Assembly: GCF_001614315.2 (NCBI RefSeq) | Contig: NZ_LVEG02000020.1 | Span: 1-64,000, forward strand | Length of the DNA: 64,000 bases | Direction: 5' to 3' | DNA from: Halofilum ochraceum | GTDB taxonomy: Bacteria > Pseudomonadota > Gammaproteobacteria > XJ16 > Halofilaceae | In this document: positions 1 to 64,000 of the stretch, piece after piece | How the letters are laid out: each line of letters starts with the position of its first letter | Position numbering within the stretch: position 1 is the stretch's first letter | The notes under the pieces: generated by a model | Database searches by the model: none | What the model was told of the DNA's origin: nothing | What the model saw: only the letters and a program-made list of their open reading frames with translations | Made by a program: the position numbers and the translations under genes

Positions 1-316
1 GCCAGCCGGCGACGGCGTCTCCGGTCGCTCACGAGACATCCCCCCTCTTTAAGCCGGCTGTTGCCTTCGGCAAAAGCCGGCCTACGTCGGGATGTGCGGT
101 GCCGGTGACGGGATGCGCGCGTTCGCTTCGCGAAAACGCGCCTACGGGTCCAGGGCGTTGCTGCCGGATGCATTTCGTAGGCGCGTCTTCGCCGACAGGC
201 GAATGCGCGCATGGTTGGTCGATGCGCTGTGAGGCGCCTCCGATCGTTCAGGACGCATCGAACCGCTGTTGAGGCCGGCTGTTGCCTTCGGCAAGAGCCG
301 GCCTACATGCCCTTTT
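1..316. repeat. REP-type hairpin cluster downstream of lnt
   Basis: I see no gene here. The stretch holds four hairpin elements that carry GTAG on one side and CTAC on the other. Two are of the GCCGGCT-TTGCC type (53-85 and 274-306; stems built on GCCGGC). Two are of the GCGCGC/GCGCC type (115-145 and 177-212). The same families recur in nearly every non-operonic gap of the window. A GTAG next to a hairpin is the hallmark of REP elements moved by REP-associated tyrosine transposases; no such transposase gene is in the window. Confidence 0.85.
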
Positions 317-1864
317 TTACGCCGTGCCTGTTCTCCGCCGCCACGCACCGATGAGGTACGGCAGAAACGCCAACGCCGCCGCGGCGCCAAGGGCCGGGAT
401 GTCGCCCATCTGGACGTAGGGTGTTAGGCCGGCGCGGGGGTCGATGCGGGCTTCGACGACGGCGACTTCGAATTGCGGGCCGCGGCTGATGACCTCGCCC
501 TGGTGGTCGATGATGGCGGTGATGCCGGTGTTGGTGGCGCGCAGCATCGGGCGGGCCGTTTCCATGCTCCGCAGCCGGGCGATCTGCAGGTGCTGGTGGG
601 GCGCGGTGGAGTCGCCGAACCAGCCGTCGTTGCTGACGTTGACGAGCACGTTGGCATCGACCGCCATGCGCCGGATCACGCCCGGGTAGGCGGCTTCGTA
701 ACACACGGACGCGCCGAGGCGATTGGCGCCGACTTCCAGCGGCGCCTGGCCGGGCACGCCCGGGGCGATGTCCGACATCGGGATCTGGATATACCGTTCG
801 AGGAATTCCAGGTAACTGCGCAGCGGCATGTACTCGCCGAATGGCACCAGCCGCTGCTTGCGGTAGGCCATGCGGTTGATGCCGAGCGGGCGGACGGCGT
901 TGTAGTAGCGCCGGGTCTCGGGATCGAGGGTGAACACGCCGGTGACGACGCGCGTGTTCTCGGTCTCCATGGCCTTCCCGAACTCGTTCAGGCGGTCGGC
1001 GACGCGCCGGTAGAACGTGGGCACGGCGGTCTCGGGCCAGATCACGAGTTCGGCCCGGTGGGCGACCTCGCGCGTGAGGTCTTCGTAGCGGGTAAGCGCC
1101 TTTTCCTGGGTATTGAACTTCTGCTCCTGCTCGATGTTGCCCTGGATGAGCGCGGCGTCGAACGGCTGCCCGCCGGCCCGTGACCAGTGCGTGCCGGACA
1201 GCACCGCGCCCGTACCCCAGATGCCGACGGCGACCACGAGCGCGAGCGTGCGCCCGTGCCAGCTGCCGCGCCAGGCGTATGCCAGCGCACCGGCGCTGAG
1301 GGCCACGGCCAAACTCATGCCGTAGACGCCGAAGACGGGGGCATAACCGGCCAGCCAGCTGTCGGTCTGGCTGGTGCCGAGCAGCAGCCAGGGGAAGCCG
1401 GTCAGCAGCCAGCTGCGGACCCACTCGATGAGTACCCAGGCGCCCGGCAGCACGAGCAGGAACCAGGCGGCGCCGCGGCGTTCGGCGTCGCGCCCGACGA
1501 CGAGCGCGCCGAGCGCCGCCGGAATAAGCGCCAGCGCGAGGATGAAGCCGACGGTGAGCGCGCCGGCGAGCGGTGCCACGGCGGCGCCGAAGAGATGCAG
1601 GCTGTGGTAGATCCAGTAGACGCCGGCGCCCCAGACGCCGACGCCAAACAGCCAGCCACGCCAGGCGGCGCGGCGGCGCGTGCAGTCCAGCCACAGGATG
1701 AAGAGTATGGCCGGGCTCGCGATGGCGAGGGGCCAGACCCCCCAGGGGGCGAAAGCGAACGCGAGCGCGGCCCCGGCCGCCAGCGCGAGGAGATCGCGTG
1801 CGCGTGTGCCGGTGAGCGCCGCGCGCAGGCGCTGGCGTCGGTAGAGTGCCGCACGTGCCGCCAT
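317..1864 (-). CDS. lnt: Apolipoprotein N-acyltransferase
   Basis: Inner-membrane enzyme that transfers the third acyl chain to the N-terminal cysteine of lipoproteins, the last step of lipoprotein maturation. The 515-residue product has about six hydrophobic segments in residues 25-225, then a nitrilase-type periplasmic domain. The catalytic triad is visible: Glu278 in VIWPETAVP, Lys336 in YRKQRLVPFGE and Cys388 in GASVCYE. Length is normal for the family. It belongs to the miaB-phoH-ybeY-corC-lnt cluster, but here a plus-strand LysE-type gene and a repeat-rich gap separate it from corC, so it probably needs its own promoter. Confidence 0.96.
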   Translation of the reverse strand: MAARAALYRRQRLRAALTGTRARDLLALAAGAALAFAFAPWGVWPLAIASPAILFILWLDCTRRRAAWRGWLFGVGVWGAGVYWIYHSLHLFGAAVAPLAGALTVGFILALALIPAALGALVVGRDAERRGAAWFLLVLPGAWVLIEWVRSWLLTGFPWLLLGTSQTDSWLAGYAPVFGVYGMSLAVALSAGALAYAWRGSWHGRTLALVVAVGIWGTGAVLSGTHWSRAGGQPFDAALIQGNIEQEQKFNTQEKALTRYEDLTREVAHRAELVIWPETAVPTFYRRVADRLNEFGKAMETENTRVVTGVFTLDPETRRYYNAVRPLGINRMAYRKQRLVPFGEYMPLRSYLEFLERYIQIPMSDIAPGVPGQAPLEVGANRLGASVCYEAAYPGVIRRMAVDANVLVNVSNDGWFGDSTAPHQHLQIARLRSMETARPMLRATNTGITAIIDHQGEVISRGPQFEVAVVEARIDPRAGLTPYVQMGDIPALGAAAALAFLPYLIGAWRRRTGTA

Positions 1865-2502
1865 GGAGGGATTCCGCAGATGGAGATTGTCAGAATATTC
1901 TTGTGCCGGCTGCCCAGGGCCACCGGTTCCGCGAATGATCGGCTAAATCGAGGCTCCGTGTCACTTGTTCGTGGTGAACGGTCGAGTTTCATCCATCCCC
2001 GAGGGAGGCGGTTCACGTAGGTCGGCTTGCGACCGAAGGGAGCCAGCCGGCGATCGTGTCGCACCACACAAGGCGCCGTACACGGGCATGCCGGCTGTTG
2101 CCTTCGGCAAAAGCCGGCCTACGTGGGGATGTTTGATCCCGGTCACGGGATGCGCGCGTTCGCTTCGCGAAAACGCGCCTACGGGCCGGGGCCGTTGATG
2201 CCGGTTGCCATTCGTAGGCGCGTCTTCGCCGACAGGCGAATGCGCGCGTGGTTGGTCGATTCGCTGTGAGACGCCTCCGGTCGCCCACGACACGTCGGAC
2301 CGCCGGTGAATCCGGCTGTTGCCTTCGGCAAAAGCCGGCCTACGTGGGGATGTGTAATCCCCGGACGGGATGCGCGCGTTCGCTTCGCGAAAACGCGCCT
2401 ACGGGCCGGGGCACGCCCGGAGGCTCGGGCGGCTTGCGGCCGGAGGGACGCCATGAACCGGGGACGCTACAATCGCGCCTCCTTCGGATCCCGTTTGCTT
2501 TT
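1865..2502. repeat. REP-type hairpin cluster between lnt and the LysE gene
   Basis: This 640-base gap between divergent genes must hold the promoters for lnt (minus) and the exporter (plus), though I cannot place them with confidence. From about 2017 it is packed with REP-like hairpins: a TTCGGTCGCAAGCCGGC type at 2017-2051 (inverted), TTGCC types at 2090-2122 and 2311-2343, and GCGCGC types at 2152-2182, 2214-2248 and 2372-2402. Open frames reading through it are artefacts of the repeats. Confidence 0.85.
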
Positions 2503-3132
2503 ATGAGTCTCGATCTGTGGTTTGCCTTTCTGGTCGCCTGCGGGGCGATCAGCGTCTCTCCCGGCGCTGGCGCGGTCGCGTCGATGACCAGTGGTCTGCG
2601 CAACGGTATGCCGCGTGGGCTGGTGACGGCGATCGGGCAGCAGTTCGGTCTGACGCTGCAGATCGTGGTGGTGGGGATCGGCGTGGGGGCAGCGATCGCG
2701 GCCTCGCCGCTCGCGTTCGAGCTCGTGCGCTGGGGTGGCGTGGTGTATCTGGCGTGGCTGGGGATCCGGCAGTGGCGTGCCGGGGCGCGCCTCGAGGGAT
2801 TGGCCGATTCCCGGGCGATGGCGCAGAGCGGTGGCGCGATGGTGTTGCGCGGATTCCTGGTGAACGCGAGCAATCCGAAAGCGACGGTGTTCATGCTCGC
2901 GGTGTTGCCGCAGTTCATTGATCCGTCGATGGCGCTGGCGCCGCAGTATCTGGTGCTGGCGGCCACGATGATCGGGGTGGATATCGTGGTGATGGCGGGT
3001 TACACGGGCCTGGCGGCGCAGCTCGCGCGCTTCTGGCGCGAGCCAAGGCATCTGGCGATGGCGAATCGGGTGCTCGGGTTGCTGTTCGTCGCGGCGGCGG
3101 TGTTGTTGGCGGTGTATCGGCCTGGGGGGTGA
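2503..3132 (+). CDS. LysE/RhtB family amino-acid exporter
   Basis: Predicted 209-residue inner-membrane exporter of the LysE/RhtB superfamily, which exports amino acids such as homoserine, threonine or lysine; the substrate cannot be told from sequence. The N-terminus has the family pattern of a first helix followed by SPGAGAVASMTSGLRNG, and later the conserved GFLVNASNPKA block near residues 118-130. About six hydrophobic segments are present. I chose ATG 2503 because an in-frame start 255 bases upstream would translate REP repeats. The gene sits on the opposite strand inside the conserved corC-lnt cluster, so it looks like an insertion. A heptamer array begins directly after its TGA stop. 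Confidence 0.88.
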   Translation: MSLDLWFAFLVACGAISVSPGAGAVASMTSGLRNGMPRGLVTAIGQQFGLTLQIVVVGIGVGAAIAASPLAFELVRWGGVVYLAWLGIRQWRAGARLEGLADSRAMAQSGGAMVLRGFLVNASNPKATVFMLAVLPQFIDPSMALAPQYLVLAATMIGVDIVVMAGYTGLAAQLARFWREPRHLAMANRVLGLLFVAAAVLLAVYRPGG

Positions 3133-3172
3133 AGGGCCACGGGCGAAGGGCGAAGGGCGAAGGGCGAAGGGC
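3133..3172 (+). repeat. Heptamer array (GGGCGAA) abutting the exporter stop codon
   Basis: A short tandem array with 7-base period, unit GGGCGAA with a first GGGCCAC variant, starts directly after the TGA stop of the LysE-type gene and runs in its sense direction. It belongs to the heptamer family also found after uvrA, the SCO gene, sat-cysC and secY. Confidence 0.85.
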
Positions 3173-3180
3173 TGAGGAAT

Positions 3181-3366
3181 CGTAGGCCGGCTTTTGCCGG
3201 AGGCAACAGCCGGCATGCGCTTTCGCGAGGCCTTGACCTTGTGCGCCGGCTGGCTCCCTTCGGTCGCAAGCCGGCCTACGCCGAGGTGCGCAACGTGTGG
3301 GCAAGATGCGCGCGTTCGGATGCCCGCTCGCCGTAGGCGCGTCTTCGCCGAAGGCGAATGCGCGCG
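3181..3366. repeat. REP-type hairpins between the exporter and corC
   Basis: Three hairpin elements lie in the gap between these convergent genes: a TTGCC type at 3182-3214, a TTCGGTCGCAAG type at 3245-3279 and a GCGCGC type at 3333-3365. Each carries the GTAG/CTAC signature. They could act as bidirectional transcript ends, but none has a T-run that would make a classical intrinsic terminator. Confidence 0.85.
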
Positions 3367-3385
3367 GCGTTGCAACCGCCCTGGC

Positions 3386-4282
3386 TCAGTGCGTCTTGTC
3401 GGCTTCGGCGGTATCGCCGGTGGCCTGGTCGAGCCAGACGACCTGGAGCTGGCGGATGCGTCTTGAGTCGGCGTCGAGGATGCGGAACCAGAAGCGGTCG
3501 ATGGTGGCGGTTTCGCCGGTGTTGGGCACGTGGCCGATCTGGTTGATGACGAGGCCACCGATGGTATCGAAGTCGTCGTCGCTGTAATCGGTGCCGAAGT
3601 GCGCGTTGAATTCGTCGATCGGCGTGAGGGCGTCGACGGTGTACCGCCCCGGGCCGTGTTCGTGGATGGGGCTTTCGTCCTCGGAATCGTGTTCGTCGTC
3701 GATGTTGCCGACGATCTGCTCGAGGACGTCCTCGATGGTGATCAGCCCGGCGGTACCACCGTACTCGTCGACCACGATGGCCATGTGATTGCGGCTGGTG
3801 CGGAACTCCTGCAGCAGCGTGTTGAGGCGCTTGCTTTCGGGCACGAAGGCGGCGCTGCGGAGGATATCGCGCAGGTCGAAGCGGCTGCGCTGGTCCTCGG
3901 GGAAGTAGCGCAGGATGTCCTTCGCGAGCAGCACGCCGACGACTTCGTCGCGGTTGTCGTCGATCACGGGGAAGCGCGAGTGCCCGGATTCGATGATGTC
4001 CGGGAGCATGTCGTCGAGGGCGGCATCCGCCTCGACCACGACCATGCGCGAGCGCGGGATCATGATGTCGCGCGCCTGCATATCGGCGACCTGGAACACG
4101 CCCTCGATCATGGCCAGCGCATCGTGGCCGAACAGTTCGCGCCGCTGGGCCTGACGCAGCAGCGTCAGGAGTTCATCGCGGTCGCGCGGCTCTCCGCCCA
4201 GGGCCTTGGCCAGGCGCGAAAGCAGCGATCGGCCTTCGCTGGAAGAAGACTCGGGGAGGTCGTCGGCCATCAGGATACCCAT
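3386..4282 (-). CDS. corC: CorC/YbeX-like CBS-domain protein (magnesium/cobalt efflux accessory)
   Basis: Soluble 298-residue protein with two CBS domains (roughly residues 70-135 and 140-200) followed by the CorC/HlyC transporter-associated domain. It lacks the N-terminal membrane domain of longer CNNM-like relatives. CorC is associated with magnesium and cobalt efflux. It follows ybeY by 8 bases in the same direction, so it is co-transcribed with phoH and ybeY. The start is uncertain: ATG 4282 is used, but ATG 4270 (MADDLPES) is equally plausible. Confidence 0.93.
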   Translation of the reverse strand: MGILMADDLPESSSSEGRSLLSRLAKALGGEPRDRDELLTLLRQAQRRELFGHDALAMIEGVFQVADMQARDIMIPRSRMVVVEADAALDDMLPDIIESGHSRFPVIDDNRDEVVGVLLAKDILRYFPEDQRSRFDLRDILRSAAFVPESKRLNTLLQEFRTSRNHMAIVVDEYGGTAGLITIEDVLEQIVGNIDDEHDSEDESPIHEHGPGRYTVDALTPIDEFNAHFGTDYSDDDFDTIGGLVINQIGHVPNTGETATIDRFWFRILDADSRRIRQLQVVWLDQATGDTAEADKTH

Positions 4283-4290
4283 CGGTTGGT

Positions 4291-4806
4291 TCAGCTCGTT
4301 TCGAAGTCAGTGGGATTCGGGTCGGTGGAATTCGGCTCGCCGGCGTACGGATCGGGGAAGCCGAGGTCCGCGAGGATCGCGCGCTCGCGCGTTTCCATGC
4401 GCTCGGCCTCGTCGTCGTCCTGGTGATCGTAGCCTACTAGGTGCAGTACGCCGTGCACGATCAGATGCGCCCAGTGGGCGTCCAGGCTCTTGCCCTGCTC
4501 GCCCGCTTCGCGGGTGACGACCTCGGCGCAGATCGCGAGATCGCCGATGTACGGCCCGCCGAGCTCGGCCATGGCCTCGGGCGGCAGTTCGGGGAACGGG
4601 AACGACAGGACGTTGGTCGCGTAGTCGCGGCCACGGAAGTCGCGGTTGAGCGCGCGCCCTTCCTCGGCGTCGACGATGCGTACGGTAATGGCCACGCCCG
4701 GGCGCTCGATGGCGGCGAGTGCCGCCTCGGCCCAGGCGCCGAGTCGCGGAGGTTCGGGGACGTCGTCCGCGTCGGCGGCGTTCTGTATTTCGATCGGGCT
4801 GTCCAT
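4291..4806 (-). CDS. ybeY: Endoribonuclease YbeY (16S rRNA maturation)
   Basis: Single-strand endoribonuclease of 171 residues involved in 16S rRNA 3' end maturation and ribosome quality control. The zinc-binding signature [11 protein letters not shown] gives His118, His122 and His128. Upstream, residues 63-72 ([10 protein letters not shown]) match the conserved family block. It starts 6 bases after the phoH stop, in the usual phoH-ybeY-corC order. Confidence 0.97.
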
Positions 4807-4812
4807 GCGGGG

Positions 4813-5811
4813 CTATTCTTCGGACTCGTTTTCCATGCGGGCGTACGCGTCCACTATACGCTGTACGAGCGGGTGGCGAACCACATCGCGTGAATCGAAG
4901 TGGATAAAGGCGATGCCCTCCACTCCGTCCAGCACGTCGAGCACGTGCCGCAGCCCGGAAACCTGCTTCGCCGGCAGGTCGGTCTGCGTGATGTCACCCG
5001 TGACGACGGCCGTGGAGCCGAAGCCGATACGGGTGAGGAACATCTTCATCTGCTCGATGGTGGTGTTCTGCGCTTCGTCCATGATGACGAACGCGTGGTT
5101 GAGGGTGCGCCCGCGCATGTAGGCCAGCGGCGCGACCTCGATGATATTGCGCTCGATCAGTTTGTTGGTGCGCTCGACGCCCATGAGTTCGTACAGGGCG
5201 TCGAAAATCGGACGCAGGTACGGGTCCACCTTCTGGGCCAGGTCGCCCGGCAGGAAGCCGAGGCGTTCGCCGGCCTCGACCGCGGGGCGTACGAGCACGA
5301 GGCGGCGCACGCGCTCGGCCTCCAGCGCGGCGACCGCGCTCGCCACGGCCAAGTACGTCTTGCCGGTACCGGCCGGGCCGATGCCGAAGGTCAGGTCGTG
5401 GGCGTTGATGCTCTGCAGGTAATCGACCTGGTGCGGCCCGCGCGCCTCGACCGTGCCGCGGCGCAGGATCACGTCGTCGGAGACGTCGTCGCGCTCGGCG
5501 TCCGGGGCGCGCGCGTCCATGGCGGAATCCTGCAACTCCAGGTGCACGCGCTCGGGCGAGACGTGCTCGCGCGCGGTGGCGCTGTAGAGGGCTTTCAGGA
5601 CCTCGATGGCGGCCTCGCCCGACTCGGGCGGCGCCACGACGCGGAATCGGTTGCCACGATTATGGATTTCGACATTCAGCCGGCGCTCGATCTGCCGGAT
5701 GTTCTCGTCGAACTGGCCGCAAAGGTTCGCGAGCCGATCGTTACTCTCCGGGGTCAGGACCACTTCGAGGGTGGTCGGCTCCGGATACAGCGACGTTTCA
5801 GGCTGGCTCAA
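4813..5811 (-). CDS. ybeZ: PhoH-like ATPase (YbeZ)
   Basis: 332-residue PhoH-family P-loop ATPase, the usual partner of YbeY. Walker A is GPAGTGKT at residues 145-152 and a Walker B-like VIMDEAQN follows at 242-249. The N-terminal 100 residues form the KH-like extension of this subfamily. In many gammaproteobacteria miaB lies directly upstream; here about 930 bases and an opposite-strand rhodanese gene separate them. Confidence 0.96.
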   Translation of the reverse strand: MSQPETSLYPEPTTLEVVLTPESNDRLANLCGQFDENIRQIERRLNVEIHNRGNRFRVVAPPESGEAAIEVLKALYSATAREHVSPERVHLELQDSAMDARAPDAERDDVSDDVILRRGTVEARGPHQVDYLQSINAHDLTFGIGPAGTGKTYLAVASAVAALEAERVRRLVLVRPAVEAGERLGFLPGDLAQKVDPYLRPIFDALYELMGVERTNKLIERNIIEVAPLAYMRGRTLNHAFVIMDEAQNTTIEQMKMFLTRIGFGSTAVVTGDITQTDLPAKQVSGLRHVLDVLDGVEGIAFIHFDSRDVVRHPLVQRIVDAYARMENESEE

Positions 5812-6036
5812 TCCCGTTCAACTCCCGGCCGTCTGCGCGGCCCGCGCTCCTGTTATCGATTCGGCCCCATTGTCCACTATCACCGCCGGGGGTGCCATCA
5901 TCCCGTTGCCCCGCCCGGCCGAGGCGCCCGGCGCGGCGGGCTGGAGCCCACGCCCGCCTCGCCAGCGGCGCCCGGTTTTGGCAGGATCGGGGGTCTGTCC
6001 AACCCCCATCACGTGCCAGCGCACGGGAGAACAGCC

Positions 6037-6423
6037 ATGGCCCCAACACCGAAGGAACTCGTCGACGCCGCCCGCAAACAGATCACCGAGGTCAGCCCGG
6101 AACAGGCCCAACAGCGCGTCGAGGCCGGCGCCATAGCGCTCGATGTGCGCGAGGCCGAGGAACTCGCCGAAGGCCATATCCCGGACGCCACGCACATCCC
6201 GCGCGGCTTTCTCGAATTCAAGGCCAGCGACCACGAGGCGCTGAAGTCCCGGGACACCCCGATCTGCGTCTACTGCATGGGCGGCGGCCGCGCCGCCCTC
6301 GCCGCGCAGACCCTCAAGCAACTCGGTTACACCAATGTAGTGTCGATCCAGGGCGGTTTCGAGGGGTGGAAGAAGGCGGAATTGCCGATGCAGGTGCCGG
6401 CGAAGGACGAGGAAGAGGAGTAA
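6037..6423 (+). CDS. Rhodanese-domain sulfurtransferase
   Basis: Small single-domain rhodanese of 128 residues. The catalytic loop contains Cys80 followed by MGGGRA, which fits the CxxxxR active-site pattern that carries a persulfide. The C-terminus has the typical GGFEGWKKAELP ending. I chose ATG 6037, preceded by GGGAGA as ribosome binding site; longer readings only translate non-coding sequence opposite phoH. It lies alone on the plus strand between phoH and miaB. Sulfur donor and acceptor are unknown. Confidence 0.92.
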   Translation: MAPTPKELVDAARKQITEVSPEQAQQRVEAGAIALDVREAEELAEGHIPDATHIPRGFLEFKASDHEALKSRDTPICVYCMGGGRAALAAQTLKQLGYTNVVSIQGGFEGWKKAELPMQVPAKDEEEE

Positions 6424-6743
6424 GGCGGCGGACCGGCGTAGGTTGGGTTGAGCGAAGCGATACCCAACACCGAGGCGAGTCGCGCCCCTACCGACTGTAC
6501 AACTCGACGCGTTGGTTTTCCTTCGTCAACCCAAACTACGGGGCTGATCGCCGGACAATGCCGTAACGCACTGCCCGATCGCGAGCAAGCTCGCTCCTAC
6601 AGGCACAACAACCACAGCGGTGTACCGAACCCTGTAGGAGCGAGCTTGCTCGCGATAAAGGTGCCACCGCGCGCAACGATCTCCGGATTGGCCACACCCG
6701 GCTTGCAGCGGGGGCATCGACGAAACGACCGCAGCCCCACCGC
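6424..6743. repeat. Repeat cluster between the rhodanese gene and miaB
   Basis: No gene seen. Two types of interspersed repeat are present. GTAGGTTGGGTT-type sequences occur at 6438-6470 and 6511-6541. GCGAGCAAGCTCGCTCCTAC-type hairpins occur at 6577-6600 and, inverted, at 6633-6656. The inverted pair could fold into a long bidirectional structure between the two convergent genes. Confidence 0.85.
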
Positions 6744-8114
6744 TCACGCCGGTTCTGGGCTACGCCGGTCCATCAGGGTGCGGTCGTTGATATCGATGAA
6801 CTCACCGCGCAGGGAGTGCGGACGGGCCTCGGTGATGCGCACGTCGACGAAGGCGCCGATCAGCCGTTCATGGCCGGGGAAGTTGACCACGCGGTTGTTC
6901 TCGGTGCGCCCCTTGAGCTCGCCCTCGCCGCGTTTGGCCGGGCCCTCGACCAGGATCCGCTGCGTGCTGCCGACCATCGCCTCGCTGATCGCGCGGGCAT
7001 TCTCCTCGATCCGGGCCTGGAGCTTCGCGAGCCGGGCCTTCTTGTCTTCCATCGGCGTGTCGTCCGGGAAGTTCGAGGCGGGCGTCCCCGGGCGGCGGCT
7101 GTAGATGAAGGAGAACGACTGGTCGAAACCGACCTCCTCGATCAGCTTCATGGTGTCCTCGAAATCCTTCTCGGTCTCGCCGGGGAAGCCGATGATGAAG
7201 TCGGACGACAGGCTGATCCCGGGCCGCGCCTCGCGCAGCTTGCGGATCTTGGACTTGTACTCGATGCGCGTGTGACCGCGCTTCATGGCGGCGAGCATGC
7301 GATCCGAGCCGCTCTGCACGGGCAGGTGCAGGAAGTCCGCGAGTTCGGGCACGTCGCGGTAGGCCTCGATCAGCTCGTCGGAGAACTCGACCGGGTGCGA
7401 GGTGGTAAAGCGGATGCGCTCGATGCCGTCGATCACGGCCACGTAGCGGATCAGCAGGCCCAGATCGGCGACCGTGCCGTCTTCCATCCAGCCGCGGTAG
7501 GCGTTCACGTTCTGCCCCAGCAGCGTGACCTCGCGCACGCCCTGCTCCGCCAGCCCGACGACCTCGGCGATGACGTCGTCAAACGGGCGACTGATCTCCT
7601 CGCCGCGCGTGTAGGGCACCACACAGAAGGTGCAGTACTTGGAGCAGCCCTCCATGATCGACACGAACGCCGTCGGCCCCTCGGCACGAGGCTCGGGCAG
7701 GCGGTCGAACTTTTCGATCTCGGGGAAGCTGGTATCCACCACCGGGCCGTCGCCGGCGCGGGCCGAGGCGAGCATCTCCGGCAGGCGGTGCAGGGTCTGC
7801 GGGCCGAACACGAGGTCCACGAACGGCGCCCGCTTCGCCAGAGCCTCGCCCTCTTGGCTCGCCACGCAGCCGCCGACGCCGATCATGGCGTGCGGGTTCT
7901 CCTGCTTGAATCGGCGCCACTGGCCCAGCTGCGAGAACACCTTCTCCTGCGCCTTCTCGCGGATGGAGCAGGTATTGAGCAGCAGGAGATCGGCCGCAGC
8001 CGGGTCATCCACCCGCTCGGCGCCCTCCGAATCGGCGAGGACGTCGAACATCTTCGCCGAGTCGTACTCGTTCATCTGGCAGCCCTGCGTCTGCACGTAG
8101 ACTTTGGTGCCCAT
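6744..8114 (-). CDS. miaB: tRNA-2-methylthio-N6-dimethylallyladenosine synthase
   Basis: Radical-SAM methylthiotransferase that converts i6A37 to ms2i6A37 in tRNAs reading UNN codons. The 456-residue protein shows the auxiliary cluster cysteines Cys12, Cys49 and Cys83, the radical-SAM motif CSKYCTFC (Cys157, Cys161, Cys164), and a C-terminal TRAM-like domain from about residue 375. I chose ATG 8114 because [12 protein letters not shown] matches the family N-terminus; 43 extra residues in the longest frame derive from repeat sequence. Confidence 0.97.
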
Positions 8115-8401
8115 GGCCTCGTCCGTCGAGTCGGTTCGCAAAGCGGGAATGATACCAGAGCGCCGGGGCGAGACACGTAACCGTGGGCCGGCTTTCGCCG
8201 AGGGCGACAGCCGGCAGACGCGCGCGGGAATCCGTGCAGACACCGCCGGCTGGCTCCCTACGGTCGCAAGCCGGCCTACGCGGCCCTCGGTGCATCGCGG
8301 TCGAACGCAACCAACCCGTCATCGCGAGCGAGCGAGGGGAGCGCGGCGATCCCGCGACGGCAGAGCGTCCGCCACACGACACCGCCGCACGGAGTCCTTC
8401 C
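8115..8401. repeat. REP-type hairpins between miaB and wecA
   Basis: This gap holds a degenerate TTGCC-type element (8183-8215) and a TTCGGTCGCAAG-type element (8245-8279). It contains the end of the polysaccharide operon and must contain the miaB promoter, which I cannot place. These are the last REP elements before about 19 kb in which I see none. Confidence 0.8.
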
Positions 8402-9481
8402 CTACCCCGTCTTCTCCATAGGCTCGGATGCAGTCGCCCGACGCAGCAGCCGCATCGTTCGCCAGGCGTGGCGGACCACAAACCAGTGCAGCGCAAATAC
8501 GGCAAGGAGCGGCAGCCACATGGCCCACTCCGGCACCCCAAGGCGCCAGCCAAGCACCCCGATGCCGCCAAGGGAGAACGTGATAACGACCGCGATACAG
8601 ACGGTGGTACGGGGAGAGAAACCGGCACGCAGGAAAATGTGGTGCAGATGCTCGCGGTCGGCGGTCATCGGGTTCTGGCCCTTCAGGCCCCGCCGCAACA
8701 TCAGGGAGACCGTATCGCACACTGGCAAGGCCATAATCCAGGCGATAGTGACCGGCGGCACATTAATCCCCTGCTCGAACACGAGATCGATCGCAAACCA
8801 GGCCAGCGCGAAGCCCAGCATGGTGCTGCCGGAATCCCCCATGAACACGGTGGCGCCGCGCCGCCACGGCACCGGGAAATTCAGCACGAGGAACCCCGCC
8901 AGGGCGCTCGCCAGCAGCACGGGCAAAGCCAGCGCGGAGAATTCAGCCGCCTCCAGCCCGATTACACTCAGCCAGAACAGCATCACGAGGACGACCGATC
9001 CGGCCAGCCCATCGAGCCCGTCGAGCATATTCACGGCGTTGATCAGACCGACCACGCACACGATCGTGAACGGCACCGCGAGCCAACCCAGTTCGAACAG
9101 GCCCAAGCCGGGGAACAGGCCGAGATCGGCGATCACGAGCCCACCGCCCCAGATCAGCAGACTTGCCGCAAAGGTTTGTACGATCACCTTCTCGGTGGCC
9201 CCGAGATCGTGGAGGTCATCCAGAAGGCCGACAATCAGGAGTACGCCCATCCCGGCGTACAGTGCGCGGTAGGAGGACAGATCGAAACTGACCAGCACCG
9301 AACAGAACGCGAAGCCCGCAAAAATGCCCACCCCACCAATCAAAGGCGTGTGGTTTTCATGCTCCTTGCGCCCGCCGGGCACGTCCACGATGCCGATACG
9401 ACGGGCCGGCCCCCAAAGGCGACGGTTCAGGAACAGCGTAAGCCCGAAGGCGACCGGGAACAGCAGCAGCAACTCGTTCAT
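8402..9481 (-). CDS. wecA: WecA/MraY-family undecaprenyl-phosphate sugar-1-phosphate transferase
   Basis: Polytopic membrane enzyme of 359 residues that starts lipid-linked glycan synthesis by moving a sugar-1-phosphate, probably GlcNAc-1-P, from UDP-sugar to undecaprenyl phosphate. Family marks are DDLHD at residues 88-92, the NAVNMLDGLDGLAG loop, and the HLHHIF motif near the C-terminus typical of WecA rather than MraY. About ten hydrophobic segments. It is the last gene of operon II, suggesting it primes that glycan. The exact sugar is inferred from the family. Confidence 0.92.
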   Translation of the reverse strand: MNELLLLFPVAFGLTLFLNRRLWGPARRIGIVDVPGGRKEHENHTPLIGGVGIFAGFAFCSVLVSFDLSSYRALYAGMGVLLIVGLLDDLHDLGATEKVIVQTFAASLLIWGGGLVIADLGLFPGLGLFELGWLAVPFTIVCVVGLINAVNMLDGLDGLAGSVVLVMLFWLSVIGLEAAEFSALALPVLLASALAGFLVLNFPVPWRRGATVFMGDSGSTMLGFALAWFAIDLVFEQGINVPPVTIAWIMALPVCDTVSLMLRRGLKGQNPMTADREHLHHIFLRAGFSPRTTVCIAVVITFSLGGIGVLGWRLGVPEWAMWLPLLAVFALHWFVVRHAWRTMRLLRRATASEPMEKTG

Positions 9482-9796
9482 CGCGTCCGAGCGATCTCCA
9501 CTTGTGGTAGTAGCGTAGGTGGCGATTCGCGGCAGGGGATACCGGTGTTCCCTCTCACGGGACTCGGCCCGCTATGAGCGCGACATTGCGTGCGAATATT
9601 ACCACCGGAGGGGTAGCGGGTCACAGCACTCCGTCACACGCGTGGACCCGCTTCGACGCCGACGGCCCCGCTGCCACGCCTCCTCTCCACAGGCCACAAC
9701 CGTCGCCAGGTGCCGTCGCCCAACCCGCGCGCTCACCTGGAGTCGATTGCCAACGCTCAAGCACAACCGCGAGGGCCCCTACTCAAACACCGAACC
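9482..9796. other. Gap with no recognised feature
   Basis: 315 bases between the glycosyltransferase stop and the wecA start. I see no convincing gene, REP element or terminator; the short open frames on the plus strand lack family resemblance. It may hold a promoter for wecA. Confidence 0.5.
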
Positions 9797-11050
9797 TTAC
9801 TCGTCGCGCGCCCGGAACCTCTCAATCACGTTGAACAACTCGGCCCCCAAAACACGATAATCGAGTTTCTGAAGGGCATACTGGCGCCCCCTAGCGCCCA
9901 TTTCGCGGCGATGTGCCGGATCCATCGCCTGCAGCCGCCGAACACCCTCGGCAATTGCCGCCGGATCGCCAGCAGGGACCGTGACTCCCGCAGCACACCG
10001 GGCAATCGGATCGCCCCTTCCCGAAAACGAGTGCAATATCGGACGGCCCGAAAGTAGATACTCCGAAATCTTGCTCGCCCCGATACCGAAGTCGTACAGA
10101 CTACTATCGGCCCATCCAAGGTAGAGTGCATCACACCCCTGGAGCGCTTCCATGACGTGTCGTTTCTCGATCACCCCTTTAAACCGGACATTCGTAATCC
10201 CTCGTTCTTCAACGATTCTTTCAAGGCGCTGCCGGTCTTTGCCGTCCCCATACAGGATAAACTGTACGCTGGATTCAACCTCCAGCAGGCTCGCGGCATC
10301 TAACAGATACTCGAGCGCGTTCGAGAGACCAATCGTCCCCGCGTACCCGACTACAAACGCGGACGGTCCAACGTCCCTGACAGGTTCATTGCTTGCATTC
10401 TCACCACCGGCAACATCCTCAACAGGAACCCCATTGGGCAGCCATGTAAATCGATCACTATCGACCCCAAACGCCTCCAGATGCCGCCGGGCGTGCTCCA
10501 GATTCGAGGTGATATGATCAGCGTTGTCGTATGCCTTCCGCTCCAGATGGCGCATCATCATAACGAGCGGATTGTGGTGTGATATCGAGCCGATCTTTTC
10601 CAGCGTAACCGGCCAGATATCGCGGATATCGAGTATTGATTTCGCACCAAATCGCCGCGCCAACGCTTGTGCCGTGCCGACGCCGATCAAAGGGGGGCTG
10701 GAAGCAATAATCACATCAGGCGTTTCCGAAATCGCCGCGGCATTACGCCGCAGCCGCCATCCGAAGAGAAACCAACTCAGGATGCGGAGCCTGCTGTGAG
10801 CGTTCCCATAACTCCGCATGCGGATCCAGGCAACCCGCAGATTGCTTTCGATTTCTTTTTTATGGACCACGCCCTCGTTCGGGAGATCTGGCGGGGCGCT
10901 CATGAGATGATGCCAGCTGGCGGCGACCAGATAGACGGAACACCCGCGCCGCGCCAGCTCCCGCGCGTAATAGTACACGCGCCCGCCGTTCCCGGTTTCC
11001 GGCGTAGTCGCTTCTTGATGGACCAGCCAGACGGTCGGGTTACTACGCAC
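9797..11050 (-). CDS. Glycosyltransferase family 4 (GT-B fold)
   Basis: 417-residue cytoplasmic glycosyltransferase. The N-terminal domain begins with VWLVHQEATTPETGNGGRV, a nucleotide-sugar transferase start with a glycine-rich acceptor loop. The C-terminal domain shows FVVGYAGTIGLSNALEYLLDA and later ISEYLLSGRPIL, the GT4 donor-binding region around the usual EX7E position. It resembles WbuB/WcaI-like enzymes that act on undecaprenyl-linked acceptors. Donor and linkage cannot be told. It is 47 bases downstream of another GT4 gene in operon II. Confidence 0.9.
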   Translation of the reverse strand: MRSNPTVWLVHQEATTPETGNGGRVYYYARELARRGCSVYLVAASWHHLMSAPPDLPNEGVVHKKEIESNLRVAWIRMRSYGNAHSRLRILSWFLFGWRLRRNAAAISETPDVIIASSPPLIGVGTAQALARRFGAKSILDIRDIWPVTLEKIGSISHHNPLVMMMRHLERKAYDNADHITSNLEHARRHLEAFGVDSDRFTWLPNGVPVEDVAGGENASNEPVRDVGPSAFVVGYAGTIGLSNALEYLLDAASLLEVESSVQFILYGDGKDRQRLERIVEERGITNVRFKGVIEKRHVMEALQGCDALYLGWADSSLYDFGIGASKISEYLLSGRPILHSFSGRGDPIARCAAGVTVPAGDPAAIAEGVRRLQAMDPAHRREMGARGRQYALQKLDYRVLGAELFNVIERFRARDE

Positions 11051-11097
11051 GCAACGTCCTTTCTCGATTTGCGATCCGGTTCGGAGTCAACAAGCGG

Positions 11098-12258
11098 TTA
11101 CAGTTCCCGGCAAGTTCCGTCCATGGACAACAACCGACGGTAGAAATCCAGCAGCTTCTCCCCCTCATGCCCCCAGTTGTAGCGCTCTTCGACTGCCGCC
11201 CGTCCACGCTCGCCCATGCGTTCGGCCTCTTCAGGGTGATCGAGTATCCACTGCATCGCGGACGCAATCGCCTTCGGATCGAGCGGATCCACGAGCAGAC
11301 CGCAGCGCGCCTCGTCGATAATCCGGCGCCAGAGGGGAAAATCCGACGCGATCACGGGGAGCCCGCAGGCCATGTACTCAAACATCTTGACAGGGTACGC
11401 ATCCGGGTAGCCACCCTCCGGGTGCAGCACCACCAACCCCGCCCGGGCACCGCCCAGCAGATCGGCGATCTTCGCCCGCCCAGCCCACCCATGGAAAACG
11501 ACCCGCGACCACGCGGCATCCGCCCGCATTTCCGCTTCCAGCGCGTCCGGTCGGATCGCACCGGCGAGCTGCAGCCGGGCACCTCCCGATTCGGGCAGGT
11601 GAACCAGCGCGCGAACCATCTCCCGAGCCCCGCGGATGGCCTCAATTGCGCCGACGTACACGAAATCCGGCGGGCGTCGGGCATAGGGTATGGCCTCCGC
11701 CGGAGCCAGTTCCGACAGGATGGGGAAATTCTGCACCACCGCGATCTTGCCGGCGGGGAATCTTCGGGCAATCAGCGGCGTCGCCGCAACGACCCCCGTA
11801 AACACCCGCCCAGCCACCCACTCAACCCCCGCGAACAACCACCCCACCGGCCGCCGCAGCGGCCGCGGCAACCAGGCTTTCGCGAGAATCTGCCGGGGCA
11901 CGTCCTCATGCACATCATAAATCACCCGGTACCCCAGCAGAGACAGGATCAGGCACGGCGGAATCAACTCGGGATCGTGGAAATGCACGACGACCGGCCG
12001 AAGCCGTCTAACATGCTGAACAACACGCCAACCTCCAACTACTGATCGGCCGAACCGACCACTTGGCAGGATACCGACATCGATACTCCGACAGCCTGCG
12101 TACTCGCGATCAACACAACCCGCTCCATCCGCGACCATGAGCATGCACCGGCGTGGCCAAGCCTGCGTCAGCACACGTAACTCCTTGCCCCGGATACGGG
12201 CATCATCGCGTCGATGAACCGTCGTTATATGTAGAATGCCGTTGGTTTCCCTGTCCAC
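11098..12258 (-). CDS. Glycosyltransferase family 4
   Basis: GT-B glycosyltransferase of about 386 residues. It starts with ILHITTVHRRDDARI, typical of GT4 enzymes of O-antigen and exopolysaccharide clusters. The C-terminal half contains VVLHPEGGYPDAYPVKMFEYMACGLP, the donor-site loop with the conserved EX7E glutamates. I favour a GTG start at 12258, just before ILHITTVH; an ATG at 12312 would add 18 residues with no family resemblance. Donor sugar unknown. Confidence 0.88.
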   Translation of the reverse strand: MDRETNGILHITTVHRRDDARIRGKELRVLTQAWPRRCMLMVADGAGCVDREYAGCRSIDVGILPSGRFGRSVVGGWRVVQHVRRLRPVVVHFHDPELIPPCLILSLLGYRVIYDVHEDVPRQILAKAWLPRPLRRPVGWLFAGVEWVAGRVFTGVVAATPLIARRFPAGKIAVVQNFPILSELAPAEAIPYARRPPDFVYVGAIEAIRGAREMVRALVHLPESGGARLQLAGAIRPDALEAEMRADAAWSRVVFHGWAGRAKIADLLGGARAGLVVLHPEGGYPDAYPVKMFEYMACGLPVIASDFPLWRRIIDEARCGLLVDPLDPKAIASAMQWILDHPEEAERMGERGRAAVEERYNWGHEGEKLLDFYRRLLSMDGTCREL

Positions 12259-12312
12259 ACTCGGTTCCGAATAAAGTAGTTGCTTATGTATCCGACACCA
12301 ACCCCGGCCCAT

Positions 12313-12676
12313 CCGCCATGCTCAGGATTGTAATTGCTCTACCGTTGATCGAGTTCGATCATCGACCACCATACGAATTTAGACTCTCCAACACTGACGT
12401 CGTAAATATTCACCGCAATACCTTCATAGACCCGATTACCCGAGACAGCGCGGGATCACCCGATTGATCAAGATCGCTGACTCCGAACTGATCATGACAC
12501 TTGCAAATCCGGTACCGCCGTTAGGCCAGATCGCCCGACCTAACTCGCCGCCTCTCACCAGTCGTTCCGCACACTCGCAACACACGATCATAATTCGATT
12601 GTCATCGTTTCAATAAACACACCCACCCTGCGTCACTGCCAATCTGTCGCAATACCTCCGCGACGGCCACCACACG
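12313..12676. other. Gap with no recognised feature
   Basis: About 360 bases, visibly more AT-rich than the housekeeping parts of the window. I find no gene, repeat or clear terminator. It separates the methyltransferase gene from the downstream glycosyltransferase and may carry a secondary promoter. Confidence 0.45.
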
Positions 12677-13258
12677 CTATCGGCGCACTGCTCCTCGTAC
12701 CCACACCAGTCGCTCAGGCCGTTTCGGCCTGCTTATCTCTTTAAGAAGGTCCGCGTCGAAATCGAGAAGATCAGAGTATCTCGCATCAATATCCCGCGCG
12801 CTCGAGAATGTCCGAACGTGCCCCGCAGAGTCATAATTTGGAACGCTTATAATCACCTTGGACCCGCGAGGCAGCCGCCTGATAAGCTCCCGATCTTTCG
12901 TAATATGTTCTAACACTTCGGTTATGATAAATGTTCCATGCTCCGCAAATAGATGCTCCGCGTCAGCCGAAAACACATCCATTTGTTTAAACGTGAACGA
13001 TGGGACGTAGTCTTGCGCTTCATTAATCCGAACGCCGGAAAAATCAATACCTTGATAATTTACAAATCCGGCTCTACGCAATGCCTCCGCGCAACGTCCC
13101 GTTCCGCATCCCACATCCAATATTGGTCCGGCCGGGTTCCACTGATGGAGAAACTCCACAACGGTATCGTATATCGGCCGCCATGGTGATTCTTCATAAG
13201 GCACCAATACACGATCCATCCTCGAATCGTAGAAATCCGATTGTTGTTCCTTTCCCAT
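12677..13258 (-). CDS. Class I SAM-dependent methyltransferase
   Basis: 193-residue methyltransferase of the Methyltransf_11/UbiE-like type. The SAM-binding motif I is ILDVGCGTGRCAEAL (about residues 45-59), followed by an acidic motif II (GIDFSG) and TEVLEHI as the post-II block. Its position in the polysaccharide operon suggests methylation of a sugar hydroxyl or of the chain end, but the substrate is unknown. The C-terminus is short and basic. Codon use looks less GC-rich than in the flanking genes. Confidence 0.85.
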   Translation of the reverse strand: MGKEQQSDFYDSRMDRVLVPYEESPWRPIYDTVVEFLHQWNPAGPILDVGCGTGRCAEALRRAGFVNYQGIDFSGVRINEAQDYVPSFTFKQMDVFSADAEHLFAEHGTFIITEVLEHITKDRELIRRLPRGSKVIISVPNYDSAGHVRTFSSARDIDARYSDLLDFDADLLKEISRPKRPERLVWVRGAVRR

Positions 13259-13809
13259 TTTCTAAACTCCAGTCTATTGACATTAACCCTCCTGCCCCGT
13301 CAGTTGCAGCGCATCAAACGAATCGGGAAATACTAGTACCCGGACCTGCACTAGAGATGGTGCCTCACCGTTTTTCGCCACCCCAGAAGACGCGACAGGG
13401 CGTGTAGTTGAGAGGTACCGCGGTTACGCTCGCAGTTCAACCGGACATGGTGATCCGCGCGCTCATGCGCGGGGCAACGCCGCCGGACACGCACCGGCGG
13501 AAAGATCAGCGCGTACCAGCTCGAGCTCGGCGCGTCACTAGCCAATCGAACCTGGCACGCGCACCCGGTCACCCCCCGGATCCAGCACGACCTCGACGTC
13601 TTCGGAGAGTTGTAAAAACGTACCTGCCGCCAGCACGGCTATCTATTCAATCGGAAGTACGAGCACACAGACGCTGGACGAGACATTGCGCCGAAAGACG
13701 CCATTCCCAACCATCAAGAAGACACACAGAATCGCCGCCATGACCTACCATAATCGGGTTCCCCGGCGACCCCGTTTGTCGGGTACGTACGGAATCAGCA
13801 CAGTGATCG
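13259..13809. other. 550-base gap, no convincing gene
   Basis: The stretch separates the ABC-type membrane protein from the methyltransferase. Small open frames exist on both strands (for example 13408-13743 plus) but are arginine- and proline-rich and resemble no family I know. It is where the ATPase half of the adjacent transporter might have been expected, yet I see no Walker motifs. It may be decayed DNA. Confidence 0.45.
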
Positions 13810-14877
13810 CTACGGCTGTAAAGACTGCTGGCCTTCCAGAGTATCGACAATCTTGTAGTACCTCGATACTTGGCTATAAAACCTATTGATGTTAGTGATG
13901 GCCGCCATCAAACCCTTGAGGCCCGAAAATGTCCGTTGCAAAACGAGGAAGTACAAAATGACCATGCCCCACTCAACAGTCCCACCTCCGACGCGATACG
14001 CCAAGCTCACAAAAAGCACCGTAACCGCAGCGATCAACGTGATTCCGCTTATTAGGCTGCTTTCGGCAATCACCTTCAACCGGTCGTCTCGTGAATTAAG
14101 GTTTCGCACGACTTCAGGACTTTTCAGAGGATCACTATAGGTCGACCGAGAGTCTCCTTCCGTTGCCGACCTCGAACCACGCGCTTTTACGGCGTTTCGG
14201 TACGCCTTTGCCGCCCCTGCTTCGCTCCGTTCCCACACCTCGTTGATCTTTGCGGCTTTCATGCTCGTTTGCCCCTGGAATTTTACTGATACCGCACCTA
14301 CCACGGTCAACGCCATTGTGACCACAGGATCCAGCGCAAACAGGATCACTCCTCCCACGCTCAGCATCAAACCTGGCAATACGGCTCCGAGGAATACGTA
14401 GACAACTCGCCCATTCGTCGTCGCATACCCTTTTATCGATCTGTATAGCAGTCTGTCCGCGTCATTCCTGTTGCCAAAGTCCAACTTCTTGACCTGGCTC
14501 ACGTCGTATGCGCGTTCCAGCGCCCGTAGGACTCTTCGGATGCAGTACTCTGCATACCCACGGCGAACCTTTACCGAAAGCACTTTCGCCAAGAACTCCG
14601 CTAACGCTCCGGAAGCGAGAAGCCCCAGGATCATAAACACGGACAAACCGATCCCGACCGGAGATAGTGCGTCCAATCCCTGCACGCCCGGCACAAGTGT
14701 TGCGCCCGACTGCACCCGACCAACGTAATGCGCCGCCACGCCCAGCGCACTGAACTGAGCCACCAGCCCCCATATGCTCAGTCCTACAACAGGGATCGAC
14801 CACTTCCGCTGCTGCCAAATTCCATCGGAGAACACACGTCGCGCAAGAACCGCATACGTCTTGATACGCGCACGCAC
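13810..14877 (-). CDS. Orphan ABC-exporter-type transmembrane domain protein
   Basis: 355-residue membrane protein with about six hydrophobic segments (near residues 28-50, 75-98, 158-180, 183-200, 280-300 and 303-325). The end, with FSGLKGLMAAITNINRF then SRYYKIVDTLE, looks like the last helix and linker that lead into the nucleotide-binding domain of ABC exporters. The frame stops there; no Walker A, signature LSGGQ or Walker B is seen here or in neighbouring frames. It could be a truncated exporter, a half-transporter using an ATPase encoded elsewhere, or a scaffold. A role in glycan export is only inferred from context. Confidence 0.6.
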   Translation of the reverse strand: MRARIKTYAVLARRVFSDGIWQQRKWSIPVVGLSIWGLVAQFSALGVAAHYVGRVQSGATLVPGVQGLDALSPVGIGLSVFMILGLLASGALAEFLAKVLSVKVRRGYAEYCIRRVLRALERAYDVSQVKKLDFGNRNDADRLLYRSIKGYATTNGRVVYVFLGAVLPGLMLSVGGVILFALDPVVTMALTVVGAVSVKFQGQTSMKAAKINEVWERSEAGAAKAYRNAVKARGSRSATEGDSRSTYSDPLKSPEVVRNLNSRDDRLKVIAESSLISGITLIAAVTVLFVSLAYRVGGGTVEWGMVILYFLVLQRTFSGLKGLMAAITNINRFYSQVSRYYKIVDTLEGQQSLQP

Positions 14878-14888
14878 TTCGCCCTCTC

Positions 14889-15779
14889 CTATGCTCGACC
14901 CAGAAATGTTTTTCCGGCACGTCTTATTTTTTCGATAACAGTCTCCGATTTTGGATCTGGCTGGTCGCTTTCATCGCGTTCCACTTCGTACATACGAGCT
15001 GGCTCAAATAAAAACTTACGCTTCCAGTGCTGCAGCCCTTCACCGCCTTGGTAAAATCCTGCGTACACTAGGTAGTCCAATCCCGTCGCATGCGGATTAT
15101 TCGGATCCAATAACCATTCCATAATCGCGAGATGCAAGCGGTACATGACCCCGGTTTTCAGATAATCGCCATGACCGATAATCAGCGAGTACAAGGCGAA
15201 GTTCCCTAATCGCCGGAGATCAATATAAGCGACCAATTTTTCATCAGTCTGCACGCGCCCCTGGGAATAGCCTTCAACCGATTCGAACGCTCCCCACCAG
15301 ATGTCATAGTGTTTCGTGCACGCCGGCTCACTCCAACGGTGATAAGAATCAGGCCATCCCCCCAGTTCCTCAACCGTCTTGTGATACGAATCGCGCATTG
15401 CACCACCACTCCGGACAGCCTTGGATTCATTGATTTCGTGGATATCCGGAACGAATAGACGGCGATCAAAAGGCGCGCAACGGATACCGAACTTCTCGGC
15501 TTTCTTCGCCTGCCGTAGTGACTCACCCTTTGATCTCTTTCGTACCGCTTCCCGATATTGCTCATGCGTCACCCCGCTCAGACGGAGGACGGCTGCAACG
15601 ACCTTTGGCGGTTCATCCTCCTTACCACTTATATAATTTCCATTGCCAAGTCGCTCACGCGATTTACCTACCATCCGCGAACACTTTCTGCTGGTCCTGC
15701 AAATCGCATTATCAAGCGCGAAGTCTACGAGAACTTCGTTACCTTCTTCGGCTTGCTCATTCATCGGTTTCGCGTTCAT
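14889..15779 (-). CDS. Hypothetical protein, possibly GNAT-like
   Basis: 296 residues, no signal peptide or membrane segment seen, and I do not recognise the family. The central part, with KLVAYIDLRRLGNFALYSLI, then HGDYLKTGVMYRLHLAIMEW, has the strand-strand-helix rhythm of GNAT or leucyl/arginyl-transferase folds. An acyltransferase that modifies an amino sugar is therefore a possible but weak guess. The C-terminus (ESVIEKIRRAGKTFLGRA-like) is basic. It ends 11 bases before the ABC-type gene and is probably co-transcribed with it. Base composition is lower in GC than most of the window. Confidence 0.55.
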   Translation of the reverse strand: MNAKPMNEQAEEGNEVLVDFALDNAICRTSRKCSRMVGKSRERLGNGNYISGKEDEPPKVVAAVLRLSGVTHEQYREAVRKRSKGESLRQAKKAEKFGIRCAPFDRRLFVPDIHEINESKAVRSGGAMRDSYHKTVEELGGWPDSYHRWSEPACTKHYDIWWGAFESVEGYSQGRVQTDEKLVAYIDLRRLGNFALYSLIIGHGDYLKTGVMYRLHLAIMEWLLDPNNPHATGLDYLVYAGFYQGGEGLQHWKRKFLFEPARMYEVERDESDQPDPKSETVIEKIRRAGKTFLGRA

Positions 15780-15996
15780 GTCCCTTTATGCCCTCTCACT
15801 TACATGTCCCGGAACAGCATCAATCGTCTCCATTTCGATCCGACCAGAGCCACGGATCTGTCCCGGACCCGCTGCGGATCCAATGAATCGACGCAGCGAC
15901 GGTCGTCTGCGCGGCTGCTCCAACTTCTATCACACTCGGACGGGAGTGCTGCGCCCCCCGTATAGTTTTAGCGTTGGCCCGCATACTGGCGCCGGG

Positions 15997-17949
15997 TCAG
16001 CATTCTCCGGCAGGCTCATGGAGGTCATAGCCAAGGTTGACGAGTAAATCGCCCGCAATCGCGTCGAATCTCGCGATTTCTTCCGGCGAAAGATCCCTTT
16101 TGTATCGTCCAACCGAGGTTCCATTAATCGGTTGAGCCACCTGCGCTTTACTCGGGTGGGCAACACTGGAAGACACTACGGAGTGTTCATTTTCCTGGTG
16201 GGACAAGAGAGCCTCTTGCCAGCCTTCCCCGAGCCAATTCATGATCGGCCCCAACGTTTCCCGCGGCGACGAGACGATATCTTCGTACCTTACTTCTCGA
16301 TACTTAAGGCCAGCACTCGACGAGCGAGCTCCCTCTACCAATGCGACCCATCCTTCTGCAGCCGCCTCTATATCGCGGTAGCCCCACGAACCATGTTCAG
16401 CCAGTTGCGAAGCAGCGACATCTCGACCGTCCCGAATTACGTGGAGGTAACAGGCTTCGGGCCACATCCCGCCGTATCTTGTGAGGTTCTTCACCTCCCG
16501 CATAATTTTAAAGCCCCATCTACTCGCGCGACTCTCGCGCGCCGCATACTGGCCCAACCGCTCCACTAGCGCGCAGCGATCCTCGAAGGACTCGATATCC
16601 GAATTACGCTCTTGAGACACGCGCCGTATTATGTCGCGCAAACTGTTCGGCGAAATACCGGCTCGCGAACAACGGTTAATAAATTGAATACCCGGCTTCG
16701 CATCTTCATCATCTGTCCTGCTGCCATGGCGGACACTACTCCCCCCCTTTGTGGATCGCGCGACGAGGCATCTCATGATATAGGGACCGAGATTGGGAAG
16801 TTTTTTCCCATTAAAGTGCAACTCTGGTCCGATCGCCATCTCGGAGTGCGAATCAAGGATTACCGAGGCCAGGGTGGTCCCGGACCGGCCATCACCGCCG
16901 ATAAACACCGGCGGCGAGCACGCCTGCTTATACTTGTCGACTGTTGGATTGTTCCTCAATGCGACGTCTGCAAATCGCTTCAGCCACGTTCCTCTCCCTT
17001 TCGATCGAACACCACGCGGCTTCCTCACCAACGTGTCCGGCCAGACCGCTTCTCCCCACTCTCCACGACCATACATTGCAATTATTTCCTGGTACCACTT
17101 CGCCGACGCCAGCCGGGCCGTCTCCGAGTAAGGGGTCGCATAATATTGCGGATGCAAAAGGATTCTATAACGGCCACCGGGTCGCATCGTTTCGATAAAT
17201 CGCCTCGGGTCCCTAGACGCTACGTCGACCCGTTGACCGTTCATTCCACCATCGCTATAACCTCCGTCGACCCGGACGGTGTGCCGATTGTGTACCCATT
17301 TCAACTTACTTCGAAGATCAGGTGGCAACTCAATTGCGGCATTGGATTGTCCGTCAGCACCACGAACGCCGCCATGAGGTGAGAAGAATTCAATGTTAAA
17401 CTCTTCCTTCAGGCGCGCATAATCCGATCGCAATATTTCTTGCGCTTTGTCCAGATCAAATTCCGCTCTCTCGACGGCGTTCGAGTGATAACCAATCACG
17501 AACCCCTCGCGTTCAGCCTGCTTAAGAGTCTCATAGCAGATTGGATAAGGCTTTTTCCGAACAATGCCCTGCTTCGCCAACGTGACTCGCTCTAGCGCCT
17601 CATTGAATATCATGACGTTCGATCGCAGACCAAAACTCCGCTCGGCTTCTATCGCGGCTGTAGTGCGGTCCGGATTGTTATCAACATCATGCTGGATAAG
17701 AAGGTAAATCTTACTTCGATCTATTCGCCCGCTCTTCAGCCCTTCTTTCCATCTTTTCCACTCATCAATATAGTGTTCTTCGTAATTCTCGTCACCTTGC
17801 CAGCAAAGGTCCGCGTACGTGATTACCTCGATTAGATCTCGATTTCGGTACAGGAATCGAAAGAAATCCAGCAGGAATTCAAACGGGATCGCACCATCGC
17901 GTTTTTTCTGCATTGTATAGTCGTTTTGAGAACCAGGGTCTCGGGTCAT
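15997..17949 (-). CDS. Fused polysaccharide-deacetylase-like / sulfotransferase protein (fusion 1)
   Basis: 650-residue two-domain protein. The N-terminal domain (about 20-305) has a polysaccharide-deacetylase-like pattern: QHDVD at 86-90, GYHSN at 153-157, SPHGG at 190-194 and LLHPQ at 264-268. The C-terminal domain (about 345-645) is a PAPS-dependent sulfotransferase: 5'-phosphosulfate loop GGDGRSGTT at 351-359 and 3'-phosphate motif VIRDGRDVAAS at 504-514. The order deacetylase then sulfotransferase is that of animal heparan sulfate NDST enzymes. Inference: it deacetylates an N-acetyl amino sugar and N-sulfates the free amine. The metal site is not the canonical CE4 HxxxH, so activity needs proof. 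No signal peptide; cytoplasmic. Confidence 0.8.
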   Translation of the reverse strand: MTRDPGSQNDYTMQKKRDGAIPFEFLLDFFRFLYRNRDLIEVITYADLCWQGDENYEEHYIDEWKRWKEGLKSGRIDRSKIYLLIQHDVDNNPDRTTAAIEAERSFGLRSNVMIFNEALERVTLAKQGIVRKKPYPICYETLKQAEREGFVIGYHSNAVERAEFDLDKAQEILRSDYARLKEEFNIEFFSPHGGVRGADGQSNAAIELPPDLRSKLKWVHNRHTVRVDGGYSDGGMNGQRVDVASRDPRRFIETMRPGGRYRILLHPQYYATPYSETARLASAKWYQEIIAMYGRGEWGEAVWPDTLVRKPRGVRSKGRGTWLKRFADVALRNNPTVDKYKQACSPPVFIGGDGRSGTTLASVILDSHSEMAIGPELHFNGKKLPNLGPYIMRCLVARSTKGGSSVRHGSRTDDEDAKPGIQFINRCSRAGISPNSLRDIIRRVSQERNSDIESFEDRCALVERLGQYAARESRASRWGFKIMREVKNLTRYGGMWPEACYLHVIRDGRDVAASQLAEHGSWGYRDIEAAAEGWVALVEGARSSSAGLKYREVRYEDIVSSPRETLGPIMNWLGEGWQEALLSHQENEHSVVSSSVAHPSKAQVAQPINGTSVGRYKRDLSPEEIARFDAIAGDLLVNLGYDLHEPAGEC

Positions 17950-18391
17950 GTCATCAGATCTCTATATGTCTCGTCACAGTCGTGGCCACTCAATCCAGCT
18001 GGCCCAACCGAACTACATCGGGATAGACGCGTGTCGCCGGATCAGTGATCCGGCGACGGGCTATTGGTGCGCGCTACGTACGCTCATAGCAGGACCATAT
18101 TGGATTCGGCAGCGCTAATGGACACTGGACTGAAGCCCGCCGTCAAAACGACGGACCCATATAATCCTTATACGACCGTTCAGTCCAATCGACAGGCCAT
18201 GCGAATCCTCGTTGGCTCAGCGTTCTAATTCACAGTGTTGGTCGCAGGGATGTCCGTCGGTTCCTGCGCTAACGTTCGCTAGACAAAGGCCTAGTCGCCG
18301 GTCGCGCGAGCAAGGGAGATTCAAGGGGCGAAAATTACGCAATTTTCCGACCTTCCGTTTGCTTTACACGCCCTGTAAGGCGCGCAGCATA
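17950..18391. other. Structured 440-base gap between the two fusion genes
   Basis: I see no gene. A perfect palindrome with 12-base arms around one central base lies at 18033-18057, about 85 bases upstream of the fusion 1 start. Upstream in the transcript, GGACTGAA (18127-18134) pairs with TTCAGTCC (18179-18186) and encloses a smaller CCGTC/GACGG hairpin. Terminator, operator, RNA leader or remains of a mobile element are all possible. Confidence 0.5.
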
Positions 18392-20437
18392 TTAACCATA
18401 GGATTTATACCTGAGTTCGAGGCCGCCTAAATCCACCTTGGACGCTGACTCAGACTTCGAAATATGTAATGCGACGTCGAAACGGTGACTTGACGGATGT
18501 GGCGCAAAAGCAAATTTGATGCTTTCTCGATTCTTATCCAGTACCCCAATCCGTCGTTTGTAGATCTGTTTTCCATCCTTCGCGTAGCTCAATGCCCAGA
18601 TTGTCACGCATGAATTGCGCGGCGCCTCCTTCCGGAGTTCGCCTTGTATATACATCATATATGGCGTCGGCCATCCGGAAGCGGTGTTCTTGGTCGTAGC
18701 CATCTCGTTCCAGCGACTCCCCCCGATCGTCACGTACGCATGACGACCCTCTCCATACGGTACGACAACCATCTTACCCGCCGCAAAGGATACGTCGCAG
18801 TTCCCACAATAGAGTCGATCCGAATTTATCCGGATATTCTCAGGGTATTGACCTGTCTTCGGCCTATTCCCGAGGGCTCGTTTGATTTTGTTTAAGAATC
18901 GCCCCCAAAACACATCGACCGCACGTCTCCACCCTTGCCCGATGCGTGGCCTGACTTCGCCATAGCCCAGGCGCACATTGACTCCACCGCCAATTTTCGC
19001 AAATTGGCGTTTCTGTTCGATCGTCCAGTCCGGGTAGCTGGGGAAGTCATTCGATTTTGACGCATTCACGGTGCGGCCGATCAGGTCCGCGCCGAGGCGC
19101 TGATGGTACGGAATGCCGAGTTTCTGCAGCTCCGTTTCGAGAGCGTCCGGTCCTGAAGCCATTTTTTCGAGCGAGATATGGGAGTTACACGTGACAATCA
19201 AACGCTCATTCACTTCGGCGACATACTCGCACACCCTTTCGAGACGCGTCATCGCGGCGACGTTCTCGTGTCGCAGTCGGGGATGTGCATGATCCTCCGG
19301 TGTGTCATACCAGTCGCGCTGCATAAGTGATCGGACTACGTTCGCAGGATTTCGGCGCAGGTGAACATACGTTGCTGCAGGAAAGAATCGCTTCAGGTCG
19401 TTTATGAATGAGGGAAGGTAGACATTGACTTCGGCGTAGTCTTTCGAGATCTGGCTGATTTCTTCCCAGGCATCACCCAAGAGGGTTTCGACACGTTCGG
19501 GCTCTTCCTCAAGCATTCGCGCGGCGGCGGTCGCCTTCTGGGCAGCGTCCCCGTTATGGTATTCCTGATTCAGGATGTACTCGTGGCGCGCTTCCAGCGG
19601 AGTTGCTTGCTGCAGTACCTCGCTCAGCCATTTGGATCCAGAGCGGGCTGGTGAAAGGAAAAAATAGAGTCTGGGGGGACCGCGCCAGTGGATCGGGTGG
19701 ATTAGTACCTGCCAACGCTCCTGTCCGCGTGCATACGAAAGTGGATCGGGACTCCGTGTCCAGTCCCCTCCGCTATCGCTGAAATACCGGTCAAACTCCA
19801 GGTGCCAAGCATGGTAGTCGATACCGAACTTGGCCATCGGAATCGACCATAATGGATATCGACAACCGTCTGGCCGCAGCGCTTCGTGACTCGCCGGGTA
19901 GTGCAGGCGCCGGCGATTATGGTCGGACTCATAAGGACCTTCGGCGGTTCGACCATCTTCATTCGCGAACGTATCGTATGGTTTAAGTTCGCTGAAACAC
20001 CAGTAATTGCTGACGCTGTGTTCATAACAACGGCGATCCCCGTGAGCCGCGATCCCCGTAACGGGAACCCCAGATTCACGAAGCTTCTGGAGCTGCTCGG
20101 CGATGGTTTGCGCGGGATCTTCGATCTCTCCGCCCGCCCATTGGGCCATCGCGTTTACATGCAGCCCAATCTCGTGACCGTAGTCCTGCAGTTGCAGGCA
20201 CTTTTCGGCCAATCGCTCATCCGTCCAGTACGGGGCGGTCGGTAGCAGAAAGTACGTGGCCCGAGCGCCCGCCTGGTGCTCCCAGTACGCCATTTCGAGC
20301 GCCACGTCGATGTCATAGTCCACGTCATGACGGAGTCCGCAGAGCCCTCGCGCCTCGGGTTGCTCGTGGAGCTCCCGCAGGGGGACGGTCTCTCCGAAAT
20401 GCTCGAGGTATCGGCTGTATTCCTCGAGGATCGCCAT
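18392..20437 (-). CDS. Fused polysaccharide-deacetylase-like / sulfotransferase protein with C-terminal extension (fusion 2)
   Basis: 681 residues, three parts. Residues 1-250 are deacetylase-like: RHDVD at 36-40, IGLHVN at 90-95, AAHGD at 130-134 and LIHPIHW at 245-251. Residues about 255-500 are sulfotransferase-like: P-loop SPARSGSKW at 262-270 and 3'-phosphate motif HLRRNPANVVRSL at 359-371. Residues about 530-681 look beta-rich and could be a carbohydrate-binding module; I do not recognise the family. It shares the domain order of fusion 1 but little direct sequence, so the two are diverged paralogues or separate fusions. The start codon follows the upstream glycosyltransferase stop directly, so translation is probably coupled. 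Confidence 0.8.
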   Translation of the reverse strand: MAILEEYSRYLEHFGETVPLRELHEQPEARGLCGLRHDVDYDIDVALEMAYWEHQAGARATYFLLPTAPYWTDERLAEKCLQLQDYGHEIGLHVNAMAQWAGGEIEDPAQTIAEQLQKLRESGVPVTGIAAHGDRRCYEHSVSNYWCFSELKPYDTFANEDGRTAEGPYESDHNRRRLHYPASHEALRPDGCRYPLWSIPMAKFGIDYHAWHLEFDRYFSDSGGDWTRSPDPLSYARGQERWQVLIHPIHWRGPPRLYFFLSPARSGSKWLSEVLQQATPLEARHEYILNQEYHNGDAAQKATAAARMLEEEPERVETLLGDAWEEISQISKDYAEVNVYLPSFINDLKRFFPAATYVHLRRNPANVVRSLMQRDWYDTPEDHAHPRLRHENVAAMTRLERVCEYVAEVNERLIVTCNSHISLEKMASGPDALETELQKLGIPYHQRLGADLIGRTVNASKSNDFPSYPDWTIEQKRQFAKIGGGVNVRLGYGEVRPRIGQGWRRAVDVFWGRFLNKIKRALGNRPKTGQYPENIRINSDRLYCGNCDVSFAAGKMVVVPYGEGRHAYVTIGGSRWNEMATTKNTASGWPTPYMMYIQGELRKEAPRNSCVTIWALSYAKDGKQIYKRRIGVLDKNRESIKFAFAPHPSSHRFDVALHISKSESASKVDLGGLELRYKSYG

Positions 20438-22069
20438 TTATCGGGACTCATCGGCCAGGGACTTTGGAGGCATAGCGGTGCAAAATCTGCTGTACAATGC
20501 CTGCAGATGTGCCGCCTGTGCAGGCCACCCGTATTGCTCGGCGAGTTCGACTCGGCGCTCCGGCGACAGAATGTACCTTGCCCGCGCGGTAATCGCCTGG
20601 TGGATAGCTCGCCCGATCGCTTCGGGGTCCGTCTCGTCCATCACTACACCACAGGCGTTCGCGTCAACGAATCGCCGCATCTCCAGAAGATCAGAAACTG
20701 CGACAGGTACGCCCGCAAAGACGCTTTCGAGCAATTTATTGGGCATACAGTAGTAGTAACTGAGACAGACATTCTGGATTGGCAACACACTCACGTCGGC
20801 GGTACCGATGTAGCCAACGACTTCATTCGGTGCCACCGGATCGATCAAGTGCAGCCTATCCCGAACACCAAGCTCGATCGCCAGTGCAACCAACTCGGTT
20901 TCGGTCGCCAGCCGGCGTGGCCCAACGGTTGCAAAGTGGAGATCGGGCATCGTAGCGAGTGCGCGCACGACCAGGTCCAGCCCCCGGTTGACGGTGACGT
21001 TGCCGACATAGACGCACAGTTTGTCGTCTGGTCCCAACCCGATATCCTGCCGCACAGTTGTTCCCGGAGTGATATTCGCGTCGAACAGCGGGGCATTCAT
21101 GACGACGGCGGGTCGTGGTATGCCGTAGTCGGTTCGCAGATGATCCGCTATGCTTTCCGATACCGTGACGACCGCATCGGCTCGGCGGATGTATTTGCGT
21201 TCGAGTATGCGCCGCCGAAGCCAAACGAACCACGGATAGCTGGAGTTCCGGTGCATTTCCAGTTCGTGCGAGTCATACACCAACCACCCACCGACATCCG
21301 CCGCGGCTCGGCCACCGGCAGGCAGCGTGGTGAGATCGTGTGCATGCACAGCGTCCGGTCTGAGTTCCGCGATGTGTCGACGAGCTGCCGTTCCGAATTC
21401 GTCCGTCTCTGAGAACCAGTACATCGTCGCCATGATCCGCTTGCCAAGGCGCTTGACCTTGCTCAAGGTTTTCTTGGCGATGCGTATTGCGCCGCGAACG
21501 ATACGTTTAACCCCACGTAATAGTTTTTGGGCTAGCCGTTTTACAGGGGGCGGCAGATTTCGTGTGGCACAACGCCAAGAAACTCCCGCTGGTTTTGGCG
21601 AGTTCTCTCCGGAGTCGTTTCCGGACACAGGTGAACGACGCGTGTCATGAGAACTTGTGACCTCGGACGCGGGAACGGTGGTTTTGCCCGCGCTTCGGGC
21701 CAAACCGTCTGTTTCACCATTGTTTTGGGAGTCGGCGGCTGAAGGCGTCGTCGCTTGAGTTTTATCAGGCGCCTGGACTCGCACGCTGCCGACTCCGCCC
21801 AAACGGGATCGACCAATAACGGCTGTGCGCACTCTGCTTTTCAGGGTTGGCCAGTCCAGTGGTACCGGCTCTACCCGATGGTACTGCACACCGTTACGCT
21901 CCTCACGTACGGGAAGATCACCGAACTGACGACACACGACGGTGACCTCATGGCCTACATGCACCAACGCCTCCGCCGACTTGATCACACGACTGTCGTT
22001 CACGCAGGAGTTGTTCACAAGCATGACCACATGCATTGACCGTGTATCCTTGGTGAACTCCGGATGCAT
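20438..22069 (-). CDS. Glycosyltransferase family 4 with internal basic insert
   Basis: 543-residue GT4 enzyme. The N-terminal Rossmann half starts at HVVMLVNNSCVNDSRV (13-28) and resumes at about residue 225 (AELRPDAVHAHDLTT). Between them lie a low-complexity hydrophilic stretch (about 98-165) and a strongly basic, probably amphipathic helix (about 172-215), suggesting membrane association. The C-terminal half has VYVGNVTVNRGLDLVV and the donor loop MPNKLLESVFAGVP with the EX7E glutamates. The start ATG overlaps the wbpE stop as ATGA, which supports this start. Donor unknown. Confidence 0.88.
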   Translation of the reverse strand: MHPEFTKDTRSMHVVMLVNNSCVNDSRVIKSAEALVHVGHEVTVVCRQFGDLPVREERNGVQYHRVEPVPLDWPTLKSRVRTAVIGRSRLGGVGSVRVQAPDKTQATTPSAADSQNNGETDGLARSAGKTTVPASEVTSSHDTRRSPVSGNDSGENSPKPAGVSWRCATRNLPPPVKRLAQKLLRGVKRIVRGAIRIAKKTLSKVKRLGKRIMATMYWFSETDEFGTAARRHIAELRPDAVHAHDLTTLPAGGRAAADVGGWLVYDSHELEMHRNSSYPWFVWLRRRILERKYIRRADAVVTVSESIADHLRTDYGIPRPAVVMNAPLFDANITPGTTVRQDIGLGPDDKLCVYVGNVTVNRGLDLVVRALATMPDLHFATVGPRRLATETELVALAIELGVRDRLHLIDPVAPNEVVGYIGTADVSVLPIQNVCLSYYYCMPNKLLESVFAGVPVAVSDLLEMRRFVDANACGVVMDETDPEAIGRAIHQAITARARYILSPERRVELAEQYGWPAQAAHLQALYSRFCTAMPPKSLADESR

Positions 22070-23178
22070 CAGGCGGTGATTCTGTTTGCTGCCGTGCAGG
22101 CTGCGTCTACCACCTGCGCCGCATTGGATTCTTGCATATAAGGATGCATCGGGAGGCTGAGCACTTCCGATGCGGCTTTGCTTGACGCTTCCAGATTCCC
22201 TGATTCAGCCAGTCCAAACACAGGCTGGTGATGTAGTGGCACCGGATAGTGCACGGCGGTCGGTATGCCCGCTTCGTTCAGCGCACGTTGGACAGCGTCG
22301 CGCCTTTGGATGCGGATCGTATACTGGGCGTACGCGGAGGTGTTGCCTGCCGCGATGTGCGGAGGCGTGATTGCCCCGTCGGTCTGCTCGTTGATGAGCC
22401 TCGTGTAGGCTGCGGCGACCTGCTGGCGGCGCTCGATCTCGTCCGGGAAGATATCGAACTTGGCGAGCAGGATGGCGGCCTGCAGGGTGTCGAGCCGGCC
22501 GTTCACGCCGATACGGGTGTGGTGGTAGCGCCGCTCCTGCCCGTGCACGCGGATCTCACGCATGCGCTGGGCCAGGGTCTCGTCGTTCGTAAAGCAGGCC
22601 CCGCCGTCGCCGTAGCCGCCCAGCGGTTTGCTCGGGAAGAAACTGGTGCAGCCGATGGTGGTGAGGCCGCAGGAGGGCCGGCCGTTGTGGGTGGCGCCAA
22701 GGCTCTGGGCGCCGTCCTCGATCACGGGCAGTGCATGGCGGGCGGCGATTTCGTTGATCGTGTCGTAGTCCGCGCATTGACCGTACAGGCTGACGGGCAT
22801 GATCGCGCGGGTGTTTTCCGTGATCGCCGGCTCGATGCGCTGCGGGTCGATGTTGTATGTCGCTGGGTCGATGTCGACGAATACAGGCGTGGCGCCGACC
22901 AGGGTGATGGCCTCGGCGGTGGCGATGAAGCTGAACGGGCTCGTGATGACTTCGTCACCGGGGCCGATCTCGAGCGCCATCAGCGCGATGACCAGCGCGT
23001 CCGTGCCGCTGGAGACGGTTATCGCGTGGCGCATGTTGGTGTAGCCGGCCAGCTTTTCTTCCAGCTCGCCGATCTCCGGGCCCATGATGTATTTGCCGTG
23101 GGCCAGCACGGCGTTGATCCGCCGGTCGATCTCGGGACGGATGCGCGCCTGTTGGGCGGCGAGGTCGATGAACTGCAC
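22069..23178 (-). CDS. wbpE: WbpE-like UDP-2-acetamido-3-oxo-glucuronate aminotransferase
   Basis: PLP-dependent DegT/DnrJ/EryC1 family aminotransferase, 369 residues. The PLP lysine is Lys184 in FFPSKPLGGYGDGG, and EDGAQSLGA carries the cofactor-binding aspartate. Next to wbpA, wbpB and wbpD genes it most likely aminates the 3-oxo intermediate to UDP-GlcNAc(3NH2)A, as in Pseudomonas aeruginosa O5 biosynthesis. Its stop overlaps the next start (ATGA), showing tight coupling. Confidence 0.93.
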   Translation of the reverse strand: MQFIDLAAQQARIRPEIDRRINAVLAHGKYIMGPEIGELEEKLAGYTNMRHAITVSSGTDALVIALMALEIGPGDEVITSPFSFIATAEAITLVGATPVFVDIDPATYNIDPQRIEPAITENTRAIMPVSLYGQCADYDTINEIAARHALPVIEDGAQSLGATHNGRPSCGLTTIGCTSFFPSKPLGGYGDGGACFTNDETLAQRMREIRVHGQERRYHHTRIGVNGRLDTLQAAILLAKFDIFPDEIERRQQVAAAYTRLINEQTDGAITPPHIAAGNTSAYAQYTIRIQRRDAVQRALNEAGIPTAVHYPVPLHHQPVFGLAESGNLEASSKAASEVLSLPMHPYMQESNAAQVVDAACTAANRITA

Positions 23179-23180
23179 GG

Positions 23181-23783
23181 TCAGCCACCCTCCGTGAGAC
23201 TGCCGGCCTCGGCGAGCTGCATGGCGCCGTCCTGCAGGCGGTAAAGGTCGCCGGAGTACGGGCAGCGGTACTCGCCCTCGCCGTCGACCGGCAGCGGGAT
23301 CTGCTCGCCGTAGCGGCTCATCCAGCCGATCTGCCGAGCTGGTACGCCGACCATGAGCGCGAAGGCCGGCACGTTGCGGTTAACCACCGCGCCGGCCGCT
23401 ATGAAGGCGTGCTCGTCGACGGTGATGTCGCAGACGATGGTGGCGTTGGCACCGATGGTGGCGCCGCGGCGTACCAGCGTCGGGCGGTACTGGTCCTTGC
23501 GCGGCACGGCGGAGCGTGGGTTGTAGACGTTGGTGAATACCATGCTCGGGCCGCAGAAGACGTCGTCTTCCAGGGTGACGTCGTCGTATACGGAGACGTT
23601 GTTCTGGATCTTGACGTTGTTGCCGATGACTACGCGGTTGCCGACGAATACGTTTTGCCCGAAGGAGCAGCGTTCACCGATCTTTGCGCCGCCGCAGACG
23701 TGGACCCAGTGCCAGATCCTGCTGCCGGCTCCAATGCTCGCGCCTTCATCGACGATTGCGGTGTCATGCACCTTGTAATCCAT
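23181..23783 (-). CDS. wbpD: WbpD-like UDP-3-amino-glucuronate N-acetyltransferase
   Basis: 200-residue left-handed beta-helix acetyltransferase with many hexapeptide repeats (for example [26 protein letters not shown]). It would add the second N-acetyl group to give UDP-2,3-diacetamido-2,3-dideoxy-glucuronate. I chose ATG 23783 ([12 protein letters not shown]); a longer frame runs into wbpB. It starts 2 bases before wbpE in the stop-start sense and follows wbpB by 13 bases. Confidence 0.94.
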
Positions 23784-23796
23784 ATCCGGTACTCCT

Positions 23797-26137
<2,341 letters not shown>

Positions 26138-26141
<4 letters not shown>

Positions 26142-26512
26142 GTTTTGCTCCTCTGGCTATAGGCGCGCGTTTCTTCGTGCGCGGCCTGCACTTCTCCGCG
26201 CAGGATCTCGATATCGGCGGCAATGCGCTCGTGCTCTTCCAGTTTGCGGGCGAGGAAGCGGCGCGCGACTTTCGTTTTCTCGACCATGCCGGTCGGCGTG
26301 AGGCGATAGAAGTACCCCGTCCTGTTACGGCTGTTGCCGAAATTGACCATTTTGATCCAACCGCGATCGATCAGGGCCCGGAGGCAGTAGTTGGCTTTGC
26401 CCAGACTGATGCCGAGTTCCGCAGCCAGTTCGCGCTGGCTCAGTTCCGGGTTCTGTTCCAGCAGCCTCAGAAGTCGGTATCGGGTTTCTGTGTCTAGTGG
26501 ATTTGAGGGCAT
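26138..26512 (-). CDS. MarR-family EPS-associated transcriptional regulator
   Basis: 124-residue winged-helix DNA-binding protein. The helix-turn-helix region is [24 protein letters not shown], followed by a wing and a C-terminal coiled coil (about residues 80-115). It matches the EPS-associated MarR subfamily that often heads exopolysaccharide operons. It is the first gene of operon II, overlaps wbpA, and probably binds the palindrome at 26605-26619 in its own leader (inference). Confidence 0.88.
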
Positions 26513-26560
26513 TGTTATTGGATCGCGGGCGTTTCAGCGGGCCCGGAGTGGGGGGCCGGA

Positions 26561-26572
26561 CACGCTACCGCC
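26561..26572 (-). promoter_or_regulatory. ops element (RfaH recruitment site)
   Basis: On the minus strand this reads GGCGGTAGCGTG, a full match to the ops core (GGCGGTAG then NNT) of E. coli JUMPstart leaders. It lies about 50 bases upstream of the first operon II gene and on the non-template strand for that operon, as RfaH requires. An rfaH gene is the next gene upstream. Confidence 0.85.
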
Positions 26573-26604
26573 AAGGCGGGATCCCCGAAAGGCCGCCTCC
26601 GAGT

Positions 26605-26619
26605 GTTCAACGATTGAAC
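26605..26619. promoter_or_regulatory. Palindromic operator candidate in operon II leader
   Basis: Perfect inverted repeat GTTCAA-CGA-TTGAAC. It begins about 5 bases downstream of the proposed -10 box, so it would cover the transcription start. Candidate binding site for the MarR-type regulator encoded just downstream; inferred only from position and symmetry. Confidence 0.45.
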
Positions 26620-26624
26620 GTTCC

Positions 26625-26653
26625 ATTAAATCATTGGGCATCCGCCGGAGCAA
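26625..26653 (-). promoter_or_regulatory. Candidate sigma-70 promoter of operon II
   Basis: On the minus strand, TTGCTC (26653-26648) and TTTAAT (26630-26625) are separated by 17 bases. This lies in the short gap after rfaH and would place the ops element about 45-57 bases into the transcript. Confidence 0.45.
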
Positions 26654-26697
26654 GTTGCAGGAGTCGGCGGTTGCGCCGCCCCCGAGGGCTCCGCGGG

Positions 26698-27204
26698 CTA
26701 ACAGGGAACTAGATGGTGCGTGCTGAGACGGGTGGTCGCGCCCTGCCCCACGATGGCAAGCAGGAGGTCGACCCGGTCGCGGGCGGATTTTGCCTGGACG
26801 ATGCCTTCGAGTCCAGCGAACGGGCCGTCGACCACGCGCACACGGCGCCCGGGCTGGAACTCGCCCGCGGACTCGATTGCGACGATGTTTTCCCCATCAG
26901 CCCGCGCGCGGAGGTCTTCGATCAGTCCCGCGGGGACAACGCTGGGCCGGTTGCCGAAACGCACCAGGCGGCTGACACCGATGGTGGCGTTGATGGGCGC
27001 CCAGTTGTCCACGTCGGTGTCGAGGCGCACGAACAGGTAGCGGGGGAACATGGCTTCGACGCGTTCGCGCCAGCGGCCGGCGTGGCGGATCTGGCGGCGG
27101 ATGCGCGGGAGGAAGGCTGCGAAGCCCTGGCGTTCGAGGTGTTCGGCGGCGGTGGTTTCGCGGGCCGGTTTGGTGTGGACCAGGTACCAGGCTGGGTCGG
27201 TCAT
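26698..27204 (-). CDS. rfaH: RfaH transcription antitermination factor
   Basis: NusG paralogue of 168 residues that loads on RNA polymerase paused at ops elements and promotes transcription and translation of long operons. The N-terminal NGN domain starts WYLVHTKPARETTAAEHL and contains VEAMFPRYLFVRLD; the C-terminal KOW domain has GRRVRVVDGPFAGLEGIVQ. I chose ATG 27204; the much longer open frame through this region is a shadow of the DUF2235 gene plus repeats. It lies directly upstream of an operon bearing an exact ops site. Confidence 0.95.
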   Translation of the reverse strand: MTDPAWYLVHTKPARETTAAEHLERQGFAAFLPRIRRQIRHAGRWRERVEAMFPRYLFVRLDTDVDNWAPINATIGVSRLVRFGNRPSVVPAGLIEDLRARADGENIVAIESAGEFQPGRRVRVVDGPFAGLEGIVQAKSARDRVDLLLAIVGQGATTRLSTHHLVPC

Positions 27205-27559
27205 GGTGTCTTGGTCCTGCCGGGGGCGGTTCTTGGGCTGCGAAATATAACATTTTGGAGTGGGTGGTTGGAGCGCGGTTTGTCGGATATCGCTGCGCTC
27301 AACCCAACCTGCGGGGTGGTTGATTTCGATGCGTGGTGGGGCGCTGGGTGGCGGCGGAGGGCGGATGGAGATGTTATGCCGCTTGGGCGCGGTATCGCGA
27401 GCGAGCTCGCTCCTACATGACGTCTGCCACCGCGGTGGAACGTACCTGTGGGAACGAGCTTGCTCGCGATTGGGGCCTTTCACGTGGCCGCGACTTCGAT
27501 CTGCCGGCTGGCTCCCTTTGGTTGCAAGCCGGCCTACTTTCTGGGCATTTCCTGGGCGA
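27205..27559. repeat. Repeat cluster between rfaH and the DUF2235 gene
   Basis: No gene seen. It contains part of a GTAGGTTGGGTT-type repeat (27288-27314), two GCGAGC-GCTCGC hairpins in opposite orientations (27394-27415 and 27446-27470) and a TTCGGTCGCAAG-type REP (27503-27537). The rfaH promoter should be here but I cannot place it. Confidence 0.8.
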
Positions 27560-28558
27560 TCAGCGGATCCATTGGAATTGGTCCGGGAGGACTTTGGGGT
27601 TGTAGTCGGTCCGGTTGATGCGTTTGCCGGTGGCGGTGTGGATGCGGGCTCGGGGTTCGATTTCGCGTGGGCGGTTGCCGAGAAAGAGGAGTCTGAGGGC
27701 GCGGCCCTTCCAGGTTTTCCATGGGCGATGCATCTGACCGGCGGGGTTCGGGGGCTGCGGTGGTTCGGCGGCGTCGTTGATCTGTAGGCCGGCCGCCGCG
27801 GCACGGTCGAGCATCCACTGGAGGCTGATCTCGGCGAGGCCGCGTTCGGCGTAGCCGCCGCCGATGTCGGCGTGGGCGCCGGGGAACCAGACCTGTTCGA
27901 GGGTCTGGTGGTCGTGTGCGCGGTGTTCTTCCCACAGGAGCGGTTCGAACTTCGGGCGGCGTTCGTCGATGGCGAGGGCGTGGTAGGCATGGGTGACCTC
28001 CGGACCGAGGCGGGCGTTGAAGAAGCGCCGGTTGCTGTAGAGGTAGCCGAGCGAGGCAACCGTGTCCCAGACGCCGATGCAGTGGACGGGGCATGGGCGG
28101 CCGTAGGTGGCGGCGAAGCCCGCGGCGGCTTTGTCGTTGCCCTGTTCGTTGTAGAGGCGGGTGGCGTAGCGGACGAGGTTGTCCTGTTCGGGGTATAGGA
28201 TGCCGCACTTGGCGAGCATGCCGGCCAGGGCGCGCACGGCGTAGGCGCCGCGGCTGAAGCCGAACAGGAAAACGCGGTCGCCGGGGCGGTAGTGGCGCAT
28301 GAGGAAGCGGTAGCCGTTTTCGATGTTCTCGGTGAGGCCGTGGCCGAAGAGTTTGCCGATGGTGATGCCGATTCTACCGCCGTCGATGAGGCCGAGCGGC
28401 GAGAAGGTGCCGACGCCGGGTTCGTAGCGGGCGATCTGGGTGGCGGAATCGGCCGCGAGGCGCTGGTAGAGGTGGACGACGTTGGTATTGACGGTGCCGT
28501 ACTGGTTGGCGGTGCCATCGCAGCAGAAGACGAGGTTGCGGGGTTGGGGAGTGGTCAT
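27560..28558 (-). CDS. DUF2235 alpha/beta hydrolase (Tle1-like fold)
   Basis: 332-residue protein of the DUF2235 family, which includes type VI secretion phospholipases (Tle1) and many stand-alone hydrolases. The N-terminus has FCCDGTANQYG, and the nucleophile elbow is GFSRG at 100-104 with Ser102. Later blocks VWDTVASLGY and VWFPGAHADIGGGY are family hallmarks; the latter probably carries the catalytic Asp/His region. No signal peptide, no VgrG or immunity-like neighbour, so a secreted effector role is not supported. Start at ATG 28558 (MTTPQPRNLV) chosen over a longer frame. Confidence 0.87.
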   Translation of the reverse strand: MTTPQPRNLVFCCDGTANQYGTVNTNVVHLYQRLAADSATQIARYEPGVGTFSPLGLIDGGRIGITIGKLFGHGLTENIENGYRFLMRHYRPGDRVFLFGFSRGAYAVRALAGMLAKCGILYPEQDNLVRYATRLYNEQGNDKAAAGFAATYGRPCPVHCIGVWDTVASLGYLYSNRRFFNARLGPEVTHAYHALAIDERRPKFEPLLWEEHRAHDHQTLEQVWFPGAHADIGGGYAERGLAEISLQWMLDRAAAAGLQINDAAEPPQPPNPAGQMHRPWKTWKGRALRLLFLGNRPREIEPRARIHTATGKRINRTDYNPKVLPDQFQWIR

Positions 28559-28843
28559 GGGCGTTCTTCCTTGAACGGGGCTCGGGTTGTCTGGGGCCAT
28601 TGGCCGGCCTGTTGTCATGGTAATCGGTGCCGGGTGGCCATGCCAGTGGTGGGTTGGTGAGGTTGGTGGGACTTCGTGTGGGCGGGGTTCTCGCCGGGGT
28701 GCAGTGCTGGCGCTGGATTGCCGCGGTCGCTTCGCTCCCTCGCAATGAAGGTTGTTTCTTGTGCGGATAATCCGTCCGTGCGGGCTTTGTAGAGGTTGTG
28801 CCGTTGGGTTTCGCTGGCGCTCAACCCAACCTACGGGAATGGC
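28559..28843. repeat. Repeat-bearing gap between the beta-CASP and DUF2235 genes
   Basis: A GTTGGGTT/AACCCAACCTAC-type repeat lies at 28801-28835. A weaker element with TCGCTTCGCTCCCTCGC lies near 28727-28743. The stop codon of the metallo-hydrolase is the TAG of a GTAGG just beside the first repeat. Nothing else is recognised. Confidence 0.7.
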
Positions 28844-30211
28844 CTACGGGTCTGGGATGATTCTGGTGATGTGCTGCAGGGATTCGGCCAGTGCGTGGCG
28901 GGCTTCGGGGTCGCCGTGGACGAGGCGGATTTCTTTGGGCGGCTGTTCGATGCCGTGGACGAAGTCTCTGAGATCCTGGGCGTCGGCGTGGGCGGAGTAG
29001 CCGTTGATGGTGTCGACGCCGGCCTGGATGGTGTAGCGGTGGCCGTCGAGTTCGACCTGGCCGCCCTGCCCGGCCTGCTGGATGGCGCGGCCGGGGGTGC
29101 CGGCGGCCTGGTAGCCGACGAACAGGATGTGGTGGCGTTCGTCTTCGAGCATGGCATGGAGGTAGTTGACGACGCGGCCGCCAGTGCACATGCCCGCGGC
29201 GGCCAAGACGACTGCCGGGCGGCCGCTCGCCGCCAGCATCGCGACCATACGTTGATGCTCTTCGTGGCTGTCGACGGTGTGCAGGCTGTCGAAATCGAGC
29301 GGATGGCGGGCGGTCTCGAGGCGCTGCTGCGCTTCGGCGTCCCAGAACGGGCGCAGTTCACGGTAGACCTCGGTGAAGCGGGCGGCCAGCGGGGAGTCGA
29401 CGATGATGTCGAGCTGCGGCCATTCGCCCTCGCCGGCGTGGATCATCGCCTCTAGTTCGTACAGAAGTTCCTGGGTGCGGCCGATACTAAACGCCGGGAT
29501 GATGACGGTGCCGCCATTGGTGTGCGCGCGTTCGATGGTGTTGCGCAGACGGGCGGTGCGATCTTCGCGGCCTTCGTGGCGACGGTCGCCGTAGGTGCTT
29601 TCGAGGACCAGGCGGTCCGCGCGGGTGGGCGGCTCCGGTGCGGGAAGCAGCGGCGCGCCGGGGGCGCCGAGGTCGCCGGAGAAGACGACGCGTTCGCCGC
29701 GTGCCTCTCCTGCCCCGCGAACGTCGATCTCGACGTAGGCCGAACCGAGGATGTGGCCCGCCCGCTGGAGGCGGACGCGGACTTCGCGTTCCGGGTCACT
29801 GATGACGGTGGTCCAGCGGTCATAGTCGAGCGGCTGCAGGCGGTCATCAACGGTGGCGAGGAAGCGCTCGATGAGATCGTGATCACGGGTGAACCCGATC
29901 TTGAGGGCGTCCTCTATGACCAGCGGCAGTAGACGGGCGGAGGGCGTGGAGCAGAGGATCGGACCGGTGTAGCCGGCGGCGAGGAGGTGCGGCAGGCGGC
30001 CGATGTGGTCGATATGCACGTGGGTGACGATCAGGGCCGCGATGTCGTCGACCGGGAAGTCGATGCGGTGGCGTTCCAGCGTGTCGGCTTCGCCGTGATC
30101 GGCGCCCTGGAAGAGGCCGCAGTCGATCAGCAGGGATTGCTGCGGGGTGATCTGCAGGCGGTGGCAGCTGCCGGTGACACCGGTGGCGCCACCGTGGTGG
30201 TGGATCTGCAT
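28844..30211 (-). CDS. Beta-CASP metallo-beta-lactamase-fold ribonuclease-like protein
   Basis: 455-residue protein of the CPSF73/YSH1-like MBL group with RNA specificity domain. The zinc motif HVHIDH is at 64-69, and additional ligands are in AGHILGSA and FSGDLG. The beta-CASP part has AFSIGRTQELLYEL and the C-terminal GYSAHADAQDL with VHGDPEA. Bacterial members are mostly uncharacterised and are presumed RNases. It lies alone between repeat-rich gaps, downstream of wbpM, with no clear functional link to the glycan genes. Confidence 0.9.
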   Translation of the reverse strand: MQIHHHGGATGVTGSCHRLQITPQQSLLIDCGLFQGADHGEADTLERHRIDFPVDDIAALIVTHVHIDHIGRLPHLLAAGYTGPILCSTPSARLLPLVIEDALKIGFTRDHDLIERFLATVDDRLQPLDYDRWTTVISDPEREVRVRLQRAGHILGSAYVEIDVRGAGEARGERVVFSGDLGAPGAPLLPAPEPPTRADRLVLESTYGDRRHEGREDRTARLRNTIERAHTNGGTVIIPAFSIGRTQELLYELEAMIHAGEGEWPQLDIIVDSPLAARFTEVYRELRPFWDAEAQQRLETARHPLDFDSLHTVDSHEEHQRMVAMLAASGRPAVVLAAAGMCTGGRVVNYLHAMLEDERHHILFVGYQAAGTPGRAIQQAGQGGQVELDGHRYTIQAGVDTINGYSAHADAQDLRDFVHGIEQPPKEIRLVHGDPEARHALAESLQHITRIIPDP

Positions 30212-30743
30212 GGGCTCTTCCCTGAGCGTGGGTAATGTGGGCGGGGATTAGAGCAGCAGCGACGCGTGGGGGCAAGGTGGCAGGAACACCGTAGGTTGGG
30301 TTCAGCGCCAGCGATACCCAACGCGTCGAGACGTAATCCATCGAACGACTCAACATGGCACCCGCGGATCGCTGGACGCGTTGGGTTTCCTTCGTCAACG
30401 CAACCTACGGAGCCGATGAGCCCGATGCCTCGTGCGGATGCGATCTCCAGCAAGCTCGCTCCTTCAATGACGGTGGCGGTGGATTATCGGGTGGGCCGGC
30501 TTTGTCCGGCGCCGCTCGCGTTCAAGGCATGCACCGAGATCTGTCGCTTGGGAATGCCGGGATTGGGCGGTGATACTCCCCGGCCGGGACCCAATGCCCC
30601 TGGACCGTGCAAAGCTGGCCTACGAATGAGAGGGACTTGAGTCTGGGCGCGTTTGCGAAGGACGAAAACGGGTGCGGTTTCGGTTGTGGTGGGCGCGGGC
30701 GCTTCGGGCCTGCTGCGCGCGTTCGCCTTCGGCGAAAACGCGC
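30212..30743. repeat. Repeat cluster between wbpM and the beta-CASP gene
   Basis: No gene seen. It contains GTAGGTTGGGTT-type repeats at 30291-30322 and 30376-30410 (inverted pair) and a degenerate copy of the long (about 130-base) CCGGCC-ended element at 30490-30623. A GCGCGC-type REP at 30714-30747 supplies the TAG stop codon of wbpM. Confidence 0.8.
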
Positions 30744-32663
30744 CTACGGGGTCGCGTCAGCGTTTTGCGGTTCGGTTGTGGCGATCGCCATGAGGCGAGC
30801 GCGGACGTTGTCGTGGCCGGGGGTGGTGCAGAGGTTTTTCAGTTCCTGGATGCGGGACTCGAGTTCGGGCCAGGGGAGGCCTGTCTCGTGGGCGCGGACG
30901 ATCATGTCGTGGCTGGTGGGTTTGGCGCTGGCGGGATCCCCGGTGAGCAGTTCTTCGTAAAGCTTCTCGCCAGGGCGAAGGCCGGTGAATTCGATCTCGA
31001 TGTCACCTTCCGGGTTGCTTTCATTGCGGACTTCGAGGCCGCTGAGGCGGATCATGCGGTGAGCCAGGTCGAGCACGCGCACGGGTTCGCCCATATCGAG
31101 GACGAAGATGTCGCCGCCATCGGCCATCGCCCCGGCCTGGAGGATGAGCTGGGCGGCCTCCGGGATGGTCATAAAGTAGCGGATGACGTCCGGGTGCGTG
31201 ACCGTGAGCGGACCGCCGCGGCGGATCTGATCGCGGAATACGGGGACGACCGAGCCGGAAGAGTCGAGGACGTTGCCGAAGCGCACGGCACACAGGCGCG
31301 TCGGACTGTCGCCTTCGCGGGCCAGGGCGCTGACGGTAAGCTCCGCGAGGCGCTTGCTGGCGCCCATGACGTTCTCCGGGTTAACGGCCTTGTCCGTGGA
31401 GACGAGGACGAAGGTCCGAACCCCGGTGGCCTGCGCCGCGCGGACGGCGGCGAGCGTGCCGAAGAGATTGGTGTGGAGGCCCTGCACCGGGTTGGCTTCG
31501 ACCAGAGGGACGTGTTTGTACGCGGCGGCATGGTAGACGGCCTCCACGGCGTGCGTGCGCATGACCATCTCGAGGTGCTGTTGGTCCAGTACATCGCCGA
31601 GCACGGGCAGGATCTCGATCCCGCGTCCGTCCGCTTCCGCCAGCCCCCGCAGTTCGCGTTCGATGCGGTACAGCGGGAATTCGGCGCGCTCGAACAGGAC
31701 GATCCGACGCGGGCCGCGCTGGACGATCTGGCGGCTGAGTTCGGATCCGACGGAACCCCCGGCGCCGGTGACCATCAGCACGCGCCCGCTGATACAGCCA
31801 TCGAGCAGTGCCGTATTCGGCGGCACGGGCGGGCGGCCCAGGAGGTCGTCCGCTTCGATATCGCGTAACTGGTCGATACCAGCGGCGCCGCTGACGATCT
31901 CGGCGAGGCCCGGAATCGTGCGCACCCGGACCGGATACCGTTCGAGCAGCGAGATGACCTCGCGCCGGCGTACGCGCGAGGCCGACGGGATGGCCAAGAA
32001 GACCTGGTGGACGCCGAAGCGTTTGATGAGTCGTTCAATCCTGTCCGGCGAGTGGACGGTCACGCCCCGGATTTCCGTGCCGTGCATGGAGGGATCGTCA
32101 TCGATGAAACCCACGACCCGAAAGGCATCGCCGTGCTCCAGCAGCCCCGCAAGCTGTATACCGGCCATGCCGGCTCCGTAGATCAGGACCGGTTGACGAT
32201 CCCGGCGCGCCACGCCCGGTCGGGGGAGTAGGCCTCGCGCCAGGAAGCGCGCGCCACCGAGGCCACCGGCGACGAGGAACCAGTAGATGAAGTAGCTGGA
32301 GCGCGGGACGCCCTCGTAGCGGAACAGCAGCACGAGCCCCGCGAATACGCCCACCGATACGGTCGCGCCCTTGAGCATTGCGATGATCGCGGGCGTGCCC
32401 ATGAGACGGACGACGCTGCGGTAGACGCCGGCGAGATAGAGACCGGGCAAACTGAGTAGCGGGACGGCGACCACCAGCCAGGCGACATCGAGGAAGCGCT
32501 GCGGCAACGGCTCGTCGAGGCGCAGGGCGAAACTCGCCCAGAACGCGACGGCCATCACGATGAGATCGGTACCGGCGAGGACCACGCGCTTGCCACCGCG
32601 CGGCAGGTGCGTGAGCGCCTGCCCGAATCGTGCAATGCGTGCGCCGAATTCCGTAGCCGTCAT
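30744..32663 (-). CDS. wbpM: WbpM/FlaA1-family membrane-bound nucleotide-sugar 4,6-dehydratase
   Basis: 639-residue protein. Four hydrophobic segments in residues 28-135 anchor it. A CoA-binding-like Rossmann domain follows (IYGAGMAGIQ, 161-170), then the extended SDR catalytic domain with TGAGGSVG at 299-306 and STDKAVNPENVMGASK, the active-site block of UDP-GlcNAc C6 dehydratases. Product is expected to be UDP-4-keto-6-deoxy-GlcNAc, a precursor of QuiNAc, FucNAc or bacillosamine-type sugars. The aminotransferase and phosphosugar transferase just upstream fit a bacillosamine-like route. Start ATG 32663 chosen over a longer repeat-derived frame. Confidence 0.94.
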   Translation of the reverse strand: MTATEFGARIARFGQALTHLPRGGKRVVLAGTDLIVMAVAFWASFALRLDEPLPQRFLDVAWLVVAVPLLSLPGLYLAGVYRSVVRLMGTPAIIAMLKGATVSVGVFAGLVLLFRYEGVPRSSYFIYWFLVAGGLGGARFLARGLLPRPGVARRDRQPVLIYGAGMAGIQLAGLLEHGDAFRVVGFIDDDPSMHGTEIRGVTVHSPDRIERLIKRFGVHQVFLAIPSASRVRRREVISLLERYPVRVRTIPGLAEIVSGAAGIDQLRDIEADDLLGRPPVPPNTALLDGCISGRVLMVTGAGGSVGSELSRQIVQRGPRRIVLFERAEFPLYRIERELRGLAEADGRGIEILPVLGDVLDQQHLEMVMRTHAVEAVYHAAAYKHVPLVEANPVQGLHTNLFGTLAAVRAAQATGVRTFVLVSTDKAVNPENVMGASKRLAELTVSALAREGDSPTRLCAVRFGNVLDSSGSVVPVFRDQIRRGGPLTVTHPDVIRYFMTIPEAAQLILQAGAMADGGDIFVLDMGEPVRVLDLAHRMIRLSGLEVRNESNPEGDIEIEFTGLRPGEKLYEELLTGDPASAKPTSHDMIVRAHETGLPWPELESRIQELKNLCTTPGHDNVRARLMAIATTEPQNADATP

Positions 32664-32749
32664 GCGTGATCGCCGTGTCGTTTCATGCGGTGTGGACTGG
32701 TCCGTTCGTTGCCGGGGCGTATCGCCTTCGGCTGGATAACGCCGTAGGT

Positions 32750-32811
32750 CGGGGTCAGCCCGACAGATCAATGGCGTGCACCTGTCGGGTTAAATCCCGA
32801 CCTACGGACTC
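32750..32811. repeat. GTAGGTCGGG inverted repeat element
   Basis: The element starts GTAGGTCGGG and ends CCCGACCTAC, with internal complementary arms (CAGCCCGACAG and CTGTCGGGTT). It is a further GTAG-type hairpin family seen once here, in the gap before wbpM. It overlaps the end of the aminotransferase gene. Confidence 0.8.
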
Positions 32812-33968
32812 CCCGTTGCCTGGCGGACTGCTGCTGCGACTCGCGCGCCCATTGTTCGCACTTCATCCGGCCCGAGCGTCGGGTGCACCGGCAATGCCAG
32901 CGCGGTATCCGCCAATTGCTTCGCCACGCGCAGCCTTTTGGCCGGCGCGATTCCGGTATTGCGGAACGCCGCTTCCCGATAGATCTCCGGGCAACTCCCC
33001 TGCGCACAGGGTACCCCGTCCGCCTGCAGCGCGCTCATGATGGTATTGCGGTCGCTGCCCGGGCTGAGCCGTTCCGGGCGCACGAATGCGTAAAAGCGGT
33101 AACGGGCGTGGCCCACGTGAACTGGCGGGATCGGCACATCCAGCGTATCGAGCGGCGTCAGCAATTCTTCGAGCAATGCCGCGTTGCGGCGGCGAAGTTC
33201 AAGCCAACCGTCGAGCTTCCGCAGCTGGATCCGGCCGATCGCCGCCTGCATCTCGGTCATGCGCGCATTGGTACCGAATGACGCATGCTGCCAACGGAAC
33301 CCGGGCGGGTGCTCGTGTTCATACACCGCATCCCAGGCCTTGCCGTGATCCTTGCGGCTCCATGCCCGGTGCCACGCGGCTTGGTCGTGGAGCAGCAGCA
33401 TACCGCCCTCGCCGCCCGTGGACATGATCTTGTCCGTGCAGAAGGAAAAGGCGGCCGCATCACCGAACGACCCCACCGGCTGACCATTCCAGGTGGCGCC
33501 GTGTGCCTGGGAACAGTCCTCGATCAGATACAGCCCGTGCTCCTCGGCCAGCGCGCGGAACCCATCCATGTCGCAAGGCCAGCCCCCGAGGTGGACCGGC
33601 AGCACCGCCCGCGTCCGGGGCGACAGCACGGTGCGTGCCGACTCCGGGGTGATATTCTGGCTATCCGGGTCGATATCCGCGAACACCGGATGCGCACCCG
33701 CGTTGACGACACACGCAACGGAGGCGATGAAGCTGCGCGGCGTGACAATCACCTCGTCTCCGGGCCCGATCCCTAGCGCGTGTAGCGCGAGCTCGAGCGC
33801 GAGCGTGCCGTTGGCGACGGCGATGGCATGCGCCGCGCGACAGTAGTCGGCGAATTCACGCTCGAAGGCGCGGCCTTCGTCGCCATTCCAGTAGTTGACG
33901 CGGCCGGACGCGAGAACACCCTCCACGGCAGCGACTTCGTCTTCTTCATGATGCGGCCATGGACTCAT
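32802..33968 (-). CDS. DegT/DnrJ/EryC1-family sugar aminotransferase (PglE-like)
   Basis: 388-residue PLP aminotransferase. PLP lysine Lys180 lies in FSFCTDKIMSTGGEGG, and EDCSQAHGA carries the cofactor-binding aspartate. The SFCTDK form is typical of sugar aminotransferases acting at C4 of 4-keto-6-deoxy sugars. With WbpM downstream it would yield a UDP-4-amino-4,6-dideoxy-GlcNAc. Its ATG overlaps the stop of the upstream phosphosugar transferase as ATGA, which fixes the start. No partner PglD acetyltransferase is seen. Confidence 0.9.
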   Translation of the reverse strand: MSPWPHHEEDEVAAVEGVLASGRVNYWNGDEGRAFEREFADYCRAAHAIAVANGTLALELALHALGIGPGDEVIVTPRSFIASVACVVNAGAHPVFADIDPDSQNITPESARTVLSPRTRAVLPVHLGGWPCDMDGFRALAEEHGLYLIEDCSQAHGATWNGQPVGSFGDAAAFSFCTDKIMSTGGEGGMLLLHDQAAWHRAWSRKDHGKAWDAVYEHEHPPGFRWQHASFGTNARMTEMQAAIGRIQLRKLDGWLELRRRNAALLEELLTPLDTLDVPIPPVHVGHARYRFYAFVRPERLSPGSDRNTIMSALQADGVPCAQGSCPEIYREAAFRNTGIAPAKRLRVAKQLADTALALPVHPTLGPDEVRTMGARVAAAVRQATGSP

Positions 33969-34603
33969 GCGAACAGGGTCTTCCATAAGTAATAGAGGTC
34001 ACGTCGAAACGACCAGTTGCGCACGTACTCACGATTGAGGCGGACCTTGTCCGGCCAGAGCACGTCACGATTCCAGGCCTCCGGATCACCGACCGCCGCC
34101 AGTAACGCCTCCTCATCGCGATATTTCAATGTGGCCGGCCCGGTAATGCCGGGGCGCACCGTCAGGATCAAGCGATCGCCGCCGTTCAGTTCGTCGGCGA
34201 AGCCCGGGACATCCGGTCGCGGACCAACCAGACTCATGTCGCCTTTCAGTACGTTGATCAGCTGTGGCAGTTCATCGAGTTTCGTCCGCCGGAACACTCG
34301 TCCGAGACGGGTGATCCGTGCGTCCGCGCTCGTCGTGACGTTCGTGGGTTCCGATGCGTCGCTCCGCATCGTGCGCAATTTGATCACGCGAAAGGGGCGG
34401 CCCCGGTGCCCCACCCGCTCCTGCGTAAAGAAGCCGTTCGCACGAGTGTCGAGCGTGGCGGCAATCCAGGCAAACAGGATCAGCCAGAAAGTCAGCACGA
34501 GAACGACCACGGCAACGAGCAGATCGAATCCGCGTTTGGCGGTGGCCTGAGGAGAGGACAGGCCCTCCGTACGCTCCACCGTTGTCCGCGCGGTCTCATG
34601 CAT
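33965..34603 (-). CDS. Initiating sugar-1-phosphate transferase (PglC/WcaJ-type)
   Basis: 212-residue polyprenyl-phosphate phosphoglycosyl transferase, monotopic class. One membrane-inserted helix (about residues 28-51), then FFTQERVGHRGRPFRVIKLRTM and RRTKLDELPQLINVLKGDMSLVGPRP, the family core with the catalytic Asp-Glu pair in KLDELPQ. The small size fits PglC rather than WcaJ. It transfers a phospho-sugar, plausibly QuiNAc4N or its acetylated form, to undecaprenyl phosphate. The start overlaps the upstream sulfotransferase end by 8 bases. Confidence 0.93.
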   Translation of the reverse strand: MHETARTTVERTEGLSSPQATAKRGFDLLVAVVVLVLTFWLILFAWIAATLDTRANGFFTQERVGHRGRPFRVIKLRTMRSDASEPTNVTTSADARITRLGRVFRRTKLDELPQLINVLKGDMSLVGPRPDVPGFADELNGGDRLILTVRPGITGPATLKYRDEEALLAAVGDPEAWNRDVLWPDKVRLNREYVRNWSFRRDLYYLWKTLFA

Positions 34604-35459
34604 AACCGAATCGCTGCAGCGTATTCCCGAGGAGCGGCTCGAGCCGCTGGCGCGCTTCGGTATCCAGCCTGTCACGGCCTTTGCCGATGCTGTCCGCCCG
34701 GACGCCCACGACGGCTTCGGCACGATTCTCGCCGGATACATCGAGATCGAGGAATGCCGTTATCCGGGCCAGTTCCGCTTCCGGATCACGCACGAAATCC
34801 TCGTAGACAATTTCCATCCAGCGGTGCGCAGCCATTGTTTCGAGTGCACCATGCGCGGCCTCGAGACACTGTCGCCACTGCAGCGCGCAGATTTCGTCAA
34901 GCGGATGCCGCGCAAGCAGTTCCGGCATGCCGTCGAGTCTCGGTCCCCAAGAGGCCAGCCGCCGTTCGGGCGAAAACAGGCGATACCCCCGATGCCACAG
35001 ATAACGGCCGCCATAATACGGCAGGTCGGTCAGCGGGACGAAACGGGCCTTGCGGGCGAGGTAGGGGACATCCAGCGGGGCTTTCCAGCGTTCCATGGCC
35101 GAGCCGATCGCGTCGAACCCGTTTCGCCGGATGAACAGGTAACGGGCTTCGGGGACCACCGCATCGACGAACGGTACTCGCAACGAGTTCGCGCAGGTCT
35201 TCTCGACCACCGTCGACGCACCATAACGCCGCGCGACCCGGTCGAACCGGGCCCGGATGTAACGGCGCACGCGAGGGCGCGCCATGGACACCCCGAACGC
35301 ATCGGAAGGGTATCGAAGGTTGCCATGACGCCAGATGTAGTTGATCTCGTCGGCCGGCCATGTCGCGACCCCCGGCAAATGGACGAGGACATCCCGCAGC
35401 ATGTTGGTGCCGGAACGCGGTGCGCCAATGATGATGACCGGCCGCGCAGCGAGACTCAT
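34596..35459 (-). CDS. Sulfotransferase
   Basis: 287-residue PAPS-dependent sulfotransferase-family protein. The 5'-phosphosulfate loop GAPRSGT is at 12-18 and the 3'-phosphate region is LFIRRNGFDAIGSAM (about 108-122). The C-terminal IVYEDFVRDPEAEL block is also typical. The ATG at 35459 overlaps the upstream glycosyltransferase stop (ATGA); the longer frame translates antisense sequence. It probably sulfates the glycan built by operon I. Acceptor unknown. Confidence 0.9.
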   Translation of the reverse strand: MSLAARPVIIIGAPRSGTNMLRDVLVHLPGVATWPADEINYIWRHGNLRYPSDAFGVSMARPRVRRYIRARFDRVARRYGASTVVEKTCANSLRVPFVDAVVPEARYLFIRRNGFDAIGSAMERWKAPLDVPYLARKARFVPLTDLPYYGGRYLWHRGYRLFSPERRLASWGPRLDGMPELLARHPLDEICALQWRQCLEAAHGALETMAAHRWMEIVYEDFVRDPEAELARITAFLDLDVSGENRAEAVVGVRADSIGKGRDRLDTEARQRLEPLLGNTLQRFGYA

Positions 35460-36583
35460 ATCGGGATCCCCAGATCGCGGTAGATGGAGAGGTACTGGTC
35501 CTCTATCGCGTGCACGTCGAACGATTCTTCGACCATGCGCCGTGCCGCCCTCCCCATCGCCCGGCGCCGGACTCCGTCTTCGAGCAGCGCGGTCACGCGC
35601 CCGGTCAGCGCATCCACGTCCCCCTCCGAAACCAGACAACCGGTTTCGCCATCGAGCACGGCCTCGCGCACACCGGGTGCGTCGAAGGCGACCGCCGGCA
35701 GTCCGGTCGCGGCAGCCTCGAGCACGACGCGGGGCAGGCCTTCGCGATATCGGGAAGGGAAAAGGAAGACATCGGCTTCGGCCAGCACGGGGCGAACGTC
35801 CGCAAGACGGCCCAAGTATTCGATATGCTCTTGCGCCTTCACCCATTCAGCGGTAAGGCCATCCGGATGGGCCGGCTCTTCCTCGCCGGCGAGCAGGAAA
35901 TGGGCATCCGGCCAGCGTTCACGGATCCGGGCTGCTACCGTCGCGAACTCGAGGATACCTTTCTGTCGCAACAGGCGTGCGAGCATCACCACGACCGGCG
36001 CCGTATCGCTCCGGTGGCTGCGATCGACCGGCACGAACCGCTCCAGGTCCACCCCCGAGCCCGCGATCAGCCACGCGCGCCCGTCGCTGATCCAGCCCCG
36101 CTCGAGAAAGAGCCGGTAATCATCCCGGTTCTGGAATATTCCGGCGTCCGCCCGCCGCATACCGGCGGCATACCCCCAGCCGGCGAGCCGTGCCGCGAGG
36201 CGGCCACCGGCGAACGTCCGTCCCAGGCCGGTAATCGTGTTCACAATCCGGACGGAATCGCCGAGTACCCGCCGGGCCGCCACGTTACCGAAAATGACCG
36301 GTCGGGCATGGAAATGCTGAATGAGTGCGGGCTGCCATCGGCAGTATATGGCCAGCAACCGGCGAAACGCCCGGAGATCCGAGACCGGCGCCAGTCCCCC
36401 GCGCCTGAATATCACTGGCTCCAGGCGCGCGCCCGAGGCGCAGAGCGATCGGCTCTCCGCGTCGTCGGCCGTGACAAGGATGACATCCCACCCAGCGTCA
36501 AGAAATCGCCGGATCAGACCGCTGCGGGAGCTGGTCAGGGCATAGCCGCGATTGGCGACAAAGGCCACGCAACGTGACGTCAT
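35456..36583 (-). CDS. Glycosyltransferase family 4
   Basis: 375-residue GT4 enzyme beginning CVAFVANRGYALTSSRSGLIRRFLDAGWDV. The C-terminal half includes VVVMLARLLRQKGI, then FLFPSRYREGLPRVVLEAAATGLP, the donor loop with EX7E glutamates. This form resembles PglA/WbnK-like transferases that add HexNAc to a lipid-linked first sugar. Its ATG overlaps the TAA of asnB by one base (TAATG), confirming the start. Confidence 0.92.
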   Translation of the reverse strand: MTSRCVAFVANRGYALTSSRSGLIRRFLDAGWDVILVTADDAESRSLCASGARLEPVIFRRGGLAPVSDLRAFRRLLAIYCRWQPALIQHFHARPVIFGNVAARRVLGDSVRIVNTITGLGRTFAGGRLAARLAGWGYAAGMRRADAGIFQNRDDYRLFLERGWISDGRAWLIAGSGVDLERFVPVDRSHRSDTAPVVVMLARLLRQKGILEFATVAARIRERWPDAHFLLAGEEEPAHPDGLTAEWVKAQEHIEYLGRLADVRPVLAEADVFLFPSRYREGLPRVVLEAAATGLPAVAFDAPGVREAVLDGETGCLVSEGDVDALTGRVTALLEDGVRRRAMGRAARRMVEESFDVHAIEDQYLSIYRDLGIPI

Positions 36584-38517
36584 TACGACCCTGTCTCCGC
36601 GAGCCACGCCTGGAACATGAGCACGTCCCAGAGGTAGTAATGCCAGCGCCGTTTGCCGGACACGTGCTCCTCCCACATCGTCCGAATGGGCCCCGGGTCG
36701 AAGTATCCCTCGTCCCGCAGGCGCCGCTCATCCAGCAAATCCTCGGCCCAGTCGCGCAACGGGCCTCGCAGCCAGTGTTCGATCGGCACACCGAAGCCCA
36801 TTTTGGGGCGGTCTACCAGTTCCCTTGGAACGTAGCGATCGAGCACCTGCCGCAACAACCATTTGCCCTGCCCCTGCCGGTACTTGAGGTGAGTTGGCAC
36901 CCGCCAGGCAAACTCCACGATGCGGTGATCGAGCAACGGTACTCTGACCTCGAGGCCCACGCCCATGCTGGCGCGATCGACTTTGGTCAGAATATCGTCC
37001 GGGAGATACGTCATCATGTCGAGATACAACATGCGTTCGCGGAGACCGGGCAGATCCGGTAACCGGCCCGGATTGCCCAGGATCGTCTCCGGCTCGTGGC
37101 CGCCGATGACGAGCTGACTGGGGTTGCTGAAGTGCGACACGAGCTCGCGGTACAGGACTTCGCCGCTGGCATGGCCGAGGACTTCCGCGAGCTTCGGCAG
37201 GCGATCGGCGAAATGGTTGATCCGCAGCGCCCTCGGCAGCAACGACATCACCTTTTCCATTGCCCGCCCGGGGGCATGAGTCAGTGCAAAACTGGCGGCG
37301 CGCCGCAATGGCGCTGGCACGCGGCTCACTTGCCCCCACAGTTGCGCGGCTTTCACATACCGTTCATAACCATGGAAGAGTTCATCGCCACCGTCGCCGG
37401 AGAGCGCGACCGTCACGTGCCTGCGGGCGAGCTGGCTGACGAGGAAGGTGGGGATCTGTGAAGAATCCGCGAACGGTTCGTCGTACAGGGTGGGCAGCCG
37501 CGGTATGACCGCCATCGCCTCTTCCGGCGTTACGTAGAGTTCAGTGTGATTCGTCCCCAGGTAATGCGCTACGGCTTTCGCCTGGTTCGCTTCGTTGTAT
37601 TCCTGCTCGTGAAAGCCGATGGAGAAGGTGTTTACCGGCCGTTCACTCTGCGCCTGCATGCACGCCGCGACGACGGTCGAATCATAGCCGCCGGAAAGCA
37701 GCGCACCGAGCGGCACATCCGCGACCATCTGGCGTCCGACGGAATCGCGCAGGAGCCGATCCAGTTCTTCGATCAGATCCGCTGGTTCCCCACCGGCCCG
37801 GGCCGTTCCTTGTTCTGCGATCCACGCGAGATCCCAGTAGCATTCGGGCTCACCGACTGCCCTGCCATCTTCGCGCACGACAAGGTAATGCGCCGGCGGG
37901 AGTTTCGCGATCCCCTGATAGATACTCCAAGGCGCCGGCACACGATTATGGCGCAGATAGAGGCTTAGCGCCTCCCGATCAACCGCGCCACGCCACTCCG
38001 GGTGCGCCGCCAGTGCCTTGAGCTCCGAGCCGAAGAGGAATGTATCGCCGCTACGGCCATAATAGAGCGGCTTCTCGCCCATACGGTCTCGGGCCAGAAA
38101 CAGCGTGCGTTCGACCGTGTCCCACAGCGCCAGCGCGAACATCCCGTTGAGCCGGGGTAACGCGTCGGGTGGCCCCCAGTGACGCAGGGCCGCAAGCAGC
38201 GTTTCCGTATCCGAATGCCCGCGCCAGGCGAAGTAGCCACCTTCCCGCTCCAGTTGGGCGCGCAGATCCTCATGGTTGTAGATTTCGCCATTAAAGACCA
38301 GCACGTAGCGTCCGCAGGGCGATTTCATGGGCTGGCGGCCGGCGGGCGAAAAATCGAGTATCGAAAGACGGCGATGAGACATCGCCAAGCCGGCCGATCC
38401 GTCCGTCCAGGTGCCGGCATCGTCCGGTCCGCGCGTCTGAATCCGGCGCGCCATCCGTTCCACCACGGCGGCATCCGGGGCGCTGTTTGACGACCAGAAG
38501 CCCGCGATGCCGCACAT
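36583..38517 (-). CDS. asnB: Asparagine synthase-type glutamine amidotransferase
   Basis: 644 residues: N-terminal class II glutaminase domain with catalytic Cys2 (MCGIAGFWSS), then an asparagine synthase domain with PP-loop LSGGYDST and VALSGDGGDE. Members of this type are frequent in exopolysaccharide clusters, where they may amidate a uronic acid rather than make asparagine. Uronic acids are abundant products of this locus, so amidation of a glycan carboxylate is a reasonable inference. It directly abuts the flanking glycosyltransferase genes. Confidence 0.93.
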   Translation of the reverse strand: MCGIAGFWSSNSAPDAAVVERMARRIQTRGPDDAGTWTDGSAGLAMSHRRLSILDFSPAGRQPMKSPCGRYVLVFNGEIYNHEDLRAQLEREGGYFAWRGHSDTETLLAALRHWGPPDALPRLNGMFALALWDTVERTLFLARDRMGEKPLYYGRSGDTFLFGSELKALAAHPEWRGAVDREALSLYLRHNRVPAPWSIYQGIAKLPPAHYLVVREDGRAVGEPECYWDLAWIAEQGTARAGGEPADLIEELDRLLRDSVGRQMVADVPLGALLSGGYDSTVVAACMQAQSERPVNTFSIGFHEQEYNEANQAKAVAHYLGTNHTELYVTPEEAMAVIPRLPTLYDEPFADSSQIPTFLVSQLARRHVTVALSGDGGDELFHGYERYVKAAQLWGQVSRVPAPLRRAASFALTHAPGRAMEKVMSLLPRALRINHFADRLPKLAEVLGHASGEVLYRELVSHFSNPSQLVIGGHEPETILGNPGRLPDLPGLRERMLYLDMMTYLPDDILTKVDRASMGVGLEVRVPLLDHRIVEFAWRVPTHLKYRQGQGKWLLRQVLDRYVPRELVDRPKMGFGVPIEHWLRGPLRDWAEDLLDERRLRDEGYFDPGPIRTMWEEHVSGKRRWHYYLWDVLMFQAWLAETGS

Positions 38518-39681
38518 TCACAAAGGCCCTCTCGGCGTGCGCGTTCCCTCGAATCGCGCCCGCAGCAACTGTCGCTCAAGCGCATCGTACTGATGGATCA
38601 TCATATTCATTCCAAAACAGGCTTCGACCCGCTCTCGGGCGGCCACCCCCAAGGCCCGAAGTTCGTCCGGGGTCCGCTCCAGCATAGACGTCAACCCACG
38701 GAAGAGGGCCGCATCGTCGCGCGGCGCCACTACACAACCGGTCTCACCGATGAGGGCGGCGCTGTCCCCGACATCAGTCGCGACACAGGGAACCCCGCGG
38801 GCCATCGCTTCGCCAAGCACGTTCGGGAACGCCTCCCCCCGGCTGCTCAGGCAGAGCACATCCATGGCCCGCATGAGGTCCTGCGCATCCGTTCGCGCGC
38901 CCAGAAATCTGAAGCGGGATTCGAGAGTCTTCGGTATCAGCGCCGTCAACTCCGCGTTATCGGGCGTGACGCCTTGACCGATCAACACGACATACACGTC
39001 GTCCCGCGTTTGGGCAATACGCACAGCAGTCCGCAAAAAGCCGGCATGATCCTTCATCGGATGGAAACGCGCTACATGACCGACAACTAATGCATCCTTA
39101 GGCAGATCCACCGAGGCGCGCACTTCCGCCATCGTACCCAGATCGGGCGGCGAAGCCGGGAGGTCAAAGCCATTCGGAATGACGCGTCCTTTCCCAGAAC
39201 AAAAACCGAAAGTCTCATGCTGTTCACGCGCGCGGTGACTGTTATAGATAAGCGCCTCCGGCGCCCCGGAGAGTCGGCGGTTCCAGCGAAGAACCTGGCG
39301 GGTAAGGGGTTTCTCGGCGGACGGATCGGAGAGACTATGTCGGATGTTCCAGGCGAGCGCGGGGCGCCCAGGGGCCAAATTACGGGCAAGCCACGCAGCA
39401 AGATTGCCGTGGTACATCCAGCCATGTATGCAGTCGGGGCGAGTTTTTCGTACAACGGCGTTCAAGCGAGCCAAAGCGGCCGGCCCCGGTAAACCGCGCC
39501 GCATGCCCAGCGTATATACGCGAACACCGAGCGCACGTATACGGGAGCCATAAGTCCCTTCGTCGCCCAAAGAAAGCACCGTCACACGGCCAGATTCACT
39601 CGTGCCGTGCACCAGTACACGATGGAGCACCTGCTGCGCGCCGCCCGTTGCAAGTCCCGTAATCACGTGTAGGACGCTCAT
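38518..39681 (-). CDS. Glycosyltransferase family 4
   Basis: 387-residue GT4 enzyme. The N-terminus SVLHVITGLATGGAQQVLHRVL contains the glycine-rich acceptor loop of GT4 enzymes. The C-terminal half has VVGHVARFHPMKDH and LSSRGEAFPNVLGEAMARGVP, the donor site with EX7E. It starts operon I after the sulfotransferase group and its stop lies one base before asnB. Donor unknown. Confidence 0.93.
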   Translation of the reverse strand: MSVLHVITGLATGGAQQVLHRVLVHGTSESGRVTVLSLGDEGTYGSRIRALGVRVYTLGMRRGLPGPAALARLNAVVRKTRPDCIHGWMYHGNLAAWLARNLAPGRPALAWNIRHSLSDPSAEKPLTRQVLRWNRRLSGAPEALIYNSHRAREQHETFGFCSGKGRVIPNGFDLPASPPDLGTMAEVRASVDLPKDALVVGHVARFHPMKDHAGFLRTAVRIAQTRDDVYVVLIGQGVTPDNAELTALIPKTLESRFRFLGARTDAQDLMRAMDVLCLSSRGEAFPNVLGEAMARGVPCVATDVGDSAALIGETGCVVAPRDDAALFRGLTSMLERTPDELRALGVAARERVEACFGMNMMIHQYDALERQLLRARFEGTRTPRGPL

Positions 39682-39835
39682 CGCCGGACAATCAGTCGAT
39701 CACGATTATATGGTTGCGATATCGCTGTCGATAACGACATCCACCTTGGAACATCCTTGTGCCTACCCACATGGTTTCCCGAGTTCGCACCCCGTAATCG
39801 GGGGATGCCTTGGCGACCAGCCCCGAACGCATCAT

Positions 39836-40714
39836 TCAGCATCCATAATGCCTGTACAGCCGGTCAAGCAGACGGTATGCCAAGCGGTCCGGCGCCCCAG
39901 CGACCAAGCCAGCGCCCGCATTGACCATTACCGTACGTTGCATCCGCAGCCGATTACCGGCACATAAATGACCCACCCGAATCTCTCCATGAATCCGCGC
40001 ATCCGCGCATAACTTTCTGATCGTGTCAGTCGGATTATCCACCAGATGCTCATATCTTATCCTTCTGGATTCGCAACGGCTCAGCCGGATACACACTTGG
40101 CACGCCCAATTGATGATCAGCCAATACACTGCGGTTCTGACCCTTGACCGAGGCGGAATATCCCTTTGGACTCCTTTCTCATGCGCCTTATCATGACCTC
40201 GACTCAGGGATTCGATAACCGCCCACGGATGCCGAACAAGATGCACGACCATCACCCCGCCCCTAAGTGCCCGAGCCGTATGGATGAGATTCACGGGGCT
40301 CTTCGATGAGTCAACGATAACCTGCCCTGCCAGGTCACTCGTAAGAACCTCGAGTAAACGCCGCTTATTATCGAGATACCACCGGTAGCTCCAACTTCGC
40401 ATCGGGCCCAGAATCGCATACCATGCCCGGGCGCCGACTGGATGCGTGTATTCTAGTTCCATCCTGGCGAATCGTTTGATACCCTCTTGATCCAGATTGC
40501 TATCCGCCGCCCATCGCTCAACGACCCGATGCCAGACCGGGCACTCATTCAGCCGCCTCCCACACGAGCACAATTCGCCGGCCAAATATGCCGGTATAAG
40601 TCGCCTAAGCTCTCCGCACGAACAATATCCTTCCTGATGCCCGATCAGTATATCCAACAACGTCGAGCCGCTACGTCCGGCACCGGCCACATATATCAGA
40701 TCCGGCTTAATCAT
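39836..40714 (-). CDS. Sulfotransferase
   Basis: 292-residue sulfotransferase-family protein with 5'-phosphosulfate loop GAGRSGST at 11-18 and 3'-phosphate motif VVHLVRHPWAVIESLSRG (about 155-172). The N-terminal block after the loop is cysteine-rich (CSCGELRR, then LCSCGRRLNECPVW). The pattern CSC-CSC-C suggests a bound metal or disulfides, unusual for a cytoplasmic sulfotransferase, but seen in related bacterial proteins. It overlaps the upstream sulfotransferase gene by 8 bases. Confidence 0.88.
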   Translation of the reverse strand: MIKPDLIYVAGAGRSGSTLLDILIGHQEGYCSCGELRRLIPAYLAGELCSCGRRLNECPVWHRVVERWAADSNLDQEGIKRFARMELEYTHPVGARAWYAILGPMRSWSYRWYLDNKRRLLEVLTSDLAGQVIVDSSKSPVNLIHTARALRGGVMVVHLVRHPWAVIESLSRGHDKAHEKGVQRDIPPRSRVRTAVYWLIINWACQVCIRLSRCESRRIRYEHLVDNPTDTIRKLCADARIHGEIRVGHLCAGNRLRMQRTVMVNAGAGLVAGAPDRLAYRLLDRLYRHYGC

Positions 40715-41573
40715 GATCTCCCGTATCGGCCATGCCGTTGATTTCTGATCGAAGTCGCTCGGGAATGGTTCTTCGTGGAACCGTTTTGATGTTAAAGCGT
40801 TTCACAGCGGAGACAATCCCGAGCGACCCGACGCCCAACGCCGACTTCGCCCGCCTCGCGAGACCGCTGCCGATTTTTTGTCTGTTTGCGGCATGAAGAA
40901 GTCTGCCGAGTACCCGGCTCCGGTGCGCTTTCCGTACGTTTACCGGCGGGAAATCCTCTCTCCCATTATCTTCTATATCCAAAAACTCAAGCGTCTTACG
41001 GTAAACCGACCCCGCGTCCGCGACCAAGGCTTCATAATTCAGGATGAGAACATTTTCATCACCGAACCGTTCAACATAGCGAACCGCGTACTCACGCATT
41101 CGAATTAGTTCGCGATACCGTGTTCTCCACCCTGGGATCTCCTCGATTGTGTTTGCGGGGATTCCAGCCTTACGTTTCCGTTCACGCTCCCAAGCCCTTT
41201 CCAGTTCCGGATCGGCCTCGTACCCGCCGAAGACCAACTGGGCATGCAGGGAGGCCACGAACTCCGCCGGCTCCCGAACCAGGATGATAATTTTCGCGAA
41301 CGGGTTGTACCGGAATATCTCCTCACGAGCATGGTCCGAAAAAAGGTACCATACCGAGGCCTCACCACTGACGATGCAGTTATGTCCTTTTTCGAGAATC
41401 GCGCGATAGTGCGCCAGAGTTGTAATTTTCCGGTGACGGTCCTTTTCGCATAGGAAGAAATGCGGTTCCTTCGGACTGGTTACATATATATCCGGGTGCT
41501 CCCCGAGATACTGCGCCAGCGCCGTGGTCCCGCACTTGGGGGCCCCAACAATGAGAAAGTTCAGATCATCCAT
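40707..41573 (-). CDS. Sulfotransferase
   Basis: 288-residue sulfotransferase with the classical loop VGAPKCGTT at 9-17, preceding YLGEHPDIYVTSPKEPHFF as in heparan sulfate and NodH-like enzymes. The 3'-phosphate motif is IIILVREPAEFVASLHAQL (about 95-113). Length is normal. Likely O- or N-sulfates a glycan sugar using PAPS. It lies between two other sulfotransferase genes in operon I. Confidence 0.92.
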   Translation of the reverse strand: MDDLNFLIVGAPKCGTTALAQYLGEHPDIYVTSPKEPHFFLCEKDRHRKITTLAHYRAILEKGHNCIVSGEASVWYLFSDHAREEIFRYNPFAKIIILVREPAEFVASLHAQLVFGGYEADPELERAWERERKRKAGIPANTIEEIPGWRTRYRELIRMREYAVRYVERFGDENVLILNYEALVADAGSVYRKTLEFLDIEDNGREDFPPVNVRKAHRSRVLGRLLHAANRQKIGSGLARRAKSALGVGSLGIVSAVKRFNIKTVPRRTIPERLRSEINGMADTGDHD

Positions 41574-41811
41574 TTATCACTTCGCAGCCTGTTCGCGTGC
41601 GGTATGAGTGTTCTATCCTTCACTACGCCGCTCCCTACACACCACCGAGACCAGCGCCGCTCGTGCCCTGATGACCCCGCAGGCGGACCGGCCGCAGGAT
41701 ATCCATCAATACCTAGAGCAGGTGGACCGACAGGCCATCACCCGGCGACGGGGCGGCGCCGTCCAACCCACCGCACTCGTAAACGCGGCCGTTTACGCAT
41801 GCATTAGGACA

Positions 41812-42588
41812 TTACTCCATTGGCCGTCTTGCATATGGTGTCCCAAATATCTCTTCGACCGCGACGATAAACGCGTAGTCTCGGGCGTACCATCGTTTGA
41901 GATTTTCCCTGGCGATCGCGGAAAGCTCAGTTTCGTCCCCATACTGATTCTGATGTCGGTGGATACTGGACCCCGGAAGCTGAAGTCCCGACCCCAGATC
42001 AAGCCCCTTCTGCAGGTAGCCGACATCCTCCGAGAGCTTTTCCTGGCGCAATACACCGACAACTTTGCTTCTATTTTCTTCCAGCAGGAGTTCGCCGCGG
42101 AACCAATCCCAATACGATGATTTCACGTGTCCGATCGCGTTCATTGCATTGGCAGCCCACGCCCGATCAGATGCACTCCCACAGAGTGCCTCCGCCAGTT
42201 CAACCGCGTTCCCGTACCGCGAAAATGCGGCCGCTTCGGCTCTTGTGTGCGCGCTGCGAAGACGTGGTAGCCCCTCCCTTCTACGGCTGTAAAACCCGCT
42301 CACGAACCGCGCTATAGGATCCCGGATCGTAAACAGACAAAACTCTTCGACCGGCACGTCCGAAATAGTGAATGTGTGTCGATGCGGAACAAAGTAGTAC
42401 TCTCGGTTTTTCCGAGAGTTGTAGTCAATCAATGCGTTCTGCAGTGCCGTTCCGGCCGTTTTCCCCATATGCACGAAATGGACTATACATCTCCCCTGAA
42501 AACGTTCGACCGAGAGTCGACATCGACTCTCGGCGAGCATAGCGTATCTACCCAGCTTCCTACATGCAGCTCCCAATATCATTCGCAT
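41812..42588 (-). CDS. Sulfotransferase family 2 (carbohydrate sulfotransferase type)
   Basis: 258 residues. The phosphosulfate loop has the Sulfotransfer_2 form HMGKTAGT at 40-47, and the 3'-phosphate motif is FTIRDPIARFVSGFY at 86-100. This group includes eukaryotic chondroitin/dermatan and HNK-1 sulfotransferases. The N-terminal 34 residues are extra; a later start is possible. It follows the flippase gene by 9 bases and precedes the other sulfotransferases by a 240-base gap in which I see no gene. Confidence 0.88.
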   Translation of the reverse strand: MRMILGAACRKLGRYAMLAESRCRLSVERFQGRCIVHFVHMGKTAGTALQNALIDYNSRKNREYYFVPHRHTFTISDVPVEEFCLFTIRDPIARFVSGFYSRRREGLPRLRSAHTRAEAAAFSRYGNAVELAEALCGSASDRAWAANAMNAIGHVKSSYWDWFRGELLLEENRSKVVGVLRQEKLSEDVGYLQKGLDLGSGLQLPGSSIHRHQNQYGDETELSAIARENLKRWYARDYAFIVAVEEIFGTPYARRPME

Positions 42589-42597
42589 TCGACCATA

Positions 42598-43950
42598 TTA
42601 TTCGCGCGCTGCGCCCATAATTGATATTCCGAGGATTCTGTACGCCATCCATGCCTGAAGGCAATTACGCAGTACCAACGCGCACGATGTCGCGACTGCA
42701 GCACCTAAAATACCAAATATCGGAATAAGGACGCCGTTCAGGATAATATTTACTGCGGCCCCGGCAAGCAAAAGCTTGCTGTTCGTTGCCTCGTTTCCGG
42801 TCATACTCAACAGTATCCCCATCGGCCCCGTCGCCACATTAATCAGTTGCGCAACTCCGAGTACCGCGAGCGCGGTATGCCCTCGTGCGAAATCGACACC
42901 AAATACGGTCGCGAGTATCGAGTCCCCGGCGATAAAGAATGCCCCGATCACCGGGATCGCTACAATAAAGATAACGCGGGTGGCACGGCGTACCAATGTT
43001 TCGAGGGTGCGCATTTCTCCGGACGCGTACATGCCTGCGAACCGAGGAGAAAGGATCGGATTTGCCACCTGCAATCCGAGACCGACAAGCGTTGCGCCGT
43101 GAACCACTGCACGGTACACGCCCACGTCCTCGGGTGTCCGGAGCATTCCAAGCATTATCAGGTCGATCTGCGCGTTGATAACGCTTGCGCCGCTGATAAC
43201 AATAAACGGTGGAAGGCTTTTCAGCCATTTAAGATCCTCGTGTTTCGGCGGCGCGGAACCCATTTCGATCGACCAGCTATGCGAGAGAATAACCACACCG
43301 ATAGTGAGCACGGCAAGCACGCCCAAAAGCTCAGCGAGCATTGCGACGTGGGGTTCGCGGAGTGCAGGCCAGATCGCAAATACGGTAACGACAATGACCA
43401 ACACCAGGGCCTTTTTCACGACTGAATTGATCGCAATGCCGATCAACACCCGATTCAACCCACGCAGGGCAAAAACGACAACCTTCGCCGCTGCTGCGAT
43501 GGGCAGCATCGCGAGCATTAGGCTCAAGGTCAAAAGCGCGGGTTGCTGCAATCTGTCGGAGAAAATTGTAAGCAGACCAAGCCCCGCCAATGCGACGATT
43601 GAAGCGGCGGCTACCGCTAACTGCGACCCGCGTCGTACTGCACCCTGAACGGTTGGCCAATCGCGCCTTACTCGGGCTGCCGCGACTTCTCGCATAAGAA
43701 GGGTGGGAACCCCTGCTTCGGCGAGCACACTCGCAAGCGTCATTATTGCGACTGCGTGCGCGTAGACGCCGAAACCCTCGGCGCCAAGCAACCGGGCGAG
43801 AAGGATACTAAGCAGGAGTGCGATCAGGCGATCGCCGGCGAGAATCCCAGCGCTGCCCGCCGCGCCGCGCAGCAGTTGCGCTTTCAGGCCAGATCCCTTC
43901 GCGTGAGCCAAGAGCCAGTCTGAGAGACTCTTATTGGATCGGTCGGCCAT
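42598..43950 (-). CDS. Wzx-type oligosaccharide flippase
   Basis: 450-residue polytopic membrane protein of the polysaccharide-synthesis (MOP) exporter superfamily with about 12-14 hydrophobic segments. The N-terminus GSAGILAGDRLIALLLSILLARLLGAEGFGVY is the family signature. It flips undecaprenyl-linked repeat units to the periplasm. No Wzy polymerase was recognised nearby. First gene of operon I in transcription order; a 250-base gap with no recognised repeat separates it from ugd. Confidence 0.92.
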   Translation of the reverse strand: MADRSNKSLSDWLLAHAKGSGLKAQLLRGAAGSAGILAGDRLIALLLSILLARLLGAEGFGVYAHAVAIMTLASVLAEAGVPTLLMREVAAARVRRDWPTVQGAVRRGSQLAVAAASIVALAGLGLLTIFSDRLQQPALLTLSLMLAMLPIAAAAKVVVFALRGLNRVLIGIAINSVVKKALVLVIVVTVFAIWPALREPHVAMLAELLGVLAVLTIGVVILSHSWSIEMGSAPPKHEDLKWLKSLPPFIVISGASVINAQIDLIMLGMLRTPEDVGVYRAVVHGATLVGLGLQVANPILSPRFAGMYASGEMRTLETLVRRATRVIFIVAIPVIGAFFIAGDSILATVFGVDFARGHTALAVLGVAQLINVATGPMGILLSMTGNEATNSKLLLAGAAVNIILNGVLIPIFGILGAAVATSCALVLRNCLQAWMAYRILGISIMGAARE

Positions 43951-44202
43951 ATGATTGACTACCGATTATTTGAAGGCGATCGGGTGCCTTTATAGACCAC
44001 CCGCTGTCGCCGGGGCCGGTGGAATGCGTTTGCCACCCCTCCCCCCTTGCCGCCTCCGTACGGGGCAATTCACGGAATGGCAGGGAGCCTGATCCGCTGA
44101 CGGTCCTCGCTCTATCTCCTGTTGGAGCCGATCGGCTTATGCGCGGCGATTCACTGTCCAACCTGCCGCGGCGAGCACTTACGCCGGATAACAATGCCTC
44201 GT

Positions 44203-45561
44203 TTAAGCCCCCCGGTGCGATGTGGTTTCAAGACTGGTCCGACCACGGCCGATACCGTAATACATGAGGCCGTGCCGCCTGGCAAACTCGGGGCTGTAGA
44301 TGTTACGGCCATCGAAGATGACGCGGTCGGCCACTTTTTTGTGGATCAATTCGAAGTCGGGACTGCGGAAGACTTTCCACTCGGTGACGACGACCAAGGC
44401 GTCGCTGCCGTTCAGGGTCTCTTCCGGCGTGGTACACAGGGTCAGGTCGTCGCGTTCGCCGTAGATGCGCCGGCATTCGTCCATCGCTTCAGGATCGAAT
44501 GCGCGCACGTTGGCGCCGGCTTTCCACAGGGCTTCCATAAGCACACGGCTGGGGGCTTCGCGCATGTCGTCGGTGTTGGGTTTGAAGGCGAGGCCCCAGA
44601 TGGCGAAGGTGCGGCCCTTGAGATTGCCGTCGTAATGGCGCTGGACCTTGTCGACGAGGGTGCGTTTCTGGTCGTCGTTGACGGCCTCGACGGCCTGGAC
44701 GAGGCGGGCCTGGTAGCCGTGCTCGCGGGCGGTCCATTCGAGCGCCTTTACGTCCTTGGGAAAGCAGGAGCCGCCGTAGCCACAGCCGGGGTAGATGAAG
44801 CTGTAGCCGATACGGGGATCGGAGCCGATGCCGTTGCGGATGTGCTCGATGTCGGCGCCGAGGCGCTCGGCCAGGTTGGCCATCTCGTTCATGAAGCTGA
44901 TCTTGGTGGCCAGCATGGCATTGGCCGCGTACTTGGTCAGTTCCGCGGAGCGGCGATCCATGACGATCAGTTTCTCGTGACTGCGCGAGAACGGGACGTA
45001 CAGTTCGCGCAGACGTTCGATGGCGTCATGGTCTTCGCCGCCGACGATGATGCGGTCGGGCTTCATGAAGTCGGCGACCGCGGCGCCCTCTTTCAGGAAT
45101 TCCGGATTCGAGACGACGTCGAAGCGGTGGTCGGCATCGCGTTTGTCGAGGGCTTCGCGCAGGGCCGCTTCGACCTTGTCGCCGGTACCGACGGGGACCG
45201 TGGATTTGGTCACGACGATCTTCGGCGCGGTCATCTGCTCGCCGATGGTACGGGCGACGGCGAGGACGTGCTTCAGGTCGGCGGATCCATCCTCGTCCGA
45301 GGGCGTCCCGACCGCGATGAACTGGACTTCGGCGTGGGCGACGGCGCGGGCGGCGTCGGTGGTGAAGTCGATGTGGCCGAGTTCGCGAGCACCGGTGATC
45401 AGGTCGGCGAGGCCGGGCTCGTAGATGGGGAGTTCGCCGCGCTTCAGCCGCTCGACGCGGTCTGGGTCGATGTCGACGCAGAGGACTTTGTTGCCGGCGT
45501 CGGCGAGACAGGCGCCGGTGACGAGGCCTACGTAGCCTGAGCCGAAGACGGTTACGTTCAT
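44203..45561 (-). CDS. ugd: UDP-glucose 6-dehydrogenase
   Basis: 452-residue enzyme that oxidises UDP-glucose to UDP-glucuronate with two NAD. NAD loop [10 protein letters not shown] at 7-16, catalytic Cys266 in [10 protein letters not shown], and a C-terminal UDP-binding domain. ATG 45561 is used; longer frames run into a heptamer repeat. It feeds the UDP-glucuronate 4-epimerase encoded at 48.4-49.4 kb and probably a glucuronate-containing polymer. Confidence 0.96.
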
Positions 45562-45625
45562 CCTTGTGAAATCCCGGGGGTTTTGGTTGGCATTGGGTGG
45601 GTAGGATACCGGATGCGTTGGTTGA

Positions 45626-45662
45626 GGGCTAAGGGCCAAGGGCCAAGGGCCAAGGGCCAAGG
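45626..45662 (+). repeat. Heptamer array (GGGCCAA), left of the four-helix-bundle gene
   Basis: About five tandem copies of a 7-base unit (GGGCTAA then GGGCCAA). It lies in the gap between ugd and the four-helix-bundle gene. Its orientation is opposite to the array at 46080-46136, so the small gene is flanked by inverted arrays. Confidence 0.9.
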
Positions 45663-45681
45663 ATTTAAAGTTCAGGGAGGA

Positions 45682-46026
45682 TTATGTGCTTTTCCAGGCT
45701 TTGATGAGGCCGCGCAGCATTGCTGACAGTTCGCGGGTTTCTTTGATCCAAGCCCGGCCCTGTTCGGACGGCACATATCCAGCTTCCATCCCGATATAGA
45801 GTTGGCTGCGCAGCTCTCCGCAAGAACCCTTGGCGTAGTGAAGGAACTTTACGCGGTCTCGGTCTGTGTCACGCTCGTAGCCCTCGGCAATATTGCTGGC
45901 AACAGAGAGCGCGGACCGGGTTATCTGATCCTTGAATCCGTATTCGCGGGAACCTTCGAGCGCCCGGTACAAGCCCGCACTGAGGCGAGCGGCCCGCTTC
46001 CATACATCCAGGTCTTCGAAGCGCAT
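45682..46026 (-). CDS. Four-helix-bundle protein (S23-type)
   Basis: 114-residue protein of the S23/four-helix-bundle family, first known from 23S rRNA intervening sequences. The signature FEDLDVWKRAARL at the N-terminus and SVASNIAEGYER near the middle are clear. Function unknown; members often sit in polysaccharide or mobile regions. I chose ATG 46026 because MRFEDLDVW matches the family start. Heptamer arrays in opposite orientation flank it on both sides. Confidence 0.9.
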   Translation of the reverse strand: MRFEDLDVWKRAARLSAGLYRALEGSREYGFKDQITRSALSVASNIAEGYERDTDRDRVKFLHYAKGSCGELRSQLYIGMEAGYVPSEQGRAWIKETRELSAMLRGLIKAWKST

Positions 46027-46079
46027 CCATGGCTCCGCTATCTGATTGCGTACCAGAAGCAGCCCCTCGGCACGCCCCA

Positions 46080-46136
46080 CCTCAGCCCTCAGCCCTCAGC
46101 CCTCAGCCCTTGGCCCTTGGCCCTTGGCCCTTGGCC
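46080..46136 (-). repeat. Heptamer array abutting the sat-cysC stop codon
   Basis: Read on the minus strand, the TAG stop of sat-cysC runs straight into GGGCCAA copies (about four), followed by GGGCTGA copies (about four). A uniform 7-base period with a unit switch inside one array suggests growth by slippage from more than one seed. Confidence 0.9.
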
Positions 46137-47864
46137 CTACTTAATGTACCCCATCTTCTCGAGCTTCAGCACGATATCGTGCGCCGCCTGGTCGGGGCTG
46201 ACGTCCTGGGTGTCGAGGCGGATTTCGGGATTCTGCGGTTCCTCGTAGGGGTCCGAGATGCCGGTGAAGTTCTTGATCTCGCCGCGGCGGGCGCGGGCGT
46301 AGAGGCCCTTGCGGTCGCGTTCTTCACAGACCTCGAGCGGTGTGGCGACGTGGACTTCGACGAAGCCGCCCTCGGCCTCGATCATCTCGCGTACGATTCG
46401 GCGCGTGGCCGTGTACGGGGCGATCGGGGCACACAGCGCGATACCGCCGTTCTTGGTGATCTCGCTGGCGACGAAGCCGATGCGCTGGATGTTGAGCTCG
46501 CGGTGTTCCTTCGAGAAGCCGAGTTCGCTCGACAGGTGTTTGCGCACGACGTCGCCGTCGAGCAGCGTGACCGGACGGCCCCCGAGTTCCATGAGCTTGC
46601 TGAGCAGCGCATGGGCGATGGTCGACTTGCCGGAGCCGGAGAGGCCGGTGAACAGGACCGTGAAGCCCTGGCGGTTCTTCGGCGGGCGCGAGCGCCGCAG
46701 TTCCTGGACGACCTCGGGATAGGAGAACCAGTCCGGGATGTCGATCCCCTCTTCCAGGCGGCGGCGCACCTCGGTACCGGAGAGCTTCAGGACGGTCTCG
46801 CTCGCGTCGATCTCGCTGGCCGGAGCGTACTGGCCACGCTCCTCGACGAACGCCATTTCCTTGAACGGGACCATGCCGATGCCCAGCTCGTCGCGGTAGC
46901 GCTCCATGAGGTCCTGGGCGTCGTAGGGGCCGTAGAAGTCCTCGCCGGCGGAGTTCTTGCCGGGGCCCGCGTGGTCGCGGCCGACGATGAAGTGGGTGCA
47001 GCCGTAGTTCTTGCGGATGATGGCGTGCCAGACCGCCTCGCGCGGCCCGCCCATGCGCATGGCCAGCGGCAGCAGCGAAAGTGACGTGGTCTGCTCGGGG
47101 TAGCGCTTGAGGATGAGTTCGTAGCAGCGCACCCGCGTGAAGTGGTCGATATCGCCCGGCTTGGTCATGCCGACGACCGGGTGGATCAGCAGGTTGGCCT
47201 CGGCCTCCTGGGCGGCCCGGAACGTGAGTTCCTGGTGGGCGCGGTGCATGGGGTTGCGCGTCTGGAAGGCGACGATGCGCGTCCAGCCGACCTTCTCGAA
47301 GAACTCGCGCAGCTGGGTGGGCGAGTTGCGCAGGTGTTTGAAATCGTAGTGCGTGGGCGCCTCGATACCGCGCACGCGCCCACCGAGGTAGACCGAGCCG
47401 GCGCGGTTGTGGAGGTAGTGCACGCCCGGGTGCGCGCTGTCGTCGGCGCCGAAGACGTGTTTCGCTTCGAGCGACTTGTCGGGGCGGTAGACGTCGGTGA
47501 CGTCGATCACGCCGATCAGGACGTGTTCGGCATCGCGCAGCGCGACGGTGATGGGTTTGTCGGCGCTCGCGCCCTCGACCTTGGTCGCGAATTCCTCGGA
47601 GACGTCCAGCGTGATCGGCATCGGCCAGAGGGTGCCGTCGGCGAGGCGCATGTCGTCGCGCACGGACTCGTAGTCGGCCTGCGTGAGAAAGCCCTCGAGC
47701 GGCGAGAAGCCACCGTTGAGGAGCAGTTCGAGGTCACAGAGCTGGCGGTGCGTCAGGCTCCATTCGGGGAAGTCACCGGCCTGCGCGGCCAGTTCGGCGG
47801 CGGCGTCCGATGCGAGATAGCCTACTTTGAGGCTGCCGCCGTGCGGCTCGACGAGTCGTGTCAT
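46137..47864 (-). CDS. Bifunctional sulfate adenylyltransferase / adenylylsulfate kinase (PAPS synthase)
   Basis: 575-residue fusion: ATP sulfurylase (about 1-390) then APS kinase (about 400-575). Sulfurylase motifs are QTRNPMHRAH at 201-210 and GRDHAGPG at 295-302; the kinase P-loop is GLSGSGKS at 407-414. Together they make PAPS from sulfate and ATP. This homomeric Sat type differs from the CysDN type usual for gammaproteobacterial assimilation. Standing among six sulfotransferase domains, it most likely supplies the sulfate donor for glycan sulfation. ATG 47864 chosen; longer frames enter repeats. Confidence 0.95.
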   Translation of the reverse strand: MTRLVEPHGGSLKVGYLASDAAAELAAQAGDFPEWSLTHRQLCDLELLLNGGFSPLEGFLTQADYESVRDDMRLADGTLWPMPITLDVSEEFATKVEGASADKPITVALRDAEHVLIGVIDVTDVYRPDKSLEAKHVFGADDSAHPGVHYLHNRAGSVYLGGRVRGIEAPTHYDFKHLRNSPTQLREFFEKVGWTRIVAFQTRNPMHRAHQELTFRAAQEAEANLLIHPVVGMTKPGDIDHFTRVRCYELILKRYPEQTTSLSLLPLAMRMGGPREAVWHAIIRKNYGCTHFIVGRDHAGPGKNSAGEDFYGPYDAQDLMERYRDELGIGMVPFKEMAFVEERGQYAPASEIDASETVLKLSGTEVRRRLEEGIDIPDWFSYPEVVQELRRSRPPKNRQGFTVLFTGLSGSGKSTIAHALLSKLMELGGRPVTLLDGDVVRKHLSSELGFSKEHRELNIQRIGFVASEITKNGGIALCAPIAPYTATRRIVREMIEAEGGFVEVHVATPLEVCEERDRKGLYARARRGEIKNFTGISDPYEEPQNPEIRLDTQDVSPDQAAHDIVLKLEKMGYIK

Positions 47865-48439
47865 GTTCTTCTTTCCGTACTTGCTTGCGGGGTCATCGGG
47901 CGGGGCCCGGGGAGGCGCTGCGATGCGCGTCAGGGCGCGCATTGTACGCGGTTTGGGGCGTTTGCGGGAGGTGGAGCGGCAGGCGGCAGGCGGCAGGCGG
48001 CAGGATCGTAGGCGCGTTTTCGCCGGAGGCGAACGCGCGCATTCGCTGTGCACCGGCGCTGGTGCGCCCGATACGTCGTGCGGGCACGATCGCGAGCAAG
48101 CTCGCTCCTACAGTGGCGCCGTGCCGGAACGCGGCAATACGGGATACTTTGGGCGACGGGTTGTAGGCCGGCCTTTCCCGGCGTGCCTCGCATTCGGGGT
48201 ATGCACCGGCAGCGACCGCCGGGGAATGCCGGCATTGCGCGGTGAGATGCCCGGGCCGTTATCGACCGTCCCGAACCGCGCAAGGCCGGCCTACGTCCGA
48301 GGCGAGCAGCGTAGGCCGGCTTTTGCCGGAGGCAACAGCCGGCATGCATCTGCACAAGGCCGTGGCCTCGTCCGCCGGCTGGCTCCCTTCGGTCGCAAGC
48401 CGGCCTACGTTCCGGGCAAGTGGTAACGAGGCAGGCGAA
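47865..48439. repeat. Repeat cluster between the epimerase and sat-cysC genes
   Basis: No gene seen. Contents in order: GGCAGGC heptamer array (47977-48003), GCGCGC-type REP (48008-48041), GCGAGCAAGCTCGC hairpin (48088-48113), a 132-base CCGGCC-ended long element (48163-48294), a TTGCC-type REP (48311-48343) and a TTCGGTCGCAAG-type REP (48374-48408). All REP and long elements carry GTAG or CTAC at their outer ends. Confidence 0.88.
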
Positions 48440-49444
48440 TCAGACGCCGTAGTAGTCGCGGTACCACTGCACGAACCGGCGCACGCCCTCTTCCACCGGG
48501 GTGTCGGGACTGTAACCGCAGTCGCGCTGGAGGGCGCTGGCGTCGGCCCAGGTGTCGGGCACGTCGCCGGGCTGCATGGGGAGGAGGTTTCTCTCGACGC
48601 TGCGGCCGAGTTCCTGTTCCAGCACTTCGATGTAGCGCATCAGGTCGACCGGCTTGTTGTTGCCGATGTTGTAGATGCGGTACGGGGCGTTGCTGCTGGC
48701 CGGGTCGGGGTTATCGCTGTCCCAGTCGGGATCCGGTTCGGCGGTGTGGTCATTGGCGGCCACGACGCCCTGGGCGATGTCGTCGACGAAGGTGAAATCG
48801 CGTTTGTGCTCGCCGTAGTTGAAGACGTCGATCGGCTCACCGTTCAGGATCGCTTTGGTGAACTTGAACAGCGCCATGTCCGGGCGGCCCCAGGGGCCGT
48901 AGACGGTAAAGAAGCGCAGGCCGGTGGTCGGCAGCCGGAACAGGTGTGCGTAGCTGTGCGCCATCATCTCGTTCGCCTTTTTGGTGGCGGCGTAGATGGC
49001 GAGCGGGTGATTGACGCCCTGGCTCTCGGAGAACGGCATGGCGGTATTGGCGCCGTAGACGGAGCTGGTCGAGGCGTAGGTCAGGTGTTCGACGGCGTTG
49101 TAGCGACAGCCCTCGAGGATGTTCATGAAGCCGACGACGTTGCTGTCGATGTACGAATGCGGGTTCTCGATGGAATAGCGCACGCCGGCCTGGGCTGCGA
49201 GGTGGATGACGCGGTCAAAGCCGTCACCGAAGACGCGCTCCATCGCCGGGCGGTCGGCCACATCGACGTGCTCGAAACGGAACCGCTCATGCGGCTGCAA
49301 GCGGGCAAGTCGCGCCTCTTTGAGCGTGACGTCGTAGTAATCGTTGAGGTTGTCCAGCCCGACGACGGTGTCGCCGCGCTCGAGCAGCACCTGGGCGACG
49401 TGATAGCCGATGAAGCCGGCGGCGCCGGTGACGAGGACTTTCAT
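48440..49444 (-). CDS. UDP-glucuronate 4-epimerase
   Basis: 334-residue extended SDR enzyme converting UDP-glucuronate to UDP-galacturonate. NAD motif GAAGFIG at 7-13, catalytic Tyr151-Lys155 in YAATK, and the [16 protein letters not shown] block near residues 31-46 typical of UDP-GlcA epimerases. Together with ugd it widens the set of uronic acids available. Flanked by repeat-rich gaps. Confidence 0.94.
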
Positions 49445-49722
49445 TTTGGCTCCGTTGATCCTTGCGTGATCCGGATTCTATGCAACGTCCGTGCGTGACA
49501 GGGCCGTGTGCAGCGAATCATCGCGAGCAAGCTCGCTCCTGCATGAATCCTGACGGTCGGTGCACGTTCACCTGTAGGAGCGAGCTTGCTCGCGATCGTA
49601 CCCGCACGCCGCATCGGGCCCATCAGGGCCGGTGCACGCCGAATGCGCGCGTTCGCCTTCGCCGAAAACGCGCCTACGCAAGCCGGAAACGAACCGACCA
49701 TTCCCGGCCCTTGGCCCTGCCC
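49445..49722. repeat. Repeat cluster between tviB-like and epimerase genes
   Basis: Contains an inverted pair of GCGAGC hairpins (49520-49541 and 49573-49596) and a GCGCGC-type REP (49645-49677). No gene seen. Confidence 0.85.
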
Positions 49723-51012
<1,290 letters not shown>

Positions 51013-51199
51013 GCGTTATCCGTCCTTGCGTGCTGCGGAAACGGCCCGCAGGGCGCGCCCGGATCATCCGGACGACCTCCCCCGCAGGCGTTGGCCGGTT
51101 CGCTGTCCGGCCGATCAACTATAGCTGCTCGTGCGCGGCCGGCAAGGTCGCTGCACACCGGCGCGTCACCGCGACGCTACCGGCATGCAGCGCGTGGCC

Positions 51200-51676
51200 T
51201 CAGAACGGGATGTCGTCGTCGAAATCGTCCGCCGGGGGCTGACCGCCGCCCTGCTGACCACCACCCTGCTGGCCGCCGCCACCGCGCTGAGCGGAACCGC
51301 CACCACCGGGCGCGCCGCCGCCACCACCGGCGCCGCCACCGCGGCCGCCGAGCATCTGCATGTCGTTGGCGACGATTTCCGTGCTGAATCGGTCGTTGCC
51401 CTGGTCATCCTGCCACTTGCGGGTCTGCATGCGGCCTTCGACATAGACCTGAGAGCCCTTCTGCAGGTACTCGCCCATGATCTCGGCGAGGCGGTTGAAG
51501 CCGACGACGCGCACCCATTCCGTGCGCTCCTGCTGCTCGCCGGATTGCCGATCCTTCCAGGTCTCCGACACCGCGATGCGGATGTTCGTGACCGCCACAC
51601 CGCTCGGGGTATAGCGGGTCTCCGGATCGGCACCGAGGTTGCCGATGAAGATGCATTTATTGACGCCTCTGGCCAT
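51200..51676 (-). CDS. ssb: Single-stranded DNA-binding protein
   Basis: 158 residues: OB-fold domain (1-110, starting [19 protein letters not shown]), a glycine- and glutamine-rich linker, and the acidic tip DDDIPF that binds partner proteins. It coats single-stranded DNA in replication and repair. In the usual gammaproteobacterial order it lies downstream of the MFS gene, which is divergent from uvrA. Confidence 0.97.
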
Positions 51677-52046
51677 GGGTCTTCTCCTTCGCGGCGCAGG
51701 TCCATTCGCGCCGTTATTGAATTCGTATGCCGGGTCCCGCGAGCGGGTGGATGGTTCCCGCGGCGGAACGGCGGATTATGCCACAGGCGGGCGGCAGGCG
51801 GCAGGCGGCAGGCGGCAGGCGGCAGGCGGCAGGCGGCAGGCGGCAGGCGGCAGGCGGCAGGCGGCAGGCGGCAGGGCCAAGGGCCAAGGGCCAAGGGCCA
51901 AGGGCCAAGGGCCAAGGATCGTAGGCCGGCTTTTGCCGTAGGCAACAGCCGGCAGCCGCCGCACAAGACCGTGGCCTCGTCCGCCGGCTGGCTCCTGCCA
52001 CGTCGCCTGCGGCTCCTCGCAGCGATGCCTTCGGTCGCAAGCCGGC
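51677..52046. repeat. Heptamer arrays and REPs between the MFS gene and ssb
   Basis: No gene seen. A GGCAGGC array of about 13 copies (51784-51874) passes directly into a GGGCCAA array of about six copies (51874-51917). A TTGCC-type REP (51921-51953) follows, then a TTCGGTCGCAAG-type REP (51983-52050) that carries 33 extra bases inside. The MFS stop codon TAG lies in the GTAG of that REP. Confidence 0.9.
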
Positions 52047-53405
52047 CTACTTGTTGAAGCCGGCTCGCTGCAGTTCGGTCTGGTCGAAGGTCTGGCGGTC
52101 GACTTTGAGGTAGGCGACGCCTTCTTCGGCGACGACCACGGCCTCCTCGACGCCGGGCAGGCCGGACAGGCGTCGTGCGATGTTCTCGGCGTTGTTGCCC
52201 GCCTCGCCATCGAGCGGGACGACGTAGCTGGTAACGGGGGGCGGTACGCGCATGGAGCGGGCTACGAACAGCCAGCCGGCGGCGGCGACGCCGAGGGCGG
52301 CGAATACGAGGGGCGGGCCGCCGATGCCTTCGAGCAACCCGGCCCCGACACCGCCGACGAAGGCGCCGAGGAACTGGCAGGTCGAATACACGCCCATCGC
52401 GGTCCCCTTCTGCGCAACCGGCGCGGCCCGGGAGACCAGCGCCGGCAGGCTGGCCTCCAGGACGTTGAAGCCGGCAAAGAACAGCAGCAGCGCCAGACCG
52501 ATCCCGAAGACCGTATCGCCGTATACGCCGAGCCCGGCATGGGCGACGGCGATCAGCGCCAGCGCGACGATGAACACCGGCCGCGTGCGATCGTGGCGCT
52601 CGGCCAGCATCACCAAGGGGCCCATCAGCGCGAGCGAGCCGCCGAATACCGGCAGATACACCTCCCAGTGGCTGGCCGCGGCGAGGCCGACCGCGTCCAG
52701 CGCCAGCGGCGCGGCGACGAACGTGCCGGTCATGATCATGTGCAGGACGAAGATGCCGCCGTTGAGGCGCAGCAGCGTTGCATTCGCGAGCACGGCGCGC
52801 AGTTGCGCGCCGGAGGGGCGGGCATCCCGGTGCACCCGCTGAACGCGCGGAGTGGGCACGACGGTATACAGCAGGAGCAGCGCCAGCAGCCCGAGCCCGG
52901 TGGCCAGCCAGAACACCCCCGCCAGATGAAACCAGGCGTTCACCAGAGGGCCGACGACCAGGGCCAGCGAGAAGGAGGCGCCGATACTGATGCCGATGAT
53001 GGCCATCACCCGTGTGCGTACGCCGTCGCGGGTGAGATCGGCCGCCAGCGCCATCAGGGCGGCGGCGATCGCGCCCGCGCCCTGCAGCGCCCGGCCGAGG
53101 ATCAGGACGGTGATCGTATCCGCCACCGCGGCGAGCGCGCTGCCGGCGGCGAACAGGAGCAGGCCGACGGCGATCACGCGCTTGCGGCCGAAGCGGTCGG
53201 AGGCGAATCCGAAGGGGATCTGCAGCGCGGCCTGGGTGAGGCCGTAGATGCCGACCGCCACGCCGATCAGCAGCGACGTGGCGCCGCCGAAGTCGCGCGC
53301 CGCCAGCGCCAGCACCGGCAGCACGAGAAACAGGCCCAGCATGCGCAGGGCATAGATCCCCGCGAGCGCGCCGGCCGCGCGCCATTCCGCGGCGATCATC
53401 CGCAT
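52047..53405 (-). CDS. MFS transporter (uvrA-ssb linked type)
   Basis: 452-residue major facilitator with about 12 hydrophobic segments and the loop FASDRFGRKRVI between helices 2 and 3. A soluble tail (about 385-452) with LSGLPGVEEAVVVAEEGVAYLKVD looks like a small heavy-metal-associated-type fold seen in this orthologue group. Substrate unknown. The gene is divergent from uvrA and upstream of ssb, a conserved order. Its TAG stop lies within a REP element. Confidence 0.9.
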   Translation of the reverse strand: MRMIAAEWRAAGALAGIYALRMLGLFLVLPVLALAARDFGGATSLLIGVAVGIYGLTQAALQIPFGFASDRFGRKRVIAVGLLLFAAGSALAAVADTITVLILGRALQGAGAIAAALMALAADLTRDGVRTRVMAIIGISIGASFSLALVVGPLVNAWFHLAGVFWLATGLGLLALLLLYTVVPTPRVQRVHRDARPSGAQLRAVLANATLLRLNGGIFVLHMIMTGTFVAAPLALDAVGLAAASHWEVYLPVFGGSLALMGPLVMLAERHDRTRPVFIVALALIAVAHAGLGVYGDTVFGIGLALLLFFAGFNVLEASLPALVSRAAPVAQKGTAMGVYSTCQFLGAFVGGVGAGLLEGIGGPPLVFAALGVAAAGWLFVARSMRVPPPVTSYVVPLDGEAGNNAENIARRLSGLPGVEEAVVVAEEGVAYLKVDRQTFDQTELQRAGFNK

Positions 53406-54001
53406 CGATCGGCCTCGCAAGCAGGTTGGATGGGCCGTGCGGGCCCGGTCATGATCGCCGCACGCGGCCGCAAGCGGACCGGCGTCGCGCACGGGGTGAA
53501 AAAGTGCATGTGCTTTTGCCTGGTACCGCGGGGACGGCGTATATTAGCAGGTTGGCCGCGCGCATCGACAGGTGGCGACAGAGCAAGGGCCAAGGGCCAA
53601 GGGCCAAGGGCCAAGGGCCAAGCTGGCAGAGTGTAGGCCGGTCTTTCCCGGCGCCCAAGGCATTTCGGGTATGCATCGCCGTACTCCGCCGGGGTACGTT
53701 TCGCGGGCGGTGTGCATTCGAGCGTTGCGGTGGGGCGTTGTCGGGGATCGCGGCAGTGCTATCTGCATGGGCCTGCCGGGCCGATGCGTGGTGCGGGCAC
53801 GATCGCGAGCAAGCTCGCTCCTACAGGGGCGCGTTGCCGGAGCGTAGGCCGGCTTTTGCCGAAGGCAACAGCCGGCGTGCACCTGTAAAGCGCCCCGGAC
53901 TCGCTCGCCGGCTGGCTCCCTTCGGTCGCAAGCCGGCCTACGTCTGCAACGAGGCGGCTTGATTACTTTTTTCTTTGCAGTAGACACTCCCGGAATTCTC
54001 C
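53406..54001. repeat. Repeat-rich divergent region between the MFS gene and uvrA
   Basis: Promoters for both genes must be here, but I cannot place them. Contents: heptamer GGGCCAA array (53585-53622), a half-copy of the long CCGGCC element (from 53633), a GCGAGC hairpin (53802-53826), a TTGCC-type REP (53844-53876) and a TTCGGTCGCAAG-type REP (53907-53941), which ends about 60 bases before the uvrA start. Confidence 0.85.
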
Positions 54002-56860
<2,859 letters not shown>

Positions 56861-57436
56861 GGGCCAAGGGCCAAGGGCCAAGGGCCAAGGGCGAAGGGCG
56901 AAGGGCGAAGGGCGAAGGATGATCGGTTTGCTTCGGGAGCGGCGGTAGGCGCGTTTTCGCCGGAGGCGAACGCGCGCGGCCGGCGGTACGGCAGACTCGA
57001 TCGCTTCGGGCGCACCGCGCGCATTCGACCGGTACGGTGGCCCGGTCGAAGACGCGCCTACGTCGGGAGGTCCATTCAATGACGAACGCCCACGTAGGCC
57101 GGCCTTCCCCGGCGCGTCCCCACATTCGATTCGAGACGTGCACCGTCACTCGCCGCCGGGGAATGCCGGCATTGCGCGGTGAAATGCCAGGGCCGGTATC
57201 CGGCTGTGCAGACCGCACAAGGCCGGCCTACACAGTAGCGGCGGCCGCATTCGATGCGCGTGTCCGCCGGGGCGACGGACCGCTTGTCGCGTTGGGTTTC
57301 CTTCGTCAACCCAACCTACGTTGACGGCTTTTCGATTCCGTCAGACGCGGGACGCGCTCCTCGGCCCTTGGCCCTTGGCCCTTGGCCCTTGGCCCTTGGC
57401 CCTTGGCCCTTGGCCCTTCGCCCTTCGCCCTTCGCC
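56861..57436. repeat. Repeat-filled gap between uvrA and the SCO gene
   Basis: No gene seen. It begins with a heptamer array on the plus strand (56862-56917; about four GGGCCAA then four GGGCGAA) and ends with one on the minus strand (57363-57437). Between them lie GCGCGC-type REPs (56945-56977; degenerate 57017-57061), a 138-base CCGGCC-ended long element (57094-57231) and a GTTGGGTT repeat (57289-57320). Both convergent genes thus end in arrays reading in their own sense. Confidence 0.9.
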
Positions 57437-58045
57437 CTACCACCCGTCCGATTCGGCGAGGCGTTCCAGATCCGCGGCCAGGTCGTCGATGTCGTCGTCT
57501 TCGCGGCCGAGCAGGCGGATTTCTCCGTCGCGGTCGAAGATGAAGGCCGCGTTGGAGTGCGAGACATCGTAGAACCCGCTGTCGTCGGGCTTGCCGTAGC
57601 CGAAGGTGGTGCGGTAGCGCTTGGTGAGATCCCGAAGGTACGGGATGGGTCCGCGCAGGCCGACGAAGCGTTCCCCGAAGCTGTCGACGTACTTGGCGAG
57701 CCGCTCGGGCGTATCGCGTTCGGGATCGACCGAGACGAACAGCACGCGCACCTCGTCGGCGTATTCCTCGTCCATCTGCTGCAGGGCCTGCGAGAAGCGG
57801 GCCAGTGTCAGCGGACACATGTCCGGGCAGCTGGTGAAGCCGAAATACATGACCTTGATCTTGTCGTCGTATGCGGCTTCGGTCACGGTCTCCCGGTCTT
57901 CCGCCCGCGTCAGCTCGAACTCCAGATCCGGCATCAGGCCGCTGACATCGCGCAGGTTCCAGGGCTCTTCCTCGGCGCAGCCATTGAGCAGGAGCAGGCC
58001 CAGGGCCAGCAGGGCACCGGCCATGATGCGCGCGGGATATCTCAT
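57437..58045 (-). CDS. SCO1/SenC-family copper chaperone lipoprotein
   Basis: 202-residue thioredoxin-fold protein that delivers copper to the CuA site of cytochrome c oxidase. Lipoprotein signal with LLLLNGC (Cys23). Copper ligands Cys73 and Cys77 in TSCPDMCP and His163 in VSHSN. It overlaps the ctaG-like gene upstream by four bases (ATGA), fixing the start. The TAG stop runs directly into a GGGCGAA heptamer array. Confidence 0.95.
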   Translation of the reverse strand: MRYPARIMAGALLALGLLLLNGCAEEEPWNLRDVSGLMPDLEFELTRAEDRETVTEAAYDDKIKVMYFGFTSCPDMCPLTLARFSQALQQMDEEYADEVRVLFVSVDPERDTPERLAKYVDSFGERFVGLRGPIPYLRDLTKRYRTTFGYGKPDDSGFYDVSHSNAAFIFDRDGEIRLLGREDDDIDDLAADLERLAESDGW

Positions 58046-58881
58046 ACGCTTGCTCCATTTATAGTGGTCGACGCCGGCCGGGTGCTTTCGCGCAGCCACA
58101 GCCGGAACACCACCAGTGCCCCGATCATGCTCATCATCGCCGCCGGGATCCAGGTGATGAAACCGCCGATGCGCTGGTCGGTAATCGGATCCAGCGGCCA
58201 GGCTCGGCCGCAGACCGCGTAGACGTCGTACAGCACGCCATCGGCGAGACCGATCTGCGCCCCGAGGAGGATCTGCGGGATCATGATCGCCCACAGCAGC
58301 AGGATCCGGATCCCGAAACTCAGCCCGCCGGACTGGCGGCCGCGCGGATCGACGATCAACCACCAGAACAGCAGGCCGTCGATCAGCATCGACGCGTTCA
58401 TCACGCGGTACAGATCGATGCTCAACATTGCATCGAAATGGATTTCGGCGTCCAGCCAGAAGAAGATGAGGCCGACAAACAGGACCGGGGCGATCACGGG
58501 ATGCTGGACCGTCCGGTAGGGCCAGCGCAGGGCCGGGTGGCGAAGTACCGCCCCGAGACGGGCTCTTGTCGCCGGCGCGAAGGCGTACGGCAACACGCGG
58601 TGCGGCGCGCCCAGCACCATCAGAAACGGCGCCAGATGGTGCAGTACCAGGTGCTGGCCGCGATGGACCCAGAACATGTATTGGGAGAGATAATCCAGAT
58701 ACGTGTGCATGACCGCATAGGTCAGCACGATACCGGTAAACCAGGCGATCGCGGCGCCCACGCCGGGGCGCTCACCCGCCTGCCTCATGCGCCTTAGACC
58801 GACGGCATAGACGCCGGCGGCGAGCGCGCAGAACGCGACTACCTCCGGGTAGAAATGGTACGGGAGGAGAAGATCGAGCAC
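58042..58881 (-). CDS. CtaG-type (caa3) cytochrome c oxidase assembly protein
   Basis: 279-residue membrane protein with about seven hydrophobic segments and family blocks HTYLDYLSQYMFWVHRGQHLVLHHLAPFL and IGALVVFRLWLRE. It belongs to the caa3_CtaG family linked to CuA/CuB oxidase assembly, and is coupled to the SCO gene. No oxidase subunits are in the window. Confidence 0.92.
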   Translation of the reverse strand: MLDLLLPYHFYPEVVAFCALAAGVYAVGLRRMRQAGERPGVGAAIAWFTGIVLTYAVMHTYLDYLSQYMFWVHRGQHLVLHHLAPFLMVLGAPHRVLPYAFAPATRARLGAVLRHPALRWPYRTVQHPVIAPVLFVGLIFFWLDAEIHFDAMLSIDLYRVMNASMLIDGLLFWWLIVDPRGRQSGGLSFGIRILLLWAIMIPQILLGAQIGLADGVLYDVYAVCGRAWPLDPITDQRIGGFITWIPAAMMSMIGALVVFRLWLRESTRPASTTINGASV

Positions 58882-58929
58882 TGGGATGCCGATTCAGATA
58901 CGGGGGTCGATCCGCATTGTACCAGGCGA

Positions 58930-58996
58930 ACGCCGGCATTGCGCGGCGGGCTGCCTGGGCCGCCATCCCGCGCTACGGGCCACGCAAGGCCGGCCG
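58930..58996. repeat. Partial copy of the long CCGGCC element
   Basis: Contains GCCGGCATTGCGCGG and CAAGGCCGGCC as in the full-length copies at 48163-48294 and 57094-57231, but lacks one end. Confidence 0.65.
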
Positions 58997-59040
58997 ACGC
59001 GATGCGGTCCCCAGGCGCCACAATCCGGAGCCGCAACGAG

Positions 59041-59067
59041 AAAAGGCGGCCCGTGAGGCCGCCTTTT
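59041..59067 (-). terminator. Intrinsic terminator of the alpha operon
   Basis: Perfect 11-base arms AAAAGGCGGCC and GGCCGCCTTTT around a 5-base loop, with A- and T-runs at the ends, 27 bases downstream of the rplQ stop. It can work in both directions. Confidence 0.88.
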
Positions 59068-59094
59068 CGGGGACAACCGATTGACCCGATTCCG

Positions 59095-59463
59095 TTACGG
59101 GGCGTCGGGCCGGTCGACGAGCTCGACGAGCGCCATCGGCGCGCTGTCGCCTTCGCGGTACCCGCACTTGAGGATACGGACGTAGCCGCCGGGGCGTTCG
59201 CTATAACGCGGACCGAGTTCCTCGAAGAGCTTGCGCACGCCGGCCTTGTCGCGCAGACGATTGAACGCGAGCCGACGGTTGGCAACGCTGTCTTCCTTCG
59301 CAAGCGTGATCAGGGGTTCCGCATGCCGACGGAGTTCTTTCGCCTTCGGCAGCGTCGTCTTGATCAGCTCGTGCTCGAACAGCGATGCCGACATATTCCG
59401 GAACATCGCCGAGCGATGGCTGCTGTTCCGGTTGAGCTGCTTACCGCTTTTGCGATGACGCAT
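59095..59463 (-). CDS. rplQ: 50S ribosomal protein L17
   Basis: 122 residues, starting [23 protein letters not shown] as in all bacterial L17 proteins. Last gene of the alpha operon, 28 bases after rpoA and just before a strong terminator. Confidence 0.98.
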
Positions 59464-59491
59464 GACTGCAGTTCCAATATCCGGTTGGCGG

Positions 59492-60496
59492 TCAGGCCGA
59501 GGAAGCCTTGTCCTGACGCTGGAGTTCGGCCGGTGGCCAGCCCTCGAGACGCATGCCGAGCGACAGCCCCTGGGATGCGAGGACGTCCTTGATCTCGGTG
59601 AGCGACTTCTTGCCCAGATTCGGCGTCTTCAGCAGCTCCACCTCGGTCCGCTGGATCAGGTCCCCGATGTAGTAGATGTTCTCGGCCTTGAGGCAGTTCG
59701 CGGAACGAACCGTCAACTCCAGATCATCGACCGGGCGCATCAGGATCGGATCGATCTGCGATGCGCTCTCATCGGCCTTCGCCTGCTCGTCGCCCTTGAG
59801 TTCGACGAACACCGACAGCTGCTCCTGCAGGATCGAGGCCGCGCGGCGAATCGCCTCTTCCGGGTCGATGGTGCCGTTGGTCTCGATATCAAACACGAGC
59901 TTGTCGAGGTCGGTCCGCTGCTCGACACGCGCACTCTCGACGCTGTACGACACCCGGCGCACCGGGCTGAAGGTCGCGTCGATCTGGAGGCCGCCGAGGG
60001 CGCGGCTCTCGCCCTCTTCCTGCTCGCGGGCGGTCGACGGCTCGTAGCCGCGCCCCTTGCGTGCATGCAGCGTCGCCTCAATCTCACCGCGATCCGTCAG
60101 GTGCGCGATCACGTGATCGGGATTCGCGACCTCCACGTCGTGATCGGCCTGGATGTCACCCGCCGTCACGACGCCGCCGCCTTTCTTCTTCAGCGACAGG
60201 CTGGCTTCGTCCCGGGCGTGCATCCGGATCGCCACGCCTTTGAGATTCAGGAGGATATCCATCACGTCCTCGTGTACACCCTCGATGCTGGTGTACTCGT
60301 GGACAACTCCCTCGATCTGCACGTCCGTGATGGCGGCGCCGGGCATCGACGACAGCAGGATGCGCCGGAGCGCATTGCCGAGCGTGTGACCGAAACCGCG
60401 CTCGAGCGGCTCCAGCGAGACGCGGGCGCGATAATCGCTTAGCGCCGAAATATCGACGATCCGCGGCTTCAGGAATTCATTGACGTTACCGGACAT
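59492..60496 (-). CDS. rpoA: RNA polymerase subunit alpha
   Basis: 334 residues. N-terminal assembly domain ([26 protein letters not shown]) and C-terminal domain (residues about 250-320, with [15 protein letters not shown]) that contacts UP elements and activators. Length slightly above E. coli (329). It follows rpsD by 17 bases. Confidence 0.99.
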
Positions 60497-60513
60497 CGGT
60501 TTGACGCCCTCCG

Positions 60514-61134
60514 TTACTTCGAGTAGAGCTCGACGACCAGCGACTCGTTGATCTCGGCGGGGAGATCGCTACGAACCGGGACGGACTTGAACACGCCTTC
60601 CATTTTGGTCGAGTCGACCTCGATCCACTCCGGAATCCCGCGCTGCTGCGCCAGATCCACGGACTCCGAAAGACGGTTCTGCTTTTTGGCGCGCTCACGG
60701 ACCGCGACAACGTCGTGTGCCTGCACCTGGTAGGAGGGGCAGTTGACGACGACACCGTTGACCGTGATCGCCTTGTGGCTCACCAGCTGCCGCGATTCGG
60801 CGCGGGTGCTGCCGAAGCCCATCCGCCACGCGACGTTGTCGAGGCGCTGCTCCAGGAACTGCAGCAGGTTCTCGCCGGTCGACCCTTTACGCTGGGACGC
60901 CTTCTTGTAGTACTTGCTGAACTGCTTTTCCATCACCCCGTACATGCGCCGGAGCTTCTGCTTCTCGCGCAGCTGCAGGGCGTAGTCGGAAGCCCGACCG
61001 CGACGACCCGTCGCCGGGCCCGGCGGGCGATCCAGTTTGCATTTCGACTCAAGGCTGCGGACGCCGGACTTGAGGAAGAGATCGGTTCCCTCCCGACGGC
61101 TCAGCTTGCACTTGGGACCGGTATATTTGGCCAC
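60514..61134 (-). CDS. rpsD: 30S ribosomal protein S4
   Basis: 206 residues with the S4 RNA-binding domain ([30 protein letters not shown]). Starts [21 protein letters not shown]. In many gammaproteobacteria S4 represses the alpha operon translationally; I did not identify the leader pseudoknot here. Confidence 0.98.
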
Positions 61135-61149
61135 GTTCGCCCTCCCGGC

Positions 61150-61545
61150 TTAGACGCGCCGACGTTTCGGCGGACGACACCCGTTATGGGGAATCGGCGT
61201 CACGTCGGTGATGCTGTTGATGTTGAAACCCGCGTTGTTCAGCGAACGCACGGCCGAATCGCGACCCGGGCCGGGGCCCTTCACGCGGACTTCCAGGTTC
61301 TGCAGGCCGTAGTCCTTCGCGGCCGTGCCGGCGCGCTCGGCGGCGACCTGCGCCGCGAACGGCGTGCTCTTGCGGGAGCCGCGGAAACCGGAGCCCCCGG
61401 ACGTCGCCCAGCTCAGGGCATTGCCCTGGCGGTCGGTGATCGTGATGATCGTGTTATTGAACGATGCATGCACGTGCGCAATGCCGTCGGAGACGGTGCG
61501 ACGCACCTTCTTCCGTGGCGTTGTCTGGGTCTTGGTCTTCGCCAT
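61150..61545 (-). CDS. rpsK: 30S ribosomal protein S11
   Basis: 131 residues with conserved blocks [17 protein letters not shown] and the C-terminal [18 protein letters not shown]. Lies between rpsM and rpsD in standard order. Confidence 0.98.
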
Positions 61546-61580
61546 TGCCTCGGTGTCCCGCTCGTTGACTGGTTACGCGA

Positions 61581-61937
61581 TCAGCGCTTGATAGGCCGGC
61601 GCGGGCCCTTGCGAGTGCGCGCGTTCGTCTGCGTCTGCTGCCCCCGAAGCGGCAGGCCGCGCCGGTGGCGGAGGCCGCGGTAGCAGCCAAGGTCCATCAG
61701 ACGCTTGATGTTCATGGAGACTTCGCGCCGGAGATCGCCCTCGACACTGTACTGGCCGATCTCGTTGCGCAGCGCGTCAACCTCCCCCTCGGAGAGATCC
61801 CGCACGCGCGTATCCGCCGGCACGCCCGCGGCGTCGCAGATCTGGCGCGAGCGCGTCGGGCCGATCCCGTAGATCGACGTCAGGGCCACCCAGGTGTGCT
61901 TGTTCACCGGGATGTTGATGCCTGCGATGCGAGCCAT
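61581..61937 (-). CDS. rpsM: 30S ribosomal protein S13
   Basis: 118 residues. Start ATG 61937 ([19 protein letters not shown]) chosen within a longer frame. The basic C-terminal tail [10 protein letters not shown] reaches the decoding centre. Located 86 bases after rpmJ. Confidence 0.98.
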
Positions 61938-62023
61938 TCGCACTGTCTCCTCAAACCGTTGGGAAGCCGCGCAGTATAGCGGCGCAGCCTGGTCCTGTGC
62001 AAGAGCCGGATTCGGCCCCCGTG

Positions 62024-62137
62024 TTACCCCTGCCGCTGCTTGTGCCGGGCGTCCCGGCAGATCACGCGCACCGAGCCGTTGCGCTTGATGATCTTGCAAT
62101 GACGGCAGACTTTCTTGACCGATGCACTTACCTTCAT
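62024..62137 (-). CDS. rpmJ: 50S ribosomal protein L36, zinc-binding form
   Basis: 37 residues, too short to be picked out as its own frame; it is the C-terminal part of a longer open frame. The sequence [20 protein letters not shown] keeps the zinc ligands Cys11, Cys14, Cys27 and His32 (C+ type). It lies between secY and rpsM as usual. Confidence 0.96.
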
Positions 62138-62203
62138 TTCTCTTCTCCACCCGGGGCTGGCCCCGTACGCGCCACGCTGGTTTTGACCCGTGTTGTTTCT
62201 TCG

Positions 62204-62220
62204 AGGGCCAAGGGCCAAGG
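62204..62220 (+). repeat. Short inverted heptamer array upstream of rpmJ
   Basis: Just over two copies of GGGCCAA on the plus strand, 66 bases upstream of the rpmJ start. It is inverted with respect to the long array beside secY, so the two could pair in the spc transcript. Confidence 0.8.
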
Positions 62221-62310
62221 AAAAAATCCTCCGCGCCTCGGCGTGCCGTAGCGCCTCTACCGCTTATTGCCGCTCGCCTTCGCCCAAAAACCTAACACCT
62301 GCCGCCGTCC

Positions 62311-62412
62311 CTTGGCCCTTGGCCCTTGGCCCTTGGCCCTTGGCCCTTGGCCCTTGGCCCTTGGCCCTTGGCCCTTGGCCCTTGGCCCTTGGCCCTTGGC
62401 CCTTGGGCCCTT
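62311..62412 (-). repeat. Heptamer array (about 13 copies) inside the ribosomal operon, after secY
   Basis: Directly beyond the secY TAG stop (and an adjacent TAA), the minus strand runs into GGGCCAA repeated about 13 times, the longest GGGCCAA array in the window. It lies between two essential genes of one operon and must be transcribed. Confidence 0.92.
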
Positions 62413-62413
62413 A

Positions 62414-63772
62414 CTAACCGCCGCCCCGGCGGTTGTAGCCCTTCAGGTTCGCCTTCTTCATCAGGCTGTCGTACTGGTGACTCATCAGATGCGACTGGAC
62501 CTGCGACATGAAGTCCATGACGACGATCACGATGATCAGCAGCGAGGTCCCCCCGAAATAGAAGGGCACGTTCAGCCAGATGATCAGGAACTCCGGCAGC
62601 AGGCAGACCGCCGTGATATAGAGCGCCCCGACCAGGGTCAGGCGCGTCATCACGCCATCGATATACCGTGCGGTCTGTTCACCGGGACGGATCCCGGGGA
62701 TGAATGCGCCCGACTTCTTCAGGTTGTCGGCCGTGTCGCGCGAATCGAACACCAGCGACGTGTAGAAGAAGCAGAAAAAGATGATCGCGGCCGCATAGGC
62801 CATGACGTACAGCGGCTGACCCGGCTGCATCGTCGCCACGAGATCCCGCAGCCAGCCCATGCCCTCGCCGGTCTGGCCCGCCATGTTCGCGATCGTGGTC
62901 GGGAACAGGATGATCGACGAGGCGAAAATGGCCGGGATCACTCCCGCCATGTTCAGTTTGAGCGGCAGATGGCTCTGCTGCGCGGCGTACATCTTCTTGC
63001 CCTGCTGCCGCCGGGCGTAATTCACGGTGATCCGGCGCTGACCGCGCTCGATGAACACCACGAAGCCGGTCACCCCGATCGCCAGACCCGCGATCAGCAG
63101 CACCACCGGACTGGCGAGCTCACCCGTGCGCACGAGTTCCAGTGTGCCCCCGAGCGCCGCCGGCAGACCCGATACGATGCCGGCAAAGATCAGGATCGAG
63201 ATCCCGTTGCCGACGCCGCGTTCCGTGACCTGCTCACCGAGCCACATCAGGAACATCGTCCCGGTGCTCAGGGTGACGACGGTCGTGAACACGAACGCGA
63301 GTCCGGGCGTAAATACCAGCGCCTCGCCACCGACCTGTTGGCCCTGCAGCGCGATGCCGATGCCGATCGACTGGAAGATACACAGCGCCAGCGTGAGGTA
63401 GCGCGTGTATTTCGTGATCTTGCGCCGGCCGGCCTCCCCTTCCTTGCGGATGGCCTCGAGGCTCGGGACCACGTGCGACATCAGCTGCATGATGATCGAC
63501 GCGGTGATATAGGGCATCACGCCCAGGGCGAACAGCGACATGCGCTTGAGCGCACCGCCGGAGAACATGTTGAACATGTCCAGGATGCTGCCCTGCTGCT
63601 GCTCGAACAGCCGCCCCATCACCACCGGGTCGATCCCCGGGATGGTGATGTGCGCGCCCACGCGGAAAATCACGAGCGCGAGCAGGACGAACATCAGCCG
63701 CGAGCGCAGCTCGGCCGACTTCCCCAGAGCGCCTACGCCTCCGGAACCCGATGCGGCAGCCGTGCGCGCCAT
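62414..63772 (-). CDS. secY: Preprotein translocase subunit SecY
   Basis: 452-residue channel protein of the Sec translocon with ten transmembrane segments. Conserved blocks include [23 protein letters not shown] at the start, plug region [24 protein letters not shown], and the C-terminal [14 protein letters not shown]. Start ATG 63772 (MARTAAAS) chosen. Follows rplO by 7 bases. Confidence 0.98.
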
Positions 63773-63779
63773 ACCGCGA

Positions 63780-64000
63780 TTACTCGACCGTACCACCCGC
63801 GGCTTCGATCGCCGCGCGTGCACCCTTGGTCACCTTGACGCCCTTGACCGTCACTGCCCGATCGATCGTGCCCGAGGCGAACACGCGTGCACGCTTGGCC
63901 GTCGCCGGGATGACACCCGCGGACTTGAGGCTGCGCAGATCGACGGTCTCGCCCTCGACCTTGGCCAGTTCGTGCAGGCGCACCTTCGACGTCTCGCGCG
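63780..64000 (-). CDS. rplO: 50S ribosomal protein L15, partial (C-terminal part)
   Basis: The frame is open to the right window edge, so only about the last 73 residues are visible. [26 protein letters not shown] and the end [23 protein letters not shown] match the L15 C-terminus. Upstream neighbour of secY in the spc operon. Confidence 0.96.

Follow-up and report, generated by a model that had tools for sequence, protein, structure and literature searches.

Two proteins of Halofilum ochraceum that join a predicted NodB-type deacetylase domain to a PAPS-type sulfotransferase in the order found in animal NDST

Two genes in Halofilum ochraceum (GTDB lineage Pseudomonadota; Gammaproteobacteria; XJ16; Halofilaceae), here called P1 and P2, encode proteins in which a deacetylase-like domain is followed in the same chain by a PAPS-type sulfotransferase. 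We propose, with about even confidence, that they are cytosolic deacetylase-sulfotransferases that replace N-acetyl by N-sulfo groups, resembling the animal N-deacetylase/N-sulfotransferases (NDST) in design while having an independent origin. The earlier note on this DNA knew of no bacterial enzyme so built that had been characterised, and none was found in the open-access literature searched.

Two fused reading frames and their sulfotransferase halves

The window analysed here comprises positions 1-64,000 of the forward strand of contig NZ_LVEG02000020.1 (assembly GCF_001614315.2). Both genes are located on its minus strand, P1 (15997..17949) encoding a NodB-type deacetylase/sulfotransferase fusion of 650 aa and P2 (18392..20437) a three-domain fusion of 681 aa, in which a CBM-like domain follows the NodB-type deacetylase and the sulfotransferase. 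Both reading frames are without interruption; when the bases of the P1/P2 segment were shuffled 200 times, the longest run free of stops reached 314 codons. All motifs quoted in the earlier note were recovered from P1 (HDVD at 87, GYHSN at 153, PHGG at 191, LLHP at 264, GGDGRSGTT at 351) and P2 (HDVD at 37, GLHVN at 91, AHGD at 131, LIHP at 245, SPARSGSKW at 262), and the deacetylase precedes the sulfotransferase in both, which is the NDST order that the note had recognised. Its description of the genes as two divergent copies was not supported, since a BLASTP comparison of P1 with P2 gave no real match, the sulfotransferases differ, the CBM-like C-terminal domain is present in P2 and missing from P1, and the genes are separated by 442 bp in which no gene is evident. 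As judged from their sequences, P1 and P2 are not copies of one gene. No hydrophobic N-terminus was found in either protein.

The C-terminal halves are, by sequence, PAPS-type Sulfotransfer_3 domains, as had been claimed. The Pfam scores for PF13469 exceeded the curated cut-off of 27 bits in both P1 (69.5 bits, E 6e-19; residues 345-646, 16012..16917, minus strand) and P2 (28.1 bits, E 3e-6; residues ~256-495, 18953..19672, minus strand). The 5'-PSB and 3'-PB motifs of PAPS sulfotransferases are intact in both proteins, and binding of PAPS is putative. In P2, the PAPS motifs are SPARSGSKW (262-270) and RRNPANVVRS (361-370), and the sulfotransferase motifs are kept in all three P2-type fusions, while the structure model of this half was poor. 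The corresponding half of P1 is TPST-like among PDB sequences (E 4e-13) and matches rhizobial plasmid sulfotransferases at 38%. Of the known sulfotransferases, those closest to P1 act on tyrosine, and the distant model enzyme NoeE on sugar hydroxyls, which counts against N-sulfation. P1 and P2 share the PSB and 3'-phosphate motifs with NodH, NoeE and animal TPST, but differ from them in that the sulfotransferase is fused to a deacetylase. The last domain of P2 (residues 535-681, 18395..18835, minus strand) is predicted to be a CBM29/CBM22-like beta-sandwich, with VIA-align Z-scores of 8.2-8.6 against CBMs for a model of moderate confidence.

Gene neighbourhood, relatives and the fate of the amine

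The two genes come after wbpA/B/D/E, a set for 2,3-diacetamido-uronic acid synthesis. These genes, all on the minus strand, encode a WbpA-like UDP-sugar 6-dehydrogenase (24825..26141), a WbpB-like Gfo/Idh dehydrogenase (23797..24750), a WbpD-like hexapeptide N-acetyltransferase (23181..23783; the listed ORF, which runs to 24056, is overextended at its 5' end) and a WbpE-like DegT aminotransferase (22069..23178). A GT4-type glycosyltransferase (20438..22069, minus strand) lies at 0 bp from P2 and is a conserved partner that also adjoins P2 homologues. The bifunctional ATP sulfurylase/APS kinase, or PAPS synthase (46137..48053, minus strand), is located 26 kb away and contains the sole APS kinase found in the genome. 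Four further sulfotransferases are encoded on the same strand (34596-35846, 39836-40714, 40707-41573 and 41812-42588). Downstream of P1 is o14889 (14889..15779, minus strand), a protein that matched no family, acyltransferases included, in the libraries used.

The fused architecture, for which the earlier note had suggested a search of other genomes, was found again for the P2 type and, in the collections searched, not for P1. P2-type fusions were identified in another gammaproteobacterial family (G182; 38% identity) and in a cyanobacterial Coleofasciculus MAG (41% identity), and the order wbpA-B-D-E-glycosyltransferase-fusion, together with a PAPS synthase, is common to the window and G182. 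P2 is, on these alignments, a conserved fusion. In one further genome (G122), a deacetylase of the P2 family is fused to a sulfotransferase in the reversed domain order; in another (G698), the two functions are encoded by genes that overlap by ATGA, and in a phage-like contig (L025) the deacetylase gene is placed two genes from a sulfotransferase. No further fused member was recovered with the P2 profile from 398 Pseudomonadota genomes. A search of 369 gammaproteobacterial genomes gave no relative of the P1 deacetylase half, and none was found in the plasmids, phages or viral contigs searched; whole P1 matched by its sulfotransferase half only in 299 Pseudomonadota genomes, and none of the genomes, plasmids, phages and viral contigs searched contained a fused protein related to P1.

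Under our proposal, the NodB-fold domain would remove an N-acetyl group by hydrolysis from an acetamido sugar of a glycan linked to a lipid. The C-terminal domain would then use PAPS, made by the PAPS synthase that the cluster itself encodes, to place a sulfonate group on the resulting amine, so that an N-sulfo sugar is formed. The target of P2 would likely be the 2,3-diacetamido uronic acid produced by the adjacent WbpA/B/D/E. A comparable sequence of steps has been described for the Wbp/Vim system of Porphyromonas gingivalis, in which the putative deacetylase VimE acts before VimA caps the amine of the WbpA/B/D/E sugar (PMC7468200). In both systems wbpA/B/D/E genes are linked to a CE4-type deacetylase, the freed amine is or would be capped, and AsnB-like genes are present in the clusters; the P2 sulfotransferase may fill the place held by VimA, but the cap would be a sulfate added by a fused domain, whereas VimA adds an amino acid. 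A literature search for WbmS gave nothing.

The free-standing relatives suggest a different fate for the amine. In phage-like contigs they adjoin a homologue of o14889 (L028, L029) or a WbpD-like hexapeptide acyltransferase (L022, L025, L027, L031), so that the amine, once freed, may instead receive an acyl group. A separate acyltransferase, for example o14889, placed as it is downstream of P1, or a VimA-like enzyme, could re-acylate the amine, with the fused sulfotransferase modifying a hydroxyl on that sugar or on one next to it. O-sulfation of sugars is the activity of characterised Sulfotransfer_3 enzymes of bacteria, NodH among them (PMC11625862). We nevertheless consider deacetylation combined with O-sulfation less likely than N-sulfation, if still to be taken seriously: the halves are fused in several lineages and in both orders, which favours two steps in succession on a single group, and o14889 matched none of the acyltransferase families of the libraries searched.

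Predicted fold and candidate active site of the deacetylase halves

For both N-terminal halves, structure prediction gives a NodB/CE4 deacetylase fold, as opposed to a fold unrelated to deacetylases. In P2 (residues 1-252, 19682..20437, minus strand), the AF2 model has a pLDDT of ~90 across most of 11-130 and matches NodB folds with Z-scores up to 11.7, NodB/CE4 deacetylases occupying essentially all of the top non-CBM ranks. In P1 (residues 78-272, 17134..17718, minus strand), the Z-scores reach 12.4 and NodB/CE4 deacetylases take ranks 1-37, as compared to 7.8 for the best unrelated barrel, although the model alignment was built from P2-family relatives and the P1 fold result is therefore not fully independent. 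A profile comparison relates the P1 half to the P2 deacetylase family (hhalign 94.7%). Pfam gave no match in the N-half of either protein, Polysacc_deac_1 (PF01522) included, and this family was weakly matched in 3 of 13 relatives (best E 0.011); a PDB sequence search with the deacetylase family profile gave chance-level matches only, the first being a CE4 enzyme (E 0.13).

The metal site envisaged in the earlier note is plausible but non-canonical. The candidate residues are R36-H37-D38-V39-D40, H93, H132, D221 and H247 in P2, and H87-D88-V89-D90, H155, H192, D233 and H266 in P1. MT1 is HDVD (DxD) in all relatives instead of the canonical tandem Asp (DD), and of the MT2 motif HxxxH the first His is kept while the second metal His is absent from both proteins. 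An invariant His occupies the MT3 position (H132 in P2, H192 in P1), and the LxHP motif with the MT5 catalytic His is invariant on the last strand. The P2 model places these polar, conserved residues at the C-terminal end of one strand after another, which is the location of the active site in NodB proteins. A metal would probably be held by DxD (D38/D40 in P2), H93 and H132, with H247 as general acid. P1 and P2 resemble CE4/NodB enzymes and ArnD in predicted fold, conserved Asp and His and the terminal LxHP His, but differ in having DxD in place of DD, the MT3 His in place of the second MT2 His, and a fused sulfotransferase.

Pseudoenzymes exist within CE4, and the N-terminal half could be a degenerate, non-catalytic domain for glycan binding or scaffolding, which would make P1 and P2 ordinary O-sulfotransferases. 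The missing MT2 His and the failure of Pfam to recognise the domain are consistent with this, and some NodB proteins without the second metal His are metal-independent or inactive (PMC10967932). Yet H-D-x-D, H93, H132, H247 and the residues around them do not vary among relatives as far apart as those of phages and cyanobacteria, and they are found also in P1, as expected of an active site, and we consider a non-catalytic role improbable. It is more doubtful still that the domain is another amidohydrolase, such as a deformylase or other N-acyl remover, with the sulfotransferase capping the amine. The P1 model does match ArnD (8t0j; Z 8.6), a NodB-like, membrane-associated deformylase of lipid A modification, but the adjacent genes make an N-acetylated and not an N-formylated sugar, and no formyltransferase was recognised among the annotated neighbouring genes.

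Relationship to NDST and implications

With NDST, P1 and P2 share the arrangement of a deacetylase and a PAPS sulfotransferase in one chain, a barrel deacetylase, the PAPS donor and a polysaccharide gene context. Any kinship that the earlier note may imply found no support, and neither half matches the NDST families. The deacetylase is of the HDVD-type NodB class in P1 and P2, whereas that of NDST is an Agd3-like domain with D320/H389/H393, and the Pfam domains of heparan sulfate deacetylases, such as PF12062, gave no match in either protein at E<=1. The sulfotransferases match PF13469 only and not the NST-type PF00685. There is no N-terminal Rossmann-like domain, the P2 deacetylase starting at residue 1 and that of P1 being preceded by <80 residues; P2 carries a C-terminal CBM-like domain, and neither protein has an evident N-terminal membrane anchor. 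PDB sequence searches with P1 and P2 gave no match to NDST, and neither NDST nor Agd3 was among the structural matches listed for the models, which is weak evidence. Despite the same order of the two activities, descent from a true NDST gained from animals is therefore highly improbable, and recent transfer was rejected on family grounds.

Our broader proposal, which we hold tentatively and at somewhat less than even confidence, is that the fusion of a PAPS sulfotransferase to a NodB-type deacetylase whose metal site is non-canonical arose in bacteria on more than one occasion and separately from the animal enzymes. The products would be true N-deacetylase/N-sulfotransferases, by which N-sulfated 2,3-diaminouronic acid residues are formed in surface polysaccharides. 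If so, the NDST design would have evolved convergently from unrelated parts. N-sulfated exopolymers have been reported from bacteria, with 75-80% N-sulfation in Pontiella, in a 2020 paper according to which no prokaryotic sulfotransferase for glycosaminoglycans was known (PMC7356697). Production of recombinant heparin is held back by the difficulty of obtaining active NDST in bacterial hosts (PMC13353177), and bacterial enzymes of the cytosol may be easier to express than the animal one. If their activity is confirmed, P1 and P2 would be concrete candidates for the enzymes that produce N-sulfated bacterial polysaccharides.

Architecture of the two fusion proteins

P1 (15997-17949, minus strand, 650 aa) and P2 (18392-20437, minus strand, 681 aa) are uninterrupted open reading frames, in which all motifs quoted by the earlier note were found in the quoted order. 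A Pfam search recognized only the C-terminal halves, both as Sulfotransfer_3 (E 6e-19 for P1 and 3e-6 for P2), leaving the N-terminal halves unassigned. The sulfotransferase half of P1 was TPST-like in a PDB sequence search (E 4e-13) and is 37-40% identical to sulfotransferases from rhizobial plasmids; the PDB search with P2 gave no significant match. These plasmid proteins are the closest found to the P1 half; one of them is located on a Cupriavidus taiwanensis plasmid (L018), with a condensation-domain protein, a GMC oxidoreductase, an aminotransferase and an APS kinase as neighbors.

The description of P1 and P2 as two divergent copies had to be abandoned: the two gave no BLASTP alignment, and kinship is limited to the deacetylase halves (hhalign probability 94.7% in a profile comparison), which have in common an H-D-V-D motif, a histidine that follows strand 3, an H-G pair and, at the end, L-x-H-P. 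The spacer between the halves is about 70 residues in P1 versus about 10 in P2, and residues 535-681 of the P2 model form an additional C-terminal beta-sandwich resembling CBM29 and CBM22 (Z 8.2-8.6 by VIA-align). The likeliest history is that related deacetylase domains were joined separately, twice, to different sulfotransferases. The 442 bp between the genes (17950-18391) contain no evident gene. The GC content at 12000-21000 is 51-60% versus about 65% on either flank, which suggests that the segment with P1 and P2 was horizontally acquired.

Predicted deacetylase fold and active site

Structure prediction and ranking of structural matches assigned a NodB/CE4 fold to both N-terminal halves. 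In the AlphaFold2 model of P2, pLDDT is about 90 across most of residues 11-130, while the sulfotransferase domain is poorly modeled; NodB/CE4 enzymes took essentially all top ranks other than CBMs, with PplD as the best (Z 11.7, 169 residues). PplD also matched the P1 half (Z 12.4); there ranks 1-37 all went to NodB enzymes and no unrelated barrel scored above 7.8, in a model that is not independent of the P2 family since its alignment included P2-family relatives. The assignment is based on the consistency of the ranked lists, because the Foldseek E-values alone are not significant (best 1e-3 and 2e-3). The proposed order of deacetylase followed by sulfotransferase, as in the animal N-deacetylase/N-sulfotransferases (NDST), is supported by the predicted NodB fold and the Sulfotransfer_3 halves.

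Residues R36, H37, D38, V39, D40, H93, H132, Y218, H247, P248 and W251 (P2 numbering) are invariant in 13 family members, and D221 is nearly so. In the P2 model, these conserved residues sit on successive strand ends (32-39, 89-94, 128-131, 217-220 and 242-246), as the active sites of NodB enzymes do. The MT2 motif of canonical CE4 enzymes has a second histidine, which the family lacks; its role may fall to the histidine that is invariant at the MT3 position, H132 of P2 and H192 of P1. NodB proteins without this MT2 histidine include metal-independent and inactive ones (PMC10967932), and its absence is therefore the chief weak point of the deacetylase claim.

Linkage of deacetylases and sulfotransferases in other genomes

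P2-type fusions are rare: one further genome among 369 gammaproteobacteria has one, and a search of 398 Pseudomonadota genomes recovered no additional fused member. The full-length homolog (38% identity over 1-677) is from G182, a genome of another gammaproteobacterial family, and a Coleofasciculus MAG has a homolog (41% over 1-599) that is cut off by the contig end. In genome G122 (locus L049, G122:C17), a deacetylase of the P2 family terminates a sulfotransferase-methyltransferase-deacetylase chain. In genome G698, a deacetylase-family gene and a sulfotransferase gene (PF13469, 2e-18) are adjacent with a stop/start overlap, ATGA, and on a phage-like contig (L025) a sulfotransferase is located two genes downstream of a deacetylase-family gene. 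Three of the seven homologs in the gammaproteobacterial sample are fused to sulfotransferases, and one more has sulfotransferases in its cluster. Since these joinings are independent, they point to consecutive action of the two activities. The G122 cluster also contains a separate protein in which the deacetylase domain is followed by a long C-terminal extension, one more sulfotransferase gene, and a protein that looks similar to a membrane protein in the window (13810-14877). The window protein resembles the membrane-spanning half of ABC exporters, and its ORF has no ATPase domain.

Sulfate supply, proposed reaction and relation to NDST

P2 comes in a tight run (gaps of 0-74 bp or overlaps, with the WbpD start corrected) behind genes for a WbpA-like dehydrogenase, a WbpB-like Gfo/Idh enzyme, a WbpD-like acetyltransferase, a WbpE-like aminotransferase and a glycosyltransferase; the WbpA/B/D/E-like functions match the biosynthetic route to UDP-2,3-diacetamido-2,3-dideoxyglucuronic acid. 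The gene order is the same in G182 (identity 65% for WbpA, 63% for WbpD and 53% for WbpE), where a PAPS synthase next door is 70% identical to that of the window (46137-48053, NCBIfam equivalog match). The window's synthase is the sole APS kinase found in its genome and belongs to a second polysaccharide block (34596-48053), with four further, stand-alone sulfotransferases (34596-42588), a UDP-glucose dehydrogenase and a Wzx-like flippase, which looks dedicated to sulfated glycans. A short repeated stretch (translations RWVSLALNPTYG) occurs in at least two places at 28700-30400 and is possibly an intergenic repeat element. PAPS is located in the cytosol; P1 and P2 are probably cytosolic too, since their sequences contain no strongly hydrophobic segment.

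The Wbp pathway of Porphyromonas gingivalis leads to the same di-N-acetylated uronic acid; the proposal there is that VimE, a putative CE4-family deacetylase, takes off the acetyl group at C-2 and that VimA caps the amine by adding serine or glycine (PMC7468200). By analogy, the deacetylase half of P2 would strip an N-acetyl group from the diacetamido uronic acid, and the fused sulfotransferase, in the place of VimA, would cap the amine with sulfate. This scheme draws on computed fold, PAPS-loop motifs, fusion and context; the metal ligands, the N-deacetylation, sulfation on nitrogen and not on oxygen, and the identity of the sugar are what we infer. That P1 and P2 combine deacetylase and PAPS-sulfotransferase activity is a reading we hold with fair confidence; sulfation of the very nitrogen freed by the deacetylase half is put forward tentatively, at even chances or slightly below. 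Its main rival is that the amine is re-acylated by another enzyme and the fused domain performs O-sulfation, in favor of which phage-borne deacetylase relatives adjoin a homolog of o14889 or hexapeptide acyltransferases. The relatives next to acyltransferases are among the free-standing ones on IMG/VR viral contigs (L022-L031). The ORF o14889 (14889-15779, minus strand) could be placed in no known family; its homologs (34-35% identity) on two phage-like contigs (L028:5723-6448 and L029:5753-6478), one with a terminase gene, directly adjoin free-standing members of the P2-deacetylase family.

Regarding NDST, P1 and P2 have their activities in the same order, but they lack the heparan sulfate deacetylase Pfam domain and have a PF13469 sulfotransferase instead of PF00685, and the deacetylase of P2 is not preceded by an N-terminal domain. 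The NDST1 deacetylase is Agd3-like, with the metal triad D320/H389/H393 (PMC10864358). P1 and P2 are therefore not members of NDST. In line with the earlier note, no characterized bacterial enzyme of this design was found in the open-access papers that were searched. A 2026 paper describes an artificial NDST, made as a fusion of a deacetylase and a sulfotransferase domain (PMC13353177), and bacterial N-sulfated exopolymers were reported in 2020, their enzymes not being known (PMC7356697). The fusion is real in both proteins and conserved in the P2 type, and with an activity predicted from sequence and models these proteins may work in an NDST-like manner.

Follow-up and report, generated by a model that had tools for sequence, protein, structure and literature searches.

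Does the long heptamer array between secY and rpmJ in Halofilum ochraceum regulate the essential genes on either side of it, or is it one case of a more general genomic repeat? A sequence-only reading of the window (the whole 64,000-nucleotide stretch of DNA that was analyzed) had raised the former possibility: it described about 13 heptamer copies and, about 90 bases further on, two inverted copies before rpmJ, which together could act as an RNA processing or attenuation site. The locus is laid out as follows:

62414 to 63772, minus strand: secY (stop codon 62414-62416; start taken from the codon model, a longer start being possible; SecY relatives found)
62407 to 62413, minus strand: join between the secY stop codon and the array, TAAGGGC on the coding strand (GCCCTTA on the plus strand)
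62309 to 62406, minus strand: main array of 14 exact copies, reading CCAAGGG along the coding strand and CCCTTGG along the plus strand
62221 to 62308, no strand: 88-bp stretch between the array and its partner, one copy across three congeners, REP similarity not significant
62204 to 62220, plus strand: inverted partner, 17 nt, a perfect complement of the array in 12 registers; a second edge array
62024 to 62137, minus strand: rpmJ (bL36), 37 aa, from its translation and tblastn against related loci
61973 to 62006 (approximate), minus strand: promoter-like TTGCAC-N18-TATACT upstream of rpsM, a consensus match only

On the coding strand, the secY TAG is followed by TAAGGGC, 14 copies of CCAAGGG (62406-62309), 88 bp, CCTTGGCCCTTGGCCCT (62220-62204), 66 bp, and the rpmJ start at 62137. 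The array starts 7 bp past the secY stop codon, the rpmJ start lies 171 bp beyond the array, and the entire spacer is 276 bp in this genome (G000). TRF placed the array at 62309-62412, with 14.7 copies and 98% matches. The array and its unit (GGGCCAA, or CCAAGGG) had been recognized correctly, the number of exact copies being 14 and not about 13. The two inverted copies before rpmJ correspond to the 17-nt perfect partner, which reads AGGGCCAAGGGCCAAGG on the plus strand and amounts to approximately 2.4 units, and the spacing of about 90 bases was measured as 88 bp. Chance is excluded as the origin of this repeat, because adjacent CCCTTGG pairs, of which the window contains 34, were absent from all 100 shuffles. 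Among the G000 stretches sampled, the secY array is the second longest exact run (L054 has 19 copies); its exact copy number, more than its existence, is in doubt. A similarity search with the 88-bp middle returned a single match and no second copy in three congeners, which rules it out as a dispersed element.

The RNA of the spacer is predicted to fold so that the last array units pair with the partner while the other units pair among themselves (MFE -135.5 kcal/mol, z -4.93; none of 200 shuffles reached so low a value). Pairing of the two, as had been suggested, is possible by this prediction, and in the secY-rpmJ transcript the array may fold onto its partner; such a fold is expected almost by construction, because the repeat has a perfect inverted copy. 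A scan of 61930-62700 for terminator-like sites (G+C-rich hairpins with a T run behind them) found none, and across 59000-64000 Rfam yielded no match at its gathering thresholds. A consensus scan detected one promoter-like site, before rpsM, where 0.3 were expected, and none upstream of rpmJ. The congener G002 has TTGCGT-N18-TATACT at the equivalent place before rpsM, and a loose promoter motif is found in 50 of 74 rpmJ-rpsM spacers, a raw count without a chance estimate. In E. coli, the alpha operon has a separate promoter, and the site before rpsM fits a promoter of this kind; the gene most exposed to any influence of the array would then be rpmJ alone. Because the array lies outside both ORFs, its slippage cannot cause a frameshift. 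Most likely, the secY array has no effect, or a mild one on rpmJ.

The secY array is one of dozens of G-rich gene-end repeats in G000 and one relative. Overlapping matches to (CCCTTGG)3 numbered 143 in G000, spread over many contigs, 41 in the congener G001, and 0 in the congener G002; there were no matches in 34 genomes of other genera. In a wider draw, arrays of the looser type GGG[AC][AC][AT][AC] were found in 14 of 369 genomes of the class, with the GGGCCAA unit in G000 and G001 only, among the matches listed. Neighboring blocks consist of related units at unchanged period (GGGCGAA, GGGCCGA, GGGCTGA, and GGCAGGC). Besides the secY array, TRF results, once merged, show eight further period-7 arrays in the window:

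3141 to 3172, plus strand: GGGCGAA array with a stop codon on one side and a GTAG hairpin on the other
45631 to 45662, plus strand: array that breaks the orientation rule described below (3' gene nearer), without GTAG
46080 to 46138, minus strand: mixed-unit array touching predicted genes at both ends
47976 to 48004, plus strand: GGCAGGC-type array running into the ATC-GTAG of a second REP type
51790 to 51917, plus strand: two-unit array, a GGCAGGC block and then a GGGCCAA block at unchanged period, running into the ATC-GTAG of a REP-like hairpin
53584 to 53622, plus strand: family array with GTAG 10 nt past its 3' end; the G001 counterpart is of approximately equal length
56859 to 56918, plus strand: family array sharing one intergenic region with the array at 57363-57438, the two facing each other
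57363 to 57438, minus strand: family array overlapping the stop codon of its own 5' gene

The position of the arrays relative to genes was measured in the window, 27 further G000 stretches, and 25 G001 stretches, which yielded 59 merged array blocks. The stretches were picked for CCCTTGG, so that arrays purely of other units are under-sampled outside the window; those from G000 were taken from the matches listed, and on later contigs most arrays below five copies fall outside the sample. Blocks from G000 and G001 include orthologs of each other and do not count as independent. Gene calls came from a codon model that had the window as its training set, and the same model was applied to the family f181 discussed below. 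The model misses rpmJ and gives rpsM as the 3' neighbor of the secY array; the orientation count is unchanged by this, since the true neighbor, rpmJ, lies at 171 bp.

The arrays are intergenic almost throughout, with only 1 of 65 segments (L184) fully inside a predicted gene, and they follow a rule of orientation. In the direction of the G-rich strand, the 5' gene is the nearer one in 53 of the 56 blocks that have both neighbors (p 8e-13; 3 of the 59 blocks are left out for want of them), and the array points into intergenic space; the rule is broken by three blocks and holds for 38 of 40 in G000 alone. Of 30 arrays with a stop codon at the 5' edge, 28 lie within 24 bp of it (6.2 expected with uniform placement), and 11 share bases with it. 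Where the 5' edge is a start codon, the array keeps a distance of at least 33 bp in 25 of 26 cases. Among 60 intergenic regions holding 14 nt or more of known heptamer, 11 have both orientations, and all 11 pairs face inward, secY-rpmJ included (two of the 11 regions are orthologous to each other). Thus, the inverted partner is a second edge array and needs no separate explanation.

Comparison with congeners shows how changeable these sites are. Ten aligned orthologous site pairs have arrays in both G000 and G001, mostly differing in length or unit mix; seven of the ten were found through the G001 array, which biases the sample, and three are window arrays on a syntenic G001 contig (window 52359-61940) whose G001 array matches were already known. 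The secY site is not comparable in G001, because contig C56 begins near the start of rpsM and a SecY match is absent, although this genome is rated 100% complete. Another G001 contig begins within an array (G001:C4:14-77, L176). In G002, the secY-rpmJ spacer is 86 bp long and without an array, versus 276 bp in G000, while its SecY protein has the same end length, with one residue different near the end. Across genomes, a period-7 array in this spacer was found at 1 of 78 scanned loci, namely that of G000, and at 0 of the 77 others (82 loci entered the scan; 2 were unscored, and 2 with non-positive spacers were left out). Spacers longer than 200 bp presumably contain infA, as judged from gene order.

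Many arrays of the genus abut a REP-like hairpin carrying a GTAG tag. GTAG lies within 15 nt past the G-rich 3' end in 25 of 59 blocks (19 of 41 in G000 alone) versus 90 of 1,682 array-free intergenic windows (5.4%), and its counterpart on the 5' side, CTAC at no greater distance, was seen in 0 of 59 blocks (1 of 56 with a slightly wider window and a different segment set). In 34 of the 59 blocks, the secY array among them, GTAG is absent within 15 nt. The GTAG-REP pattern, with at most one mismatch, matches 47 times in G000, 27 times in G001, and not at all in G002. No GTAG REP was detected at the secY locus, where the best local score of 26 was equalled by 289 of 2,000 shuffles and 8 of 60 coding windows; by the same counts, a 19-nt local match of the 88-bp middle to the second REP type, though plausible to the eye, is not significant, and we rejected it as a decayed REP. 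Alongside the GTAGGCCGGC type, both that second REP-like type, GTAGGCGCGTTTTCGCCG..., and a variant, GTAGGCGCGTCTTCG..., recur in the window (near 48008 and 56945 on the plus strand) and in further G000 stretches sampled.

A hairpin of any kind past the array is weak as a general rule: the fold z score is below -2 in 12 of 57 blocks, while the gene side reaches this in 4 of 57 and array-free intergenic windows in 10 of 147, and the region past the secY array has a z of +0.87 and no hairpin. The Y1_Tnp gene at G000:C18:120238-120507 has inverted REP pairs on its flanks, and Y1_Tnp genes are found in G002 too. REP transposase-like Y1_Tnp between inverted GTAG hairpins was observed at L151 (G000:C18:119939-120748) and at L154 (G001:C11:53339-54016), apparently one common site in both congeners, as the neighboring frames are similar. 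The idea that the arrays are part of a REP transposase locus was discarded, L151 having inverted REP pairs and no exact triple heptamer.

Beyond the genus, GGGAATC arrays were found in 12 of 59 genomes of family f181, which by this unit is probably Xanthomonadaceae. Forty stretches from six f181 genomes gave 37 usable segments, 15 of the 52 being left out as lying inside a predicted gene or lacking a neighbor. In 32 of the 37, the 5' gene is the closer one, and stop-codon distances are at most 21 bp in 15 of 19 cases. The class search provided 13 loci (12 outside f181, plus L219 within it), at six of which an open frame of 145-491 codons ends at most 21 nt from the array: L206, L207, L209, L214, L219, and L235, of which the 145-codon frame at L209 may have arisen by chance. 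At L206, which belongs to another family, the full order is present: stop codon, (GGGACAA)n, AATT, GTAG, and palindrome. GTAG stands beside the array in 4 of 52 cases in f181, which is no enrichment, and beside 3 of the 16 arrays of the 13 loci, so GTAG abutment fails as a general rule outside the genus. The orientation rule recurs in f181; the REP link does not. The hairpin test in f181 gave 11 of 50 past the array versus 4 of 50 on the gene side, the 3' side being lower in 26 of 50. CGTCATT within 30 nt was considered as a companion motif in f181, but at 4 of 52 versus 1 of 52 on the other side, the numbers are too small to use. By eye, L280 and L284 (both in f181 genome G385) have an inverted repeat and T run resembling an intrinsic terminator past the GGGAATC array.

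We estimate a probability of about 0.72 that the secY array is a genus-restricted, slippage-grown, G-rich gene-edge heptamer simple sequence repeat (SSR) belonging to a genome-wide family. The constant period, the varying unit, the fixed gene-edge geometry, and the presence in part of one genus are direct observations. Given similar arrays at many loci, often beside hairpin repeats, the secY array is probably an expanding genomic repeat and no special operon switch. Such arrays would lengthen and shorten by strand slippage and would spread up to coding sequence and not into it, presumably because selection stops them there; the hairpins past some arrays might, quite tentatively, promote growth by stalling the polymerase. 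Slippage alone falls short of explaining either the dispersal of one unit to dozens of sites or the fixed orientation. Self-folding of the single strand is predicted to be favorable for GGGCCAA and GGCAGGC and not for GGGCGAA or GGGAATC; not being common to all units, it is ruled out as their common cause.

Regulation at this locus by an RNA stem of array and partner, one that attenuates, terminates, or marks cleavage between secY and rpmJ or the alpha operon, draws on the predicted stem and on a site between essential genes. The family recurs at many unrelated loci, however, where inward-facing pairs are the rule; the site shows neither a terminator nor an Rfam family, G002 does without the array, and the promoter-like site upstream of rpsM is common to G002. 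A processing or attenuation site specific to this locus therefore finds no footing, regulation of this kind by the secY array is unsupported, and we regard it as very unlikely. Selection might instead act on all the arrays, as quadruplexes, protein-binding tracks, or 3'-end stabilizers maintained at gene ends. The same geometry with different units in separate lineages, the proximity to stop codons, the REP-like hairpins nearby in this genus, and the in vitro quadruplexes and transcription of most repeats described in PMC4692102 speak for such an element. Against these stand the change of unit between congeners at the same site, units without GGG such as GGCAGGC, a congener (G002) that lives without arrays, and the statement in that paper that neither a gene-class bias nor a regulatory role was found, and we hold a general function of this sort to be doubtful. 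An artefact of assembly, in the array or in its length, is scarcely credible: long perfect repeats are prone to misassembly and no SecY match was found in G001, where C56 starts near the start of rpsM, but in G001, which was assembled separately, the orthologous sites carry arrays that differ in length and unit, and the flanks of the secY array are a normal spc operon.

A further possibility makes the arrays by-products of the REP/RAYT system: a nick or stall at GTAG would leave a G-rich 3' end, to which seven bases at a time would then be added. It would account for GTAG past the array in 25 of 59 blocks (versus 90 of 1,682) with CTAC on the opposite side in none of 59, for the REP pattern and arrays being both present in G000 and G001 and both absent from G002, and for the stop codon-(GGGACAA)n-AATT-GTAG hairpin order at L206 in another family. 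Yet 34 of the 59 blocks, secY included, have no GTAG nearby, GTAG accompanies only 4 of 52 arrays in f181 and 3 of 16 in other lineages, the REP-flanked Y1_Tnp locus L151 lacks an exact triple heptamer, and Y1_Tnp genes are present in G002 too; growth driven by REPs is improbable on this balance. The broader form, in which a reaction on the DNA itself, at hairpin tags, produces the arrays, with a nick or stall before the tag and seven-base extension whatever the unit sequence, is likewise a long shot. If it were true, the order of gene edge, array, and tag would mark active writing of tandem repeats in bacteria, carried out by a REP transposase or a polymerase. The tie of 25 of 59 blocks to a REP-like hairpin tag makes such a tag-side expansion model testable.

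Returning to the reading of the secY array as a gene-edge repeat, we compared it with known systems. Phase-variable contingency SSRs are tandem repeats that change length by slippage. The secY array, as a tandem repeat, would be able to change length in this way, but it lies outside reading frames, behind a stop codon, in a housekeeping operon. It occupies neither a reading-frame nor a promoter position: it is placed between the secY stop codon and a point 171 bp upstream of rpmJ, and the promoter-like site is found only downstream of rpmJ.

Much closer are the heptamers GGGAATC and GGGGA(C/T)T described from Xanthomonas and Nostoc by Rehm et al. 2015 (PMC4692102), which prefer positions near stop codons and also form convergent pairs. 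As in that class, the secY array has at least two tandem GGG-rich units (14), in a dispersed and mainly intergenic family; on the coding strand, it is G-rich and less than 50 bp from a stop codon (7 bp at secY), with the 5' ORF nearer and with convergent pairs. In contrast to that class, the units here are GGGCCAA, GGGCGAA, GGCAGGC, and others, adjoining at constant period, and 25 of 59 blocks abut the GTAG of REP-like hairpins, whereas that paper reports generally no association of the repeats with mobile elements. It leaves the functional role of the repeats to be elucidated. As the secY unit is GGGCCAA and neither GGGAATC nor GGGGA(C/T)T, we consider it a new variant and not the published family itself. 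In predicted folds of the GGGCCAA unit, GGCC self-pairing would compete with a quadruplex.

The TAACTGA heptamers of Beggiatoaceae, cyanobacteria, and Bacteroidetes, as presented in PMC4679880, are likewise lineage-restricted, dispersed intergenic arrays; that paper cites Mrazek et al. 2007 for heptamer over-representation and a polymerase idea. TAACTGA repeats are A+T-rich, lie mostly just upstream of start codons, and rarely include repeated related units, whereas the arrays here are G-rich, mostly behind stop codons, and made of several related units. GTAG REPs and their RAYT transposases are described in PMC3733652, according to which REPs are also found 20 bp or less from the 3' ends of genes, whose TAG stop codon they frequently provide; by its own statement, the association of REPs with other repeats was not studied in detail. 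The hairpins beside many arrays of the genus carry the same GTAG tag, but the secY array is not a palindromic REP, and its locus shows no REP. In the open-license literature searched, which included a survey of repeats in prokaryotes (PMC4060949), we recognized no report of heptamer arrays against REP tags or of a bacterial GGGCCAA family. This genus contributes an independent collection of units, obeying the same orientation rule at a constant period and with changing sequence, to the general question of why certain bacteria carry intergenic repeats seven bases long, oriented away from genes, and of how such repeats disperse. The secY operon also offers a caution, in that even a conspicuous repeat among essential genes may have no regulatory role.

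Apart from its arrays, the window has two regions of distinct composition. Positions 12001-20000 and 40001-44000 have a G+C content of 0.54-0.56 versus approximately 0.65 elsewhere, and their ORFs resemble those of glycosyltransferases, sulfotransferases, and a flippase, as judged from the ORFs themselves. This resemblance suggests that the low-G+C regions are a polysaccharide cluster.
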